From Anaerofustis stercorihominis DSM 17244 (GTDB taxonomy: Bacteria > Bacillota > Clostridia > Eubacteriales > Anaerofustaceae): DNA of 64,000 nt. The stretch is taken from NCBI RefSeq assembly GCF_000154825.1, contig NZ_DS560019.1, positions 806,001 through 870,000 of the forward strand, written 5' to 3'. This document shows positions 1-64,000 of the stretch, piece by piece. The first letter of the stretch is position 1; each line of letters begins with the position of its first letter. The notes beneath the pieces are model-generated. The model was not told where the DNA came from, ran no database searches, and saw nothing but the letters and a program-made list of their open reading frames with translations. The translations under genes were made by a program, and so were the position numbers.

Positions 1-1
1 A

Positions 2-1099
2 AATTTAGTCAAACATTATGATGTACTCAAAGTAGCTCATCATGGGGCTAAGACTTCAAGTTCAATTCCCTTTTTGAATAAAGTCAAACCGACTTTCTCA
101 ATCATCGGTGTAGGTAAGAATAGTTACGGACATCCCACAAAAGAGACTATAAACAATTTAACAAAAGTGGGTTCTAAAATTTATCGTACAGACAGGGACG
201 GAAGTGTTTTAGTCACTATTGATGATAAAGGAATTAATGTTACAAAGGAAAAGGCAGAGTGTCCAAGCACAGGTATTAGTGTTACTTCATCTGCTAGTAT
301 GTATCTTTCTGAAAAGAAAACAATTAAGGCAAGTTTAACTCCCGATTATTCTACAGATAAAATCACATTTTCCAGCAGTAATACAAAGATTGCTGTAGTT
401 TCTTCTTCCGGTGTCATAACCGGTAAGAAAGTAGGTAAGTGTTATGTTTACGCAAAGTCGACTTCGGGTAAAATCGCTAAATGTCTCGTTACTGTAAAAG
501 CACCGATATTGTCGGTATCCAAGAAGAAAATAAGTTTATATACAAGTTTTGGTACGAGTATAAAAGGAAGTGCAAAGCCGTCTTCATATGTTAAGTTTAA
601 ATCTTATAATAATAAAATCGTAACTGTAAGTTCAAAAGGAACAATTAAAGCAAGAAGAGCAGGAAAGACGTATATTTTAGTTTATTCTTCTCTCGGAAGA
701 AAAGTAAAAGTTCCGATTACCGTTAAACAATCTAAACTTAAATTATTTAAGAAGACCGGGAAAATAATTGCAGGTAAGAAAGCAAAGATAAAAGCAAAAT
801 GCAGTCCAAAGAATAAAATAAAATTTGTATCTTCAAATAAAAGAATAGCGACGGTTAACAGTAAAGGTATTGTTACCGGTAAGAAGGCAGGAACGACAAC
901 AATTAAAGTGAAGGCAAACGGAATCACTTTAAAGTATAAAATAAAAGTTTTAAGCAAGTCCCATTTGACAGTATATATTTCCAATAGAAAAAGTACTTGT
1001 TATCATTACAGTAAAACATGTTTAAAATCTCCAAAGAAAACAACCTTAGGTAAGGCAAAGAAAGCCGGGTATTTACCTTGTAAAAGATGTGTTAAATAA
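2..1099 (+). CDS. ComEC-like metallo-beta-lactamase-fold protein with Ig-like (BIG2) repeats, 3' part only
   Basis: The reading frame is open to the left edge of the window, so the 5' part is missing. The first residues (DVLKVAHHGAKTSSS, then a YGHP motif and a TDRDGSV strand) match the C-terminal end of the metallo-beta-lactamase domain found in ComEC/Rec2 and its secreted relatives. Three BIG2-type Ig-like repeats of about 75 residues follow, each with a K-x-x-SSN and a GxVTGKKxG strand. The protein ends in a short Cys/His segment (TCYHYSKTCL and LPCKRCVK) common at the tail of such secreted hydrolases. It is probably a cell-wall-associated or secreted nuclease or phosphodiesterase-like enzyme; the substrate is unknown. 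The metal-binding HxHxDH part would lie upstream of the window. A bidirectional terminator follows. Confidence 0.75.
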   Translation, partial: NLVKHYDVLKVAHHGAKTSSSIPFLNKVKPTFSIIGVGKNSYGHPTKETINNLTKVGSKIYRTDRDGSVLVTIDDKGINVTKEKAECPSTGISVTSSASMYLSEKKTIKASLTPDYSTDKITFSSSNTKIAVVSSSGVITGKKVGKCYVYAKSTSGKIAKCLVTVKAPILSVSKKKISLYTSFGTSIKGSAKPSSYVKFKSYNNKIVTVSSKGTIKARRAGKTYILVYSSLGRKVKVPITVKQSKLKLFKKTGKIIAGKKAKIKAKCSPKNKIKFVSSNKRIATVNSKGIVTGKKAGTTTIKVKANGITLKYKIKVLSKSHLTVYISNRKSTCYHYSKTCLKSPKKTTLGKAKKAGYLPCKRCVK

Positions 1100-1107
1100 C
1101 AAAAAAA

Positions 1108-1143
1108 TAAAAATAGCACTATATAGCAAGTGCTATTTTTTAT
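1108..1143. terminator. Bidirectional intrinsic terminator
   Basis: A 10-bp perfect stem (AAATAGCACT at 1111-1120 with its complement at 1129-1138) and an 8-nt loop. There is a T run on the right and an A run on the left. It serves the convergent genes on both sides. Confidence 0.85.
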
Positions 1144-1416
1144 TTAATATAAAACTTCAAAAGATGTTTCATTTTCTATAACATCAATATTATCTACTTT
1201 CATAGAAGCAATATAGATAAAACGGTCATATTTTAATTTTTTAATAACTTCGTCTATAAGATGTGCTTCGCCCTGAAATTCAGCTTCGACATTTCCGTTA
1301 TTTAAGTTTTTAACAAATCCTGTCAGACTAAGTTTTCTGGCTTCTTTATAAGCGGTGTATCTAAATCCTACGGCTTGTACTCTACCTTTAAAAATATAAT
1401 GTTTTCTTATTTTCAT
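1144..1416 (-). CDS. acyP: Acylphosphatase
   Basis: A 90-residue protein, the normal length for acylphosphatase, which hydrolyses the carboxyl-phosphate bond of acyl phosphates in the cytoplasm. The catalytic Arg sits in the N-terminal phosphate-binding loop GRVQAVGFRYTA, and the conserved Asn in GFVKNLNNGNVE. It starts 14 nt after the stop of the tag gene and has a GAGAGG ribosome site, so the two probably form one transcript. Confidence 0.93.
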   Translation of the reverse strand: MKIRKHYIFKGRVQAVGFRYTAYKEARKLSLTGFVKNLNNGNVEAEFQGEAHLIDEVIKKLKYDRFIYIASMKVDNIDVIENETSFEVLY

Positions 1417-1430
1417 AATAAAAACCTCTC

Positions 1431-1988
1431 TTAATATCTGAAACAGTTTTTTTCATGGTCATTTATTATTCCGATGGATTGAAGGTAGGAGTAAATAATG
1501 ATAGTTCCCACATATTTCATTCCGCGTTGTTTTAAATCTTTTGATATGGTATCGGATAATTCATTATGGGTCGGCATATTATCATCGATGTTTTTTATGA
1601 TTTTACCATTTGTAAAGCCCCATATATAATCCTTGAAACTTCCGAATTCATTTTGTATCTTTATAAATATTTTTGCATTGTTTATTGCTGCATTTATTTT
1701 ATTCTTATTTCTAACTATATCTTTGTTATTTAATAATTCATCTATTTTATTTTCATCGTATTTAGAAACTGTTATTACATCAAAATCGTCAAAAGCTTTT
1801 CTAAATGCTTCTCTCTTTTTTAGTATCGTTATCCATGACAGACCTGCCTGAAATCCCTCAAGGATAAGCATTTCAAATAGCTCTTTATCATCATATGTAG
1901 GTACGCCCCACTCGTTATCGTGATAATCGATATAAATTTCAGAATTCAAATCTACCCATTTGCATCTTTTTATGTTTTCTTCTTTCAT
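1431..1988 (-). CDS. tag: DNA-3-methyladenine glycosylase I
   Basis: A 185-residue Tag-family base-excision repair enzyme that removes 3-methyladenine from alkylated DNA. The N-terminus has RCKW and YHDNEWGVP, and the core has LEGFQAGLSWITILKKR, all typical of Tag. The four zinc-snap ligands known in the family are present: Cys9, His23, His178 and Cys182. It is the first gene of a two-gene unit with acyP. Confidence 0.95.
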   Translation of the reverse strand: MKEENIKRCKWVDLNSEIYIDYHDNEWGVPTYDDKELFEMLILEGFQAGLSWITILKKREAFRKAFDDFDVITVSKYDENKIDELLNNKDIVRNKNKINAAINNAKIFIKIQNEFGSFKDYIWGFTNGKIIKNIDDNMPTHNELSDTISKDLKQRGMKYVGTIIIYSYLQSIGIINDHEKNCFRY

Positions 1989-2027
1989 ATAATACCTTCC
2001 ACCGTTTATTATGAATATTATATCAAA

Positions 2028-2060
2028 AATAAAAAAAGATGTACATTAATGTACATCTTA
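2028..2060 (-). terminator. Intrinsic terminator of murC
   Basis: A 24-nt perfect palindrome (2036-2059, AAGATGTACATT and its complement). On the minus strand it is followed by a run of T, directly downstream of the murC stop. Confidence 0.85.
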
Positions 2061-2065
2061 ATAAT

Positions 2066-3466
2066 TTATTTATAAACTTCTTTTAATTTTTCCACTATAT
2101 CATATGCTACTTGATTTATTGACTGGCTGCCTGCAACAAGAACAAAATCACCCGGTTTTGCATTATTTACTACATAATCTCTTATATCACTAAATTCACT
2201 TATTACCCTTGAAGGTATATTGTATTTTTCTATTACTTTGTTGGCTATATCCTCAGAATAAATATTCCATTCGTTATCTTCTCTGTCAGAATAAATATCA
2301 TTTAAAATCAGTTCGTCCGCACCTTTCATTGCTTCTACAAACTCATCAAATAAAAGGAATGTCCTGGAGTAAGTATGTGGCTGGAATATTACAAACAACT
2401 TATTATGTTCGTAGTTTTTACAAGCATCAATGGTAACCTTTAGTTCTGTTGGGTGATGGGCATAGTCTTCAATAACGGTAATGTCATTAACTATACCTCT
2501 TTTTTCAAATCTTCTTTTGGCTCCGGTAAACTCTTTGAAACTGTCATTTATTACTTCCTTATCTATCATAAAGAAATCGGATACCGCTACTACGCTTAAA
2601 GCATTTAAAACATTATGTTCACCAGGGATATTTAGTTCGAACTTATGATAGAATTCTCCGCCCTTATAAACATCGAAATTTGGATTTCCGAATTTATCAT
2701 AAGTTATATTTTTAGCTACAAAATCATTGCTGTCGGATAGGCCTGCTTTTACGATTTTACATTCTAAACCGTCAAGTATGTCTAAAACATTTTCATCATC
2801 TCCGTTTACAACAAGCATACCGTCTTTTGGTGTTATTTCCGCAAATTTTCTAAAAGATTCTTTTATCTGTTCGATGCCGCCTGTAAAGTAGTCTAAATGG
2901 TCTTTTTCTATATTTTGGATTGTTCCTACGAAGTGTCTTGAGTGCAAAAAACTATCCACAAATTCACATGCCTCTATAACGAAATAATCACTGTCACCGA
3001 CTCTTGAGTTCCCGTTTATCTTTTTAAGCGTTCCTCCTATGGATATAGAAGGGTCTAAATCTGCATTCAAAAAAACCAAAGACATTAATGACGATGTCGT
3101 TGTTTTCCCATGTGTTCCGCTTACCGCGATAGTTCTTTTATAATATCTGCTGATGAGGCCGAGAAAAACAGAACGTTCAAGCTCTAATATACCTTTATTT
3201 TTTCCTTCTACTCTTTCAGGGTTATTTTCTCTTATCGCTGCTGAATATACGATTAGATCAATATCATCAGTTATATTTTCTTTATTATGCCCTATAATTA
3301 CTTTAATTTCATTTTTTTCCAATTTTTCTGTGTATACACAAGGTCTCATGTCTGAACCTAAAACATCTTTTCCGTTAATTTTGGACATGAGTGCAAGACC
3401 CGACATGCTGGTTCCGCCAATTCCTATAAAATATATTTTTTTTATATTCTCTAAATCTATATTCAT
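2066..3466 (-). CDS. murC: UDP-N-acetylmuramate--L-alanine ligase
   Basis: A 466-residue Mur ligase that adds L-alanine to UDP-MurNAc in the cytoplasmic phase of peptidoglycan synthesis. The N-terminal nucleotide-binding turn is FIGIGGTSMSGLA, the ATP P-loop is VSGTHGKTTTSS, and IEDYAHHPTE and FQPHTYSRT mark the MurC C-terminal domain. It stands alone, divergent from spoVG, with its own terminator. The ribosome site (GGCGGTGA) is modest. Confidence 0.97.
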   Translation of the reverse strand: MNIDLENIKKIYFIGIGGTSMSGLALMSKINGKDVLGSDMRPCVYTEKLEKNEIKVIIGHNKENITDDIDLIVYSAAIRENNPERVEGKNKGILELERSVFLGLISRYYKRTIAVSGTHGKTTTSSLMSLVFLNADLDPSISIGGTLKKINGNSRVGDSDYFVIEACEFVDSFLHSRHFVGTIQNIEKDHLDYFTGGIEQIKESFRKFAEITPKDGMLVVNGDDENVLDILDGLECKIVKAGLSDSNDFVAKNITYDKFGNPNFDVYKGGEFYHKFELNIPGEHNVLNALSVVAVSDFFMIDKEVINDSFKEFTGAKRRFEKRGIVNDITVIEDYAHHPTELKVTIDACKNYEHNKLFVIFQPHTYSRTFLLFDEFVEAMKGADELILNDIYSDREDNEWNIYSEDIANKVIEKYNIPSRVISEFSDIRDYVVNNAKPGDFVLVAGSQSINQVAYDIVEKLKEVYK

Positions 3467-3661
3467 AATTAATTCACCGCCGTATAATTTTATCTTAAAT
3501 AAATATAATATACATTTTACTATGTTTTTATTATTTTTACAATATGTATTTTATTGTATATAATTATAGTTAAATATACTAATAAAATATATGCTTTCAA
3601 TTTAAAAATATAACTATTAAAGAAGCTCTAAATCCCTTATGTATAGCCTATGTAATCGTTG

Positions 3662-3690
3662 TTGCAATTACAAAATTTATGATGTATAAT
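3662..3690 (+). promoter_or_regulatory. Predicted sigma-A promoter of spoVG
   Basis: TTGCAA at 3662-3667, a 17-nt spacer, and TATAAT at 3685-3690. An AAGGGAGG ribosome site lies just before the start codon at 3723. I did not see a clear sigma-H promoter, although spoVG is a sigma-H target in Bacillus. Confidence 0.65.
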
Positions 3691-3722
3691 GTTTATAACA
3701 GATTAAAGGGAGGAAACGTATA

Positions 3723-4004
3723 ATGCAAATAACAGACATTAGGGTAAGGAAGACATATGATGAAGGTAAGATGAAAGCAATTGTATCAGTAACATTTGAC
3801 GATCAGTTTGTTATTCATGACATCAAAATTATTGAAGGGGATAATGGTATATTTATTGCTATGCCGAGCAGAAAGATGCCTAATGGGGAATTCAAAGATA
3901 TTGCACATCCTATAAACCTTGAAACCAGAGTCGATATTCAAAATAAGGTTTTAAAAGCTTATGAAGAAAAATTACAGGAATTGGAAAATGAAGTTGAAGA
4001 GTAG
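3723..4004 (+). CDS. spoVG: Septation regulator SpoVG
   Basis: A 93-residue SpoVG protein. It begins [10 protein letters not shown] and carries the conserved [19 protein letters not shown] segment. The family binds nucleic acid and affects septation, capsule and sporulation gene expression. In many Firmicutes it precedes glmU; here it is monocistronic, ending at a strong terminator. The acidic C-terminal tail (ELENEVEE) is usual. Confidence 0.96.
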
Positions 4005-4012
4005 TTTTTCCA

Positions 4013-4047
4013 AAAAGGCAGTTCTCTATTAGGGGAGCTGTTTTTTT
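4013..4047 (+). terminator. Intrinsic terminator of spoVG
   Basis: A hairpin made from CAGTTCTC and GGGGAGCTG (with G-T pairs), followed by seven T. Confidence 0.8.
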
Positions 4048-4065
4048 GTATGAAAAGAGGGAATT

Positions 4066-4725
4066 ATGAATAAGAAGAGATTTTTGATTTTAATAACATT
4101 GATATTTGCTGTCATGATATTATATGCCCTTAAGTATTTCGGATATATACCAACTAAATCGTATACTTTAAAAGAGCTTGGTATAAAAGAGATAAAGTCG
4201 GGTATTGATAAAGATAAGGACGGAATAGATGATTATAAGGATATAATGCTCGGTGCCAGGGAGTATGTAATGACAAAACCCCAATATAAAAGTGCATATT
4301 ATAAAGACGGATATCCTCCGAAAGGCGAGGGTGTATGTACCGATGTGATATGGTATGCTTTTAAAAAAGCGGGATATGATTTAAAAGATTTGGTCGATAA
4401 GGATATTAAAAATAATACAAAAGATTATTATAGAGTTGATGGTTCTCCAGACCCTAATATCGATTTTAGAAGAGTACCGAATTTATTAGTATTTTTTAGA
4501 AAGAACGCACTTTCTCTTACAACAGATATAACAAAAGTAGACCAGTGGCAGCCCGGGGATATAATAACATTTTCAGATAGCCATATAGGGATAGTATCGG
4601 ATAAGAGAACTAAAAACGGAGAAATACTTATAATACATCAAAGTAAGTTTGAGAAAAAGGAAGTGTATGCAAGATATAGGTATAATGATATCAGCGGCCA
4701 CTTCAGATGGATATATAAAAAATAA
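4066..4725 (+). CDS. DUF1287 family protein, NlpC/P60-like fold, membrane-anchored
   Basis: A 219-residue protein with one N-terminal membrane segment (about residues 6-25) and a DUF1287 domain. Characteristic pieces are GVCTDVIWYAFKKAGYDL, NIDFRRVPNL, a QPGDIITF strand and a SHIGIVSD strand. Cys91, His173 and His191 are candidates for a papain-like catalytic set, as expected for this clan. The domain should face outward at the cell wall, but the substrate of the family is not established. It may be read through from spoVG or from a weak promoter of its own. Confidence 0.8.
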   Translation: MNKKRFLILITLIFAVMILYALKYFGYIPTKSYTLKELGIKEIKSGIDKDKDGIDDYKDIMLGAREYVMTKPQYKSAYYKDGYPPKGEGVCTDVIWYAFKKAGYDLKDLVDKDIKNNTKDYYRVDGSPDPNIDFRRVPNLLVFFRKNALSLTTDITKVDQWQPGDIITFSDSHIGIVSDKRTKNGEILIIHQSKFEKKEVYARYRYNDISGHFRWIYKK

Positions 4726-4747
4726 GACCTTCGTAAAGAAGGTCTAA
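4715..4747 (-). terminator. Intrinsic terminator downstream of the riboflavin transporter gene
   Basis: An 8-bp perfect stem, AGACCTTC at 4725-4732 with GAAGGTCT at 4738-4745. The T-rich tract lies on the minus-strand side, overlapping the end of the DUF1287 gene. Confidence 0.7.
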
Positions 4748-4775
4748 GGATTTATTAAGTAAAGAATTGTATATA

Positions 4776-5342
4776 TTATTTAGTCACTTTTATCATATCC
4801 CTGTCATTTTGTTTGTGGATAAAATTACTGATGGGTTTATAAATAATAAATGTTACTAAACAATTGATACCTGCTTTAAGTAAGTTAAATGGAATTACAG
4901 CTACGGGAAGGGAAGCTATTACCGCATCCATAGGCATTCCGTAAAAATTGGTTGTGATAAGCAGATTTGCCGGGATCATTACTATTACCATTGATAATGC
5001 TCCCAAAATCAAACCTATCATTGCACCTTTTTTTGTTTTATTCTTTCTATATACGAGTGCGGTTACTCCAACCAAAGCGCTGCTTGAAATAATATGCATA
5101 AGTGCTCCTACCCAGCCGTTCATAGCGCTTACAGTCATAGCTTGGATCGAACTTGAGATAATGACTGCTAGGATCCCTACTACAGGTCCGAATTGCAGTC
5201 CTGCAATCAATAATGGGATATCCATCGGTTCATACTCAAGCCATGCTGCCGATGGCATAATAGGGAATCTTATGATTAACATAAGTACTATTGATAATGC
5301 AATAAGCATTGATACTGTTACAAGTCTTCTAGTGTCTTTCAT
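4776..5342 (-). CDS. ribU: Riboflavin ECF transporter substrate-binding (S) component
   Basis: About 188 residues with five to six hydrophobic segments and the early signature of ECF S components (RRLVTVSMLIALSIVLM). The motif YEPMDIPLLIAGLQFGP fits the RibU family. It captures riboflavin and works with a shared EcfA/A'/T module encoded elsewhere. The start at 5342 is chosen because AGGAGGTA lies 8 nt upstream; an in-frame ATG at 5375 has no such site and falls in the leader. The upstream FMN riboswitch supports the substrate call. Confidence 0.92.
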   Translation of the reverse strand: MKDTRRLVTVSMLIALSIVLMLIIRFPIMPSAAWLEYEPMDIPLLIAGLQFGPVVGILAVIISSSIQAMTVSAMNGWVGALMHIISSSALVGVTALVYRKNKTKKGAMIGLILGALSMVIVMIPANLLITTNFYGMPMDAVIASLPVAVIPFNLLKAGINCLVTFIIYKPISNFIHKQNDRDMIKVTK

Positions 5343-5375
5343 TTTTTCTATACCTCCTAAATTTAAGGTATACAT

Positions 5376-5410
5376 AAAAAAATAGTAATTACCCTTCAGG
5401 AAATTACTAA
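5376..5410 (-). terminator. Riboswitch expression-platform terminator
   Basis: On the minus strand, AGTAATTT pairs with AATTACT (arms 5384-5390 and 5402-5408), followed by a T run at 5376-5382. It sits between the FMN aptamer and ribU, so FMN binding probably causes premature termination. Confidence 0.75.
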
Positions 5411-5423
5411 AAAAATACTTTAT

Positions 5424-5540
5424 GTATCCTCTCTCATCCGGACTTTACCGTCGGTAAAGGAATTTCACCTTTTCAGCTTGCGCTCGCAGACTTTAACTGC
5501 CGGTAGGGAATTGCACCCAACCCTGAAGATTGTTCTCCTT
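5424..5540 (-). ncRNA. FMN riboswitch (RFN element)
   Basis: Read on the minus strand, the leader contains the conserved RFN blocks: AGGGTTGGGTGCAATTCCC, ACCGGCAGT, AGTCTGCGAGCGC, GGTGAAATTCC and AGTCCGGATGAGAGA. It lies directly upstream of ribU with a terminator hairpin between them, giving riboflavin uptake control by FMN. Confidence 0.95.
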
Positions 5541-5541
5541 T

Positions 5542-5569
5542 ATTATAATATATTTTTATTTTATGTCAA
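5542..5569 (-). promoter_or_regulatory. Promoter of the FMN riboswitch transcript
   Basis: On the minus strand, TTGACA (5564-5569), a 16-nt spacer and TATAAT (5542-5547). It is placed so that transcription starts at the first aptamer bases. Confidence 0.75.
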
Positions 5570-5915
5570 TATAATTACATTATAAATAAAATTATTTTAA
5601 ATTATGTAGACTTAATGGATGAAATTGGTAAAATATATAAGTGGGCATAGTTATCTGATATAGAATATTGACATTAAAGTATGGGAGAAAGTATATGTTT
5701 GTTTCCTTTTGTGTTCTAAATATATTTATTTATATTTTTATTGATTTGGGATGTGTATTTACGCGTCCTTTTTTATTACAAAAATTTAAGTAAATATTTA
5801 ATAGTTATTTTTATATGCAGATACTACTTTGTGCCACTAAACTTGAAAGGAGGTGATAGAGTAAAAAATATTTGGGTTTTTATCTATGAAAATAATTAGA
5901 AAAGGAGGTGTAAAA
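5570..5915 (+). other. AT-rich gap with an isolated strong Shine-Dalgarno
   Basis: I see no complete gene here. At 5845-5858 there is a near-perfect anti-16S match (GAAAGGAGGTGATA) with no ordinary start behind it. The only candidate is a TTG at 5872 that opens a five-codon frame whose TGA overlaps an ATG at 5886. That ATG is in frame with the following regulator gene, which has its own ribosome site. Confidence 0.4.
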
Positions 5916-6158
5916 ATGCAATTAAGAGACTCACTAAATAGAAGGATCGTTGAATTATGTGACGAAAGAGGACTATCTATTAATAAACTTGCGAATATGT
6001 CGGCAATTCCGCCTACTACGGTTTATAGTATGTTTGACGGTAAATGCGGTAATCCAAGTTTTAAAACTATTAAAATGATTTGTGATAGTTTGGATATGGA
6101 TATAAAAGATTTTTTTGATTCTGAACTATTTATCAATTTAGAAAAAGGTTTTAAATAG
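5916..6158 (+). CDS. Xre-family helix-turn-helix regulator (first of a tandem pair)
   Basis: About 80 residues forming a single Cro/C1-type HTH domain (LSINKLANMSAIPPTTVYSMFDG, then a NPSFKTIKMICDSLDMDIKDFF helix pair). The start at 5916 is preferred because AAAGGAGGTG lies 6 nt upstream; an in-frame ATG at 5886 lacks a close site. The next gene is a paralogue of the same size and plan. Target genes cannot be inferred. Confidence 0.85.
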   Translation: MQLRDSLNRRIVELCDERGLSINKLANMSAIPPTTVYSMFDGKCGNPSFKTIKMICDSLDMDIKDFFDSELFINLEKGFK

Positions 6159-6176
6159 AATGTTCAAAGGTTTGTT

Positions 6177-6215
6177 TGTCAGAGGGATAAAAATCCCTTT
6201 GACAATTTTAATTTT
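6177..6215 (+). terminator. Hairpin between the two Xre genes (terminator or attenuator)
   Basis: An 11-bp stem (TGTCAGAGGGA at 6177-6187 with TCCCTTTGACA at 6194-6204, one G-T pair) followed by ATTTTAATTTT. It probably reduces transcription into the second regulator. Confidence 0.65.
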
Positions 6216-6230
6216 AAAGGAGAAAATAAA

Positions 6231-6500
6231 ATGCACGCAATATATAAAAGTGATACTAGTCTCATTAGTGCCATAACAAAAAGAATAATAAGAATAAGTG
6301 AAGAGAGGAAAATCTCAATTCACAGCCTTGCGGAAAGTTCGGGAATTCCTCCGACGACTGTATATAGTTTATTTGATGGAAAGAGTCAAAATCCCGGTAT
6401 AGGTGTTATATACAGTTTATCAAGGGCACTGGATATGAAAATGGACGAGTTTTTCAGTTGTGATGAAATGGAAGAATTGTACAAATCTGAATTAAAATAA
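6231..6500 (+). CDS. Xre-family helix-turn-helix regulator (second of a tandem pair)
   Basis: An 89-residue single-domain HTH protein (SIHSLAESSGIPPTTVYSLF, then ALDMKMDEFF), clearly paralogous to the preceding gene. It has an AAAGGAG ribosome site and is followed by a strong terminator. The recognition-helix region PPTTVYS is shared by the pair, suggesting related operators. Confidence 0.88.
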   Translation: MHAIYKSDTSLISAITKRIIRISEERKISIHSLAESSGIPPTTVYSLFDGKSQNPGIGVIYSLSRALDMKMDEFFSCDEMEELYKSELK

Positions 6501-6523
6501 CTGTTTAAGCAGTTATTATTTGT

Positions 6524-6556
6524 AGAGAGGAAATTTATTTCCTCTCTTTTTTATTT
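6524..6556 (+). terminator. Intrinsic terminator after the Xre pair
   Basis: A 10-bp perfect stem (AGAGAGGAAA with TTTCCTCTCT) and a T tract. Confidence 0.85.
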
Positions 6557-6560
6557 TATA

Positions 6561-6589
6561 TTGACAAATATATCTGTAACCATTATAAT
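6561..6589 (+). promoter_or_regulatory. Consensus sigma-A promoter of the redox operon
   Basis: TTGACA at 6561-6566, exactly 17 nt, then TATAAT at 6584-6589: a perfect -35/-10 match. So strong a promoter is normally held by a repressor; the inverted repeat at 6604-6622 is the obvious site. Confidence 0.85.
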
Positions 6590-6603
6590 TACATTAATGA
6601 AAC

Positions 6604-6622
6604 TGTAACATGTATTGTTACA
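6604..6622 (+). promoter_or_regulatory. Putative operator, perfect inverted repeat
   Basis: TGTAACA-TGTAT-TGTTACA, 7-bp perfect half sites with a 5-nt centre. It lies just downstream of the predicted transcription start and upstream of the ribosome site. The likely binder is the Rrf2-family protein encoded two genes down (inference). Confidence 0.6.
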
Positions 6623-6635
6623 TAAGGAGGATATA

Positions 6636-7028
6636 GTGAAAAATATATTGATTATAGTGGGGATTGTTATTATTTTGTTTATCAGTTTTAAATATTTTAT
6701 CCCTAAAGAAGAAAATAAAAGTGCTTATCATAAAATTTCTGCTTTAGAAGCAAAAGAAATGATGGAGCAAGGTAATGTAATTATTTTAGATGTAAGAAGA
6801 GAAGATGAATATAAAGGCGGGCATATAAAGAATTCGGTATTAGTTCCAAATGAAACTATCAATAATATGGTATTAAAAGAAATCCCGGACTTAGATAAAA
6901 CTATTTTAGTGTACTGCAGGTCGGGTAGGAGAAGTAAAGATGCTTCAATGAAGTTAGTTGACATAGGATATAAAAATATATATGATTTCGGCGGGATAAT
7001 TGACTGGCCTTATGAAATAGAGAAATAA
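6636..7028 (+). CDS. Membrane-anchored rhodanese-like sulfurtransferase
   Basis: About 130 residues with an N-terminal membrane segment (roughly residues 4-20) and one rhodanese domain. The active-site loop is VYCRSGRRS with the catalytic Cys, preceded by VIILDVRREDEYKGGHIKNS. The start is taken as GTG at 6636 because AAGGAGGA lies 4 nt upstream; an upstream TTG at 6615 has no ribosome site. It leads an operon with an Rrf2 regulator and a flavin disulfide reductase, so a role in sulfane sulfur or thiol-oxidant handling at the membrane is likely. Confidence 0.85.
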   Translation: MKNILIIVGIVIILFISFKYFIPKEENKSAYHKISALEAKEMMEQGNVIILDVRREDEYKGGHIKNSVLVPNETINNMVLKEIPDLDKTILVYCRSGRRSKDASMKLVDIGYKNIYDFGGIIDWPYEIEK

Positions 7029-7044
7029 TTTTAGGAGGTAATTT

Positions 7045-7470
7045 ATGAATAGTGAATTTTCGGTTTCGGTTCATGCATTGGTTTTTTTAAATCATCATTA
7101 TAAAGAATTTAAGACAAGTGAAGAAATATCTGAGAATATTTGTATAAATCCCGCAAGAGCAAGAAAAATCCTTTCTAAACTTAAAAAGGCAGGACTGGTA
7201 AAGACAAGAGAAGGTTCTGTAAAGGGAGGGTATAGTTTTGTACTCAATGCGGCTAATATCACCTTATTAGACGTTTATGAGGCAATAGGAAACAAGGTGG
7301 TAGATATATCTTGGCGTTCCGGAAATGTAAATATGGAATGTCTGATAGCATCCGGTATGGGTGATATTATGGACGGAGTGTATGAAAGATTAGATGAGGT
7401 ATGTAAAGAAGAATTAAATAAAATAACCATAAAGGATATAGACAGTAAAATATTTAAAAATGGAGAATAG
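7045..7470 (+). CDS. Rrf2-family transcriptional regulator, HypR-like
   Basis: A 141-residue Rrf2 protein with an N-terminal winged helix (SEEISENICINPARARKILSKLKKAGLVKTREG, then the GGYSF wing). It lacks the three-Cys cluster of Fe-S Rrf2 proteins but has Cys33, Cys99 and Cys120. Cys33 and Cys99 are, from memory, the positions reported to form the disulfide switch in staphylococcal HypR, a hypochlorite-sensing repressor of a flavin disulfide reductase gene. An RclA/MerA-like reductase gene starts 2 nt after its stop, the same pairing. It probably represses this operon through the inverted repeat at 6604-6622. Confidence 0.85.
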   Translation: MNSEFSVSVHALVFLNHHYKEFKTSEEISENICINPARARKILSKLKKAGLVKTREGSVKGGYSFVLNAANITLLDVYEAIGNKVVDISWRSGNVNMECLIASGMGDIMDGVYERLDEVCKEELNKITIKDIDSKIFKNGE

Positions 7471-7472
7471 AA

Positions 7473-8831
7473 ATGAAAAAATATGATGATATAATTATTG
7501 GATTTGGTAAAGGCGGAAAAACTTTAGCAGGATATTTGGCTAAGAAAGGTGAAAAAGTTGCCGTAATAGAAAAGTCAAATAAAATGTATGGCGGGACTTG
7601 TATAAACGTGGGATGTATACCTTCTAAATCCCTTGTTAAAAATGCATCAAAAACAGCACAAATGGGAGATATTTCTTTTGATGAAAAAAGTAAATTATAC
7701 AAAAAAGCAATCGAAGAAAAAAGAAACTTAACCGAAATGCTTAGAGGTAAAAATTATGATAAATTGAATAATTTGGATAATGTTGATGTCATTAATGCAA
7801 AAGCAAGTTTTGAAGATAAAAATATTGTTAAAATAACATATAAAGATAGCGAAGAATTATTACATGCAGATAAAATATATATAAATACCGGTTCGACATC
7901 TGTAATCCCTAAAATAGAAGGAATTGAAAATAACCCATATGTATATTTCAGTGATACATTAATGGAACTTGATACTTTGCCCAATAGACTTATTATAATA
8001 GGGGGCGGATATATCGGTCTTGAATTTGCTTCTATGTATTCAAACTTTGGAAGTAATGTAACTGTTATTCAAGACGGTGATAAATTCATTCCAAGAGAAG
8101 ACGAAGATATTGCTGATGAAGTAAAATCATTGCTCGAAAATCAAGGAATGGAAATAAAACTCGGTGCGAAAATAAAAAAATTTACTAAGGACGGTATCGT
8201 TTCATATAGTCATAAAGGAAAAGAGTTTAATGACAAGGCAGATGCTATATTAGTTGCTACGGGTAGAAAAGCTAATACAGGTGATTTAAATTTAGAAGCT
8301 GCGGGTGTAGAGGTAGATAAACGAGGCGGGATAGTCGTTGATAATAATTTAAGGACTTCAAACAATAATATTTGGGCAATGGGAGATGTTAACGGAGGGC
8401 TTCAATTTACATATGTTTCTTTGGATGATTATAGAATAATAGTAAGCGGACTTGAAAATAAAAATAAATATAACCTAAGTAAAAGAGAAAATGTTCCTTA
8501 CAGCGTATTTATGAACACTCCGTTATCGCGAGTAGGTTTAAATGAAAGAGAAGCCTTAGAACAAGGTTATGACATAAAAGTTCTAAAATTACCGGTAGGT
8601 GCAATACCAAAGGCACAAGTGCTTAAGAAACCGTACGGTATTTTAAAGGCTATAATAGATAATAAAACCAATAGGATTCTCGGTACGATGTTACTCTGTG
8701 AGGAGTCATATGAAATGATAAATATAGTAAAATTGGCAATGGATCTGGGTGCGGATTATACTATTCTTAAAAATCAGGTGTTTACTCATCCTACTATGAG
8801 CGAAGCTTTGAATGATTTGTTTTCATTATAA
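7473..8831 (+). CDS. FAD-dependent pyridine nucleotide-disulfide oxidoreductase, RclA/MerA-like
   Basis: A 452-residue class I flavin disulfide reductase. It has an N-terminal FAD motif (IIIGFGKGGKTLAGYLAKKG), a redox-active CxxxxC (Cys43 and Cys48 in GGTCINVGCIPSK), a second NAD(P)-binding glycine motif (IIIGGGYIGLEFA) and a C-terminal dimer domain. The tail HPTMSEALNDLFSL is typical of the RclA group rather than of lipoamide dehydrogenase. RclA and its homologues reduce hypothiocyanous acid. Its place behind a HypR-like regulator and a rhodanese supports reactive chlorine or thiol-oxidant defence. A weak terminator follows. Confidence 0.88.
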   Translation: MKKYDDIIIGFGKGGKTLAGYLAKKGEKVAVIEKSNKMYGGTCINVGCIPSKSLVKNASKTAQMGDISFDEKSKLYKKAIEEKRNLTEMLRGKNYDKLNNLDNVDVINAKASFEDKNIVKITYKDSEELLHADKIYINTGSTSVIPKIEGIENNPYVYFSDTLMELDTLPNRLIIIGGGYIGLEFASMYSNFGSNVTVIQDGDKFIPREDEDIADEVKSLLENQGMEIKLGAKIKKFTKDGIVSYSHKGKEFNDKADAILVATGRKANTGDLNLEAAGVEVDKRGGIVVDNNLRTSNNNIWAMGDVNGGLQFTYVSLDDYRIIVSGLENKNKYNLSKRENVPYSVFMNTPLSRVGLNEREALEQGYDIKVLKLPVGAIPKAQVLKKPYGILKAIIDNKTNRILGTMLLCEESYEMINIVKLAMDLGADYTILKNQVFTHPTMSEALNDLFSL

Positions 8832-8835
8832 GTAT

Positions 8836-8866
8836 GAAGAAGGATAATATCTTTCTTTTTTTATTT
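8836..8866 (+). terminator. Intrinsic terminator of the redox operon
   Basis: AGAAGGAT pairs with ATCTTTCT (two G-T pairs) around a 3-nt loop, followed by T7. Confidence 0.65.
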
Positions 8867-8998
8867 TATATTAGTTAGGACTTCAAGAAGCGTATTTATT
8901 GAACTTTTAAGTTTAATTAAATCTTCTTTACTTAATTTTTGTTCGAGTAAATCTATAAACTCTTTATTATTATATATATTCTCTTCTATGTAATTCAT
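8861..8998 (-). CDS. Small ORF, possible degenerate Spo0E-like peptide
   Basis: A 45-codon frame (MNYIEENIYNNKEFIDLLEQ onwards). The second half, SKEDLIKLKSSINTLL, follows the helix-turn-helix spacing of Spo0E-like aspartyl-phosphate phosphatases (S-x-E-x-[IV]-x-x-[LM]-SQELD-x-L-[IL]), but the SQELD signature is replaced by KSSIN. No good ribosome site lies upstream, and the deoC terminator separates it from the upstream gene. It may be a remnant or a chance frame. Confidence 0.3.
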   Translation of the reverse strand: MNYIEENIYNNKEFIDLLEQKLSKEDLIKLKSSINTLLEVLTNIK

Positions 8999-9012
8999 TT
9001 CTATTTAAAATA

Positions 9013-9047
9013 AATAAAAAAGAACCTAAAATTAGGTTCTTTTTTAT
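9013..9047 (-). terminator. Bidirectional intrinsic terminator after deoC
   Basis: An 8-bp perfect stem (AGAACCTA at 9021-9028, TAGGTTCT at 9033-9040), with A and T tracts on the two sides. Confidence 0.85.
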
Positions 9048-9067
9048 TTGGTTTCATATTGATTTAA

Positions 9068-9739
9068 TTATTTGCTTGCTGCGTCGATTTCATCAAACAT
9101 AGCTTGTGTTTTTGAAATACCAAGTCTAGAACAGCCTGCTTTCAAGAAAGCTTCAGCATCTGCTACATTAGCAATACCGCCGGCTGCTTTGATTTGTACT
9201 CTTGTTGTATCAATGTTTTCTTTCATTATAGCTACATCTTCAAGTGTTGCTCCGCCTGAAGAGAATCCTGTTGATGTTTTAACGAAACCTGCACCTGCGT
9301 CAGAACAAATTCTTGAAGCTTTGGCGATTTCTTCTTTTGTTAAAAGACAGTTTTCTAAGATAACCTTGATGTTAGCAGGAGAAGCGTTTACTACTTCGTA
9401 TACGTCATTATAAACTGTGTCATAGTCTCCTGATTTCATAGCTGAAACGTTAAGTACGATATCAACTTCTGTAGCACCCATGTTGTATACTCTTTGAGTA
9501 TCTGCAACTTTTGATTCTGTTAATTCTGCACCGTTTGGGAAACCAACACATGCACATACTGCTGTTTCAGAACCTTTAAGGATTTCATAAGCCATTTTTA
9601 CTCTGCTTGGAGTAACACATACAGTTCTGCATTTCCATTCTTTAGCGAATTGGATACCTTTTCTTACTTCATCATAAGTTAATTGTGGTTTTAATAAAGA
9701 GTGGTCGTTTGCTCTTGCTAATTCATATTTTGTTATCAT
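9068..9739 (-). CDS. deoC: Deoxyribose-phosphate aldolase
   Basis: A 223-residue class I aldolase that splits 2-deoxyribose-5-phosphate to glyceraldehyde-3-phosphate and acetaldehyde. The Schiff-base Lys is in FVKTSTGFSSGGAT, the catalytic Asp region is EVDIVLNVSAMKSG, and the second Lys is in IKAAGGI. AAGGAG precedes the start. It lies 46 nt behind the zinc dehydrogenase gene, opposite a SorC-type regulator, so the pair looks like a sugar- or polyol-phosphate catabolic unit. Confidence 0.96.
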   Translation of the reverse strand: MITKYELARANDHSLLKPQLTYDEVRKGIQFAKEWKCRTVCVTPSRVKMAYEILKGSETAVCACVGFPNGAELTESKVADTQRVYNMGATEVDIVLNVSAMKSGDYDTVYNDVYEVVNASPANIKVILENCLLTKEEIAKASRICSDAGAGFVKTSTGFSSGGATLEDVAIMKENIDTTRVQIKAAGGIANVADAEAFLKAGCSRLGISKTQAMFDEIDAASK

Positions 9740-9785
9740 TTTAATTTTCTCCTTGAATTTTTTATATTTAAATTTTAATTAAAAA

Positions 9786-10883
9786 CTATTTGCCCGGTTC
9801 ATAACCGTCTTGTGTGATTACGATCTTATTAAAGAATTCTTTTCTTTCGATTAAATCAAATGCGTCTTTTACTTCGTCTACGCTGAATCTGTGAGAGATT
9901 ATAGATGTTAGGTCTAATAAACCTTTTTTAGCTGCATCGATTGTTGCACAGAATTCTTCATATTCAGGTGTGAAGTTATAACACCAAGAACCTTTTATTG
10001 TAAGTTCTTTTCTTAAGATACATTTATCATAAGATTTATCTAATATATTAACATCTCCGTGAGGTGTTCCTATACATGTGAATGTACCATGTTTCTTTAA
10101 GCATTGTAATGCTTGGTTGAATGTTATAGGAGAACCTGCAGCTTCTATACATACTTCAGGACCTTCTTCTCCAGCATATTCTTTGATTTTGGCAACAACT
10201 TCTTCATTTGTCATTCCCATTGAGTTGATTGTATATGTAGCACCTACTTTTTTGATTAAGTCAAGTTTTTCGTCTTTGATATCTACCGCTATTACCATTC
10301 TGGCTCCGCAGATGTTAGCCCATTGTACCATATAATATCCAACAGGACCTGTACCGAATACTACTACTGCGTCATTTACTTTTATACCTGCTCTGAGAGC
10401 ACCGTGTAAAGAGATAACAGCAGGGTCGATTTGACAAATCATATCCCAGCTGAAGTCATCCGGGCATACATAACACTGTGTAGCTTTTACAGCAACATAT
10501 TGTCCGAAGCCTCCGTCACTTCTTGAACCTGTGTAACCATATGTATCACATAAGTTGATGTTTCCGTTTAAACAGTCTTTACATTTTCCGCAGCCTGTCA
10601 TTGGATTAACATCTACTCTTTGACCTATTTTAAGTTCTTCTCTTAAATCAAGATCTTTTACGCCTTTACCGATTTCAACGATTTCTCCGCCGAATTCATG
10701 ACCTAATGTAGTTGGGAAAGAATATGTACCTGTTGAAAATACTCTTCCTAAATCGGAACCGCATATACCGGCACAATAAACTTTAAGTAGTACTTCGTCA
10801 TCCTTTATTTGTGGTATATCTACTTCATCACATCTTATATCATTGATAGCGTGAAGTCTACCAGCTTTCATTTTACCTTCCAT
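9786..10883 (-). CDS. Zinc-dependent medium-chain alcohol/polyol dehydrogenase
   Basis: About 365 residues. The MDR catalytic domain has the catalytic zinc site (CAGICGSDLG, GHEFGGEIVEIG) and four structural-zinc Cys (MTGCGKCKDCLNGNINLC). The nucleotide-binding domain has VVFGTGPVGYYMVQWA followed by an acidic residue (VDIKDEK), favouring NAD. It resembles polyol or sugar-phosphate dehydrogenases (GatD/sorbitol-dehydrogenase type), but the substrate is not determined. The start at 10883 is chosen for the AGGAGG site 6 nt upstream rather than an in-frame ATG at 10931 lying in the promoter region. Co-transcribed with deoC. Confidence 0.88.
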   Translation of the reverse strand: MEGKMKAGRLHAINDIRCDEVDIPQIKDDEVLLKVYCAGICGSDLGRVFSTGTYSFPTTLGHEFGGEIVEIGKGVKDLDLREELKIGQRVDVNPMTGCGKCKDCLNGNINLCDTYGYTGSRSDGGFGQYVAVKATQCYVCPDDFSWDMICQIDPAVISLHGALRAGIKVNDAVVVFGTGPVGYYMVQWANICGARMVIAVDIKDEKLDLIKKVGATYTINSMGMTNEEVVAKIKEYAGEEGPEVCIEAAGSPITFNQALQCLKKHGTFTCIGTPHGDVNILDKSYDKCILRKELTIKGSWCYNFTPEYEEFCATIDAAKKGLLDLTSIISHRFSVDEVKDAFDLIERKEFFNKIVITQDGYEPGK

Positions 10884-10955
10884 TATTTTCCTCCTAAATA
10901 CTTTGAAAGTGTGATTTAACTTGACAAACATAAATAGTAATGTTATTATTTATTC

Positions 10956-10990
10956 ATGTTCATATGAACATTATGTAAGTTCATATGTTC
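10956..10990. promoter_or_regulatory. Putative SorC-family operators
   Basis: A perfect 16-bp palindrome, ATGTTCATATGAACAT (10956-10971), and a related partial copy, GTTCATATGTTC (10979-10990). Both lie between the minus-strand promoter and the dehydrogenase start, a road-block position. The SorC-type regulator encoded divergently is the probable ligand-responsive binder (inference). Confidence 0.65.
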
Positions 10991-11002
10991 AATTTCAACC
11001 GT

Positions 11003-11031
11003 ATTATATAATAAAAAAATAAAGATGTCAA
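11003..11031 (-). promoter_or_regulatory. Consensus sigma-A promoter of dehydrogenase-deoC
   Basis: On the minus strand, TTGACA (11026-11031), exactly 17 nt, TATAAT (11003-11008). Confidence 0.8.
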
Positions 11032-11060
11032 CTAGTTTTTATTAAATTTAGGAGAAAATT

Positions 11061-11993
11061 ATGCTGGATAATAATACACTATCAAAAATAGCGAAAATGT
11101 ACTATTTGGAAGGTCTTACTCAAAAACAAATAGGAGATAATTTGGGCATTTCAAGAATAGGGATTTCCCGAGCTTTAAAAAGATGTATAGAAGAAGGAAT
11201 TGTAGAAATAAAGATAAAAGAATTCACACCGCTCAGTAATTTGGAAGAGGCCCTTAAGAAAAAATATCCTTATGCTGATTTTAAAATAGTTCCTTTCTTT
11301 AAAGAAACAAAAAAGCTTGTTCGCTCTCTTGCAGACGGTGCGGGTGAAGTATTGGATGAATTCGTTAGAAATAATAATAATATAGGTATAGGCTGGGGAA
11401 AAACTTTAAGTAATTTGAATATTGAAAGTGATATCAAATATCCTGAGAAAACTTTCGTGTCTCTTCTCGGCGGGTACGGCAATGTATCCATTGAAATGCA
11501 CTCAAATCAAATAACAGCCAGAGTAAGCGAAGTATACGGCAGTAAGTCTATGGTGCTTCTTGCTCCTTCCATAGTGGATAATAAGAAGTTTAAAGAGATA
11601 ATCATAAATGAAGGTTCAATAAAAGAAGTTTTTGATATGTATAGAAAGCTTGACTGTGTAATAACCTCTCTGGGTAATCCGGCAGATGAAAATGCTACTA
11701 TACATAAATCAGGATATTTTAAAGATGAAGATCTTAAAGAACTTAAAGACAGAGATATTTGCTGTGATATCGTTTCTTCTTTATTCTTAAACAGGGAGGG
11801 AAAAGAAGAAGATTTGGAGATATTGGACAGGATTGTCGGAATAAGTCCTAAATGTTTTAAAAAAGTTCCTATAAGAGCTGCCGTTGCGGGAGGAGAAAAT
11901 AAAATGTTTGCGATATATTTGGCATTAAAAAATAAATATATAAATAACTTGGTAACAGATGAGAATACAGCGAATTATTTGCTTAATAAATAA
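11061..11993 (+). CDS. SorC/DeoR-type sugar-binding transcriptional regulator
   Basis: A 310-residue SorC-family protein. An N-terminal HTH (MYYLEGLTQKQIGDNLGISRIGISRALKR, residues about 12-40) is followed by a sugar-phosphate-binding domain with the family landmarks GIGWGKTLSNL, VSLLGGYGN and AAVAGGENK near the C-terminus. A TAGGAG ribosome site precedes the ATG. It is divergent from the dehydrogenase-deoC operon and shares the 130-bp intergenic region with its palindromic operators, so it most likely controls that operon and perhaps itself. Confidence 0.92.
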   Translation: MLDNNTLSKIAKMYYLEGLTQKQIGDNLGISRIGISRALKRCIEEGIVEIKIKEFTPLSNLEEALKKKYPYADFKIVPFFKETKKLVRSLADGAGEVLDEFVRNNNNIGIGWGKTLSNLNIESDIKYPEKTFVSLLGGYGNVSIEMHSNQITARVSEVYGSKSMVLLAPSIVDNKKFKEIIINEGSIKEVFDMYRKLDCVITSLGNPADENATIHKSGYFKDEDLKELKDRDICCDIVSSLFLNREGKEEDLEILDRIVGISPKCFKKVPIRAAVAGGENKMFAIYLALKNKYINNLVTDENTANYLLNK

Positions 11994-11995
11994 AA

Positions 11996-12022
11996 TAGCA
12001 ACTTTTTATAAGTTGTTTTTTT
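11996..12022 (+). terminator. Intrinsic terminator of the SorC-type regulator
   Basis: GCAACTT pairs with AAGTTGT around a short T/A loop, followed by T7. Confidence 0.75.
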
Positions 12023-12094
12023 GTTGTTATGAAAAAGTTAGTTTTTGATATATAATGACTAATGAATATTATTTGAAAGGCTGATAGATATAAA

Positions 12095-12640
12095 GTGGGA
12101 AGTAAAATACATTTAAAAACCCGCACTCTTACTAAAATAGCATTATGTACGGCTGTAATGTGTATTATAGGACCTGTATCCGTACCCATACCTATAAGCC
12201 CCGTACCAATATCTTTAGCTCAACTCGGGATTTATTTTGCGGTTTATGCGTTGGGATATAAATATGCTTTGATATCAGTGCTAGTATATATTCTGATCGG
12301 TTCTATAGGACTGCCTGTCTTTTCAGGATTTATGGGAGGTGTGAATAGGCTCATAGGTCCTACGGGAGGTTATTTGTTAGGATTTATTTTCTTGACTTTA
12401 ATACTCGGATATTTTATAGATAAGTATGAGTGTAATAAAGGATTTGTTATTTTAGGATTTATACTTGGGAATTCAGCATGTTATATATTCGGAAGTTTAT
12501 GGCTATCGTTTCAAAGTAACATAAGTGTTATAAGTGCTTTTATGATAGGATGTATTCCTTATATACCTGCCGATATAATAAAATCCGTTATGGCATTTAT
12601 AATAGGTCCGAAAATAAAAAATATATCAAATATAAAATAA
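12095..12640 (+). CDS. bioY: Biotin ECF transporter S component BioY
   Basis: A 181-residue, six-segment membrane protein with BioY signatures: PVPISLAQLGIYFA, IGSIGLPVFSGFMGG and GPTGGYLLGFI. It binds biotin and couples to the ECF ATPase/T module. The start is a GTG at 12095; the nearest purine-rich site (GAAAGG) is about 14 nt upstream, and no better start precedes the first membrane helix. No BirA-type operator was obvious. It ends in a convergent terminator. Confidence 0.95.
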   Translation: MGSKIHLKTRTLTKIALCTAVMCIIGPVSVPIPISPVPISLAQLGIYFAVYALGYKYALISVLVYILIGSIGLPVFSGFMGGVNRLIGPTGGYLLGFIFLTLILGYFIDKYECNKGFVILGFILGNSACYIFGSLWLSFQSNISVISAFMIGCIPYIPADIIKSVMAFIIGPKIKNISNIK

Positions 12641-12664
12641 AGAGCAGTGATATGCTCTTTATTT
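12637..12664. terminator. Bidirectional terminator between bioY and the amidase gene
   Basis: A 10-bp perfect stem, ATAAAGAGCA (12637-12646) with TGCTCTTTAT (12653-12662). Confidence 0.8.
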
Positions 12665-13357
12665 TATATCATAAAAATATTTTACGGCTCCGAGAGAAAT
12701 ATATTTTGCTAGCTGAACTTGATAATCATGGTCGTTCAACAATTTTTCTTCGTTTGGTTCGCTTAAAAAACCGCATTCCACTATTACGCTTGGAGTATTA
12801 TCATTTTTAAGGATATATAAATCATCTCTTGGTTTTATTTGTCTATGTTTAGAATATTTTGATGTATTGTCGAGTTCTTCTTTTATATGTTTTGCGAGAT
12901 TTTCACTTTTCTCATGGTCTTTTAAATAGAATACCTGTGCACCCCTGCTGTTATCACTGTGTGCATTCATATGTATACTTATCATTATATCGCACTTGGA
13001 TTCTTTTATGATATCTCGTCTCATTTTCATATCGCCTTTTTTGGTCCAGGTCATGCTGCCGTCTTCAAATAGTCCGTTGTCACTGTCCCTCGTCATAACC
13101 ACATTCGCGCCCATTGTCATTAAAATACTTCTTAATTCTTCTGAAATCGCTAAGTTTATCTTATCTTCATTGACTGACGTTCCTACTTTTCCCGGGTCCT
13201 GTCCTCCGTGTCCCGGGTCAATACAAACAGTCTTCCCGTCTAATATATATAATGAACTATCCACATATGAAGTGGTTACCAAAAGATAAAAGCACATTCC
13301 AAATAAAATTACGATTACGATGATACTGGATAAAATAACATAAAGATATTTTTTCAT
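12659..13357 (-). CDS. cwlD: N-acetylmuramoyl-L-alanine amidase, CwlD-like
   Basis: A 232-residue protein with an N-terminal membrane anchor (residues about 5-27) and an Amidase_3 domain. Zinc-binding and catalytic motifs are CIDPGHGGQDPG, E (in NEDKINLA), SIHMNAH and VECGFLSEPNEE. Size and plan fit CwlD, which makes muramic-delta-lactam in spore cortex during sporulation. Other short Amidase_3 enzymes look similar, so the symbol is probable, not certain. The presence of spoVG and spoIIE in the same window agrees with a sporulating host. Confidence 0.85.
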   Translation of the reverse strand: MKKYLYVILSSIIVIVILFGMCFYLLVTTSYVDSSLYILDGKTVCIDPGHGGQDPGKVGTSVNEDKINLAISEELRSILMTMGANVVMTRDSDNGLFEDGSMTWTKKGDMKMRRDIIKESKCDIMISIHMNAHSDNSRGAQVFYLKDHEKSENLAKHIKEELDNTSKYSKHRQIKPRDDLYILKNDNTPSVIVECGFLSEPNEEKLLNDHDYQVQLAKYISLGAVKYFYDIK

Positions 13358-13562
13358 TTCTCCCTCCTTATGTTTATTTATACGTTTTTGTATCTTAAAT
13401 ATGTTTCTTTTATTGAATGTAAAAATAATTTTATTATTTTACATTTTTCTTTTGAGTTTGGAGCTTATAACATATAAAATAATATTAACAGTTGTACGAA
13501 TATATGTATTTTAAGGTTTATTAAATAAAATTAATGTAAAATATTCTAAAAGGAGAAATATT

Positions 13563-14216
13563 ATGGAAATGAAGAGTATCAATTATTATTATCATAAATA
13601 TTTTAAATGGGTGATATGTGCTGTATGTTTATTTATTTTCATACATATTTCTATAGAACTCAGTGAAAATGAGCTTATTTTTTTGGATAATAAAATATAT
13701 TATACCGTTGCGGGTTTTATATCATATAGAATGACAAGGATATTCAGATTTATAACCAGATTCGGTTCCGGGGAAGTAATTCTTCCTTTATGGATATTTA
13801 CACTATTGTTATTTAAAAATAAAAGAAAGATAATTCTTTCAACAATTAATTTAATCAATATCGTAATTATTAATCAGGTATTTAAATTTTTATTTGAAAG
13901 ACCGAGACCTACCGTGTTCAGACTTGCGGAAGCCAGCGGATTTAGTTTCCCAAGCGGTCATTCCATGGTTTCATTGGCATTTTATGGATTTTTTCTCTAT
14001 CTTCTTTGGAAAACGGACTATACGGACGTATTAAAATGGATAGGAAGTGTCGTGATCATTTCTTTGATCGTACTTATAGGGATAAGCAGGATATATTTGG
14101 GGGTTCATTTTTCCAGTGATGTTTTGGCGGGATTTAGTTTGTCTTTGGCTTATTTGATTATATTTACTCATTTTGTTGAAAAATTTATATATGAAAGAAA
14201 CAAATTAAGTACGTGA
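13563..14216 (+). CDS. PAP2-family membrane phosphatase
   Basis: A 217-residue integral membrane protein with about six helices and all three PAP2 motifs: KFLFERPRP, PSGHS and SRIYLGVHFSSDVLAG. The family dephosphorylates lipid phosphates such as undecaprenyl pyrophosphate or phosphatidate at the outer membrane face. AAAGGAG precedes the start. It is monocistronic, with its own terminator. Confidence 0.92.
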   Translation: MEMKSINYYYHKYFKWVICAVCLFIFIHISIELSENELIFLDNKIYYTVAGFISYRMTRIFRFITRFGSGEVILPLWIFTLLLFKNKRKIILSTINLINIVIINQVFKFLFERPRPTVFRLAEASGFSFPSGHSMVSLAFYGFFLYLLWKTDYTDVLKWIGSVVIISLIVLIGISRIYLGVHFSSDVLAGFSLSLAYLIIFTHFVEKFIYERNKLST

Positions 14217-14217
14217 T

Positions 14218-14247
14218 AAAAAAGAACTGTAAAAGTTCTTTTTTATT
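14218..14247 (+). terminator. Intrinsic terminator of the PAP2 gene
   Basis: AAGAACT (14222-14228) pairs with AGTTCTT (14234-14240), followed by T-rich sequence. Confidence 0.8.
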
Positions 14248-14317
14248 TGAATAAACAGTTAATTTATTTACTATTTTTAAATTCTTTGATATGATAAGTT
14301 ATATTTTGGAGGTATAT

Positions 14318-15016
14318 ATGAAAAAACCTATTATTGGAATAGTTCCCTTATATGATGAATATAAAGATAGTTATTGGATGCTTCCGGGCTATATGACTTG
14401 TCTTGAAGAAAGCGGAGCCGTTCCTATCATGCTGCCGCTTACAATTAATGATAAAACAATAGATGAGCTTGTTGATATGTGTGACGGATTTTTGTTTTCG
14501 GGAGGGCATGACGTAAATCCTGAGTTGTATAACGAAAAGAAAAAGCCTGAGTGCCAAAACATTTGCATAAAAAGGGACGAAATGGAAAAAATACTTTTTA
14601 ATAAAGTTATTACAATGAATAAACCGATACTCGGGATATGCAGAGGACTCCAGCTTATAAACGTGCTTTTAGGCGGAAGTTTATATCAGGATTTAGAAAG
14701 TGAATTAAAGATAAATCATAAACAGAAACCTCCGTATGATGAAAGTTTTCATAAAGTAGATATTATACAGGATACTCCATTATATAATATATTAAATAAA
14801 GATAAAATAGATGTAAACAGCTGTCATCATCAGGCAGTTAAAGAGCTTTCATCTAAACTTAAAGTAATGGCGGTATCCGAAGATAAAGTTATTGAAGGTG
14901 CTTATATGGAGGATAAAAAATTTGTACTTGCAGTACAGTGGCATCCTGAATGTAATTATAAAAAAGAAGATACAAGTGTAAAAATAATAAAGGAATTTAT
15001 AAATAATTGTAAATAG
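14318..15016 (+). CDS. Gamma-glutamyl-gamma-aminobutyrate hydrolase-like (peptidase C26, class I glutamine amidotransferase fold)
   Basis: About 232 residues with the C26 catalytic triad: a nucleophile Cys in ILGICRGLQLINV, and His and Glu in VQWHPE. The GGHDVNPELY segment is typical of the PuuD-like group. The enzyme likely removes a gamma-glutamyl group from a small amide. The start at 14318 is set by GGAGGT 6 nt upstream; an in-frame ATG at 14291 has none. It is followed after 9 nt by the small TM1266-like gene. Confidence 0.88.
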   Translation: MKKPIIGIVPLYDEYKDSYWMLPGYMTCLEESGAVPIMLPLTINDKTIDELVDMCDGFLFSGGHDVNPELYNEKKKPECQNICIKRDEMEKILFNKVITMNKPILGICRGLQLINVLLGGSLYQDLESELKINHKQKPPYDESFHKVDIIQDTPLYNILNKDKIDVNSCHHQAVKELSSKLKVMAVSEDKVIEGAYMEDKKFVLAVQWHPECNYKKEDTSVKIIKEFINNCK

Positions 15017-15025
15017 GGAGAGAAA

Positions 15026-15274
15026 ATGAGAATAGCAGTAGTAAGTATGGTACTTGATGATCCTACATCTGTACAAAAAGAAGTAAATGAAGTTATCGGA
15101 AGTTATAAGGATATTATTAAAGGCAGAATGGGCGTTCCTTTACCCGATGAAGATGTATCTATAATTTCCATTGCAGTGGTCGGAGAAGTTGATATGATAA
15201 ATGCTTTTACCGGAAGACTTGGGAAAATCCCTAATGTTCAGGTAAAAACTTCTTTTTCTAAAAAAGAAATATAA
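15026..15274 (+). CDS. TM1266-family ACT-like small protein (putative iron-only hydrogenase system regulator)
   Basis: An 82-residue ferredoxin-fold/ACT-like protein with the family pattern RIAVVSMVLDD, DIIKGRMGVPLP, VSIISIAVVG and LTGRLGKIPNVQVK. Members are often found beside [FeFe]-hydrogenase maturation genes and are annotated as putative regulators. Here no hydrogenase genes are nearby; the gene follows a C26 hydrolase in the same direction. The molecular role is not proven in the family. Confidence 0.85.
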   Translation: MRIAVVSMVLDDPTSVQKEVNEVIGSYKDIIKGRMGVPLPDEDVSIISIAVVGEVDMINAFTGRLGKIPNVQVKTSFSKKEI

Positions 15275-15304
15275 AAAAGATCCTTAATTAAGGATCTTTT
15301 TTAT
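15272..15304. terminator. Bidirectional intrinsic terminator
   Basis: A near-perfect palindrome (AAAAGATCCTTA and its complement, about 15275-15300) followed by T. Confidence 0.85.
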
Positions 15305-15347
15305 ATTTAGGGTATGCTTAATAATAAGAGCTAAGTTAATTTTATCG

Positions 15348-15647
15348 TTACAGTGCATAAAAACTTGTCTTAAATAATGTTTCTGTCAACTCTACCAGAT
15401 AATCATAATTAGTATCGTAATTTGAATTTACCTGAAATGTTTGCGGATTTTTTCCTCCCTTAACATTTGCTTTTATTGTTATAGGTATCCCGCTGTGATC
15501 TCTGACTCTGAAATCCCATCTTTCTCCTATAGTTACATTACCGCTGCGTGCAATTTCTCCGTTTGGACCTTGTGCTATAAATTGAACTACAGCTAAAGAA
15601 TTATTATAAATTCTAAGAAACGAACATGTTTGATCATGAGTTGCCAT
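15348..15647 (-). CDS. Hypothetical 99-residue protein
   Basis: I do not recognise the family. The protein (MATHDQTCSFLRIYNNSL onwards) has no signal peptide or membrane segment and alternates short hydrophobic and polar stretches (VVQFIAQG, RWDFRVRD, PITIKANVKG, YDYLVELTE), suggesting an all-beta fold. It has a good AAGGAG ribosome site, its own promoter and a terminator shared with the neighbour, so it looks like a real single-gene unit. Its codon use is less AT-biased than the neighbouring genes. Confidence 0.65.
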   Translation of the reverse strand: MATHDQTCSFLRIYNNSLAVVQFIAQGPNGEIARSGNVTIGERWDFRVRDHSGIPITIKANVKGGKNPQTFQVNSNYDTNYDYLVELTETLFKTSFYAL

Positions 15648-15668
15648 TTTTTTCTCCTTTTTTATAAT

Positions 15669-15698
15669 ATTATATCATGTTTTTAAAATGTCTGTAAA
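15669..15698 (-). promoter_or_regulatory. Promoter of the 99-residue hypothetical gene
   Basis: On the minus strand, TTTACA (15693-15698), an 18-nt spacer, TATAAT (15669-15674). The AAGGAG site is just downstream. Confidence 0.6.
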
Positions 15699-15754
15699 GA
15701 TAATATAAAGTAGTACTTATCATAAATAAATCAGAGTGAATTTTCTAAATATTA

Positions 15755-15783
15755 TTGACAATCAATCTTTCATGTGATAGATT
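15755..15783 (+). promoter_or_regulatory. Promoter of the leu T-box operon
   Basis: TTGACA (15755-15760), a 17-nt spacer, TAGATT (15778-15783), shortly upstream of the T-box leader. Confidence 0.65.
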
Positions 15784-15789
15784 AATATC

Positions 15790-16096
15790 AATATGAACTT
15801 AATACCTTTGAAACACAAAGAAGAGGAATAGTAAGTTTTCTAAGAAGTTACAGAGAGCTGTTGGCTGGTGTGAAACAGTGCTTAATGAATTCCGAACTCG
15901 CCTCAGAGTGATTTGCTGAAATCATATAGAGAGTAAGTTAAATCGGGTGTCACCCGTTACAGTGACAGGATATCGGCACACTGCCCGTATCTTTAATGAG
16001 TGTATTCTTATTTATAAGGATAAATTAGAGTGGTACCGCGGAAATATTACCTTTCGTCTCTTATTTAAATATTTGAGTCGGAAGGTTTTTTATTTC
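15790..16096 (+). ncRNA. T-box riboswitch, leucine-specific
   Basis: The leader has the stem I landmarks AGAGAG (near 15852) and the specifier block CCGAACTCGCC, with CTC (Leu) at 15897-15899. The conserved T-box AGAGTGGTACCGCGG spans 16027-16041. The UGGU bulge pairs with a tRNA ending ACCA, as expected for tRNA-Leu with discriminator A. An intrinsic terminator follows. Uncharged tRNA-Leu should favour the antiterminator and expression of leuACDB. Confidence 0.95.
16049..16096 (+). terminator. T-box terminator hairpin
   Basis: ACCTTTCG (16049-16056) pairs with CGGAAGGT (16079-16086), followed by TTTTTTA. It competes with the T-box antiterminator. Confidence 0.9.
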
Positions 16097-16198
16097 CTTT
16101 TTTACATATAAGTTGAAATATTATAGGGAATAAGGCTACCGAGAAGTGTGTTATTTTTAAATAGGGTACGTTCATAAATTATCATAAGGGGTAAAAAA

Positions 16199-17860
16199 AT
16201 GAAAAACTTTGAAAAGTACAAACCATATCCACCCGTGGATAAAAAAGACAGAAAATGGCCTTCTAAGGTCATAGAAAAAGCACCGATATGGTGCAGTGTA
16301 GATTTAAGAGACGGAAATCAAGCATTGGAAATACCAATGAGCTTGGATGAAAAATTAGAATTTTATAATAAATTGGTTGAAATCGGATTTAAAGAAATAG
16401 AAGTCAGTTTTCCTGCTGCGAGCGATACCGAATTCGGATTTGTAAGAAAGCTTATAGATGATGATTTAATTCCGGACGATGTAAATATTCAAGTCCTTAC
16501 ACAGTCAAGAGATGAAATTATCGAAAAAACATTTGCATCTATTAAAGGGGCTAAAAAGGCAATAGTACATCTTTATAATTCAACTTCTGTCCTTCAAAGA
16601 GATGTGGTGTTTAACGCAAGCAAGGAAGAAGTAACGGAAATTGCCGTTAAGGGTGCAAAGAAATTCCTTAAAGAAATGAAGAAGTATCCCGAAACGGAAT
16701 TTACATTTGAATATTCTCCTGAAAGTTATACAGGAACGGAAATGGATTATGCGATAGAAATCTGTAACGCTGTAATAGATGTATGGCACGGACATGTAGA
16801 TAATAAAATAATCATAAATCTTCCTTCAACGGTGGAAATGGCGACAGCAAATATATATGCCGACCAAATAGAGTACTGCTCCGAAAGACTTCATCACAGA
16901 GAAGACGTCGTTTTATCTCTTCATGCACATAACGACAGAGGTACGGGAGTTGCCGCTACAGAACTTGCATTGATGGCAGGAGCCGACAGAGTAGAAGGTA
17001 CTTTATTCGGTAACGGAGAAAGAACAGGTAACTGTGATATCATGGTGGTAGCCATGAATATGTATTCACAGGGAATAGATCCAAAATTAGACTTTACGAA
17101 AATGAGAGAACTTGGTGATTTATTTGAAAGACTTACAAGAATGGAAATCAACCCGAGACATCCGTATGTCGGTTCACTTGTATTTACGGCATTCTCCGGT
17201 TCTCATCAGGACGCTATAAGAAAAGGTATGGCAAAAAGAGAAGAAAGAAAGCAAAAGATTTGGGAAGTGCCTTATCTTCCAATCGATCCGAAAGATGTTG
17301 GCGGCACTTACGATCCAATCGTTCGTATTAATTCCCAGTCAGGAAAAGGCGGGGTAGCATTCGTTCTTGAACAAAATTACGGATTATATCTTCCAAAAGC
17401 TTTCCAAAGAGACTTTAGTAAAGTTACCACAGCGGTATCTGATAAACATCATAGGGATTTAGCTCCCGAAGTGATATTTGATATATTTAAGAAAGAGTAC
17501 ATAAACAATGAAAGTCCTATAAAACTTATCAGATACAAGGAAACGACAAAAGATGAAGACAAAGATGTTTCCGTTAAGGCAATTATAGAGTATAATGGAA
17601 AAGAAGCTGAAGTAAATGGTTCCGGTAATGGTATTATCGATGCATTTACACATGCTCTTGAAAATCATTTTGATGTAGAAATGGAAGTAACGGATTACCG
17701 TGAACATTCTATGGAATATGGTACAAACGCCAGAGCAATATCTTATATACAAATAGAAGGAAAAGATCATAAAATGTATTATGGTGCAGGGGTATCAAGC
17801 AATATCACATTATCATCTTTCTATGCCGTAGTAAGTGTTGCAAATAAAATCGTAAAATAG
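16199..17860 (+). CDS. leuA: 2-isopropylmalate synthase
   Basis: A 553-residue enzyme condensing acetyl-CoA with 2-oxoisovalerate, the first committed step of leucine synthesis. The N-terminal part (KYKPYPPVDKKDRKWPS, then WCSVDLRDGNQAL) and the length place it in the long LeuA2 branch. The TIM barrel carries the metal ligands in DLRDGNQ and SLHAHNDRGTG. A C-terminal LeuA regulatory domain occupies roughly residues 430-553, implying leucine feedback. It is first in a T-box-controlled operon. Confidence 0.97.
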   Translation: MKNFEKYKPYPPVDKKDRKWPSKVIEKAPIWCSVDLRDGNQALEIPMSLDEKLEFYNKLVEIGFKEIEVSFPAASDTEFGFVRKLIDDDLIPDDVNIQVLTQSRDEIIEKTFASIKGAKKAIVHLYNSTSVLQRDVVFNASKEEVTEIAVKGAKKFLKEMKKYPETEFTFEYSPESYTGTEMDYAIEICNAVIDVWHGHVDNKIIINLPSTVEMATANIYADQIEYCSERLHHREDVVLSLHAHNDRGTGVAATELALMAGADRVEGTLFGNGERTGNCDIMVVAMNMYSQGIDPKLDFTKMRELGDLFERLTRMEINPRHPYVGSLVFTAFSGSHQDAIRKGMAKREERKQKIWEVPYLPIDPKDVGGTYDPIVRINSQSGKGGVAFVLEQNYGLYLPKAFQRDFSKVTTAVSDKHHRDLAPEVIFDIFKKEYINNESPIKLIRYKETTKDEDKDVSVKAIIEYNGKEAEVNGSGNGIIDAFTHALENHFDVEMEVTDYREHSMEYGTNARAISYIQIEGKDHKMYYGAGVSSNITLSSFYAVVSVANKIVK

Positions 17861-17881
17861 AAAAATAAGGAGATATATATT

Positions 17882-19156
17882 ATGGGAATGACGATGACTC
17901 AAAAAATCCTTGCAAAACACGCAGGACTTAACAGCGTTAAAGCAGGGCAGCTTATTGAAGCTAAACTTGATATAGTAATGGGTAATGATATAACTACTGC
18001 CGTTGCCCTAAAAGAATTTAAAAAGACCGGAGCAAAGAAAGTATTTAATGAAGAAAAGGTCGCTATCGTATTAGACCACTTTACTCCGAATAAAGATATC
18101 AAAGCTGCCGAACAGTGTAAAAGCTGCAGAAACTTTGCTTGGGATATGAACATTAAAAATTTCTTTGATGTAGGTCAAATGGGTATAGAACATGCTCTCC
18201 TTCCGGAAAAGGGGATAGTAGTTCCCGGAGAAGTAATAATCGGAGCAGATTCTCATACTTGTACATACGGTGCTCTCGGTGCTTTTTCTACGGGAGTGGG
18301 AAGTACAGATATGGCTATCGGTATGGCTACGGGAGAAGCTTGGTTCAAAGTTCCTTCCGCAATTAAATTCGTTCTTAAAAATAAACCCGCAAAATGGATC
18401 AGCGGTAAGGATATTATCTTACATATCATAGGTAAAATCGGTGTAGACGGAGCTCTTTACAGGTCGATGGAATTTACCGGAGACGGGATAAAATATCTTT
18501 CTATGGATGATAGATTTTCAATGGCTAATATGGCTATTGAAGCCGGAGCAAAGAACGGAATTTTCCCTGTAGATGATAAAACAATAGAATATGCAAAAGA
18601 ACATTCCACAAAAACATTTGAAGTATTCGAAGCCGATGAAGATGCACAGTATGATGAAGTTATAGAAATTGATTTAAGTAAACTAAGACCAACTGTTTCT
18701 TTCCCTCATTTACCTGAAAATACAAAGACGGTGGACGAAGCGGGAAAGGTTTATATCGACCAGGCCGTTATCGGTTCATGTACGAACGGAAGACTGGAAG
18801 ATATAAAAATGGCTGCTGATATTTTAAGAGGAAAGCAAGTTGACAAAAAAGTAAGAACTATAGTAATTCCTGCAACGCAAAAGATTTATTTGGATAGCAT
18901 TAAACTTGGTTATGTGGAAGATATAGTAAACGCAGGCGCTATATTTTCTACTCCTACATGCGGACCATGTCTTGGAGGTCATATGGGTATTTTGGCAGCC
19001 GGAGAAAAAGCGATTTCGACTACAAACCGAAACTTTGTCGGAAGAATGGGACATGTAGACAGTGAAGTTTATTTATCCAGTCCTGCGGTAGCGGCAGCTT
19101 CTGCGATTGCCGGATATATTGCTGACCCTGAAAAAGTCATGAAAGGAGAGTTTTAA
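17882..19156 (+). CDS. leuC: 3-isopropylmalate dehydratase large subunit
   Basis: A 424-residue aconitase-family subunit holding a [4Fe-4S] cluster, with Cys ligands in VIGSCTNGR and [30 protein letters not shown] is the substrate loop. The size fits the shorter clostridial/archaeal LeuC type. GGAG precedes the start, and the stop overlaps the leuD start by one base (TAATG), indicating translational coupling. Confidence 0.97.
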
Positions 19157-19650
19157 TGGAAGCTAAAGGTAAAGTATTTAAATATGGTGATAACGTAGAT
19201 ACTGATGTAATTATTCCCGCAAGATACTTAAATGTATCAAGCGGAGATGAACTTGCTAAGTATTGTATGATAGATATAGATGAAAATTTTGTTAAAGAAG
19301 TAAATAAAGGTGATATTATAGTTGCAACAAAAAACTTCGGCTGCGGTTCAAGCAGAGAGCATGCCCCTCTTGCAATCAAATGTGCAGGTGTTTCTTGTGT
19401 AATAGCTTCAACATTTGCCAGGATTTTCTATCGTAACGCAATAAACATCGGGCTTCCTATCCTTGAATGCGAAGAAGCTGCAAATGATATTAAAGCCGGT
19501 GACGAAGTGAAAGTTGATTTTGACAGTGGTGTAATCACAAATATTACCACAGGAAAAACTTATCAGGCAGAACCTTTCCCTGAATTTATGCAGAAAATCA
19601 TGAATGCAGGCGGACTTGTTGAATATACAAAGGAAAAGATAGGAGAGTAG
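19156..19650 (+). CDS. leuD: 3-isopropylmalate dehydratase small subunit
   Basis: A 164-residue swivel-domain partner of Leu[18 protein letters not shown] and [16 protein letters not shown] are family signatures; the latter is the substrate-recognition loop. An AAAGGAGAG ribosome site lies within the end of leuC. Confidence 0.97.
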
Positions 19651-19653
19651 TCT

Positions 19654-20724
19654 ATGGATTTTAATTTAGCTGTAATCAAGGGGGACGGAATAGGTCCGGA
19701 AATAGTTGATGAAGCAATAAAAGTATTAAATAAAATTGGTGAAAAATACGACCATAAATTTAATTTTACATATGTAAAAGCAGGCGGGGACGCTATTGAT
19801 AACGTTGGAGAGTGTCTTCCTAAAAAAACGGTAGAGGTATGCAAGAACTCCGACAGCGTGATACTCGGTGCGGTAGGCGGACCGAAGTGGGATGATCTCC
19901 CGGGAGATCAAAGACCGGAAAAGGCTCTTCTGGGTATTAGAGAAGCTTTGGGGTTATATGCAAATCTTCGTCCCGCAATCATCCATAAAGCACTTAGTGA
20001 AGCTTGTCCCATAAAAAAAGAAATCATTGGTGACAGCCTAGATATAATGATTGTGAGAGAACTTACCGGAGGCATCTATTTCGGGCAGAGAGGATACAGA
20101 GACGGTAAATACGGTAATGAAGCTTACGATACGGAAAGCTATTCCGAAATGGAAATAAGAAGAATAGGAAAAATTGCTTTTGATACCGCTATGGCTAGAG
20201 ATAAGAAACTTTGCAGTGTAGATAAAGCAAACGTTCTTGAAAGCAGCAGACTTTGGAGAAAAGTAATTACCGAAATGAGCAAAGATTATCCTGAAGTAGA
20301 ACTTACTCATATGTATGTAGATAATGCAGCAATGCAGCTTGTTAGAAATCCTAAACAATTTGACGTTATCGTAACATCAAATATGTTCGGGGATATATTA
20401 TCTGACGAAGCAAGTCAAATAACCGGTTCTATAGGTATGCTTCCTTCCGCAAGCCTTGGAGAAAACTCTTTTGGTATGTACGAGCCTATCCATGGTTCGG
20501 CTCCGGATATTGCAGGAAAAGATATGGCTAATCCGATTGCGACTATTCTTTCAATGGCAATGATGCTTAGATATACATTTAATTTGAATAAAGAAGCTGA
20601 TGATATCGAAAATGCGGTAGCTCAAGTTTTGGACAAAGGATATAGAACCGTCGATATAAAAAGCGAAGATACTAAAGAAGTCGGAACCAAAGAAATGGGC
20701 AGACTTATTGTGGAATGCCTTTAA
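19654..20724 (+). CDS. leuB: 3-isopropylmalate dehydrogenase
   Basis: A 356-residue NAD-dependent decarboxylating dehydrogenase, the third enzyme of leucine synthesis. It has the N-terminal [28 protein letters not shown], the active-site [10 protein letters not shown], the metal-binding [13 protein letters not shown], and the NAD loop [15 protein letters not shown]. It starts 3 nt after leuD. It is last in the operon, followed by a terminator. Confidence 0.98.
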
Positions 20725-20738
20725 TTAAATAATAAAGT

Positions 20739-20769
20739 TAAAGACCCTTATATGGGTCTTTTTTATTTT
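20739..20769 (+). terminator. Intrinsic terminator of the leu operon
   Basis: AAGACCC (20741-20747) pairs with GGGTCTT (20754-20760), then T6. Confidence 0.85.
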
Positions 20770-20810
20770 GGATGAAGTTATAATAAATAAAATCAAGGTT
20801 TTTAATTGTG

Positions 20811-20875
20811 GTTAAGCAGGGGCGCGGAATCTGCGTAAGCAGGCATAGTGCCCCGTCTTTATAAAATAAAAGACC
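20811..20875 (+). other. GC-rich hairpin cluster between leuB and the mobile element
   Basis: GGGGC (20819-20823) pairs with GCCCC (20850-20854), enclosing CTGC-GTAA-GCAG (20831-20842). A second hairpin, GTCTTT (20855-20860) with AAAGAC (20869-20874), follows. I do not recognise a known RNA family. It may be a transcript end or part of the attachment region of the element. Confidence 0.4.
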
Positions 20876-20941
20876 TCTATTTTTAGCCGGAGACCCATAA
20901 GGAAGTAAATTATAATTCCGGTAAAACCGGCGTGGCGAAGG

Positions 20942-22633
<1,692 letters not shown>

Positions 22634-22672
22634 CTATATTATAACGCGCCGTTCCTCTTTTTTCAGCATCTT

Positions 22673-22921
22673 TCATTCTGTTTCCTCCAAATTTCCCGCC
22701 ATGATACGGCGCAACTTGTCCAGTACGCTTTCCGCTTCTCCCTCTGCGTAATGGGGAATGACATGATAGACCGTATTCCCTTCAACAGCAATCATTTCTT
22801 CCGTACTGAAATCGAACTCAAAAGCGCCGTCCTTGAAATGTTCTGCCACGCGCTCGGCAATTTCCGGTTTCAGATTTTTGGGAAGTTTGCTTAAATCCAC
22901 AGGCTTACGCAATCCCATCAC
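22673..22921 (-). CDS. Small conserved mobile-element protein, unknown function
   Basis: An 82-residue acidic protein (MMGLRKPVDLSKLPKNLKPE onwards), a type often found between replication and recombinase genes of Clostridiales elements. No catalytic motif is visible. It overlaps the end of the RepA-N-like gene by 17 nt, so the two are co-translated. Confidence 0.65.
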   Translation of the reverse strand: MMGLRKPVDLSKLPKNLKPEIAERVAEHFKDGAFEFDFSTEEMIAVEGNTVYHVIPHYAEGEAESVLDKLRRIMAGNLEETE

Positions 22922-23270
22922 GCTCCTTCCTTGTGGGTAAAATATTCAGTGTAATGACCGCCGGACGGCCAAGTCCCTGCTTTCTGCGGAGAATCAGGCC
23001 ACAGCGTTCTAATTCCTGAAATGCCCTTGTCACCACCTGCCTGCTCCTATGCAATTTCCCTTTTGCTTCTTCCAACGTAAAGTAGAGACGAATCCGCCCG
23101 TCCGGTTCTATGTATCCGTTTTCTCTGGAAATACCCGCCCGGTCTAAGAGCAGGGCATACAGTACTTTTGCGTCGTTGGATAAGTCCATTGGCACCAGGA
23201 AACGGGGAAACGGCAGATAGGGCGGTACAACGCTGTCCTCTTTATAAGGCGTCAAAAAATCATTTTGCAT
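22905..23270 (-). CDS. RepA N-terminal-domain protein (short replication-initiator-like)
   Basis: A 121-residue protein with the RepA_N winged-helix pattern: FPRFLVPMDLSNDAKVLYAL, then LLDRAGISRENGYID-like turns, LYFTLEEAKGKLHRS, and LERCGLILRRKQGLGRP. Full initiators of gut Firmicutes elements are usually two to three times longer and carry a C-terminal domain absent here, so it is either a short variant or a truncation. A TACTCC-type ribosome site (GGAGTA) is present upstream. Confidence 0.75.
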   Translation of the reverse strand: MQNDFLTPYKEDSVVPPYLPFPRFLVPMDLSNDAKVLYALLLDRAGISRENGYIEPDGRIRLYFTLEEAKGKLHRSRQVVTRAFQELERCGLILRRKQGLGRPAVITLNILPTRKERDGIA

Positions 23271-23640
23271 TATGTACTCCTTTCCATCAATCCATCCCTG
23301 ATTGATTGGATTGATATTAACTATCTTGTTATTAACTTCTTCTCTTTAATTTCCGTCTAAATATGGGCTGTCAAAGGTGTCTGGAAATCCGGCGCCGGAA
23401 AGAGAGGGACGGGTCTGTCAAGAGCGTCAGGTTTTCCAGTCTCTGAAAATCCAGTACTGGAGAATCCCATATAGGCGGAAATGGCAAAAGAGGTAAACCG
23501 ACAGAATCGAAAACGACACCTGAATGGGAAAATCCCGTTTAGGTTAAAATCGTCCTGCGGACAGTTAAAAGCAAGTTTTAGAGGGGCGCAGGGGATTTAT
23601 CCCTTATAGCCGTTGACCGCAGCCTGAAACGCCAATAATC
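23271..23640. other. Non-coding gap inside the mobile element
   Basis: I see no gene. It holds short repeats, GATTGATTGGATTGAT near 23300 and several CTGGAAATCC/TTTTCCAG-like words between 23380 and 23470. It could be a replication or transfer origin remnant next to the RepA-N gene, or the scar of lost mobilisation genes. Confidence 0.35.
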
Positions 23641-24072
23641 TCAAGTTTTTTTTGCTTCTAATTGTCCGCACAGGAGCCGCCTTTTCCTGTCGCTGGCTGT
23701 TTTCTGCCGGCGGTGAACCTTCTTTGCACAGAGCTTGCAGTATCTGGCCCGGTTGGAACCGGGGAGGAATGGCTGACCACAGATCACGCAGCGTTTGAAT
23801 TCATCCCGGAACAGAAGCTCCGTTTCCAACGGCTCATCCAGCGGCAGGACAGCACAGCGGAACCATTTGCAGAGAAGCGAATAGGAAATACTTTGAACGC
23901 AGACACATTCCTCTCCATCGTCCAGTGCAATACAGTTGCCGCCGTCATAGTTGCAGCATTCAGGTACCAGCTTACGCATCCGTCGGTACTGCGGATAGTT
24001 CATAATCGGAATCTGATTATGGATAGAAATACCTCCTTCCTGACCGTCAAAAAACATCCCTCTACTATACAT
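23641..24072 (-). CDS. Cysteine-rich VLP-domain protein
   Basis: A 143-residue protein with two Cys clusters: ECCNYDGGNCIALDDGEEC with a following LCKWFRCAVLP, and a zinc-finger-like CVICGQPFLPGSNRARYC-x2-C. This arrangement is the Cys-rich VLP protein found in many conjugative and mobilisable elements of Firmicutes. The function is unknown; metal binding is likely. The C-terminus is strongly basic. Confidence 0.8.
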   Translation of the reverse strand: MYSRGMFFDGQEGGISIHNQIPIMNYPQYRRMRKLVPECCNYDGGNCIALDDGEECVCVQSISYSLLCKWFRCAVLPLDEPLETELLFRDEFKRCVICGQPFLPGSNRARYCKLCAKKVHRRQKTASDRKRRLLCGQLEAKKT

Positions 24073-24255
24073 TTCATTTTTGAGGCAAAATAGGGGGGAC
24101 CTTTTGCAAATTTCACAAAAAATTCATAATTGCCGTGTACAGATAGGCGGCTTCAAAGTCATTCCCTCATATATCCGTTCATTTTTAAGTGGAAAGTTGC
24201 CGTCTATATGAAAATTTGTCAAAAAATCCGCCGCAGTTGTTCCTGCGACGGATTT

Positions 24256-24708
24256 TTATGGAGCAGACAGATATTCAAATTTATAACCAACACCAATAAC
24301 GCTTTTGATGTAGTCCGGAGAATCTGGTGTAGTTCTCAGTTTCCTCCGCAGATTGCTCACATGATTATTGACTGCCTTGCGGGAGTAGTAGGAATAATCT
24401 TCATTCCAGACCAATTGCATAATCAATTCATAAGTAAATACCCGCTTCGGATGTGTGATTAACAAAGCAAGAATGTCAAATTCCTTAGCGGTGAATTCAA
24501 TTACCTGCTCGCCAACACAGACAAGCCGTTGTTCCTGGCAGAAATATAAATCTCCCATGTGAATTTCTGTGAAAGGTTCCTCAATGGCTGCCTGCATCTT
24601 AAAAGTTTCAGGAATGGCGCATGAGCTGTCAGCCGGATTATTCTGTTGCTTTTGAGAATCGAGGAGATAATTTACTAACTCCTGACGCTGACGGGCGCTT
24701 AACAACAT
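24256..24708 (-). CDS. OmpR/PhoB-type winged-helix DNA-binding protein without receiver domain
   Basis: A 150-residue protein. The C-terminal 95 residues form a PhoB-type winged helix (LVCVGEQVIEFTAKEFDILALL, RVFTYELIMQLVW, KAVNNHVSNLRRKLR, IKSVIGVGYKFE). A response-regulator receiver is absent; the N-terminal 50 residues are Gln/Asn-rich. The frame stays open for about 22 codons upstream of the ATG without a start, so a longer ancestral form with a small 5' lesion is possible. It may regulate the adjacent MATE gene or element genes. Confidence 0.75.
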   Translation of the reverse strand: MLLSARQRQELVNYLLDSQKQQNNPADSSCAIPETFKMQAAIEEPFTEIHMGDLYFCQEQRLVCVGEQVIEFTAKEFDILALLITHPKRVFTYELIMQLVWNEDYSYYSRKAVNNHVSNLRRKLRTTPDSPDYIKSVIGVGYKFEYLSAP

Positions 24709-24896
24709 GAGTAACTTTTCTGCAATTATGCCGCCCGGTTCGGATATATCAAATACAGCTAATTTCCCATGTCATCACCCCCTCCATCAGTGTAGGTATT
24801 TGTGCTTTCATTTCGACTGAATAAAGTTGTCATTCGTCACTGTTAGCCTGACTATATAAAAACATGCCCCTTTATAATACAGAAACGGTTTCTTGC

Positions 24897-26228
24897 TTAA
24901 TAAGAATATTTTTTCCTGTAATGGATCAGGCAGATTGCAGATACAACAAACATAATTCCCTCTGCGACTGGTACAGCCAGCCATACCCCAGTTATTCCCC
25001 AAATACGGGGCAATAGCAGGATGCCTCCAGCCAGCAGGCCAAACGTCCGTAAAAAGGAAAGAACCGCAGATACTTTTCCGTTTGACAATGCTGTAAACAT
25101 TGCGGAAGTAAAATTGTTCAAGCCGCAGAATAAAAAGCTGTATGAAAAAATCGCAAAGCCATTCGCCGCAATTTGGTAAACCTCCGAGGTATCATCCGCA
25201 AACAGCCGCACAATGTAAGAGCCGCCAAACATGGAAACCGCAAATATCAATATCGACGCCAACCCGATAAACCGCATACTGATGGATAAAACCTTTTTTT
25301 GCTGGATATGGTTTCTGTTTCCGTAGTTAAACCCGATAATGGGTGCTATCCCCATAGAGTAACCGATATACAGTGTGTTTAACAGGAATTGGGAGTAAAT
25401 GATAATCGTGATTGCCGCAACACCGTTTTCACCTAACAGCTTCATCATCGTTCGGTTGAACAGAAATGTTGTGACGGCAGTTGCCAACTGTCCCACCATT
25501 TCAGAGGATCCGTTGAAACAGCTTTCTCCTATCACAGCCCATTTCAATTTTGGCCTTGTAAAAGACAGCGTTCCTTTGCTCCGCGCAAAATAGACCAGCC
25601 CGGCAACCGTAGGGATCAGATAGCCTAAGCCCGTCCCTAACGCCGCGCCCCGGATGCCCAGACCACAAGGGACAATGAAAATGTAGTCAAAAACGATATT
25701 CGCCACGCCCGCCAGAACAGACAACCCAAAACCAAGGCCGGGTTTTCCAGCAGTCACAAACAGGTTTGAAAACAGCGTTTGCAGGATATTGGCCGGAATG
25801 AATAGAAACAGCACCATGAGATAATCTTTGCAATAGGGAAAGAGCAGATCACTGGCCCCAAGAGCATAAATAATGTTGTCGATCCAGATCGTCCCACCCA
25901 AAAGAATGAGAAACCCAATCACCGCACCTGTGAGTATGAGCAAAGTGAAATCTTCCTTTGCCTCCTGATTTTTACCTGCCCCCATCTTTCGGGAAACAAT
26001 CGCGTTTCCGCCTGTTGCAATCATGGTAGCCAGTCCCACCGTGATGTTGATAATGGGGCACACGATATTGATAGAAGAAAGCGCGTCCGTATTCACAAAC
26101 TGTGCTACAAAGATCGTATCTACAATGGTGTATAATCCCATAAAAATCATCATTACGATGGTGGGAAATGCGAAGCGCAGGAGTGATCCTGCGCTCCATT
26201 TTTGGTCTAAAATGTTATCGTTCATCGT
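24897..26228 (-). CDS. MATE-family efflux transporter
   Basis: About 443 residues and 12 hydrophobic segments in two MATE repeats (LRFAFPTIVMMIFMGLYTIVD at the start, a TAGKPGLGFGLSVLAG-type loop, and GIAPIIGFNYGNRN in the second half). Such pumps export cationic drugs using Na+ or H+. The start at 26228 is set by an AGGAGA site and fits the family N-terminus; an in-frame ATG further upstream lies inside the neighbouring gene. It overlaps the AraC-GNAT gene by 14 nt, so the two are co-transcribed. Confidence 0.92.
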   Translation of the reverse strand, partial: TMNDNILDQKWSAGSLLRFAFPTIVMMIFMGLYTIVDTIFVAQFVNTDALSSINIVCPIINITVGLATMIATGGNAIVSRKMGAGKNQEAKEDFTLLILTGAVIGFLILLGGTIWIDNIIYALGASDLLFPYCKDYLMVLFLFIPANILQTLFSNLFVTAGKPGLGFGLSVLAGVANIVFDYIFIVPCGLGIRGAALGTGLGYLIPTVAGLVYFARSKGTLSFTRPKLKWAVIGESCFNGSSEMVGQLATAVTTFLFNRTMMKLLGENGVAAITIIIYSQFLLNTLYIGYSMGIAPIIGFNYGNRNHIQQKKVLSISMRFIGLASILIFAVSMFGGSYIVRLFADDTSEVYQIAANGFAIFSYSFLFCGLNNFTSAMFTALSNGKVSAVLSFLRTFGLLAGGILLLPRIWGITGVWLAVPVAEGIMFVVSAICLIHYRKKYSY

Positions 26229-27069
26229 CGCCTTTCTCCTGTTTTGGTGGTAGAATGAGCCGCTGGGTGGGGTAGCCAAATTCAGTGAGAAGCTCCGACT
26301 CGGCAAAGCCCAAACGTTTATAGTCCTCTCTCTGGCCTGTATCGGCTTTATCTCCCTCGCGGAAAGTAGTAATACTGATTTCACGGCCTGCAAATATATT
26401 GCACATCATAAAGTCAAGGAAAGCCTTTGCCACTCCATAATGCCGGTATTGCGGATGTACTGCCAGAAAGTCGATACTCCCTGTCTGATAAGAAAATGCG
26501 GCTGCTCCAATTATAGTTGGGCCATCCCGCATAATAAGAGCCTGGCGCTGACCGACATATTGCCTGACTTGTTCCAAATGGGAGATTTCATCAAGGCAGG
26601 GAAAACCGTCAATGACAAGGGTAATAAAATTCATCCAGTCGGGAATATCTTCCAGTGTAGCATAGTAAATCTCTTGCATGATCGTATCAGGAACAGTTGG
26701 GTTTTTGTTCAATGTAAATTCCAGTTGCAAAGGATAAAAGACTTCGTTCTGCCTATATTCCAGCGGCGTTTGCTTATACATGGATTTGAAGATGGAAGTA
26801 AACGCCTGCTGGCTTTCATAGCCAGCAATCAGCGCAATTTCGATAATCGGCTTTTCTGAAAACACCAGCAGCTTTGCCGCCTCGGTCAGTTGCCTGCGCT
26901 GGATATAGTCATGAAGTGTGATCCCGACTGTATCTGTAAACATTCGGTGCAGATGATACTTGGAATAGCAAACTGCATTTGCAACTGTGTCCAAATCCAA
27001 TTTTTCATTGAGATGCGCTTCAATGTAAGAAATCACTGCCGCTATATTCTCAACTTTTTGACTGTTCAT
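26215..27069 (-). CDS. AraC-type regulator fused to a GNAT acetyltransferase-like domain
   Basis: About 284 residues. The N-terminal double HTH (residues about 8-105: LDTVANAVCYSKYHLHRMF and IIEIALIAGYESQQAFTSIFK) is AraC/XylS type, with the DNA-binding domain first. The C-terminal half has the GNAT acetyl-CoA loop region (SIDFLAVHPQYRHYGVAKAFLDF). The GNAT part may sense a drug or modify it. The start at 27069 has AGGAGG 9 nt upstream. It is first in an operon with the MATE pump, so a drug-responsive activator of the pump is a fair inference. Confidence 0.85.
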   Translation of the reverse strand: MNSQKVENIAAVISYIEAHLNEKLDLDTVANAVCYSKYHLHRMFTDTVGITLHDYIQRRQLTEAAKLLVFSEKPIIEIALIAGYESQQAFTSIFKSMYKQTPLEYRQNEVFYPLQLEFTLNKNPTVPDTIMQEIYYATLEDIPDWMNFITLVIDGFPCLDEISHLEQVRQYVGQRQALIMRDGPTIIGAAAFSYQTGSIDFLAVHPQYRHYGVAKAFLDFMMCNIFAGREISITTFREGDKADTGQREDYKRLGFAESELLTEFGYPTQRLILPPKQEKGDDER

Positions 27070-27390
27070 GGTTTCCCTCCTTTCTGTTTTCATTATAACA
27101 AAACAGATAATGCCGCTTTTCATTATTCTTGCGGTCTTTTCATATATCATACACCCCAGAAACATCTACTCTGGCGCAAGTGTCAATTATCCGTTTGTCT
27201 CCCTGCACCTGCCGCTAGAGCAGCATATTATCTTTGAACAAAGTGTTCACTCTATCGGTATCTTTCAGCTATAGCAGATTAGGTTAACTATATTTGTACT
27301 TTTATCTCATTGCAACTTTATATGTTACTTGCTGCATCCTTATTGTACGTCTTTCGTTCAGTCTATCAATGCTGTTCATGGTTGAATAAT
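27070..27390. other. Non-coding gap upstream of the AraC-GNAT gene
   Basis: About 320 nt without a convincing gene. It should contain the promoter of the AraC-GNAT/MATE unit (AT-rich stretch near 27075-27125), but I could not fix a clear -35/-10 pair. Base composition is intermediate between the element and the host. Confidence 0.35.
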
Positions 27391-27452
27391 CAAAAAAACT
27401 ATCAGAGGATTCAAAGTTAATGTTCCATTAAAATCTTGAAAATCCTCTGATA
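27391..27452 (-). terminator. Intrinsic terminator of the CHAT gene
   Basis: A perfect 12-bp stem, TATCAGAGGATT (27400-27411) with AATCCTCTGATA (27441-27452). On the minus strand T7 follows (27392-27398). Confidence 0.85.
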
Positions 27453-27494
27453 ATTCTTAAAAACTATTTTATCTGATTTCGTGTATGAGATAAC

Positions 27495-28550
27495 TTAAAC
27501 ATCGGGACGGACAAGTATCATATCATTAAGATCCACATCATCACGAGCGTAAATTTGGGGGATATTTTCACCAGGAATTCCCTCTAACAGCAATTCAGCT
27601 ATTGCCTGATTAAAAGATACCTGCAATGAACGTCCGAATCCTATCGAAGAGTAGAGTTGGGCCGCAAATGTACAAGCAGTATCATCCCGAATTGATTCAG
27701 ACATTCCAATCGCGGCTTCTATATGTTCAACAACGCTGACTGCCTGCGATTCAGAAAAGCATGCATTAAAAACCACTAATCGTATTGTATCGGAGGCAGT
27801 TGACATGGCCATGGTAATTGCCTCCTTTGTAACCATCTTTGTACTGCCATCTGGATTTAACAATACAAGTTCCCCTGACATGCTTCCATGGCCACTGAAA
27901 TGGACTATTGTTGGATTTGTCTCATTTATTGCCTGCAATATATCTGATGAACGAGTAGCCCAGCGACTTTCAAAATGAATAGAGTCACGATACTCTGAAA
28001 GTCGTATTTTTTCTTGGATTGATCGTGCTTCTTCATCAAGAGACAACTTTTGAGTATCTTTTGGATTAGCAGCCAGAAATAAAACTGTGATTTTTTCCGG
28101 TATTGCTTTTAGGCGTTCAATTTCCATCTGCATATTTGTTTGGACAGTTCCGTATTCGTTTAATGATTGCTCAAAAGCGGCCGCTTGGCGCTCCATTTCT
28201 CGTTGACGTTTCTTCTCTGCTTCAAGATTCTTTTTATTAACTTTAGCTTCTTCATTTCTAAAATTTTTTTCTGCAGTTGCTAATTCCTTCTCCTTTTGGG
28301 CAATCTTTTTCTGTAAGTCCCCACACTTTTTTTGAATGTCCGAAATAGATTTATTTGCACGTTGAATTTCTTTATATTTAGTATTGATGGTAGACTGGCT
28401 TTTGGTACGGTCAATCATACTTTGGGCAGAAATGATTTTCTTTTGCAATGGAGATATTTTTGCCTGTTCTTTAGCCAAATCTTGATTCAGTTTGGCCAGT
28501 TCCTCCCGCTTTCTAATCATGGTATTTCTATATGTATCAAGCTGCGACAT
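27495..28550 (-). CDS. Coiled-coil CHAT-domain (caspase-like) cysteine protease
   Basis: A 351-residue protein. Residues about 5-150 are a long, charged, heptad-like coiled coil rich in Lys, Glu and Gln. Residues about 153-345 form a CHAT domain: it opens with TVLFLAANPKDTQKLSLDEE and has the catalytic His221 in IVHFSGHGS and Cys264 in VFNACFSES. CHAT proteases are effectors in several bacterial conflict systems, usually fused to or beside sensor domains; here the only other part is the coiled coil. It is a single-gene unit with an AAGGAGGG ribosome site and its own terminator, at the right end of the mobile element. Substrate and trigger are unknown. Confidence 0.88.
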   Translation of the reverse strand: MSQLDTYRNTMIRKREELAKLNQDLAKEQAKISPLQKKIISAQSMIDRTKSQSTINTKYKEIQRANKSISDIQKKCGDLQKKIAQKEKELATAEKNFRNEEAKVNKKNLEAEKKRQREMERQAAAFEQSLNEYGTVQTNMQMEIERLKAIPEKITVLFLAANPKDTQKLSLDEEARSIQEKIRLSEYRDSIHFESRWATRSSDILQAINETNPTIVHFSGHGSMSGELVLLNPDGSTKMVTKEAITMAMSTASDTIRLVVFNACFSESQAVSVVEHIEAAIGMSESIRDDTACTFAAQLYSSIGFGRSLQVSFNQAIAELLLEGIPGENIPQIYARDDVDLNDMILVRPDV

Positions 28551-29010
28551 ATTTCACCCTCCTTCTTTTTAATTATACAATTTAGCCGTAACGAATTCAA
28601 TAAAAACAAACATCGGCTACTTATTGTTTTCAACATAACGTTTTGTTAACAGGTAAAAGTTATCAGGAATTCAAAATCCCTTGATTTTTCATATAGCTGG
28701 CATAAATCAGGAAAAACAAAAAAGTTATCAGGAACCCTTTTGCCGTAATCCCTTATGAAATATGGATGCTTTCAACAGGTTCCTGATAACTTAGAATTCC
28801 TGATAACCGGTAGTATAAGGAATTCACGATACAAATGGCAAGCAATGCAATCTTACGTAAGATTGCGTATTTAGCAGGATTTCCGTTCCCAGAATTCCTG
28901 CTAAATGCTTGTTGGTGACATGTCCCCAAACCCCTGAGATCATCACCTTCGGTGATGGCTGCGCGTTCCGTTGAAACACTGAAAAACTCATATTTGATAT
29001 TTTAAAAACA
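28551..29010. repeat. Non-coding region with nested inverted repeats at the right end of the element
   Basis: GTTATCAGGAATTC (28659-28672) is perfectly complemented by 28794-28807. Nested inside, GTTATCAGGAACC (28724-28736) is complemented by 28778-28790. Further right are a 20-bp perfect palindrome, GCAATCTTACGTAAGATTGC (28847-28866), a hairpin with arms ATTTAGCAGGA (28869-28879) and TCCTGCTAAAT (28896-28906), and CATCACC-TTC-GGTGATG near 28945. The only frame noted is a 27-codon one starting at 28835 with weak support. This could be a recombinase or transfer site, or regulatory RNA. Confidence 0.7.
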
Positions 29011-29062
29011 AAAAAATGCCATGCAATCGGCGAACCTTTTGCATAGCATTTTTTGTTTTTTC
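29008..29062. terminator. Bidirectional intrinsic terminator near the right end of the element
   Basis: Nested arms AAAAAATGC (29011-29019) with GCATTTTTT (29046-29054), and ATGCAA (29021-29026) with TTGCAT (29039-29044). Confidence 0.8.
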
Positions 29063-29137
29063 CGTTTACCTGGCATAAGTCATAAGTTTTGTAATGTTTC
29101 CTTATGGGATACTACCATTACATAGGGTCTTTTTTTA

Positions 29138-32100
29138 TTATTTACAAAGTAAATCTCCCAGTAGAGAATATAGTTTATTTAAATCTATAGGTTTCGAGAT
29201 ATGTCCGTTCATACCGCTTTCTATTGATTTTTTCATATCCTCATCAAATGCGTTTGCAGACATTGCAACGATAGGTACGGTGATTGCATCGGCTTTATCA
29301 AGGTTTCTTATGGTCTTTGTTGCCGTCAACCCGTCCATTATCGGCATTCTGATATCCATTAAAATCAAATCATAATATCCGACTGCAGACTCTTTAAATT
29401 TATCTACCGCTATCTGTCCGTTTTCCGCAACTTCTACTATAAACTTATTCATTTCCAGTATAGTTTTGGCAATTTCAATATTTAAGTCATTATCTTCAAC
29501 CAGTAAAACCTTTTTGCCGGAAAAGTCATAATCAATATTATTATTTTCTTTCTTTTTAAGTTTATCTTCAGAGGATTTTTCAAGTATCAATGTAAATTTA
29601 AATGTACTTCCTTTACCTAAATCACTCTCCAGTTCTATATTGCTTCCCATTAATTTTACAAGGTTATTACATATTGCAAGCCCCAATCCGGTTCCTCCAT
29701 AATGAATGGAAGTATCATCTTCAGCCTGTTCGAATGCATGGAAAACTCTTTCTTTATTTTCACTGCTTATTCCGATACCATCATCTTTTACTATAAATGT
29801 AACTTTGCTTTGTTTGTCATTATAATCTTCTTCACGTACACAAAGCAATATATTTCCTTTTGACTGTGTAAATTTTATAGCATTCCCAAGAAGATTTATA
29901 AGAATTTGATTTATTCTCATGTAATCTCCGTATAGAACATCATCGTTAACATTGGCTTTTACATTAAAGTTAAGCTCTTTATCTTCTGCTTGAGGTCGTA
30001 TCAAGGTTTCTACTTCATCGATAAGATTAGTTAAACTAAAATTGGAAGGTGATAATTTCATCTTACCGCTTTCGATTCTGGACATATCTAATATGTCATT
30101 GATTATGGAAAGAAGGTATTCTGATGAGGTGCTAATTTTTTCAAGGTATTCTTTGGTGCTGTTTTTTAGCCCGTTTTCTTCCATTGCAATATTGGTCATA
30201 CCGATTATAGCATTCATAGGTGTTCTTATTTCATGTGACATCCTTGATAAGAAATCACTCTTTGCTTTACTTGCAGAGTCTGAACGAGATTTTCCGATGT
30301 TTGTAGCAATTATCTTAACTATTTCATATAAGCTGCTGTTATCTTTATCTTCTATATTTTTTGTTTCATCCTTTAAATTGAAGGATATGCTTCCTATATA
30401 GTTTTCATCGTTTATTAATGGATAGCAAACTCCGCTTGTATGTTCTTCTATTCTAAAGAAATCTTTTTCGAGAGGCATTAATTCATTATTTACTTCATAT
30501 TTAATAGGTTTAGTCATTAATTTACTGCTTAGTTTAAGAAAATCTTCTTTTGAATAATGTCTTATTTCTTCTGATATTTTATGATTATCGTTATGCCATT
30601 GGAAAGGTATATAACTGCTATAAAAATCTTGTTCGGCAAATGTCATTATTATGCTGTCTAAATTAAAGTACTTTCCGACTTTCATTAAAAGGACCGGCAT
30701 TATCTTTCTTAAGTCGTTTGTTTTATCAAACATATTGAATATAAGTGATGCAATACTTATATCATTTGCATAATTAACACCAAGTATATCTCCGAATGTA
30801 TTAGTTAAATCTATATTATTATTTTTTTCTGTTTCGGGAAGAGCGGCATATGTTTCTACTTCGCCCATTTTTTTATCTTTAGCAAATTTTAATGCTTTCA
30901 TTGCATTATTTATTGCATCTTCTACCGAAGTTTCTTCAGTATTTTCTATATAATATATCCCGGTGCTGCATCCTGTTTGAACATTTAAGTCTTTAAAGGT
31001 ACTATTAAATTTATCGGTAAACTCTCTTGCTATATTTAAAGCTTCATCGGCATTTTTGTCTTGAGCCCAAAGTAAAAATTCATCTCCTCCGCACCTTACG
31101 GCTATATCATTATTGGAAATTACCGAACTTAAAATATGACCGCTTTCTTCAAGTATTACATCTCCGATAACGATACCCAGATTATTATTGATGTTTTCAA
31201 AATAATCCAAATCGAATATTAAAATCGTTCCATGTTCTAAAATACTAAATTCATTTTCTATCAGTTTGATTCCTTCATTCCAATTGAATAATCCGGTTAG
31301 AGGATCTCTTCTTTGTTTTTCTATTTCTTTTAACTCTTGTTTCTTTTCATCATCAATATCTCTCATGCTCCCGATGATTTTGATCAGTTCCTCGTTGTTA
31401 TTATAAATAGCTTTTCCTCTTAACTCTATCCAAATAAAATCTTCTAGATTTTTACCTAGTTTGCCTCTGAAATCAGTATGAATATAACCTAAATCATCAA
31501 TTATATACTTATCAATTATGTATTTATCTTCATCATAGATATAATCTTTATTCCTTAAAGCTTCTTTGCAGTTTTCAATTGTTACCGAAGGTTCCAAACT
31601 GCTGTTTTCGTCATCTTTATTTTTAAATTCGTAATAAACATATACAATATCTTTTAGAGCGTCATATTCGAATATCGTTTGAGTGCTGCTTTCAAGTGCC
31701 GCTTGATATCTGCTTTTTTCTTCTATAATTAGATTTTCCGATTCTTTTTGTTTATGAGTCAAGTCGCTTATAACGTTATAAAGTTCATCTATTTCTTCTA
31801 TATTTGAAATAGGAAATTCATTGAGTTTATTTTCATCGCTTGTTTTAATAGTTTGAGCCAATCTAATGATAGGTTTAGTAATTGAAGTAGATGTCAGATA
31901 GATTGCACCAAGACCAATTATCAGACAAAGTATAATGACTATGGTTACGGTTCTCATCAAATTATTCGATATTCCAAATAATTGATTATCGGTGCTTATA
32001 GCCATCAATGCCCACTGATCTGAGGAGAAAGGAGTATTGGTATTGTATAGATTCAAATCTAATAATGTTCCGTAAACTTCCGAATCATGCAGTTTTATAT

Positions 32101-33079
32101 CTTTAAGTTTATAAAAGTTATCTGAGGTATTCTCTTTTTTTAAAGAAAATGAATTGTTGATGTTTTGTACTTGAGAAGCACTCGCGCCGGATGCTGTCAA
32201 AACTTTGCAATTATTGTTTTCGTCTTTCAATACCAATAAATAACCGCTTTGATGAGAATTCTTTAAATCGAGCTCTCTTGAGGGTAATATAGAATGAAGA
32301 TAAGAAATAGATATATCCACACCCGCAACTCCATATACCTGTCCTTTATATATAAGAGGAACGGAATATGTGATCATTTGATAACTTTTATTTGCCTCTT
32401 TCTCACCTTCTAAATAGAATGGTTTAGACCAATAACCCAAATTTTGATATCCAAGTTCAGGATTTTCTTTTGCTGCATTAAAAGGCTTATAAAAGAATTC
32501 ATTGCTGAACGTTTCATCATTGCTGCTTATATTAAAAGATGATTCCCATGGGATATCAAAAGGTATTTTTAATTTATGAGAAAGTGTTGAGCTTCCTCTT
32601 ACCATGGTTATATCTGAATAATCCACAGGATCGTTTTCCGGATCGGCATCTCTTAAATAAATCCCCGGTACGCTTTTCTTGTTTCTCGTATCTGCAAGGA
32701 TTATAAAAGAACCATTAACCGTGTTTTTTCTTAAGTTTGATATGAGGGTATTTGAAGACGAATCAAATAATTCGTTCTGCAAAGATTTATCTTTTAAGAA
32801 TGCTTTTAAATTTGTATGGTTATTTTTAAGTATTTTATCTAAATTGGAATTTACATCTTTGATTTCTTCCTTTAGATTCGACCATTGCTGAACCATATTA
32901 TTTTCTAATATGATTTTCCTATTCTCTGTTGTTTGACTCAATATCTGTACGGAATTTTGATTTAAAATACTAGGTGTTCCGCTTATGTATAGAGCAATAT
33001 ATAAAGCAAAAACAAGTATGAAAATAAGAATTATCAATGGAAATAGTATTTGATTAAATATTGATCTTTTCTTCTTCAT
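29138..33079 (-). CDS. Hybrid sensor histidine kinase with PAS, GGDEF, HisKA, HATPase and receiver domains
   Basis: A 1313-residue membrane sensor. Order: membrane helix (about 10-33), extracellular dCache-like sensor (about 40-365), helix (about 377-396), HAMP-like linker, PAS-like region (about 455-585), GGDEF domain with intact motif at 664-668 and the DLDYFENINNNLG strand (623-635), a GAF-like region (about 760-920), HisKA with His949 in MSHEIRTPMN, HATPase_c (GIGIS, GGTGLGL), and a receiver with Asp1242 and Lys1296. The RxxD inhibitory site before GGDEF is absent (SNND). It may combine c-di-GMP synthesis with phosphorelay. It lies 29 nt behind a solute-binding lipoprotein gene. Confidence 0.92.
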   Translation of the reverse strand: MKKKRSIFNQILFPLIILIFILVFALYIALYISGTPSILNQNSVQILSQTTENRKIILENNMVQQWSNLKEEIKDVNSNLDKILKNNHTNLKAFLKDKSLQNELFDSSSNTLISNLRKNTVNGSFIILADTRNKKSVPGIYLRDADPENDPVDYSDITMVRGSSTLSHKLKIPFDIPWESSFNISSNDETFSNEFFYKPFNAAKENPELGYQNLGYWSKPFYLEGEKEANKSYQMITYSVPLIYKGQVYGVAGVDISISYLHSILPSRELDLKNSHQSGYLLVLKDENNNCKVLTASGASASQVQNINNSFSLKKENTSDNFYKLKDIKLHDSEVYGTLLDLNLYNTNTPFSSDQWALMAISTDNQLFGISNNLMRTVTIVIILCLIIGLGAIYLTSTSITKPIIRLAQTIKTSDENKLNEFPISNIEEIDELYNVISDLTHKQKESENLIIEEKSRYQAALESSTQTIFEYDALKDIVYVYYEFKNKDDENSSLEPSVTIENCKEALRNKDYIYDEDKYIIDKYIIDDLGYIHTDFRGKLGKNLEDFIWIELRGKAIYNNNEELIKIIGSMRDIDDEKKQELKEIEKQRRDPLTGLFNWNEGIKLIENEFSILEHGTILIFDLDYFENINNNLGIVIGDVILEESGHILSSVISNNDIAVRCGGDEFLLWAQDKNADEALNIAREFTDKFNSTFKDLNVQTGCSTGIYYIENTEETSVEDAINNAMKALKFAKDKKMGEVETYAALPETEKNNNIDLTNTFGDILGVNYANDISIASLIFNMFDKTNDLRKIMPVLLMKVGKYFNLDSIIMTFAEQDFYSSYIPFQWHNDNHKISEEIRHYSKEDFLKLSSKLMTKPIKYEVNNELMPLEKDFFRIEEHTSGVCYPLINDENYIGSISFNLKDETKNIEDKDNSSLYEIVKIIATNIGKSRSDSASKAKSDFLSRMSHEIRTPMNAIIGMTNIAMEENGLKNSTKEYLEKISTSSEYLLSIINDILDMSRIESGKMKLSPSNFSLTNLIDEVETLIRPQAEDKELNFNVKANVNDDVLYGDYMRINQILINLLGNAIKFTQSKGNILLCVREEDYNDKQSKVTFIVKDDGIGISSENKERVFHAFEQAEDDTSIHYGGTGLGLAICNNLVKLMGSNIELESDLGKGSTFKFTLILEKSSEDKLKKKENNNIDYDFSGKKVLLVEDNDLNIEIAKTILEMNKFIVEVAENGQIAVDKFKESAVGYYDLILMDIRMPIMDGLTATKTIRNLDKADAITVPIVAMSANAFDEDMKKSIESGMNGHISKPIDLNKLYSLLGDLLCK

Positions 33080-33108
33080 AATGCCCTCAAAAGTTTATTT
33101 TTAACTTA

Positions 33109-34572
33109 TTATTTTACGCTATCCTTTAATGCCTTATTGAATGATTCATACCATTTTTCGAAATTTTTGTCAGAAGTATATTTTTTTGTCGCTTCTTCTA
33201 AGCTCTTACCGTTTTTTAGTGCTTTTTCAACTTCTTTTCTGTCATTGATAGCTAAGTCATATAAGTTATATTCCAATACTTTTCTTGCATTTCTTCCGCC
33301 GTCGAATGCTTTGTTTGTATAGAGGGTATTATTTTTTAGTGTATCATATGCTACGTCCATGGTCTTTTTTACTTTGTCATTTAGATTTATGTTGTTTTCC
33401 TTGATAACTTTATTAAATGAATCGATGTTGTTAGCATCTTTTTTAACCGGAAGATATCCGCTGTCTCCGCAGAAGTTGATATTTCTTTCTTCTTCCGTGA
33501 ACCATTTTAAGAAAACAACCGATGCGTATTCTTCCTGTTCCGTACTTTTTGTTACTACCATTCCCGCACCTTGCTGTACTGCATAGTCTTTACCATCTTT
33601 GAATTTAGGGTCTTCTAGAACTATCGTTTCGATTTTGCTTGATTTTCCGTTATTATCTACTTTATCAGGGAAATAGTTAGCTGATGTAGTAGATCCGGTT
33701 AAAGACGCTATTTCACCTATAGCCACATCATCGGAACGGAATTTTCCGTAAGATGAGAAATAGCCTTTAACATATGGAACATAATAAAATTCTCATATTT
33801 TTTTCATGTTTTCTTTATTTATATTTAATGATACTTTTTGATTTTCAACTTTAAAAAGTTCATCTCCGTTTTGCATAGAACCTATTATAAACAGATTTGC
33901 CATCGCATCTCTTCCGTAAAAAGCTTTTCCGTCATTTTTAACATTTGGAGTCAGCGAATCGATCCATTCGTAATATTCTTTTGCAATATTAACTAAGCCT
34001 TCTTTAGTTTTAAGTTCTTCAAGGCTTGCTCCCGTAGCTTTTGAAAATTTATCCCAAGCTGTTTTGTTTAACATAAATATTTCTGTGCTTTTTGCTACAG
34101 GGAATATTTTAAGCTCGTCTGCATTGCTGCTTATCCTGCCTTCTTCAATATATGAATCTACATATGAATCAATATCATCTTTAGACATATATTTATTTAA
34201 ATCCACCAAGTATCCTTTTTTTTCTATTTCATAAGCTGTATCGGCATATGAAGCAAAAATATTGGGAATTTCTTTACTTCCAACTTTTTTATTTATTGAT
34301 GCCATAACACTGTCTTCGAGCTGTGTAACATCGCCCTGGTTATGTCCTTCAACAAAAATCCCCTCTTCCAATCCAACAGTTTCGTTGAATTCTTTTATCA
34401 TGTTGTCAAATGCAACTTTTTGAGCTCCGTTATAATAATGCCAAACGGTTATTGTTACGGGATTGCTCGGATCGAGTTTAACTCCTGCAGGATTATCGTT
34501 ACTTTTACATCCCGTCAAAGCTCCAAAAATAAGAAGCATAGAAACTACTAGTGCCGTTATTCTTTTTTTCAT
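33109..34572 (-). pseudogene. Extracellular solute-binding lipoprotein gene interrupted by an in-frame TGA
   Basis: The frame encodes 487 residues with one TGA at codon 260 (33793-33795). Both halves are in the same frame and join smoothly (NKENMKKI, stop, EFYYVPYVKGYF). A lipoprotein signal ends in ALTGC, with Cys22 as the lipid-attachment site. The rest is a carbohydrate-type ABC solute-binding protein (VTITVWHYYNGAQKVAFD; GMVVTKSTEQEEYASVVFLKWF). No permease or ATPase genes are adjacent; instead a dCache hybrid kinase follows, so the protein may deliver ligand to the sensor. TGG (Trp) would be the natural codon at the break. AAAGGGG precedes the start. Confidence 0.8.
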
Positions 34573-34615
34573 TTTAATTCCCCTTTATTTAATTTGTTTT
34601 GGTAAATATAATTTT

Positions 34616-34644
34616 ATTATACATTTTTTTGCCTCAAGCTACAA
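34616..34644 (-). promoter_or_regulatory. Promoter of the solute-binding protein/kinase operon
   Basis: On the minus strand, TTGTAG (34639-34644), a 17-nt spacer, TATAAT (34616-34621). CCTCAA at 34632-34637 and TTGAGG about 16 nt further right form a 6-bp inverted repeat around the -35 that could be an operator. Confidence 0.6.
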
Positions 34645-34719
34645 CAAAAACAGTTGAGGTTTCGCTTAATAATGGAAATTATTGGTATCTATATACATAT
34701 TTCACATATATATTAGAAA

Positions 34720-34770
34720 TATAAAAAAGACTTGCAAAGAAAAAAATTTCTCTAAGCAAGTCTTTTTTTT
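34720..34770. terminator. Bidirectional terminator after the P-type ATPase
   Basis: A 13-bp perfect stem, AAAAAAGACTTGC (34723-34735) with GCAAGTCTTTTTT (34756-34768), around a 20-nt loop. Confidence 0.85.
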
Positions 34771-34774
34771 ATTA

Positions 34775-37411
34775 TTATTTATGGGCTTTTCTTTTGATCA
34801 ATTTACTTATTTCAACTATAGGAATGACAAGAACCGCAAGAAGTATAGATACTGCGTATTCCATTATTGAAATATGTTCAAATCCAAATGCGCCGGATAA
34901 GAAAGGTACATATATTACCGCTGTTGTGCATATTAGGGAAGCCAGCATTGCAAAAAGTAAATATTTATTTTGACCTTTTATATTAAATATAGATTTATCG
35001 AGTGATCTCATATTAAATGAGTGGAAAATCTCAGCCATAGATAAAGTTAAAAATGCCATGGTCATTCCGTCGGCACTGTTTACGATTTCCCATACTCCCG
35101 ATTCCATATAATGACCTATAAAGTAGGCTAAAAGAGTAATTACAGTTACCATTATCCCTTGCAGAGCTATATTCGCTCCCATTCCTCCTGCAAAAATCCC
35201 TTCATTAGAATCTCTTGGCGGACGTTTCATTATATCGCTTTCTGCTTTTTCCATTCCCAGAGCAAGAGCAGGGAAGCAGTCGGTAATAAGATTTATCCAT
35301 AATAAATGAACAGGCTTTAATATTGTAAATCCAAGCAAAGTTGCAATGAATATAGATAAAACTTCCGATAAGTTTGAAGCAAGCAGGAATTGAATTGATT
35401 TTCTGATGTTATCGTAAATCCTTCTTCCTTCTCCCACAGCGGAAACGATAGTTGCAAAGTTATCATCTGCCAATACCATATCTGCTACATTCTTTGTAAC
35501 ATCCGTCCCGGTAATTCCCATACCAACTCCGATATCCGCATTCTTGATAGAAGGAGCGTCATTGACTCCGTCTCCTGTCATTGCTGTTATTTTATCTTTA
35601 TCTTTCCAAGCTTTTACTATCCTTACTTTATGTTCCGGCTGGACTCTTGCATATACCGCATAATGTTCTATTTTATTAGGTAGCTCCTCGTCTGATATTT
35701 CATCCAACTCCGCTCCCGTAATAGCTTCATCTTTATTTTTTATTATGCCTAGCTCCGTTGCAATGGCTACAGCGGTATCTCTATGGTCTCCGGTAATCAT
35801 TATAGGTTTGATACCTGCATTCCTGCATTCTACTATCGCATCTTTTACCTCAGGTCTTACCGGGTCGATCATTCCTGTCAGTCCCACAAAACATAAATCT
35901 TTTTCGAGATTACTTGCATCATAATTATCAGGTTCATTATCCCAAGTTCTCATTGCGATACAAAGGACTCTTAAAGCTCTGTCAGCCATGTTTTTATTTT
36001 GAGTTAGGATATTATTTAAAATATCTTCATTTATATCAACTTCTTTGCTGTCTAATAAAGCTTTATTACATCTTTTCAATACTTCATCCGGAGCCCCTTT
36101 TGTAAATTGAATGATTTTACCTTTTTTGGTTTTATGAACGGTACTCATCATTTTTCTTAAAGAATCAAATGGAGCTTCTCCTATACGAGGATATTCCTCT
36201 TTTAAATCATTTTTATTTAGATTTAGTTTATAAGCAAAGTTAACTAATGCACACTCTGTCGGTTCACCTATTGCAGAATTATTTTCATCAAGTTCTGCAT
36301 CCGAGCAAAGAGCCATGCCTTTTGCAATTAAATTTTCATCTTCTCCGTAGTGTTCCACTACAGTCATTTTATTTTGTGTTAGGGTTCCTGTCTTATCCGA
36401 GCATATAACAGAAGCACATCCAAGCGTTTCAACAGCGGTTAGTTTTCTGATAACGGCGTTTCTTTTAGACATATTTGTAACACCTATAGAGAGGACTATT
36501 GTTACCACCGCGGCGAGTCCTTCCGGTATAGCTGCCACGGCAAGACTTACCGCAACCATGAATGTATCAAGCATTGCTTCGCCTGTTACATTAGGATAAA
36601 CTCTAAATATATCTATTGCAAAAATTATCGCACAAATACCAAGGACTAAAATGCTAAGTATTTTACTTAGCTGTGTTAATTTCTTTTGAAGAGGCGTTGC
36701 ATTATCCTCTGCTTTTGCAAGGGCATCTGCTATTTTACCCATTTCGGTGTCCATACCGGTAGCGGTAATCACTGCTTTACCCCTTCCGTAAACTACGGAG
36801 CTGCCCATATATACCATGTTCTTTCTATCTCCCAATGGAACATCTCCGTTTGCATGAGCTTCTACTTCATCTTTGGTTTTTGTAACAGGTACGGACTCCC
36901 CGGTCAATGCAGATTCTTCGATTTTCATACTTGCACATTCTATTATTCTTCCGTCCGCGGGAACCGCGTCGCCTGCTTCTAAGATAATGATATCTCCCGG
37001 TACTAAATCTTCGCTTTTAATCGTTATTTGCTTATTGTCTCTGATGACCTTGGAAGTAGCAGCTGCGATTTCTTTAAGTGCATCTATTGCTTTTTCTGCC
37101 TTGCTTTCCTGCACTACACCAAGAACTGCATTGATTATTACTACTATCATTATAATGATTACGTCCGCAAAAGATTCTCCGGCATATGCGGCAGTTATTC
37201 CCGATACTATTGCGGCTACTATCAAAATAATTATCATTGGGTCTAAGAGCTGATTAATAAATCTTTTAAAGATAGATATTTTTTTGCCTTCGATAAGTTT
37301 GTTTTTTCCGTGTGTCTGAGCTCTCTTATTAGCTTCACCGCTTGTTAATCCGTCTTCTGTCGTATTTAAGTTTTTAAGTACGTCAAGTATGCTAAGTAAA
37401 TACTCTTTCAT
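34775..37411 (-). CDS. P-type cation-transporting ATPase (calcium/manganese type, P2A-like)
   Basis: An 878-residue ten-helix pump. TGES lies at 170-173, the phosphorylated Asp339 is in CSDKTGTLT, and the hinge is GDGVNDAPSIKNADIG. The transport site in helix 4 is AAIPEGL, and helix 6 reads LLWINLITDCFPALALGME (N-x-x-T-D). These fit bacterial Ca2+-ATPases, some of which also export Mn2+. GGAGGAT precedes the start. The gene is 71 nt downstream of mntP with no terminator visible between them, so it is probably read from the Mn2+ riboswitch promoter, which favours a manganese role. Confidence 0.93.
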   Translation of the reverse strand: MKEYLLSILDVLKNLNTTEDGLTSGEANKRAQTHGKNKLIEGKKISIFKRFINQLLDPMIIILIVAAIVSGITAAYAGESFADVIIIMIVVIINAVLGVVQESKAEKAIDALKEIAAATSKVIRDNKQITIKSEDLVPGDIIILEAGDAVPADGRIIECASMKIEESALTGESVPVTKTKDEVEAHANGDVPLGDRKNMVYMGSSVVYGRGKAVITATGMDTEMGKIADALAKAEDNATPLQKKLTQLSKILSILVLGICAIIFAIDIFRVYPNVTGEAMLDTFMVAVSLAVAAIPEGLAAVVTIVLSIGVTNMSKRNAVIRKLTAVETLGCASVICSDKTGTLTQNKMTVVEHYGEDENLIAKGMALCSDAELDENNSAIGEPTECALVNFAYKLNLNKNDLKEEYPRIGEAPFDSLRKMMSTVHKTKKGKIIQFTKGAPDEVLKRCNKALLDSKEVDINEDILNNILTQNKNMADRALRVLCIAMRTWDNEPDNYDASNLEKDLCFVGLTGMIDPVRPEVKDAIVECRNAGIKPIMITGDHRDTAVAIATELGIIKNKDEAITGAELDEISDEELPNKIEHYAVYARVQPEHKVRIVKAWKDKDKITAMTGDGVNDAPSIKNADIGVGMGITGTDVTKNVADMVLADDNFATIVSAVGEGRRIYDNIRKSIQFLLASNLSEVLSIFIATLLGFTILKPVHLLWINLITDCFPALALGMEKAESDIMKRPPRDSNEGIFAGGMGANIALQGIMVTVITLLAYFIGHYMESGVWEIVNSADGMTMAFLTLSMAEIFHSFNMRSLDKSIFNIKGQNKYLLFAMLASLICTTAVIYVPFLSGAFGFEHISIMEYAVSILLAVLVIPIVEISKLIKRKAHK

Positions 37412-37482
37412 AAATATCCTCCGTATTTTTATATGTTAACTTTTTAATTCTATATTCTATATTTAATTATTCACTTTAAATT

Positions 37483-38040
37483 TTAAAGTATTCCAAGATG
37501 TTCCAGTAATATTTTAAGTCCCATTAAAATCAATATCACACCTCCAAACATTTCAGCTTTTTGTTTGTACTTTAGACCGAATATATTACCTATTTTTATT
37601 CCTATTATGGATAAAATAAAGGTTGTTGCTCCTATTAGTAATACTGCGTGAATAATATTGACTTTTAGAAATGCAAAGGTAATTCCTATCGCAAGAGCAT
37701 CTATGCTTGTAGCAATGCTTAAAGTAAGCATTGTTTTAAAATCAAACTTATTATTTAAATCTTCATCGATATTTCTTGATTCCAAAATCATATTAATTCC
37801 TATAAAACCTAATAGCATAAAAGCTATCCAGTGGTCGAAGTTCGTTATTAAATCTTTAAAGTGAAATCCCAAATAATATCCGACCAGCGGCATTAATGCC
37901 TGAAATCCTCCGAAATATAATCCTGCCTTGATTGGATGTTTTATAGTTATTTTTTCTACTGAAAGTCCTTTACATATCGAAACTGCGAATGCATCCATTG
38001 AAAGTCCTACTGCGATGATGAATAGTTCCCATAAACTCAT
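37483..38040 (-). CDS. mntP: Manganese efflux pump MntP
   Basis: A 185-residue, six-helix protein with the duplicated MntP motif: [15 protein letters not shown] in the first half and [17 protein letters not shown] in the second, with the acidic residues needed for Mn2+ transport. A yybP-ykoY riboswitch lies immediately upstream, confirming the metal. It is followed by the P-type ATPase gene. Confidence 0.96.
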
Positions 38041-38067
38041 GATATTTCCTTTCTTTAAATAAAGAAG

Positions 38068-38109
38068 ATAAAAAAAGAGACTTATCCGTCTTTATAACAG
38101 ATAAGTCTC
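38068..38109 (-). terminator. Expression-platform terminator of the Mn2+ riboswitch
   Basis: On the minus strand, GAGACTTATC pairs with GATAAGTCTC (arms 38077-38086 and 38100-38109), followed by a T run. The GAGACTTAT arm also forms the 3' side of the aptamer, so metal binding should prevent termination. Confidence 0.85.
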
Positions 38110-38192
38110 ATCGTTTCAAATAAAGCCAGGAATTTGTTTGATTCCAGGATGTTGACCTTATTACGCCATGCGTCGATTACTCCCTTATTTTG
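38098..38192 (-). ncRNA. Manganese riboswitch (yybP-ykoY)
   Basis: On the minus strand the leader begins AATAAGGGAGTA, the conserved loop 1, then GGTCAACATC, a variable stem-loop (CCTGGAATC with its complement), and the closing GAGACTTAT loop 3 element. It is placed between a strong promoter and mntP, the classical target of this class. Confidence 0.85.
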
Positions 38193-38196
38193 GAAT

Positions 38197-38225
38197 ACTA
38201 TACCATAATCATTATGTTTTGTCAA
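38197..38225 (-). promoter_or_regulatory. Promoter of the mntP riboswitch transcript
   Basis: On the minus strand, TTGACA (38220-38225), 17 nt, TATAGT (38197-38202). Transcription would begin at the first bases of the aptamer. Confidence 0.8.
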
Positions 38226-38265
38226 AGATATTGTTTTTATTTTACATTTAATTTACATTTATAAA

Positions 38266-38910
38266 TTAAAATAATTCCACTTCACTTAATGAGTAGATAT
38301 ATTTGTCGGTTATTTTAAGTATTTCATCTTTATGTTCCAAACTTTCATCTTCTTTTATCGTATATGTAAACATATTTGCAGCTTTTCCCGCTGTCGTTCC
38401 CGAAAGAGAATCTTCTATTACAATAGAATTTTCAGGTTTTACTTTTAATTTATCCGCAATGCCTAAAAAAATATCGGGAGCAGGTTTACTGTTTTCAACA
38501 TCATTCGCTGTCAAAATCAAATCAAAATATTTTTTGATTCCTTCTTTTTTTAAAAAACCGTCAACAAGTCTTATAGTATTGTTGGTACCTACAGCTAATT
38601 TATAATTTTGTTTCTTAGCCTTTGAAATCAGTTCTTTGGCACCATTTCTCAGTATATTTTCTGTAAGATACAGTCCGTCTACGATTTCTATCCATTCATT
38701 CATTATACTTTCTATACTATCTTTTATTCCATAGAAATTTTTTGCTTCTATAGCAGCTTCTTCTATACTCATTGGTCTGAAATCAATATCCTCACTTGAA
38801 TAGTTTATGCCTCTTCTTTGGTTAAAGAAGATTTTATCTACTTTTTGCCATAAGGGAAGTGAGTTTACCAGTGTTCCGTCAAAATCAAATATAAGTAATT
38901 TATTATTCAT
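38266..38910 (-). CDS. HAD-superfamily hydrolase (phosphoglucomutase/phosphatase-like)
   Basis: A 214-residue HAD enzyme with motif I FDFDGTLVNSLPLW, motif II VGTNN, motif III Lys in KPAPDIF and motif IV VIEDSLSGTTAGKAA. The cap type and motif I resemble beta-phosphoglucomutase-like phosphatases; the substrate is unclear. It begins 3 nt after ogg and is last in a three-gene unit. Confidence 0.88.
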   Translation of the reverse strand: MNNKLLIFDFDGTLVNSLPLWQKVDKIFFNQRRGINYSSEDIDFRPMSIEEAAIEAKNFYGIKDSIESIMNEWIEIVDGLYLTENILRNGAKELISKAKKQNYKLAVGTNNTIRLVDGFLKKEGIKKYFDLILTANDVENSKPAPDIFLGIADKLKVKPENSIVIEDSLSGTTAGKAANMFTYTIKEDESLEHKDEILKITDKYIYSLSEVELF

Positions 38911-38913
38911 AAA

Positions 38914-39783
38914 TTATTTCTCCTTAGAAGTTTCTCTTTCATAATAGAATAAATATTGTTGTGCTATACCCGCATATTCACCCCAGTTATTTTTTGCGAG
39001 GTTAAATCCATTTTCAAATGTTAAATCGGTGAGTCCGTATCTGGTTTCAAATATCCTTTTAACCCAAACGTCCATAGGGCATAATTCTAATCTTTTAAGA
39101 GAAAATAGTAATATACAATCCGAAACTTTTTCTCCCACACCCTTTATTTTCATCAGTTCCTTTTTTGCTTCGGCAGTTTCCATATTTGTTATTGTATCAA
39201 GGTCGATTTCTCCTGAGTTGATTTTTGAAATAGCATCTACCAAATATTTATCTCTAAATCCCATTTTAAGTTCGTGGAATTCTTCTTGTGTTATATCTTT
39301 TAAATCTTCATAAGAAGGAAAAGAATAATAACTTTTTCCCTTATAAATTATTTCTTTGCCGTATCTTTCACATAAATCGCTTATTATTTTTTTTATCCTC
39401 GGTATATTATTATTGGCTGAAATTATAAAAGAGATAATAGTTTCGAATAAATCCTGTTTTAAAATCCTTATGCCATTACCGTATTCAATACACTTTTTGA
39501 TATGTTCATCTGTACTGATTTTTTTATCTATCTCGTTATAATCTAAATTGAAATCAAAATAATCTACCAGAACATTATTAAAATATTCTTCTGTCGTATC
39601 ATAGAAAGTAAAAGTTCCATTATTTTCTTTTATATGTATTACTTTTCCGTTTACTACTCCTATGAATTCATCTTTTTCTATTTCGTCCCATCTGAAGCAT
39701 TGTCCGCATTCAAATGTTTTCTTTAAATTAAAATGATCGGTTTTGGTTAAAATGATATCATTGTTTACTTGTTCTATCTTCAT
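38914..39783 (-). CDS. ogg: 8-oxoguanine DNA glycosylase/AP lyase
   Basis: A 289-residue HhH-GPD enzyme. An N-terminal OGG domain (FECGQCFRWDEIE) is followed by the helix-hairpin-helix MKIKGVGEKVSDCILLFSL, with the catalytic Lys in VGEKVSDC and catalytic Asp in PMDVWVKR. It removes oxidised guanine from DNA. It overlaps the upstream methyltransferase gene by 26 nt. Confidence 0.92.
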   Translation of the reverse strand: MKIEQVNNDIILTKTDHFNLKKTFECGQCFRWDEIEKDEFIGVVNGKVIHIKENNGTFTFYDTTEEYFNNVLVDYFDFNLDYNEIDKKISTDEHIKKCIEYGNGIRILKQDLFETIISFIISANNNIPRIKKIISDLCERYGKEIIYKGKSYYSFPSYEDLKDITQEEFHELKMGFRDKYLVDAISKINSGEIDLDTITNMETAEAKKELMKIKGVGEKVSDCILLFSLKRLELCPMDVWVKRIFETRYGLTDLTFENGFNLAKNNWGEYAGIAQQYLFYYERETSKEK

Positions 39784-40495
39784 AATAATACTCCATAAAT
39801 TCTTTTGTATATTGGTCGTTATCTTGGTACATTATAAGCGATGGCAGTATATTCATCGATTGTTTTGCGTTTTTTACTGCTTTTAAAAGAAATAAATTAG
39901 AATTTTTATTCTTTTTAGGATAGATAAATTTTACATCTTTTACCGTAAGTCTATATTTATTCAATGTAAGAAGTATTTCTTCGAACCTGTCTGTTCTGTG
40001 AACCAGAAAAAATTTACCTTTATCTTTAAGCAATTTTGAGGAAACCTTTGCTATATCATCAAAGTTACATAATATTTCATGTCGTGCTATTTTTTTATTG
40101 TCATTTTCGCTTATTATACCACTGTTTGTTTTATAATAGGGAGGGTTTACCGAAAGACTGTCAAATTTATTATATAAAGATTTGTCCAATTGATTTAAGT
40201 CGTTATTGATAATATTAATAGTATCTATTTTATTATATTCAAGAGATTTTTCTGCAACTGAACACATATCTTTATTTACTTCAACCATGGTTATATCTTT
40301 ATTTTCTCTTTTTGCATATATGAGTATAGGTATGATACCACTGCCTGAGCAAAGATCGATTAATTTATCGTTTCTTTTAATGAACTTTGCCATGAAATTG
40401 GCAAGCAAAACCGCATCTACACCGAAACAAAAACTATCGGTGTCTTGATATATATAATAATTTTTTATCTGCAGATCATCAAGTCTTAAATTCAT
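39758..40495 (-). CDS. tRNA1(Val) (adenine37-N6)-methyltransferase-like protein
   Basis: A 245-residue class I SAM methyltransferase of the TrmN6/YfiC group. It has the N-terminal FCFGVDAVLLANF, the SAM loop DLCSGSGIIPIL and the N6-adenine motif SVNPPYYK. It probably modifies adenine in a tRNA anticodon loop. First gene of the methyltransferase-ogg-HAD unit. Confidence 0.88.
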   Translation of the reverse strand: MNLRLDDLQIKNYYIYQDTDSFCFGVDAVLLANFMAKFIKRNDKLIDLCSGSGIIPILIYAKRENKDITMVEVNKDMCSVAEKSLEYNKIDTINIINNDLNQLDKSLYNKFDSLSVNPPYYKTNSGIISENDNKKIARHEILCNFDDIAKVSSKLLKDKGKFFLVHRTDRFEEILLTLNKYRLTVKDVKFIYPKKNKNSNLFLLKAVKNAKQSMNILPSLIMYQDNDQYTKEFMEYYYEDRTSKQ

Positions 40496-40637
40496 AATCC
40501 TCTCCTAAGTTAAAAATATTATAACACAAAGGATAGATAATATAAAATAAATGATTTTAATTTAAACCTTCTCTAAACTAATCAATATATAAAAAAACCT
40601 TACCTTAAATACACTCTAATAAAAAATTTCTTTTACC

Positions 40638-40670
40638 CCAAAAAAAGAAGCCTTAGTACAGGCTCCTTTT
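40638..40670 (-). terminator. Intrinsic terminator of the broken surface-protein gene
   Basis: On the minus strand, GGAGCCT pairs with AGGCTTC (one G-T), followed by T7. Confidence 0.75.
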
Positions 40671-40698
40671 TATATCTAATATCTATTACTTCTTTTTC

Positions 40699-42279
40699 CT
40701 ATCTGTTTTCCTTTGCTTCTTCTCTGTTCATCATACATCCAACCGCTATCTGTACCACTGCTATAACTGCCATCACTACAGTGAACATATCAGCTATTAC
40801 CATATTTCCGCTTAAGTCTTGTGTCAAGAAGAATACCGCTACACTTACTATCGCTAAAACGATGCCTGCTGCTGTCATGCTCATCTTGCCTTCTCTTCTC
40901 ATTCCCTTAAGTCCCATTACCATTGCTGATATTATACTTAGTACTGCTAACAATATATTTACTAATGCAAAGCTTCCTGCGTTTGTTTGTTCAGCATTCG
41001 CAAGCGGTGTTTCGTTATCATTTATTGTTGTTGCTTCCCCTGCGTTCGCTCCGCTTGCTAACGGTGTTTGATTATCATTTATTGCTACGTTATTGTTTAC
41101 TGCCGTATTATTATTTGCTGCCGCTGCCGGTTGTGCGTTTCCTGTGTTTGCTGCTGATGTTCCAACCGATGCTCCATCATTATTTCTTTCTACAGTTGTT
41201 GTCTTTACTGTTGTAGTCGTTGTAGTTACTACAACATCTTCGCCGTTTGTATTATTTTCATCGTCGGGTGTTATGAATTCTTCATCATCAGGTGCAGGTG
41301 TATTATTTTCATCTTTTGGTTCTTCAGGTACTACAGGTTCAGCCGCTTTCTTTGCTTCGAATACTGCCTTGTATGTTTCGTCGCTTCTTACTCTGTGTCC
41401 TTCTTCCGGAAGTCCTTCTTCCCAGTGTGAAAATTCATATCCTTCTTCCGCTACGGGTGTCGGAACTTTTACTACGTTCTTGAATTCGCTTCCTTTATTG
41501 ATGTCTTCAAATGCAGTTTGTCCTTCTAATTTCCCGTTTTCTCCGGCTTAGAAGTTTACTGAGTATTTTATCGTATAATAAGGTGTAACCAATATCCTGA
41601 TATTTTGTCCTTCATCGAATGTTGTATATCCGAAACCTTTTCCTTCGCCTTCCGTACTGTAGTTTACTTTTGCTTCAAAAGTACCGTCATATCTTTCGCT
41701 TCTTACAGATACGATAGTTCCTGCAGGGAATGTAACTTTCTTTCCGTTTAATGTTCCTACCGCGTCATTCAATAATGTCATGGTTACATCAAACATATAT
41801 TTGTTTGTTTCTCTGTCTTTGTAAAACGCTCCGAAACCTGTTATCCTGTTCTTTTCTTCGGTGTATGTCTTTGCGTCCGCAGGTCCTTTGTTGAAGCTGT
41901 ATACATCGAAGTATTCTTCGTCCATCACATAAGTGATAGTACAAGGTTCGCTGGTTTTTTTTGCTTCTTTTACGCTCTTTGTACCTTTAACTGCTTTTAC
42001 TTCTTTTTTTACTTCTTCTTTAGAAGCTTCTTTTTCTTTGTTCTTTGCTTCTTCTTTTACTTCTGTCTTTTCTTCTTCCTTAGCTTCTTCTGCTTCGGCT
42101 TTTTCTTCAGCAGCTTCTTCTTTTACTTCTTTAGCTGTCTTATCCATAACTTCTTCACTTACTTTAGATGTTTCTTCTATTATTTCTTCCGCTGCGAATA
42201 TAGGTCCCGCACACTGCAGTACAAGTAACACGCTTATCATTATCGCTACTAAACTTTTCATCCCTTTTCTCTTTTTCAT
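40699..42279 (-). pseudogene. Surface protein gene interrupted by an in-frame TAA
   Basis: The frame encodes 526 residues with one TAA at codon 244 (41548-41550). The sequence before (YTIKYSVNF) and after (AGENGKLEGQTAFEDINKGS) together make an ordinary beta-repeat of InlB-B/MucBP-like surface proteins. Order: signal peptide ending near FAAEE, a Glu/Lys/Ala-rich coiled region (about 35-110), a beta-rich region, the stop, the rest of the repeat, a Thr/Asn/Ala-rich linker with two TPLA copies, and three C-terminal hydrophobic segments ending in KENR. No LPXTG is present. With the stop, the product would be a secreted 243-residue fragment. Confidence 0.78.
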
Positions 42280-42615
42280 ATCTACACCTCAACGTTTTTC
42301 TTTCTCTTTATGTTACCAGTATATGACACTACAGTTACTCACCGGTTACATTTTCATCTCTAAGTTACTTTTTTGGGAAATTCTTTTTTATATAACTAAA
42401 TTATATAACTTTATGGTAACCTTTTCAACCTTTTATTTGTTTTTGTTCACATTATTTTAACTTTGCTATGATGTTTTTTAATTATATGATGCTTAAGTAT
42501 TAAATATTTATATTGTTTATAAGTGATTAATTGATAAAATACAGTGATCAACACAGCAAAATAATCTTTAAAAGTATTAAATATTTCTTTTTTATTTAAT
42601 ATGATCCATAAAATA
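42280..42615. promoter_or_regulatory. Leader and promoter region of the broken surface-protein gene
   Basis: On the minus strand, TTGAAA (42423-42428), a 17-nt spacer, TATAAT (42400-42405), giving a leader of about 110 nt. The leader holds several GTTAC/GTAAC words (near 42312, 42334, 42345, 42364). The rest up to the spoIIE terminator is AT-rich with no gene seen. Confidence 0.6.
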
Positions 42616-42642
42616 AAAAAGAACTCTTAAGAGAGTTCTTTT
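42616..42642 (-). terminator. Intrinsic terminator of spoIIE
   Basis: AGAACTCT pairs with AGAGTTCT around TAAG, with A and T tracts on both sides. Confidence 0.8.
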
Positions 42643-45010
42643 ATCCTGCTATTTCTTCTCTGACTTTAACTACCAATATACTTACGTCATCTTTTAATTT
42701 TCCGAGACTCCTTGCGTATGCTTCATTGAATAATTCGTCTGCTATTTTTTGAGGGTTTCTGTATTCCATATTTTTAATTTTTTCTTTTATTAATTCTCTG
42801 TCATCTGAGAATGCTTCCAAGAAACCGTCACTAATCAGATATAAATAGTCGTTATTTTTTAATTTTAATTTTTCAGTGGCAAGATTTATATTTTCTATGA
42901 TACCTATTGGAAGTGCTTCTCCCGTCAAGTCCATTATTTCCCCGTCTCTTTTTAAATAACTTTCAAGTGCACCGGCTTTTATGAATTCAGCTTCCGCATT
43001 ATATAAATCAAACAGGACTACATCCAAAGTTGTGAAAATCTCATCTTCTTCAAGAGAAAGGATTGAATTTATCATATTTACACTGTTTTCTTCACCGCTT
43101 CCGCAGCTGAGCATTTCTTCTAGTAAATTTAATACTCTTTCGCTCTGTTTGTTTGCTTTTTCTCCGCTGCCCATACCGTCTGCGAGAGCAATTAAATGTG
43201 TGTTAGTTGGGAGGACTATATTTGAATAGTTATCACCGCATTCTTCTCTGTTTTCTTTTTTTTCTCTTCTGACTCCTACACTTAAAGAATATGGCATTCT
43301 TTCGGTAAATGTGTATTCAAAAGCTTCAAAAGCTTGCTCTGTGTAAGAGTTATAATCGTACATTATATTTTTACCGAGGATTTCGCTTAACAGTAAAGGT
43401 ACGGTAATCCTATATTCTTCGCTTGATAATCTTTTTCCTGTCTTTAAATATGTTTTTATTTTTCCCTGGAAATCTTCAAGTATAACCGTTTCTTTTACGA
43501 TTATCCCCATTGAGAATAATCCTTCCTTTACTTTCTTTTCATCGCTTGAAAAATAATTGAGTCCTTTTTTGATATTGTTATAAATGTTATCAAGGGTTTT
43601 ATTGACGCTGTTGAATTCAATTTTCATAAGACTTTTAAATTTATTTAATTTATTATTATAGTCCTTTTTAAGCTTTAAATTATCACAGAGGTATGATGTA
43701 CTTTTAAACATAAAAAAGTTGTATTTACATTTATTTATAAAACTTTTAGGTAAATCTTTTTTAGATGTTATTTTTCCGTTATACGTATCAAGGATTACTT
43801 GTGAGAAATTTACAAAAGTATCTTCGCCTTCTTCGTTCCAGCACTTATGAAAGTCTTCACAGTTTGTACATATATCGGCGGTAAGGACTTTGCATATACT
43901 TTTGGTTACGTTTGTGTTTTCGTTTTTATTATTAAGGGTAATGTTATAGCTTACCTCGTTGATCATATTCTTTTTATTTTCTATTTCCTCTTTTATGGTC
44001 TTCTTTATTGCATTATTGAATATATTTCCATGGTCTATGGTTTCGGTTGAGCTTAAAAATGCCATTACCCGATCGTTAAATAATGCAGTGAAAATCAAAA
44101 AAGCAGCGGAAGCAATGAGGACTTCCTTCAGTCCTACGGTAAACATTATACTTTTATTTATGTAGCACGATAATGTCAGCGCCGTAAATCCAAAAATGAG
44201 AGTACTTGTTATTTTGGATATATTCTTAGTCATAGAAGCAAATAAGCATGCTACCGTGAATATAAGTATTATATCGGTATCAAATCCTCCCCTTAAAGTG
44301 AGGAGGATACTGCTTACAAGTGAAAAACTTAAACAGAGGCTTAAAGAGAAGTACGTAGCTACGAATAACAAAAGGAAGGTAGTAAAAATCATAGCTATCG
44401 ATAAGGTAAATATATTTATATCTGCCGTACCAAGTAAAAATATAGAAAATACAACTCCAAGGCTTAAGGCTTCAAAGGATGAGAAGTCTTTTTTAAGGTC
44501 AATATTTTCAATCAGATTATAGGCAGTATCGAAGATAAAGAAAACAATTACCAAACTAAGAGCTTCAAGTGCACAGTACATATTATTTATTGGAGGATTT
44601 TTAGCTATGTAATTCGTAAGTAAGCCGCTAAATAATGTGATGACACTTGCAAGACATGCATATGTAGCTTTATTACTGTTTATAATATAATTTCGGCTAA
44701 GTGCGAACATCAATAATATTGAAAAAATAAGTCTTATCCCTGATGATATCCCAAGAGTAAAAGATGTTATTATCACCATAAGAACTAAGGGGATGTTTGA
44801 AAGTTCTTCTTTGTAGATGATAAATGCGCTTATACCGAAAACAAAAGGTAAAGTGTAGGAAAAGAATATACTAAAGTTACCGAGAATAGACAAAATCGTT
44901 ATGACTATGTTTTTATATAGGGTAAAGTTGTTTTTTTTAGTCTCTTTTTCTTTTTTTATGTTTTTATTATATGTATTGTTTATTTTAATAATTCCTTCTC
45001 TACTTATCAT
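42641..45010 (-). CDS. spoIIE: Stage II sporulation protein E (serine phosphatase)
   Basis: About 789 residues. The N-terminal half has around ten membrane segments (about 30-310). A central regulatory region carries a Cys set (DICTNCEDFHKC). A C-terminal PP2C-type phosphatase has ALADGMGSGEKANKQS and ISDGFLEAF as metal-binding motifs. SpoIIE dephosphorylates SpoIIAA to release sigma-F in the forespore and acts at the polar septum. The start at 45010 is chosen for GGAGG just upstream, rather than an in-frame ATG at 45055. Strong evidence that the host sporulates. Confidence 0.95.
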   Translation of the reverse strand: MISREGIIKINNTYNKNIKKEKETKKNNFTLYKNIVITILSILGNFSIFFSYTLPFVFGISAFIIYKEELSNIPLVLMVIITSFTLGISSGIRLIFSILLMFALSRNYIINSNKATYACLASVITLFSGLLTNYIAKNPPINNMYCALEALSLVIVFFIFDTAYNLIENIDLKKDFSSFEALSLGVVFSIFLLGTADINIFTLSIAMIFTTFLLLFVATYFSLSLCLSFSLVSSILLTLRGGFDTDIILIFTVACLFASMTKNISKITSTLIFGFTALTLSCYINKSIMFTVGLKEVLIASAAFLIFTALFNDRVMAFLSSTETIDHGNIFNNAIKKTIKEEIENKKNMINEVSYNITLNNKNENTNVTKSICKVLTADICTNCEDFHKCWNEEGEDTFVNFSQVILDTYNGKITSKKDLPKSFINKCKYNFFMFKSTSYLCDNLKLKKDYNNKLNKFKSLMKIEFNSVNKTLDNIYNNIKKGLNYFSSDEKKVKEGLFSMGIIVKETVILEDFQGKIKTYLKTGKRLSSEEYRITVPLLLSEILGKNIMYDYNSYTEQAFEAFEYTFTERMPYSLSVGVRREKKENREECGDNYSNIVLPTNTHLIALADGMGSGEKANKQSERVLNLLEEMLSCGSGEENSVNMINSILSLEEDEIFTTLDVVLFDLYNAEAEFIKAGALESYLKRDGEIMDLTGEALPIGIIENINLATEKLKLKNNDYLYLISDGFLEAFSDDRELIKEKIKNMEYRNPQKIADELFNEAYARSLGKLKDDVSILVVKVREEIAG

Positions 45011-45173
45011 TTTAAGCCTCCTATAAGTTATAAAAAAATTATAAAAATAATCCATGGGGAAATTTGATGAAATCTAGCAGAATTCTAAAAAAAATAAAAA
45101 AGCATTCAAATATTTGTATTTAAATAGCTATTATTATATACTTACATTGAAATAAATAATTGAAGGTACTTTT

Positions 45174-47237
45174 ATGATAGTTAATGGTAATGAAATAGAA
45201 ATCTTAGCACCTGCAGGAAGTTTTGAAAATTTAAAAACTGCGATTTTATCCGGAGCCGACAGTGTTTACTTTGGTCTTTCTAATTTTAATGCAAGGAGGA
45301 ATGCCGAAAATTTCTCTAGTTTTGAGGATATAAAAGAAGCAGTAGATTTTTGTCACTTGAGAGGTAAAAAGGCTCATGTTACACTCAATACTTTGGTTTA
45401 CGACAATGAAATACAGGATTTGGTAAAAGAGATTGAAGTTATTAATAAAGCCGGGTTCGACGCTATCATAGTTCAGGATCTAGGGGTAATAAATATTTTA
45501 AAACAGATTTCAAAGGTTCCTATCCATGCTTCCACTCAGCTAAGTGTACATAATGTAAGTGATGCAAAGAAACTTAAAGACATGGGATTTGACAGAGTAG
45601 TTCTTTCAAGAGAGCTTTCTTTAAAAGAAATAAAAAGAATTATGGATGAAGTTGATGTTGAAGTAGAAATCTTTATTCATGGTGCGCTTTGCATGAGTGT
45701 TTCCGGGCAATGTTATTTTTCTTCTGCGTTGGGAGAGCGAAGCGGGAACAGGGGGTTATGTGCCGGTGTATGCAGACTCCCTTTCTATGTTAGAGAAAAG
45801 GGAAGATATGATCTATCTCTTAAAGATGTTTGCTATATCGATTATATAGAAGAGTTTGCAAATATGGGCATCGCTTCTTTAAAGATTGAAGGCAGGATGA
45901 AGAGTAAGGAATATGTGAAGAGCGTTGTCAGTGAAATAAGAAATAAAATAGAATTTGGTAAATATAATAAAAAGTTGCTTAAAGATGTATTTTCAAGAAG
46001 CGGTTTTACCGACGGTTATATAACAGGTAAAAGAAATAATATGTTTGGTATTAGGAGTGAAGAAGATAAATCTTATACCAAAGCTGCAATTGAGGAGATA
46101 AAAAGTAAAGATATTTATGAAGATAAAGTTAAAGTAGATATAAAGTATGACTTTACTTTGGGGAAGAATTCTTATCTGGAAATGATCGACGAAGATAATA
46201 ATATTGTTTCTGTTAAAGGTGATATAATTGAAGAAGCAAAAAATAAACCTACCGCAAAAGAAAATATTGAAAAAAATTTATTAAAATTAGGCTCGACTGT
46301 TTATGAGATAAATGATATGGAAGGTAAGGCGGATAATAATATATTTGTTCCTATTTCAAGCATAAATGAACTGAGAAGGAATGCTACGGATAAGCTTGAT
46401 AAAATAAGGATTAGCAAATTTCCTGTTTATGATATAGGAAAATTAATAAAACCAAAAGATAAGAGCAGACCTATTGGTGGTAAAAATATTGCCGTTATCA
46501 ACGATATAAATACACTTAATGAATTTATTCTTGATTATTTTGATGAAACGTACATTCCTTTATTCGAGCTTAATAAATTAAATAAAGATTTGATTGTTAA
46601 GTATAAAGGTAAACTGGGCGTAGAAATTCCCAGGGTATACTTTGATGAGGAAGCAAATATAAATAAAAATCTTTTAAAGGCAAAAGAGTTGGGAATTAAA
46701 AAAGGACTTGCTCATACGATAGGTAAGATTGTCCTGTTGGATAAACTTGACTTTGAAATAATGACGGGATTTGGAACCAATATTACCAATTCTTATTCAG
46801 TGGATTTACTTGAAAAAGAAATACATAATTTAAAAAATGTAACCCTTTCTTTTGAAAATACTATAAATAATATAAATAAAATCAAGTCAAATACTGAGTT
46901 ATCGATTATAGTATATGGTTATCTTCCTTTGATGACTGCAAGGAATTGTCCTGTAAAAGAAGAGATAGGATGTAAAAATTGTAATAAAAAGCTGTCTCTG
47001 AACGACAGGATGGGCAAGAAGTTTAGAGTAAAATGTAACGGACAAACAAGTGAACTTTATAATACTTATCCTTTATGTGTATTTGACAGGCTTAATAAAC
47101 TCGATAGTGATATAAATAAAATATTTATGTTTAATGATGAAAATAAAAATGATATAAAAAATATAATAAAACACTATGAAAACAGTGAATTACTAAATGA
47201 TAGTACAAGAGGGTGCTATTTCAGAAAGTTATTATAG
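45174..47237 (+). CDS. U32-family peptidase (DUF3656-containing)
   Basis: A 687-residue U32 protein. The N-terminal half has EILAPAGSFENLKTAILSGADSVYFG in pieces, EIFIHGALCMSVSGQCYFSS, and the Cys-rich signature RGLCAGVCRLPF, whose Cys residues bind iron-sulfur in RNA-hydroxylating relatives. The C-terminal half is DUF3656-like with a final Cys group (EEIGCKNCNKK). Relatives are collagenase-annotated, but some (RlhA, TrhP) hydroxylate rRNA or tRNA, so RNA modification is a real alternative. It starts the U32-PHP pair. Confidence 0.88.
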   Translation: MIVNGNEIEILAPAGSFENLKTAILSGADSVYFGLSNFNARRNAENFSSFEDIKEAVDFCHLRGKKAHVTLNTLVYDNEIQDLVKEIEVINKAGFDAIIVQDLGVINILKQISKVPIHASTQLSVHNVSDAKKLKDMGFDRVVLSRELSLKEIKRIMDEVDVEVEIFIHGALCMSVSGQCYFSSALGERSGNRGLCAGVCRLPFYVREKGRYDLSLKDVCYIDYIEEFANMGIASLKIEGRMKSKEYVKSVVSEIRNKIEFGKYNKKLLKDVFSRSGFTDGYITGKRNNMFGIRSEEDKSYTKAAIEEIKSKDIYEDKVKVDIKYDFTLGKNSYLEMIDEDNNIVSVKGDIIEEAKNKPTAKENIEKNLLKLGSTVYEINDMEGKADNNIFVPISSINELRRNATDKLDKIRISKFPVYDIGKLIKPKDKSRPIGGKNIAVINDINTLNEFILDYFDETYIPLFELNKLNKDLIVKYKGKLGVEIPRVYFDEEANINKNLLKAKELGIKKGLAHTIGKIVLLDKLDFEIMTGFGTNITNSYSVDLLEKEIHNLKNVTLSFENTINNINKIKSNTELSIIVYGYLPLMTARNCPVKEEIGCKNCNKKLSLNDRMGKKFRVKCNGQTSELYNTYPLCVFDRLNKLDSDINKIFMFNDENKNDIKNIIKHYENSELLNDSTRGCYFRKLL

Positions 47238-47245
47238 GAGGAAAA

Positions 47246-48103
47246 ATGGACAGATTAGATTTTCATATTCATACAAATGCTTCCGACGGGAGCTGGAACA
47301 GTGAGGAGACCGTAAAAAATGTGAAAGAAGCGGGGCTTAAGTATTTTGCAATTTCGGACCATGACAGTATTTCTAATGTTAAACTAACGGAGTATATCGC
47401 AAATAAGGAAGGACTGAATTTTATAAGAGCAACAGAAATATGTTCTAAATCATTTGATAAAGAAATACATATACTTGGATATGATATAGATATTGACGAT
47501 ATCGATCTTACTTATACTATGACAAAAACCAGAAGAGTAAGGCAAAACAGAGATACCAGGATAATAAAATGGGTAGAAAAAAATTATGATAATGGTGTAA
47601 GTTTAGAAGAATATAATATTTATAAGATGAAAGAAATGGCTGGGCTTCCCATAATGAATTATCTTGCACAAAAAGGAGTTTGTGAGGGTGTAGAGCCTTT
47701 TAATGAAGTTAAAGCTCAGGTTCCTGTCCCTAAAGATGAAGATTTGATTTCATCGGAAGAAGTAATTAAAGTAATAAAAAATGCAGGAGGGGTCGCAGTC
47801 CTTGCACATCCTTCTTATTATTACCCGGGAAATGTAATGAGTGAGGAAATGTTAAATTACTATTTGGATATAGGTATCGACGGACTTGAATGCTACAGTT
47901 CATATAATCCTTTAAAGGAGCAAAATAAGTATTACTTCGAATATTGTAAAAAAAATGACTTGATAGTAAGCGGTGGGTCGGACTGTCACGGTAGCGTATA
48001 CAAAACAAGATTTGCAGGTACTCCCATAGTTAACTTAAGTGATACTAATCTTCTTGCAAGGACGAGAAGTTATAAACATTTACAAAATAATCCATGCTTC
48101 TAG
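47246..48103 (+). CDS. PHP-domain phosphoesterase (nucleoside bisphosphate phosphatase/TrpH-like)
   Basis: About 285 residues with the PHP metal motifs DFHIHTNASDG, ISDHDSI, VLAHPSYYYPG and GGSDCHG. The family includes 3',5'-nucleoside bisphosphate phosphatase (RNase AM). The start at 47246 follows an AGGAGG site, 8 nt after the U32 stop; an in-frame ATG at 47213 lies inside the upstream gene. Confidence 0.9.
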   Translation: MDRLDFHIHTNASDGSWNSEETVKNVKEAGLKYFAISDHDSISNVKLTEYIANKEGLNFIRATEICSKSFDKEIHILGYDIDIDDIDLTYTMTKTRRVRQNRDTRIIKWVEKNYDNGVSLEEYNIYKMKEMAGLPIMNYLAQKGVCEGVEPFNEVKAQVPVPKDEDLISSEEVIKVIKNAGGVAVLAHPSYYYPGNVMSEEMLNYYLDIGIDGLECYSSYNPLKEQNKYYFEYCKKNDLIVSGGSDCHGSVYKTRFAGTPIVNLSDTNLLARTRSYKHLQNNPCF

Positions 48104-48194
48104 ATATAAATAATGATTAATTACTCTTTATTTTTAGTATTAATTTTAGTATAATTAATTAGCTAAGGGGAAAAAGAATAAAAGGATGAAAAAT

Positions 48195-49457
48195 ATGGAA
48201 AAAATTATTATTAACGGTGGCAGAAGACTTACCGGAGAAGTGACTATAACCGGTGCAAAAAATGCGGCTCTTGGGATATTACCCGCAACGGTTCTGGCAT
48301 CCGATAAATTTTTAATAGAAAATTTACCTGATATACAAGATATCAGAAATTATATAAGCATAATGAAAAAACTCGGCGCTAAAATCAGAAAGACGAGTAA
48401 AGGCTTAAGTATAGATACAACAGCAATAGCGGACTGCACCAGTGATGAGATAGCAGATGAAAGTACAAAGATGAGAGCCAGTTATTATCTCTTAGGTGCC
48501 CTGCTCGGACGAAACGGATTTGTCGAACTTCCTCCTCCGGGTGGATGTGATATAGGTGCAAGACCTATAGATCAGCATATTAAAGGGTTTGAAGCCTTGG
48601 GTGCAAAAGTAGATGTAAAGGGCTCGATTAAAATAGAATCTCCAAACGGTCTTAACGGAACTAACATATATATGGATGTTGTAAGCGTTGGCGCTACAAT
48701 TAATATTATGCTCGCTGCAGTAAAGGCAAAAGGGCTGACGGTTATAGAAAACGCCGCAAAGGAACCACACGTTGTCGATATCGCAAACTTTTTAAATTTA
48801 ATGGGTGCAAGCGTTAAAGGTGCCGGTACGGATGTTATCAGGATTATGGGGGTTGAAGAACTTCATGGATGTGAATATTCTGTAGTACCGGATCAAATAA
48901 CTGCGGGAACATATATGATAGCTGCGGCGGCGACAAAAGGGGATGTACTCATAAAAAATGTAATCCCTCCTCATTTGGATTCAATCACAGCCAAGCTTAT
49001 TGAAATGGGTGCGGACGTTAGTGTTGATGAAGATGATAATATAAGGGTAGTGGGAAGAGAATATATCAAACCTTGTAATGTCAAGACTCTGCCTTATCCG
49101 GGATTTCCTACGGACTTACAGCAGCCTATGGGACTTATTATGTGCCTTGCAAACGGTGTAAGCTCAATTACGGAAAGTATCTTCGAAAATCGTTTCAGAT
49201 ATGTAACTGAGCTTCAAAAAATGGGAGCCAATGTAAGAGTGAACGGAAATACAGCCGTATTTACAGGTCCAAGCGAACTTTATGGAACAAAGATACAGGC
49301 GACCGACCTTAGAGCAGGGGCTGCAATGATACTTGCTGGGCTCGTTGCAAAAGGAACCACAGAAATTACAAACCTTAAATATATAGACAGAGGATATGAA
49401 AATATCGAAGAAAACTTTAGAAATTTAGGAGCGGACATAAAGAGAGTTGATTCGTAA
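48195..49457 (+). CDS. murA: UDP-N-acetylglucosamine 1-carboxyvinyltransferase
   Basis: A 420-residue MurA, the first committed step of peptidoglycan synthesis (enolpyruvyl transfer from PEP). Lys22-Asn23 (GAKNAAL) and the nucleophile Cys118 in PPPGGCDIGARPID are present, so it should be fosfomycin-sensitive. The start at 48195 matches the usual MEKIIINGG N-terminus with AAAAGG 7 nt upstream; an ATG at 48186 is the alternative. Confidence 0.96.
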   Translation: MEKIIINGGRRLTGEVTITGAKNAALGILPATVLASDKFLIENLPDIQDIRNYISIMKKLGAKIRKTSKGLSIDTTAIADCTSDEIADESTKMRASYYLLGALLGRNGFVELPPPGGCDIGARPIDQHIKGFEALGAKVDVKGSIKIESPNGLNGTNIYMDVVSVGATINIMLAAVKAKGLTVIENAAKEPHVVDIANFLNLMGASVKGAGTDVIRIMGVEELHGCEYSVVPDQITAGTYMIAAAATKGDVLIKNVIPPHLDSITAKLIEMGADVSVDEDDNIRVVGREYIKPCNVKTLPYPGFPTDLQQPMGLIMCLANGVSSITESIFENRFRYVTELQKMGANVRVNGNTAVFTGPSELYGTKIQATDLRAGAAMILAGLVAKGTTEITNLKYIDRGYENIEENFRNLGADIKRVDS

Positions 49458-49460
49458 CCT

Positions 49461-49487
49461 TTTCCCCTTATTTTATAAGGGGATTTT
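49461..49487 (+). terminator. Intrinsic terminator of murA
   Basis: TCCCCTTAT pairs with ATAAGGGGA, then T5. Confidence 0.85.
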
Positions 49488-49541
49488 TAATATTAAAATA
49501 TATATTTAATTATAGAACGCATAGAATTAATAGGAGAATAA

Positions 49542-50330
49542 ATGAAATTTACTAATCTTTTTTCCTCTTCGAGAGGTAATAGTCTGCTTGTGGAAAGCGA
49601 AAATACTAAAATTTTGGTTGACGCAGGTCTTCCCGGCAGTACTATAGTAAATGAACTAAAAAAAATAGATGTTGAAATAAGTGATATAGATGCTATTTTG
49701 ATCACTCACGAACACAGTGATCATATAAAAGGTGCGGGAGTATTGTCCAGAAGGGCGGATATCCCCATATATTTACATAGAGCCGCATGTGATACCGTAC
49801 TGAAAAAGGTCGGCAGAGTAAAAGAAGAAAATATATACAGAATCGAAGAAGAAATCCCTTTTTACATAAATGATGTTCTTGTAAACAGTTTTTCCATTCC
49901 CCATGATGCGGTTGCACCTATAGGGTTTACAATAGATGACGGAAAAACAAAATGCGGAGTTGCAACGGATATGGGAATGATAATGGAAGATGTAATAGAA
50001 AATTTAAAAGAATGTAAATTTGTTTTTCTTGAAGCAAATCATGATGAGAATATGCTTAAAAAAGGTTCATATCCGATACATCTAAAGCAAAGGATCTTAT
50101 CTCCGTTCGGACATTTATCAAATAATGACAGCGGAAAAGTATTAAGTGAGCTCATTAAGGATAAAACTGAAAGGGTAAGACTCGGACATTTAAGCGAAGA
50201 AAACAATATAAGTACCATTGCTTATGAAACCGTAAAAAATGTAGCACTCGATAGTGATATCAAAGAGGGCAAAGATTATATCTTAGACGTTGCGAACAGG
50301 ATCGGTATCAATGGTATCTTAGAATTTTAG
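49542..50330 (+). CDS. walJ: MBL-fold metallo-hydrolase WalJ/YycJ
   Basis: A 262-residue metallo-beta-lactamase-fold protein with the metal motif THEHSDHIKG and a matching N-terminus (SSSRGNSLLVES). In Bacillus and relatives walJ (yycJ) precedes an htrA gene, as it does here 9 nt downstream, though the walRK kinase genes are absent from this window. Members are thought to be exonucleases in DNA repair. Confidence 0.9.
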   Translation: MKFTNLFSSSRGNSLLVESENTKILVDAGLPGSTIVNELKKIDVEISDIDAILITHEHSDHIKGAGVLSRRADIPIYLHRAACDTVLKKVGRVKEENIYRIEEEIPFYINDVLVNSFSIPHDAVAPIGFTIDDGKTKCGVATDMGMIMEDVIENLKECKFVFLEANHDENMLKKGSYPIHLKQRILSPFGHLSNNDSGKVLSELIKDKTERVRLGHLSEENNISTIAYETVKNVALDSDIKEGKDYILDVANRIGINGILEF

Positions 50331-50339
50331 GAGGAAAAA

Positions 50340-51458
50340 ATGAGAGAAAAGAGAAGCGGTTTAACTATTTTCTTTTTAGGGCTGATAATCGGAGGCATTC
50401 TTTTCGGTTCCGTTGCTTTTTTTGTAACTAATTACAGAATGGAAAAACTAATAGATGAAAAAATCGGTACTGTTTATCAAGGCGGCGGAAACAGCGGAAG
50501 TTCATCTTCGGCTACGACTTTAAAATCCAGTACGACGGAAAAAGTTGCTGCAAACGTTACTCCTGCCGTAGTCGGTATCGAAACTACGGAATTAAGTAAA
50601 GATATGTTCAATAGAGAGTACGAAAGCAGCGGTGTGGGGACCGGATTTATAGTGGATAAAAATGGAATTATTGTTACAAATCAGCATGTTGTAAGTGGTA
50701 ATCCAAAACAAATTAATGTTACCTTGAAAGACGGGACCAGCTATGAGGCAAAAGTGGTATTTAAATCTGATACCGTCGACTTAGCCGTAATAAAAATAAA
50801 TGCAAAGAATTTGCCTGTAGTAAACTTAGGTGACAGTGAAAAAATAAATATAGGTCAGACAGCTATTGCAATAGGAAATCCTTTGGGGCTTACTTTCGAG
50901 AGAAGTGTTACTCAGGGGATAATAAGTGCACTCAACAGAAGCATTGCCGTAGATAATAAGACAATAGCCGAAGACCTTATACAAACCGATGCTTCCATAA
51001 ATGCGGGAAACAGCGGAGGACCTTTATTAAATCTTGCCGGGGAGGTCATTGGTATAAATACCTATAAGATCCAGTCGGGTGAAGGTTTGGGTTTTGCCAT
51101 ACCAATCAATATAGTAAAGCCTATAATAAACCAAATTAAAGAAGAAGGTTCTTTTACTCCTACCGTTATAGGGATAGAAGGTGTGGATAAGGAAATTGCA
51201 AGATACTATACAGAAAATGAAAAATTATCTGTAGATAAGGGGATATTGATAGTAGGAGTCGTAAATGGTTCGGGTGCCGCAAAAGCAGGGATAAAAGAAA
51301 ATGATGTCATTACAAAAGTAGATGGAGTGGAAGTCAATAATATGTTAAAATTCAGAGAACAGCTTTACTATCATAGACCGGGAGAAAAAATAAAAATCAC
51401 CTATGAACGAAACGGAAAAGCAAATACCGTAGAGGTTGAGTTGAGTAAATCAAAATAA
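50340..51458 (+). CDS. htrA: HtrA/DegP-type serine protease with PDZ domain
   Basis: A 372-residue protein: N-terminal membrane anchor (about 8-29), Ser/Gly-rich linker, trypsin-like domain with His116 (TNQHVVSG), Asp147 (DTVDLAVIK) and Ser225 (NAGNSGGPLL), and one PDZ domain (about 275-370). It degrades misfolded proteins at the outer face of the membrane. AGGAGG precedes the start. Confidence 0.95.
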   Translation: MREKRSGLTIFFLGLIIGGILFGSVAFFVTNYRMEKLIDEKIGTVYQGGGNSGSSSSATTLKSSTTEKVAANVTPAVVGIETTELSKDMFNREYESSGVGTGFIVDKNGIIVTNQHVVSGNPKQINVTLKDGTSYEAKVVFKSDTVDLAVIKINAKNLPVVNLGDSEKINIGQTAIAIGNPLGLTFERSVTQGIISALNRSIAVDNKTIAEDLIQTDASINAGNSGGPLLNLAGEVIGINTYKIQSGEGLGFAIPINIVKPIINQIKEEGSFTPTVIGIEGVDKEIARYYTENEKLSVDKGILIVGVVNGSGAAKAGIKENDVITKVDGVEVNNMLKFREQLYYHRPGEKIKITYERNGKANTVEVELSKSK

Positions 51459-51461
51459 TCA

Positions 51462-51489
51462 AGGAGCAGGATAATCTGCTCTTTTTTTA
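51462..51489 (+). terminator. Intrinsic terminator of walJ-htrA
   Basis: GAGCAG (51464-51469) pairs with CTGCTC (51476-51481), then T7. Confidence 0.85.
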
Positions 51490-51549
51490 TTTATTAAATA
51501 AATATTAATATCTATTTTTTTATTTACAAATATTCCCCTTAGTGCTATT

Positions 51550-51678
51550 ATGTAGGCGGATGGTATTCATTTTGAAACTATACCGTGGTAAATATTTTGT
51601 TTTTCATTCTAATTATTAGAATTAAAGCTTTTATCGAAGGAAAGAGACTTTATGGCATCACCGAAAGAGGGTGATAGA
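51550..51678 (+). promoter_or_regulatory. Structured leader of the pantothenate operon
   Basis: A hairpin with GGTAT (51562-51566) and ATACC (51580-51584) is followed by ATCACC (51657-51662) pairing with GGTGAT (51670-51675). The second hairpin buries part of the panG ribosome site (AGAGGGTGA). The pan RNA motif is known upstream of panB/C/D in Firmicutes and is built of bulged hairpins; I cannot confirm the match by eye. Confidence 0.4.
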
Positions 51679-52521
51679 ATGAAAATAGGATTTATTGGTG
51701 CAGGAAAAGTCGGCGTCAGCCTCGGCAAATACTTTAAACTGCACAAAAAAAATGTTTTGGGATATTACAGTAAAAATCCCGACTCTGCACGTGAAGCAGT
51801 CAAGTTCACGAATACTGATTGTTTTAGTACATTATATGATATATTAAATTCATGTGATGCATTATTCCTGACGGTCCCCGATAAGGATATCGGCGAAGTT
51901 TGGGAAAGTCTAAAAGATTTCGACATTCAAAATAAAATATTTTGTCACTGTAGCGGAGCATTATCTTCCGCAGTCTTTCAAAAAGGTGACCGAGAAGTTT
52001 TCGGTTATTCCATTCATCCAATGTATGCTTTTAACGATAAGTATACGTCTTATAAGGATATCTCAAGTGCTTATTTTACAATCGAAGGAAATGAAAAATA
52101 TTTAGATTTATTTAAATGTTTTTTTGAGAGCATGGGAAATCCAGTCAAAATAATTTCTAAAGATAATAAAAGTAAATATCATGCTTCATGTGTTTACGTG
52201 AGTAATTTAGTCATTGCCCTTGTTGATAGAGGGGCTGATTTGCTTACCGAGAGCGGATTTGATAAAAAAGAAGCTATTGATGCTTTAATGCCGCTTTTTA
52301 TGAACAATGCAAATAATATCTATGAAAGAGGGATAGTTGATTCTTTGACCGGTCCCATAGAAAGAAATGATATTACTACCGTAATGAAACACTTAGATGT
52401 ATTAAATAATGAAGCAAAAGATATTTATAAATCATTATCATTGGGACTTACAGATATTGCCGGAATAAAAAATAAAGAAAATGATTACGGCAATATGAAG
52501 AAACTATTGAAAGAGGAATAA
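51679..52521 (+). CDS. panG: Ketopantoate reductase, PanG-type (Rossmann/DUF2520)
   Basis: About 280 residues. An N-terminal Rossmann domain ([18 protein letters not shown]) is followed by a DUF2520-type helical domain ([41 protein letters not shown]). This plan fits PanG, the alternative ketopantoate reductase described in Francisella and some Firmicutes. Its position directly before panB and panC, with no panE in the cluster, supports the call. The start at 51679 follows AGAGGGTGA; an in-frame ATG at 51652 would place the leader hairpin in coding sequence. Confidence 0.85.
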
Positions 52522-52523
52522 GG

Positions 52524-53351
52524 ATGAAAAATACTGTAACAACTTTTAAAAGTGCAAAAGAAAGTAATGAAAAATTATCTATGCTTACCGCATACGATTA
52601 TTCCACCGCAAAATTAATGGATGAAGCGGGTATTAACGGGATATTGGTCGGAGATTCTCTTGGAAATGTAGTTCTAGGTTATGAAGATACTTTATCCGTA
52701 ACTATGGAAGATATGATACACCACGGAAGAGCCGTTGCGAGGGGCGCAAAGAATTCTTTGGTTGTTGTCGACATGCCTTTTATGTCATATCAAACTTCTG
52801 TTTACGACGCAGTTAAAAATGCCGGAAGGCTTATGAAAGAAGGACGAGCGGGAGCTGTTAAACTGGAAGGCGGAAAAGAAGTAAGTGAGGCTATAAACGC
52901 TATAACAAATGCGGGAATTCCCGTAATGGCACATCTTGGGTTAACTCCTCAAAGTATAAATGCTTTTGGAGGATTTAAAGTTCAGGGGAAGAGTGAAGAG
53001 GCAGCAAAAAAATTGATTAATGATGCTAAAGCCGTTGAAGAAGCAGGGGCTTTTGCGTTGGTTTTAGAGTGTGTTCCCGAAAAGCTAGCTAAGCTTATAA
53101 CAGAGAGTATAAATATTCCGACTATAGGCATAGGTGCGGGGAAATACTGTGACGGACAAATACTTGTATATCAGGATATGCTTGGAATGTTTTCGGATTT
53201 TACTCCTAAATTTGTGAAGAAATATGCTGATATAGGAAGTGTAATGAAAGAAGCATTTAAAGAATATAATGATGAAATAAATAAAGGTGTCTTCCCTAGT
53301 GGGGAACATACTTATAAAATAGATGATGAAGTAATAGAAAAATTATATTAG
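52524..53351 (+). CDS. panB: 3-methyl-2-oxobutanoate hydroxymethyltransferase
   Basis: A 275-residue PanB barrel that forms ketopantoate from 2-oxoisovalerate. [35 protein letters not shown] and [13 protein letters not shown] are family signatures, and the metal ligands lie in GDSLG and the VVDMPF strand. It starts 2 nt after panG. Its substrate is the same 2-oxoisovalerate used by LeuA. Confidence 0.97.
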
Positions 53352-53363
53352 GCGGAGAATGAA

Positions 53364-54209
53364 ATGGAATTAGTTCATAAAATAGAAGAAGTTAGAAGTA
53401 TAGTAAGGTCATGGAAAAAAGAAGGTCTAAGCGTTGGTCTTGTACCTACAATGGGTTATCTTCACGAAGGACATCAAAGCCTGATAAAAAAAGCCGTAGA
53501 GGAAAATGACAGAGTCGTTGTAAGTATCTTTGTAAATCCAATGCAGTTTGGGGAAAACGAAGACTTAGAAACTTATCCCAGAGATTTGAATAAAGACAGT
53601 AAGCTATGTGAAGAAACAGGTGCGGACTTGATATTCAATCCCGAAGCGGAAGAAATGTATGAAAAAGGTTTTTGTTCTTATGTGGATATGAACGGACTAA
53701 CGACGGAACTTTGCGGCAAATCAAGACCGATACATTTCAGAGGAGTTATGACAGTAGTAACAAAATTATTTAATATAGTAACGCCGAACAAAGCTTATTT
53801 CGGGATGAAAGATGCTCAGCAATTATGCGTCATAAAAAGAATGGTAAAAGATTTGAATATGGATATAGATATTATCGGTTGTCCGATAATAAGGGAAAAA
53901 GACGGTCTGGCAAAAAGCTCAAGAAATACATATTTAAGTGAAGAAGAAAGAAAAGCGGCTCTTATTTTATATAAGACGATTTCTCTGGGAAAAGAACTGT
54001 TGATTAGTGGAGAAAGAGATGTATCTATTTTGCTTGATAAAATGAAAGAAAACATAAGTAAAGAGCAACTTGTAAAAATTGATTACGTAGAAGCCGTAGA
54101 TTTGGAAACTGTTGAAAAAATAGATAAAATTCAAGGTAAAGTATTGGTTGCCATGGCTGTTTATATAGGTAAAACCAGACTTATCGACAATTTTACTTTT
54201 GAATGCTAG
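53364..54209 (+). CDS. panC: Pantothenate synthetase (pantoate--beta-alanine ligase)
   Basis: A 281-residue enzyme with PTMGYLHEGHQSLI (HIGH-like), FVNPMQFGENEDLETYPRD, and the second signature SSRNTYLSEEER. It joins pantoate, made through PanB and PanG, with beta-alanine from PanD. Confidence 0.97.
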   Translation: MELVHKIEEVRSIVRSWKKEGLSVGLVPTMGYLHEGHQSLIKKAVEENDRVVVSIFVNPMQFGENEDLETYPRDLNKDSKLCEETGADLIFNPEAEEMYEKGFCSYVDMNGLTTELCGKSRPIHFRGVMTVVTKLFNIVTPNKAYFGMKDAQQLCVIKRMVKDLNMDIDIIGCPIIREKDGLAKSSRNTYLSEEERKAALILYKTISLGKELLISGERDVSILLDKMKENISKEQLVKIDYVEAVDLETVEKIDKIQGKVLVAMAVYIGKTRLIDNFTFEC

Positions 54210-54218
54210 GAGGAATAT

Positions 54219-54620
54219 ATGTTACTAAATATGTTAAAGGGAAAAATCCACAGAGCTACGATTACCGAAGCAAAGCTTGATTATGTGGGAAGCATTACAA
54301 TAGATACAGAACTTTTGGAAAAAGCGGGTATACTCGAATATGAAAAAGTTCAAATCGTAGATGTTAATAACGGAAACAGGTTTGAAACTTATACTATAGC
54401 GGGTGAGCGCGGAAGCGGTATGATTTGCTTAAACGGAGCTGCCGCAAGAGAAGTACAGGTGGGAGATAAAATAATTATCATGGCTTATGCTTCCATGACG
54501 CCCGAAGAAGTAAAAGATAATCCTCCCAAAGTATTATTCGTAGATGATGATAATAAAATACTTAGGATAACAAGATATGAAAAACATGGTCTTTTGACAG
54601 AGGATATGATAAATGAATAA
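54219..54620 (+). CDS. panD: Aspartate 1-decarboxylase proenzyme
   Basis: A 133-residue pyruvoyl enzyme making beta-alanine. The self-cleavage site is Gly24-Ser25 (DYVGSITID), the same numbering as in E. coli when the ATG at 54219 is used; AGGAGG 6-8 nt upstream supports that start. It overlaps coaBC by 8 nt. Confidence 0.97.
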
Positions 54621-55827
54621 AATATTAGACGGTAAAACCGTAGTGCTTGGAATAAGCGGAAGTATTGCCGCATATAAAATGGCAAATGTGACAAGCATGC
54701 TTATAAAGCTCGGTGCAGATGTTCATGTAATAATGACAAAAAATGCATTGAACTTTATAAATCCCATAACTTTTGAGACCCTTACGAACAATAAATGCTT
54801 GGTGGATACTTTTGACAGGAATTTTGAATTTCATGTTTCTCACGTATCTCTCGGACAAAAAGCCGATGTTATGCTGATAGCTCCCGCAAGTGCAAATATA
54901 ATTTCCAAAATGGCAAACGGGATAGCTGATGATATGCTGTCTACTACTGCTTTAGCTGCGACATGTAAAAAAATAGTCGCTCCGGCAATGAATACTCATA
55001 TGTATAATAATAGAATAACTCAGGACAATATAGAGAAATTAAAAAAATATGATTTTGAAGTGATTGATCCAGTTAAAGGAATACTTGCATGCAGAGATAT
55101 AGGCGATGGTAAACTTCCGGATGAAGAAACTTTGGTAAATCATATTTTAAGAGAAACTGCATGCTCTAAAGATTTAAAAGGTAAGAAAGTATTGGTTACC
55201 GCAGGTGCAACAATGGAAGCTATCGATCCTGTAAGATATATAACCAATCATTCTAGCGGGAAAATGGGCTATGCCATAGCTAAAATGGCAATGCTCAGAG
55301 GAGCTGATGTTACATTGATAAGCGGTAACAGTACTGAGGATATCCCTCCTTTTGTTAACTTCATAAAAGTAAAAAGCGCAATGGATATGTTTAAAGCGGT
55401 AAAGGAAAATTATAAAGAAATGGATTTTATAATAAAAGCCGCTGCGGTAGCAGATTATACGCCTGTAAATGTAAGTGAAGAAAAGATAAAGAAAAAAGAT
55501 GATGATATGTTTATCAAGCTCAAACGTACCGAAGATATATTAAAGTTTTTGGGAGAAAATAAACTTAAAAATCAAATTGTCTGTGGTTTTGCAATGGAAA
55601 CCAGTAATCTGATAGAAAATGCAAAAGAAAAATTGAAGCGGAAAAAAGCGGATATCATAGTTGCCAACAGCTTGAAAGAAGAAGGTTCGGGATTTAAAGG
55701 AGATACAAACAAAGTCACTTTCATTACAGAGGATGATATGAAGGCTCTTGATTTAATGCCTAAAGAAGAAGTAGCGGTAAAGTTGATTGATGAGCTTATG
55801 GATTTAAAGGATAAAAAAGAGGTTTAA
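54613..55827 (+). CDS. coaBC: Bifunctional phosphopantothenoylcysteine decarboxylase/phosphopantothenate--cysteine ligase
   Basis: A 404-residue fusion. The N-terminal CoaC flavoprotein has [12 protein letters not shown], the His in FHVSHVSLG and PAMNTHMY. The C-terminal CoaB synthetase has [26 protein letters not shown] and a KxKK stretch. It turns phosphopantothenate into phosphopantetheine. Its presence in the pan operon joins pantothenate and CoA synthesis in one transcript. Confidence 0.97.
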
Positions 55828-55842
55828 ACCTCTTTTTTTTGT
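55811..55842 (+). terminator. Intrinsic terminator of the pan-coaBC operon
   Basis: AAAGAGGTTTAAACCTCTTT palindrome followed by a T run, overlapping the coaBC stop. Confidence 0.85.
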
Positions 55843-55910
55843 GTTTTTTTTATATATTTAAATAATTATAGTTAATTTCAGTAAAATTTTTAAATTATTT
55901 GTCAAAAAAG

Positions 55911-56062
55911 GTGTACTTTTTGTAACTAATTGTCAAACAAAAAAATAAGACAAAATATCTCTTTTTTATTTAATCAATCATTAGGTATGTAACACTTTTG
56001 CATACTATTCCCCATATATAATTGCATTAGGTATTATACACCTTTCGTTACAAAAAGTACAC
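55911..56062. repeat. Perfect 16-bp inverted repeats bounding about 120 bp upstream of the large surface-protein gene
   Basis: GTGTACTTTTTGTAAC at 55911-55926 and its exact complement at 56047-56062. The enclosed segment is AT-rich with TATAAT-like words near 56020 and 56030. The repeats stop sharply at 16 bp. The layout resembles invertible promoter segments that switch surface genes, but it could also be a paired protein-binding site. Confidence 0.65.
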
Positions 56063-56202
56063 TTATTGTAAATTTAATATGATTAAACATCGACGATAAG
56101 AAAGGACATAAGTTCTTTATTTTCGTCTTTTAACGTAGTTAGGTAAGATGCATATCTATTTCTAAAATAATACTTATAAAAATAATAAAGGAGAAAAGAG
56201 AA
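56063..56202 (+). promoter_or_regulatory. Leader of the large surface-protein gene
   Basis: About 140 nt with no gene, ending in an AAAGGAGAAAAG ribosome site. I could not match it to a known riboswitch class (checked by eye for c-di-GMP types). Confidence 0.4.
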
Positions 56203-59200
56203 ATGGACGAATTTAAACCTAAGCGAAGTAAGATTTCAAGAAAAATAATAGGGATGATACTGACTCTTGTTTTAATGTTATGTTTATTCCCATCTTCAAA
56301 TATTTTTGCCGCTGACAATGCACAGGCAAGCGAAATTGAATATTTGACAAACCAATCCGGATTTGCATTTAATGTTAGAGGTATGCCCGGTAGTTTTAAA
56401 ACTACTTATTCGGATAGAGGGTATATTTCATATTTAAGGATAACGGACAGTGAAGTAAATAATGCAGCTGCAAGCAGCGGTACAGCAATAAACAGTTTGC
56501 CGAATGGCGTGGTTAAACGTAATATCAATGGCGTTACAGGTTTTGATTTGACACAAACGTTATCTTTTACTAATGAAAATAGATATGTTAAAATTCAGTA
56601 CACATTGACTAATAATACAGGTAAAGATAAATTTGTCGCATTGGGTTCTGGAGCTGATATACAAATCGTAAATAATGACAGCGCTCCGATTTACAGAACA
56701 GATACGGGTATACGTATGGCTGAGAGTACCGATGCTTCTTCAAGACAATTTAACTTTGTATGTGAAAAATCATATGGTGTTACAGATGTAGATACATTGT
56801 ATTACGGACCATATGGTCAGTATCCTGCAAATATGTTTTCCGGAATAAAGACAACAGGTTCTGTTCTTAATATAGACTCCGGTATGTCTTTTGGATGGAT
56901 AAACAGACTTATTAGGGACGGGGAAACTAAGACGTATTCTGTGCTTCTCGGTATAGGTAGTTCGGCTACACCTCCACAATTAATGCAGGATATTTCTGCG
57001 GTTTGTAACGGGGATAAAGTGGACGTTGAAGCACGTTTCAAAGATATAAATGAAAATGTAGAAGATGCGATATACTATGTATTCGATATGGATACGGAAA
57101 ATGAAACTCCTGCGGAAAAGTTAATCGAAGTTGATGCAACGGGCGAAGTCCAAACTCTTAAAGCGTCCATACCCAAACCTTCTTCATGGCAAGTCGGGGA
57201 AGTACATACTGTTTCCGTATGGGTTATGAATACTCCAGGTGCAATGTCTGATATAAAAACTGTTAGGGTTGTAGTTGAAGGTGATGATGAAGTCAGAGAA
57301 GCCGAAGAATACTATTTGAGCTTTAACGGCGGTCAAGGGGCTGTCGGTACCGCACCTTCAAGTATAAAGGCTTATGAACAGGATTATGTTACTCTTCCCA
57401 ATAATACATTTACAAAAGAAAATTGTACTTTCGGCGGCTGGAAGGATAGTGAAGGGAATATCTATCCTGCGGGAACAAAATTTAAAATGCCGAGCAGTGA
57501 TACGACTTTAACTGCCTATTGGGTAGAGGGAACAGAAAATGCTATGTATACCGTTGAGTATTATAAGCAAAATGTAAAGGATGACAACTATACATTGGCA
57601 GAAAGCAAATCCTTTGAGGGTACGGTAGGGGAAACCGTAACGGCTCCCGAAAAGACTTATACGGGATTTGATGAAAATACAACAACAGCTCTTCGTAAGG
57701 AAAGCGGAGAAGTGGCGAGCGGACTTCGTCTTAAACGTTATTATGACAGAAAAATGATGAACGTTACATTCAACGGTAACGGCGGAAATGCTTCTCAAGC
57801 TTCTGCTTCCGTACGCTACGGCGGTATGCTGGAAATGCCTACAGCTACCAGACAATATTATGCTTTCCAAGGCTGGTATGATTCATTGAATAATCAAGAA
57901 GCTAAGTTATACAACAACTTATCTCCTATAACTTCGGACTTGACTTTGTATGCATCTTGGGATGCGGCTTTAGACTTTACAACTCCAAAAGTGAGCGGGA
58001 CTTACGGGGCTGCAATAAGTAATGTGACTTTGGTTCCTTCAAATGCAGCTTCAAGCGACGCTCCGAACGTTAAGTTTGAAATAGTAAGCGGAAGTCTTCC
58101 CGAAGGACTTGAAATGTCCGAAACAGGTGTTATTTCAGGTACTCCTAAAATAGCGACAAACGGAGATATAAATATTCAAGTAAAATGTACTGACTTGGAC
58201 ACAAATTTAACAAAGACTAAACAAGTAACTATAAATATAGCTAAAAAAGAATTGACTGTTACGGGTATAGATATAACTACCGCTCCGACTAAAGTTTATG
58301 ACGGTACGAATACAATATCAAAAGCAAGTCTTGATGCCGTTTCCGTAACAGAAGTCAGCGGACTTTTAGCGGAAGATCAGATAAGCGCTTCAAGTGTAAA
58401 ATCTGCAAAATCAACTGGTCTTACAATAAAAGCCACAGCAGGTACATATGACAATAAAAATGCCGGAGAAAATAAAAATTATACGATCACTAAATTCTCT
58501 TTAAGCGGTGATAAAGCTGCAAATTATACGATAGCTCCTTATATAGCAGGAAATAATGGTGTGATTACAAAGAGAGATATAACCATAAAACCTACTCCCG
58601 ATTCTATGGACAGAAATGACGCTGTTCCTGCATTCGGAGTGAAAATAACAAACGGAAGTCTCGGAAAAGGCGATACGATTGCCGACTTGGGTACTCCTGT
58701 ATTTGAATGTAAAAATGACGCTGGTGTTTCACCTTCAACAGGCGGTGAAATAGGTGACTTTGTATTAAAAATCACATCAATAAATAATCAAAGTTCAAAT
58801 TATAATATAACTTTGGAAGAAGTAGCATTCAGAGTAAGAGATAAACATACCGTTACTACATCTAAAGCAGGTGACGGAGTGATTACGGCTACTAAAGCTT
58901 ATGATGAAGATTCTACCGCAATAATAACTTGGGAACCTAAAGATAATTACAGAGTAAAGAGAGTTATAGTTGATGGTGAAGTAAGAGATGATTTGCTTCA
59001 TGCAGGTCAAATAACTTTTGCGGGTATAAGAGAAGACCATACCGTATTTGTTGAATTTACCAGAGAAGAACTTCCTCCTGTAAATCAGTATTATTCCATC
59101 GATACCGTTAAAAAGGGCGGAGATGGTAACTGCAGCATAACAAGTGGATGTACGGTTAAAAAAGGTGACAACAAAACGATCAGCTGGAATGCTGGCGGTG

Positions 59201-61455
59201 AATATAAAGTAAGTAAAGTTACTATAGACGGTGTTGTCCAAAACAACCCTGATGAAAACGGCGGAAGCATTACATTTAATTCAATAAGTTCTAATCATGA
59301 CGTACAAGTCGTATTTGAAAAGAAAAGTGCTCCTGCACCAAAAGAAGATTTTTATACTATAACAACGTCTTATGAAGGTGAGGGTTCTATTGATCCAAGT
59401 AAGACTGTTAAAAAAGGTTCCGCATGCACGATCAGCTGGAAACCTGCAGGCGGATGGTATGTCGATAAAGTTATAATAGACGGTGTTGAAAAAGAAGGTT
59501 TAAGAAAAGGTGAATTTGAAAATATAACTGCGGATCATACTATAAAAGTAATTTTTGCTAAGGATACTCCTACCGGCGGAAACCCTGATCCTGATAATCC
59601 GGATGTAGATAATCCAGATATAGATACACCTGATAATCCGGATATTGACAACCCTGATGATAATCCTACTACTGATGTAACTCAAACGTACAGGGTAAAT
59701 ACACAGATAAAAAACGGTGTCGGTGATATTTCTCCTTCCGTAACTGTAAACAAAGGCGAAGATTATACTGTTTCTTGGCATATCGAAACGGGCTATGAAA
59801 TAGATAGTGTTGAAGTAAAAATGGGTAATGTATTAAAGCCTAATTTGGTAAACGGGAATAAGGTAATACTTACAAATATCACAGATGACTATGATATCAT
59901 CGTTACTTTAAAACCTGTTGATACTTCTGCCGATCCTGATAATAATAAAGAATCTTTTGATATTATTACAGGTATCAAAGGCGGTGAAGGTACTATAACA
60001 CCTTCTGCATTAGATGTTGAAAAGGGTACGAGTCATAAAGTAGAATGGTCCGTTGAAGCTGATTATACCGTTCAAAGTGTAATAGTTGACGGTGTAGCGA
60101 GAGATGAACTCAGAAACGAAAACAGTGAATATAATATCAACAGTGTTGAAGCGAGTCATTCGGTTTATGTATTCTTATCTAAAGAAAATAAGAATGACGG
60201 AGCAAACGATGGAGAAGTTGTAAATCCTGACGGACTTTTGACTGTAACAACGGAAATCGTTGGTAAAGGCAGTATCACTCCAAGTAAAATCGTTGAAAAA
60301 GGCGGTAACTATAAAGTTGAGTGGGCACCTGCAGACGGATATGTACTAAAAGAAGTTTACATTGATGGAAATAAGAGTAATCTACCTGTTAACTTCGTTG
60401 ACTTTAACAATATTTTAGTAAATCATAGCGTAAAAGTAGTATTTGTTAAAGATGATGAAGCACATCTTGATTATATCCCGGGAGAAAAATATCAAATTTC
60501 AACCGGAATAGTCGGTGGAAAAGGAAGTATATCTCCAAGTGCGACTTTACAAAAAGATGATGATTATAATGTAGAGTGGAATATTGATGAGGGGTATGTC
60601 GTAAAAAGCGTAATAGTAGACGGTGTATACAGAGAAGATTTAAAAAATGTACAGGGAAGTCAAGACTTTAATTCTATTAAAGCGAACCATTCGGTATATG
60701 TATATGTGGAAACTAAAGATAATTCTTCAAATAACAAACCGGCTAACAATTTAACCGTATCTACAGAGACTGTCGGTAAAGGCAGCATAACTCCTACAGC
60801 AGTTAAGAAAAAAGGCAATGATCATGTGGTTACATGGAAACCTGCAAGCGGTTATGTTGTTAAAGAAGTGTATGTTGATGGTTTAAAAGTTAATCTTTCA
60901 GAGGATAAAATAGAATTCAAAGATTTGGCATCAAATCATCATGTAAAAGTAATATTCGTTAAAGAATCGGAAAAAGATGAAATATATCAGCCTTCCGAAA
61001 ATGACATAAAGGTTGAAACATCTATAATCGGCGGTAAAGGTACTATTACCGGAACTGCCACTCTTAAAAAGGGTGATGATCACACGGTTAAATGGACTGT
61101 TGAAAAAGGATATCAAGTAAAGACCATAATAGTTGACGGAAAAGAAAGAAAAGACTTGTTAAACAGTAATTCAATAACATTTAAAGATTTATCCAAAAAT
61201 CATAAAGTTCAAGTAGTGTTGATGAGTGATGAAGAAGCTGCCGCTCTGGAAAAAGAAAACAATAAAAATAATAGTGGTAAAAAAGATAATTCTTCTTCAA
61301 AAGGAACATCTAAAGATAGAAAGAATGAAAATAAAAATAATATAGATACCCCGGATACGTCCGATAATTCAAATGCAGTGATATATGGCTTGATAGCCTT
61401 GATTGCTGTTGCAGGATTAGGCGGAACTATCTTTAAAATAAAAAGGGTAAATTAA
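56203..61455 (+). CDS. Large repeat-containing cell-surface protein
   Basis: A 1750-residue protein. A signal peptide (about 13-38, ending NIFAAD) is followed by a beta-rich N-terminal domain (about 45-370), two InlB-B-like repeats (SFNGGQGAVG-type and VTFNGNGG-type, about 370-590), a putative Ig and a YDG-type domain (APTKVYDGTNT, about 695-840), and nine copies of an about 75-residue repeat (about 875-1675). The repeat pattern is G-x-G-x-I-x-P-S, V-x-K-G, W, GY-x-V-x-x-V-x-VDG, N/D-H-x-V-x-V. An Asp/Pro/Asn linker splits copies three and four. The C-terminus (TPDTSD, hydrophobic helix, KIKRVN) resembles a sortase signal but lacks canonical LPXTG. Role probably adhesion or wall architecture. 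Confidence 0.88.
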   Translation: MDEFKPKRSKISRKIIGMILTLVLMLCLFPSSNIFAADNAQASEIEYLTNQSGFAFNVRGMPGSFKTTYSDRGYISYLRITDSEVNNAAASSGTAINSLPNGVVKRNINGVTGFDLTQTLSFTNENRYVKIQYTLTNNTGKDKFVALGSGADIQIVNNDSAPIYRTDTGIRMAESTDASSRQFNFVCEKSYGVTDVDTLYYGPYGQYPANMFSGIKTTGSVLNIDSGMSFGWINRLIRDGETKTYSVLLGIGSSATPPQLMQDISAVCNGDKVDVEARFKDINENVEDAIYYVFDMDTENETPAEKLIEVDATGEVQTLKASIPKPSSWQVGEVHTVSVWVMNTPGAMSDIKTVRVVVEGDDEVREAEEYYLSFNGGQGAVGTAPSSIKAYEQDYVTLPNNTFTKENCTFGGWKDSEGNIYPAGTKFKMPSSDTTLTAYWVEGTENAMYTVEYYKQNVKDDNYTLAESKSFEGTVGETVTAPEKTYTGFDENTTTALRKESGEVASGLRLKRYYDRKMMNVTFNGNGGNASQASASVRYGGMLEMPTATRQYYAFQGWYDSLNNQEAKLYNNLSPITSDLTLYASWDAALDFTTPKVSGTYGAAISNVTLVPSNAASSDAPNVKFEIVSGSLPEGLEMSETGVISGTPKIATNGDINIQVKCTDLDTNLTKTKQVTINIAKKELTVTGIDITTAPTKVYDGTNTISKASLDAVSVTEVSGLLAEDQISASSVKSAKSTGLTIKATAGTYDNKNAGENKNYTITKFSLSGDKAANYTIAPYIAGNNGVITKRDITIKPTPDSMDRNDAVPAFGVKITNGSLGKGDTIADLGTPVFECKNDAGVSPSTGGEIGDFVLKITSINNQSSNYNITLEEVAFRVRDKHTVTTSKAGDGVITATKAYDEDSTAIITWEPKDNYRVKRVIVDGEVRDDLLHAGQITFAGIREDHTVFVEFTREELPPVNQYYSIDTVKKGGDGNCSITSGCTVKKGDNKTISWNAGGEYKVSKVTIDGVVQNNPDENGGSITFNSISSNHDVQVVFEKKSAPAPKEDFYTITTSYEGEGSIDPSKTVKKGSACTISWKPAGGWYVDKVIIDGVEKEGLRKGEFENITADHTIKVIFAKDTPTGGNPDPDNPDVDNPDIDTPDNPDIDNPDDNPTTDVTQTYRVNTQIKNGVGDISPSVTVNKGEDYTVSWHIETGYEIDSVEVKMGNVLKPNLVNGNKVILTNITDDYDIIVTLKPVDTSADPDNNKESFDIITGIKGGEGTITPSALDVEKGTSHKVEWSVEADYTVQSVIVDGVARDELRNENSEYNINSVEASHSVYVFLSKENKNDGANDGEVVNPDGLLTVTTEIVGKGSITPSKIVEKGGNYKVEWAPADGYVLKEVYIDGNKSNLPVNFVDFNNILVNHSVKVVFVKDDEAHLDYIPGEKYQISTGIVGGKGSISPSATLQKDDDYNVEWNIDEGYVVKSVIVDGVYREDLKNVQGSQDFNSIKANHSVYVYVETKDNSSNNKPANNLTVSTETVGKGSITPTAVKKKGNDHVVTWKPASGYVVKEVYVDGLKVNLSEDKIEFKDLASNHHVKVIFVKESEKDEIYQPSENDIKVETSIIGGKGTITGTATLKKGDDHTVKWTVEKGYQVKTIIVDGKERKDLLNSNSITFKDLSKNHKVQVVLMSDEEAAALEKENNKNNSGKKDNSSSKGTSKDRKNENKNNIDTPDTSDNSNAVIYGLIALIAVAGLGGTIFKIKRVN

Positions 61456-61464
61456 TTTAAACGC

Positions 61465-61504
61465 CAAACTAAAAAAGACCCTCCCCGATGGGTCTTTTTT
61501 AGTG
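61465..61504 (+). terminator. Intrinsic terminator of the surface-protein gene
   Basis: AAAAAAGACCC (61471-61481) pairs with GGGTCTTTTTT (61490-61500). Flanking CAAACTA/TAGTGTTTG extends the stem. Confidence 0.9.
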
Positions 61505-61604
61505 TTTGTTTGGATATATAAGATTACCATTTATTTAAATATGTTTCTTTTAATTTAAAAATAATGTATAATATTATAAGTATTTGAATTTAAAGGAGGA
61601 AAAT

Positions 61605-62378
61605 ATGAAGAGTGATTTAAAAGTAAGTTTGGTAAGGTATACTCCGGAACCTGTTAAGACTGTGGCAATGGCCGCTAAGTTATGTTATTCTCCTGTTGGT
61701 ATAGAAGAAATAAGCGAAAAAATGAGTGATGAACAGGCTGAAAAGTTTGTAAAAATGTTAATGGGTTTCAGTCACATGTCTCCTCTCGAACATATAAGTT
61801 TTTCTTTTGCTATAGAAGGAGTAAGCAGAACACTTACTCATCAGCTTGTAAGACACAGACTTGCAAGTTATTCTCAGCAGTCACAAAGATATGTCAGTGA
61901 GACCGAATTTGATTTTATCGTACCTCCGGCAATAGAAAAAGACGAACAAGCTTTAAAAGCTTTTAATGAAAGTATGGAAATGATACAATCATCTTATGAA
62001 AAAATCAGAGACATTCTAACCGAGAATAAAACAAAAGAACTGGTTGAGAAAGAAAAAATGGAAGAAAAATCAGCCAGAAGCAAGGCTGTTAAGCTTGCTA
62101 ATGAGGACGCGAGATTTGTTCTTCCGGGAGCCTGCGAAACGAAGATCATTACTACAATGAATGCAAGACAGCTGCTTCATTTTTTCGAAGAAAGAACTTG
62201 TACCAGAGCACAGTGGGAAATAAGAGGGCTTGCCACGGAAATGTTGAAGCTTGTAAAGGAAGTATGTCCCGTTATATTCGATAGTGCTGGTCCGGGCTGT
62301 GTAAGAGGTGCATGTCCCGAAGGTAAAATGAGCTGCGGAAAAGCAAAAGAAATAAAAGAAAAATTTTTGAATTTATAG
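61605..62378 (+). CDS. thyX: Flavin-dependent thymidylate synthase
   Basis: About 257 residues with the ThyX signature [14 protein letters not shown] (residues about 83-96) and [22 protein letters not shown]. It makes dTMP from dUMP using methylene-THF and FADH2. The start at 61605 follows AAAGGAGG; an in-frame TTG at 61584 overlaps that site. The C-terminus has an unusual four-Cys stretch ([16 protein letters not shown]) that could bind metal. Confidence 0.95.
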
Positions 62379-62393
62379 AGGTAAATTAATTTA

Positions 62394-63122
62394 ATGAGTA
62401 ATTATGAAAAAGTAATAGGAAGAAATGCGGTCAGAGAAACTTTAAAGGCGGGAAGAAATGTAAATAAACTTTATATAAGCGAAAATCATGATTCCGGTTT
62501 GGTAAGTATAATAAAAATGGCAAAGTCAAAGGGGATATCCATTCAAAAGACCAATAACCATAAGCTTGATAGTATGTCGGGTAGCACACACCATCAAGGC
62601 GTTCTTGCTCTTTGTTCTCCCGTAGAAACAATTTCGCTCAGAGAGCTTATAGAAAAAATGAATGAAAAGGTCACTAAACCTTTAGTAGTTATCCTAGATA
62701 ATATAACAGACCCCCATAATGCCGGAGCCATAATCAGAAGCGCATACTGTGCAGGTGCGGACGGTGTTATAATGCAGACAAGAAGAAGCGCTTCTATCGG
62801 AGAGGGTATGTATAAATCTTCTGCCGGAGCCATTGAACATATTGATTTATGCGAAGTATCGAATATAGCTCAAACCATAGATACACTTAAAAAAGAAGGC
62901 TTATTTGTAGTGGGACTTGATATGAACGGAGAAAACTACTACGATATGGATTATGATATGCCTTTAGCTTTGGTTGTCGGTGCTGAAGGTAAGGGACTTG
63001 GTAGACTTATTAAAGAAAAATGTGATTTTATAAGCTCTATTCCTTTAAAAAATGATTTCGATTCATTGAATGCTTCCGTTGCTGCGGGAATAGTTCTTTT
63101 TGAAGCTGTAAAAACAAGATAA
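62394..63122 (+). CDS. rlmB: 23S rRNA (guanosine-2'-O)-methyltransferase RlmB-like
   Basis: A 242-residue SpoU/TrmH-family trefoil-knot methyltransferase. An N-terminal L30e-like RNA-binding domain (IGRNAVRETLKAGRNVNKLYI) is followed by motif 1 ILDNITDPHNAGAIIRSAYCAG, motif 2 LVVGAEGKGLGRL and motif 3 IPLKNDFDSLNASVAAGIVLFE. It follows thyX with 15 nt between. Confidence 0.93.
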   Translation: MSNYEKVIGRNAVRETLKAGRNVNKLYISENHDSGLVSIIKMAKSKGISIQKTNNHKLDSMSGSTHHQGVLALCSPVETISLRELIEKMNEKVTKPLVVILDNITDPHNAGAIIRSAYCAGADGVIMQTRRSASIGEGMYKSSAGAIEHIDLCEVSNIAQTIDTLKKEGLFVVGLDMNGENYYDMDYDMPLALVVGAEGKGLGRLIKEKCDFISSIPLKNDFDSLNASVAAGIVLFEAVKTR

Positions 63123-63148
63123 AACTCTGCTTTTGCGGAGTTTTTTTA
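63120..63148 (+). terminator. Intrinsic terminator of thyX-rlmB
   Basis: AAACTCTGC (63122-63130) pairs with GCGGAGTTT (63135-63143, one G-T), then T. Confidence 0.85.
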
Positions 63149-63258
63149 TTTAATAATTTTTTTTTAATAAAGATTTAAAGTATTTTTAATGATAAGTTAT
63201 GTAAAATATAAATTGGAAAAATTTATTATTTTATGAAATAAATAAAAAGTATATTTCG

Positions 63259-63287
63259 TTGACTTTAAGGTCATTATTTTATATAAT
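63259..63287 (+). promoter_or_regulatory. Promoter of the pyr operon
   Basis: TTGACT (63259-63264), 17 nt, TATAAT (63282-63287), just upstream of the pyr leader. Confidence 0.8.
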
Positions 63288-63299
63288 ATTTAAAAATAC

Positions 63300-63412
63300 T
63301 TTTAACTTAGCACGAGAGGCTAAAAAGGTTATACTTCGATAAATAAATAGCTTATACCGAAGCTATGCATTTTTTGTAGATACCTAGCCTAAGTGCAGGT
63401 ATTTTTTTATAA
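63300..63412 (+). promoter_or_regulatory. PyrR-type pyrimidine attenuator leader
   Basis: A TTAGC-ACGAGAG-GCTAA hairpin (63307-63323) matches the PyrR-binding loop (GAGAGGCU core). A second hairpin, ATAGCTT/AAGCTAT, follows. The terminator ATACCT/AGGTAT (63380-63385 and 63397-63402) ends in T7. ACTTAG in the first hairpin is complementary to CTAAGT in the terminator loop, giving the alternative fold. UMP-bound PyrR should promote termination. Confidence 0.85.
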
Positions 63413-63431
63413 ATATCGGAGGTATATACTT

Positions 63432-64000
63432 ATGTTAAAAGGTCGAGATTTGATCGAACCAACAAATTTTACAGTAGAAGAATTAGATGAAATATTTGCG
63501 CTTGCTAATGATATTCTAAATGACGAAAAAAAATATGTGGATGTATGTCATGGGAAATTATTGGCAAGCCTTTTTTATGAACCTTCAACAAGAACGAAAT
63601 TTTCTTTCGACGCTGCGATGTACAGGCTTGGCGGTAATGTCTTAGGATTTTCCGACCCGAATACATCGAGTACTTCGAAAGGAGAATCTCTTGCAGATAC
63701 TACAGTGGTCGTTTCAAATTATGTAGATATAATCGTTGCAAGACATCCCAGAGAAGGTACAGCAAAATTGATGAGTGAACATTCAAGAGTTCCCGTTATA
63801 AATGCGGGAGACGGCGGACATCAGCATCCAACTCAAACGCTTACGGATCTACTTACAATTCAGTATTACAAACACGATTTCAATAATCTAAAGATAGGTG
63901 TATGCGGAGACTTGATGTTCGGAAGGACTATTCATTCTCTCGTAAAAGCAATGTCAAGATATGAAAATATAGAGTTTGTCTTTATTTCACCGAAAGAACT
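63432..64000 (+). CDS. pyrB: Aspartate carbamoyltransferase catalytic chain (3' end beyond the window)
   Basis: The frame starts at ATG 63432 with a CGGAGGT ribosome site and is open to the window end (189 codons visible). [16 protein letters not shown] is the carbamoyl-phosphate-binding motif, KGESLADT the 80s loop, and [12 protein letters not shown] the second carbamoyl-phosphate site. First committed step of pyrimidine synthesis. It is first in an operon behind the pyr attenuator; pyrI or other pyr genes would lie beyond the window. Confidence 0.97.

Follow-up and report, generated by a model that had tools for sequence, protein, structure and literature searches.

A probable recent nonsense mutation in a solute-binding lipoprotein gene adjoining an intact membrane sensor gene in Anaerofustis stercorihominis DSM 17244

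The interrupted lipoprotein gene and its neighbour

The window analysed here is a 64,000-nucleotide stretch of the Anaerofustis stercorihominis DSM 17244 genome, which is available as a 2.28-Mb draft assembly of five contigs rated 99.2% complete. Its minus strand carries a solute-binding lipoprotein gene interrupted by one stop codon and, directly downstream, the uninterrupted gene of a large membrane sensor:

33109-34572, minus strand: SBP_bac_8 solute-binding lipoprotein gene, interrupted (487 residues; 488 codons including the final TAA)
33793-33795, minus strand: in-frame TGA, codon 260 of the lipoprotein gene, read from the sequence
33793-34572, minus strand: proximal open frame of 259 aa, the predicted truncated product, with a signal peptide (by eye) and the first part of the binding domain
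33109-33792, minus strand: distal part, 3' of the stop, with a dN/dS of 0.025 against the closest relative
29138-33079, minus strand: intact membrane sensor of 1313 aa, with a weak PDC-type sensor match, GGDEF, HisKA, HATPase and REC (Pfam)

A sequence-only reading of this DNA had reported a single in-frame TGA at 33793-33795 within an unchanged frame, and this codon is indeed present on the minus strand as the only internal stop of the frame running from 34572 to 33109 (residue 260), with the same frame on either side. Read across the TGA, the gene encodes one SBP_bac_8 domain (Pfam, E = 4.4e-32), the match to which is split by the premature stop after 259 of 487 residues, the proximal frame covering positions 2-154 of the 279 in the profile. 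The frames at 33793-34572 (E = 6.1e-15) and 33109-33726 (E = 2.9e-13) each match SBP_bac_8 on their own, in keeping with the earlier description of a normal solute-binding protein on both sides of the stop, and annotation may break the gene at 33109-34572 into two short ORFs. A lipobox-like Cys at residue 22 is invariant across the 11 sequences of our alignment A1, and the nearest structures in a PDB profile search were binders of sugars and glycerol-3-phosphate. Structure prediction gave low-confidence models for both the lipoprotein and the sensor part (mean pLDDT of 48.8 and 39.4, respectively).

Two in-frame start codons lie within 100 codons after the stop. By eye, no Shine-Dalgarno-like motif precedes GTG 283, where the mechanical ORF 33109-33726 starts, while ATG 338 is preceded at a distance of 5 nt by AAGGTG, which does resemble a Shine-Dalgarno sequence. 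Restart at ATG 338 could yield a cytoplasmic C-terminal fragment; as this product would have no signal peptide, it should not substitute for the lipoprotein.

Codon 260 and other stops among relatives

The closest relative found was A. stercorihominis DSM 28733 (G002, hereafter the sister), whose blocks aligned to the window mostly at 88-92% DNA identity. Its lipoprotein gene is uninterrupted, shares 95% identity over 487 residues and encodes Trp (TGG) at the codon matching the window TGA. We aligned 28 relative loci to the window copy (29 rows, as G002 occurs twice and was counted once; the count omits L028 and L029, which are weak matches, L001, which is the window's own copy, and matches without an assigned locus) and found Trp (TGG) at the codon 260 position in 12 loci, Phe in 15 and Leu in one, with a stop at this position in none of the 28. 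The comparison with relatives had been proposed as a check by the sequence-only reading, and its choice of Trp (TGG) as the natural residue is confirmed by both the sister codon and the 12 loci. At the adjacent residue 261 (33790-33792), the window has Glu, and the closest relative and seven further sequences compared there have Asp.

An order-wide search recovered 29 lipoprotein gene matches at E <= 1e-40 from 28 of 67 genomes, and two of the 29 contain in-frame stops: the window TGA and a TAA in G025. The G025 gene (L069:9689-11128) has its TAA at a near-N-terminal Tyr shared by all 11 A1 sequences; the closely similar G050 has an open lipoprotein gene, and the GGDEF gene downstream in G025 is also open. 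The TGA and the TAA are separate events at different places, and two stops in 29 loci are too few for any claim of enrichment or of favoured loss of the lipoprotein. No further copies of the lipoprotein gene were found in viral contigs.

Selection on the distal part

Measured against G002, dN/dS was 0.059 before the stop and 0.025 after it, with values of 0.052 for the downstream kinase and 0.039 for the upstream P-type ATPase. The relaxed selection after the stop that characterizes a nonsense pseudogene was thus not detected in the distal part. Had this part evolved neutrally along the whole branch, approximately 191 amino-acid changes would be expected, compared with 9.5 counted for both branches together, indicating that selection preserved it through almost the entire period since divergence from G002 and that the inactivation, if real, is very recent. 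Such strong purifying selection is compatible with a very young stop; it fits an error or a stop that is read through as well, and does not separate these three.

Mutation or assembly error

The window and its 200 kb flanks were compared with a 162-kb contig of DSM 28733, with ORFs matched at >70% identity. Among the 125 matched sister ORFs (46,979 aa), the window genome has two clean mid-gene stops, at 33793-33795 in the lipoprotein gene and at a second site:

41548-41550, minus strand: in-frame TAA, residue 244 of the surface-protein gene 40699-42279; open in the sister, which has Glu (GAA)

The surface protein has an N-terminal signal-like stretch, and its sister counterpart matches an NCBIfam FILTED-domain surface protein (42.3 bits, cut-off 40). 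Other flagged stops in the window genome lie at residue 4 of 299 and residue 265 of 266; two ORFs look frameshift-split, one of them with stops at residues 8 and 26. When overlapping ORFs were retained, a further set of flags appeared on the antisense strand. In the reverse comparison of 126 ORFs, the sister had a stop in a 137-aa ORF, a frameshift-like break in an ORF of 588 aa and, at an alignment gap, a further stop. Two parts of the window (1-1164 and 40699-55162) match the sister contig G002:C33 in the direction opposite to the rest, and gene order is therefore rearranged between the two assemblies.

The main rival to a real mutation is a sequencing or consensus error, in which case the living strain would be intact and the assembly wrong at one base; we consider this unlikely, yet probable enough to be weighed seriously. 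An error would suit a single site in a draft assembly of five contigs, with one genome of the species and a distal part that is otherwise fully gene-like. Against this, about 4-6% of random substitutions create a stop (as counted in three genes), such that an error-only account of two clean stops in 125 ORFs needs some tens of substitution errors in ~160 kb, a high number for a consensus sequence. The many errors needed favour a real mutation, although for a single site an error is still possible. The second clean stop among the 125 ORFs also indicates that mutations (or errors) of this type occur outside the lipoprotein gene as well.

Decoding of UGA

The genome encodes RF2 (prfB) in an open frame (515.6 bits). 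The 40 tRNA matches over the cut-off, all typed by ARAGORN, include a single tRNA-Trp, which has a CCA anticodon, and none with a TCA anticodon. This tRNA-Trp has a 5-bp anticodon stem, with G at position 24 and A at position 9 (positions hand-counted), and therefore lacks the 4-bp anticodon stem, G24A and A9C with which UGA reading is associated in the available text of PMC13092985. TGA terminates 15 of the 211 non-overlapping mechanical ORFs >150 aa in 264 kb, a count that includes the truncated lipoprotein frame. With respect to selenocysteine, the only match of the tRNA-Sec model over its cut-off (47.8 against 47 bits) was tRNA-Ser(TGA), and the best SelB match scored 193.6 bits, below the 242.25 cut-off, and spanned positions 1-262 of 581. 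The 50 nt beginning with the stop showed no notable fold (z = -0.52, with 49 of 200 shuffles folding as well). The genome thus presents neither the features of selenoprotein synthesis (tRNA-Sec and SelB, with a SECIS after the UGA) nor those of a code in which UGA is Trp (a UGA-reading tRNA-Trp, with RF2 lost or changed). With RF2 intact, and with no UGA-reading tRNA and no Sec machinery found, UGA is an ordinary stop here, at which background leakiness is possible.

Readthrough, by which the near-cognate tRNA-Trp would insert Trp at a low or regulated frequency, so that full-length lipoprotein would be produced in some amount governed by the stop, is improbable on this evidence. Trp is the residue of the closest relatives, purifying selection is seen on both sides of the stop, and many in-frame stops in bacterial genes have been argued, in the available text of Belinky et al. 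2021 (PMC7918605), to keep dN/dS <1. However, the same text describes in-frame stops as usually short-lived, the stop at codon 260 occurs in one genome only and is shared by 0 of 28 relative loci, the tRNA-Trp has none of the three features named above, and no notable fold accompanies the stop. Selenocysteine insertion or other recoding at this UGA, or a genome-wide reassignment of UGA to Trp, is already contradicted and can be practically discounted, as it has nothing in its favour beyond the TGA codon itself and is opposed by the lack of any detected tRNA-Sec, SelB or notable fold just after the codon, the intact RF2, the 40 tRNAs without a TCA anticodon and the ORFs that end in TGA, with a missed recoding gene being possible but unlikely in a genome rated so nearly complete.

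A probable recent nonsense mutation

Overall, the stop is best read as a recent nonsense mutation in an otherwise normal solute-binding lipoprotein gene, to which we assign a probability of roughly 0.72. The sequence-only reading had left a fresh pseudogene, an error and readthrough side by side; of these, the fresh mutation is the best supported, and no machinery was found for readthrough or recoding. A point mutation that arose recently in the strain or species would have turned a Trp codon into TGA, ending translation after 259 of 487 residues and removing approximately the latter half of the binding domain, and the truncated lipoprotein is predicted to fail to bind its ligand. We infer that the lipoprotein has lost its function; since the downstream sensor gene is intact, the cell would probably be left with a sensor kinase/diguanylate cyclase that lacks its ligand-binding partner. 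On its own, one young nonsense mutation is ordinary in kind. It is mildly informative, as the window gene may represent a naturally occurring knock-out of the binding protein in a conserved pair of binding protein and sensor.

The binding-protein and sensor gene pair

The sensor at 29138-33079 has an intact GGDEF motif, and its DSM 28733 counterpart is open and 92% identical. The combination of a PDC-type match with GGDEF, HisKA, HATPase and REC within one protein is an unusual architecture. The end of the kinase gene adjoins the edge of a segment of ~8.2 kb (20885-29131) that is unmatched at the corresponding position in DSM 28733 and carries a serine recombinase (20942-22582), a MatE protein, an AraC-type HTH and GNAT protein and a CHAT-domain protein; given this content and its absence from the sister, the segment is probably an integrated mobile element.

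We surveyed the neighbours of the lipoprotein gene at 17 relative loci in 16 genomes, a selection from the lipoprotein matches, and in all 17 a co-directional ORF of 540-1313 aa directly follows. Pfam scans of 16 of these neighbours assigned GGDEF and EAL to nine, GGDEF alone to four, HisKA-HATPase-REC to one and a LuxR-type HTH to two, whose adjacent binding proteins are the most distant ones. The remaining neighbour, the 1313-aa sister protein, is 92% identical to the window fusion of GGDEF and hybrid kinase, bringing the kinase-type total to two of 17. In 12 of the 17 loci the neighbour shows similarity to the window kinase's N-terminal sensory part, and none was detected at E <= 1e-5 in L073-L075, L077 and L078. 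No ABC permease was detected in the ten ORFs around the window pair (two of which are the halves of 40699-42279), or in ten neighbour ORFs scanned across five relative loci. G001, of the same genus, has no lipoprotein and no match to the N-terminal part of the sensor, and the pair is therefore dispensable.

Adjacency in every locus examined, combined with differing outputs, suggests that the pair acts as a unit whose output can be swapped. The lipoprotein had earlier been proposed as the ligand partner of the downstream kinase, and it is the gene order that argues for this role: the two proteins are probably partners and may interact directly. A more speculative reading holds that a leaky UGA keeps the lipoprotein dose low and so tunes this swappable-output SBP/c-di-GMP sensor pair of the order, with stops hitting the binding protein in at least two lineages and the sensor kept open; we regard it as very doubtful.

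Comparison with known systems

As a probable recent nonsense mutation, the window stop resembles the short-lived in-frame stops described in the available text of PMC7918605, given one stop, an intact homologue in the closest genome and a distal part under purifying selection; set against those stops, and with one genome of the species compared, nothing distinctive was seen here. The conserved pair of binding-protein and sensor genes was not recognised in the literature searched, among the matches listed. Binding proteins are already known to control membrane c-di-GMP enzymes and kinases, as described in the text available for BctC-BctE (PMC9602780) and NspS-MbaA (PMC8967002, PMC9993111). In the available part of PMC8846402, SBP_bac_3 is the only family of the PBP clan studied in c-di-GMP networks, a statement that concerns domains within enzymes rather than separate proteins.

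In NspS-MbaA, a binding protein controls a membrane c-di-GMP enzyme. Like that system, as the available text presents it, the window pair places a binding-protein gene beside the gene of a membrane GGDEF protein (with EAL too in most of the relatives examined here), and no ABC permease was found among the scanned neighbours of the window and relative pairs. Unlike NspS-MbaA, the window binding protein is a lipoprotein of the SBP_bac_8 type, nearest by PDB profile to binders of sugars and glycerol-3-phosphate, and the sensor fuses GGDEF to a hybrid histidine kinase. The pair also resembles the SBP-coupled histidine kinases, both AgtS (PMC11113362), for which a binding-protein gene adjoins a sensor kinase gene, and BctC-BctE (PMC9602780), in which the binding protein BctC controls the sensor kinase BctE. 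In contrast to the available descriptions of AgtS and BctC-BctE, the partner role of the window lipoprotein is predicted, and among the relatives of the window pair the output varies between species.

Follow-up and report, generated by a model that had tools for sequence, protein, structure and literature searches.

A predicted invertible promoter upstream of an Anaerofustis stercorihominis surface-protein gene and a genome-wide family of similar switches

In Bacteroides, a single serine invertase is already known to invert promoters across the genome: in Bacteroides fragilis, the serine recombinase Mpi performs multiple-promoter inversion at at least thirteen regions (PMC5903667). The Hin/hix flagellar switch of Salmonella uses two 26-bp sites (PMC3798978), and in C. 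difficile RecV switches cwpV and flg (PMC5903667, PMC5386303). Additionally, the hCom2 inverton group 139 comprises clostridial invertons with a common repeat motif (PMC11892184).

The locus described here lies upstream of a surface-protein gene of Anaerofustis stercorihominis and shares features with each of these systems. As in the Mpi system, many dispersed and, in this case, predicted invertible promoters carry a common site and serve surface targets, probably through one small serine recombinase. The best NCBIfam family of this candidate invertase is the Mpi master invertase (NF009949 equivalog); however, its score of 69 bits falls far under the curated cut-off of 272 bits. The host is Gram-positive, and the targets are protein adhesins, whereas Mpi controls capsule operons. 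By analogy, Bacteroides Mpi is the functional parallel of the Anaerofustis regulon. The 26-bp imperfect palindromic sites, the serine recombinase and the predicted inversion of a promoter recall Hin/hix, but the segments measure about 120 bp versus about 1 kb, the invertase is encoded outside the segment, and one enzyme would serve many loci. RecV likewise inverts segments that precede surface genes, at several loci of a clostridial bacterium, but it is a tyrosine recombinase and its sites differ from those of Anaerofustis. Group 139 is also a clostridial inverton family sharing a repeat motif, but is linked to tyrosine recombinases close by (PMC11892184). A full-text search of the available literature collection for inverton or invertible promoter together with the genus Anaerofustis found no paper, and the text of two inversion surveys does not name the genus, although single switches may already stand in their supplementary tables. 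What appears to be new here is the same strategy in a gut commensal of a Gram-positive lineage, employed for BspA-like, MucBP, VWA and InlB-repeat surface proteins.

Recombination sites and target gene

The window is the whole 64-kb stretch that was analysed, corresponding to positions 806001-870000 of contig C5 in the 2.28-Mb source genome (G000). A sequence-only reading of this DNA had pointed out perfect 16-bp inverted repeats about 120 bp apart upstream of a surface-protein gene, and its coordinates proved exact. The left arm, GTGTACTTTTTGTAAC, occupies 55911-55926 (+), and the right arm at 56047-56062 is its perfect reverse complement, with 120 bp separating the two. Since the window contains no other pair of perfect 16-bp inverted repeats with a loop of 21-200 nt, and 60 third-order Markov sequences contained none, the repeats do not reflect chance. 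Genome-wide, G000 has 8 exact copies of the 16-mer, and 10 occurrences (6+4) are found with at most one mismatch, compared with 0 for a reversed-pattern control. The arms thus stood, while the full sites, some 18 further switches and a fitting serine invertase had been overlooked. Specifically, two 26-bp imperfect palindromes lie at 55901-55926 and 56047-56072, each having one arm as its better part, and their consensus is about GTTACAAAAA-GTNNAC-TTTTTGTAAC. The putative left recombination site (55901..55926, plus strand) reads GTCAAAAAAG-GTGTAC-TTTTTGTAAC, with the central dinucleotide GT at 55913-55914, and the putative right site (56047..56072, minus strand) reads TTTACAATAA-GTGTAC-TTTTTGTAAC, with the central GT at 56060-56059 of the minus strand. 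The locus therefore displays the layout of an inverton, in which inverted repeats bound a short segment, here a 120-bp core at 55927..56046.

The target gene (56203..61455, plus strand) starts 141 bp beyond the right 16-mer and encodes a 1750-aa secreted surface protein with InlB/Listeria-Bacteroides repeats, YDG and He_PIG, whose C-terminus consists of TPDTSD, a hydrophobic stretch and a basic tail. Its 5' leader (56073..56202, plus strand) is kept in the sister species, as is a small hairpin within it (GACGA...TCGTC, about 56092-56127, plus strand). A leader riboswitch was considered and dropped, as the leader gave 0 Rfam matches and its folding energy was unremarkable. The upstream neighbour coaBC (flavoprotein/DFP; 54613..55827, plus strand) lies outside the switch, and between the two sits a perfect 13+13 palindrome with T/A runs (55813..55838), which looks like a terminator on both strands and may function as one. 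A phage origin of the region was also considered and dropped, as no phage record matched.

Orientation and predicted ON/OFF state

The same reading had proposed that the segment may be invertible and had suggested a comparison with sister genomes; the alignment of the window segment and its flanks with the homologous locus of the sister species (G002) supports the proposal. The flanks are collinear, while the core is opposite: flipping one copy gives an alignment with 98/122 identities and a score of 145, compared with 5 for the unflipped copy and 11 +/- 9 for shuffles. Among seven orthologous switches compared, two are in opposite orientation, namely the window switch and L062/L164, the latter call being based on a short stretch of common distal flank; the other five are equally oriented in both species, so a part of them may flip only seldom or no longer at all. 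Paralogs within the source genome give a similar picture, as the cores of L053 and L060 (ON) are inverted relative to those of L054 and L059 (OFF), with 103-110 of 120-121 identities in the inverted alignment and a downstream flank common to all four. Both orientations of the segment are thus seen between species and between paralogs. Together with the dinucleotide match and the helical spacing described below, these comparisons strongly support the view that the window repeats bound a real invertible-promoter switch, which presumably still flips.

A putative -10 box, TATAAT (56033..56038, minus strand), is positioned 8 nt inside the right site and points left, away from the surface gene, whereas the G002 ortholog carries TATACT directed at the surface gene. 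A TATAAT-like box is found exactly 8 nt inside one segment end in 14/20 deduplicated pairs (6 pairs for the runner-up offset), and the form TGnTATAnT is frequent among these boxes. No good -35 hexamer was found at the switches, where the recombination site itself occupies the -35 place. A -10 pattern made one base too long yielded background matches only and served in effect as a negative control. The -10 box probably marks a promoter within the segment. In the window it lies on the minus strand (56038-56033) and is probably the promoter that the sequence-only reading had looked for in vain. The direction of the box predicts that the surface gene is OFF here and ON in G002, which agrees with the OFF state suggested earlier. 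By the same rule, in our reading about 11 switches of the source genome would be OFF and 4-5 ON, and L056, L058 and L069 show no clear promoter end.

Genome-wide family of site pairs

Inverted site pairs were collected by a 16-mer search, a DNA search and a sequence model representing the promoter-bearing end. For G000 the resulting list, which may be incomplete, holds about 19 loci; G002 contributes ten pairs, and the third genome of the genus (G001) a single clear one. A strict pair pattern applied across 67 genomes of the order matched in G000 only, and this pattern was too strict, since the sister-species switches also escaped it. Most pairs are located upstream of genes for secreted/surface or wall-anchored proteins, including BspA-type LRR proteins, a MucBP protein, a VWA/GBS104-like protein and an SH3 lipoprotein; the exceptions are a bactofilin and a few small proteins without assigned function. 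Many of the targets end in a PxTSD/PQTGD-like motif followed by a hydrophobic stretch and a basic tail, as sortase substrates do.

Several loci show individual features. Three consecutive sites of alternating orientation occur at L056:3005-3300 (G000 C5, about 379.0-379.3 kb), where two distinct inversions and a deletion could occur. At L060:3010-5097 (G000 C5, about 1199.5-1201.6 kb), an ON-oriented switch precedes a BspA-like gene that is probably a pseudogene, since its coding sequence is interrupted by an in-frame stop after about 355 aa. In G002, an extra surface gene with its own switch stands between orthologous flanks (L168:3238-4836, contig C1), as if gene and switch had been gained or lost together like a cassette.

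Serine recombinases cut at a 2-bp overlap, and the overlap must match. The central dinucleotide is identical between partner sites in 31/31 pairs (9.2 expected), and after removal of paralogs and orthologs the match is still 20/20 (5.7 expected, p <= 5e-5). Except for the steps overlapping the centre, the other dinucleotide steps of the 31 pairs stay near the shuffled value, and the dinucleotides on either side of the centre agree at chance level in the 20 deduplicated pairs. Equality of the crossover dinucleotide in both sites of every pair follows the rule of serine recombinases, and a DNA-binding regulator offers no reason for it. Three central classes exist among the pairs: GT, TT and AT. 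Centre-to-centre spacings cluster at ~116, 126, 136, 146 and 159 bp, with a period of 10-10.5 bp (R about 0.8, deduplicated pairs), in keeping with steps of one helical turn. Specificity can be probed directly and cheaply through the dinucleotide classes and the constant place of the -10 box, and the 26-bp site should make the entire regulon and its predicted ON/OFF state legible in an assembled genome.

Candidate invertase and alternative explanations

The source genome has six resolvase-domain matches and four tyrosine-recombinase matches. A search for a small serine invertase, also suggested beforehand, led to a candidate that fits the sites: a 202-aa small serine recombinase encoded at G000 C1:724-1332, with intact catalytic residues and motifs (R8, S10, DRLGR, ER). 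Its gene adjoins yajC, tgt and era in all three genomes of the genus, its identity to the sister-species copies is 98% and 84%, and its closest relative of solved structure is Sin. Relatives at roughly 40-60% identity occur in 8/26 genera of the order, its own genus counted, and 7/9 of the loci inspected for these relatives carry, next to the invertase gene, an inverted pair whose A-tract/T-tract heart is similar. In two of these genomes (G010 and G017), a search with the consensus site matched only the pair adjoining the invertase. As no site pair was found at the locus of the core invertase itself, its link to the sites comes through these relatives. C1:724-1332 is the likely enzyme of the switches.

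A second small serine recombinase, 58% identical to the core invertase, is encoded on an ICE (C5:36533-37111), with an adjacent pair of similar sites placed between it and a 1076-aa surface ORF. Given that most of the relatives examined and the ICE recombinase have an adjacent site pair, the comparison suggests that the ancestral form was a local module of invertase, switch and adhesin, and that the sites were dispersed in Anaerofustis, if the events took place in this order. Enzyme relatives with a single adjacent pair would accordingly mark a path from local switch to master switch. The ICE-like element itself (L086:3310-3490; G000 C5, about 36.31-36.49 kb) combines a MobA-type relaxase, the serine invertase, the site pair and the large surface ORF, and may represent a self-contained phase-variation module.

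In the proposed mechanism, an Mpi-like small serine recombinase would bind both 26-bp palindromic sites, cut at the central 2 bp and rejoin the 120-bp segment reversed. With the -10 end distal to the gene, the promoter would drive transcription across the segment and through the leader to the 1750-aa gene (ON, as in G002), while in the window orientation it would face coaBC and its terminator (OFF). Since the same site recurs at about 19 loci in G000, a single trans-acting invertase (C1:724-1332) probably drives phase variation of the surface-protein regulon. We are highly confident that the window holds an invertible promoter flipped by an Mpi-like serine recombinase as part of a ~19-switch regulon, with switching in live cells, promoter activity and the acting enzyme predicted from sequence. 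A broader proposal is put forward more tentatively, as a possibility that we would not favour outright: the local module apparently gave rise, in a Gram-positive lineage, to a regulon under a master serine invertase, in which the recombination site takes the -35 place, helically phased spacing replaces an enhancer, and the GT/TT/AT classes partly insulate the loci.

Two alternatives accept a history of inversion. The switches may form a true inverton family served by a different enzyme, either the ICE recombinase, whose similarity to the core invertase and adjacent similar sites speak for it, or an unlinked recombinase. We consider this unlikely, as no counterpart of the ICE recombinase was found in the two sister genomes, though the same kind of switch exists there, and its neighbouring sites are unlike the GTTAC/GTAAC sites. 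It is quite unlikely that the window switch inverted in the past and is now locked OFF: its outer half-sites are degenerate and several orthologous switches are equally oriented in both species, but the inner halves and centres are perfect in the window, and the intact invertase is 98% identical between the species.

The remaining two alternatives dispense with site-specific inversion. A dimeric regulator could bind the repeats as operators, looping the DNA between two helically phased palindromes to control the surface regulon, and palindromic sites scattered upstream of functionally related genes at helical-step spacings would suit such a model. It is nevertheless very improbable and was rejected, because the cores are reversed between species and between paralogs, the central two bases match within every pair and nowhere else, and related site pairs adjoin invertase genes in relatives. 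A dispersed family with inverted ends might recall the terminal repeats of a MITE (miniature transposon) family; this is barely credible and was likewise rejected, as the cores are mostly unrelated across loci, yet the sites and their spacing are conserved, and the orthologous locus is in place with its core flipped. An invertible promoter flipped by a serine recombinase is the reading that we retain.

Two further observations concern the rest of the window. A 563-aa large serine recombinase, which probably belongs to a mobile element, has its resolvase domain at about 22115-22555 (minus strand). Rfam matches above the gathering score comprise a T-box leader (15809-16064), an FMN riboswitch (5422-5534) and a pan motif (51557-51654).
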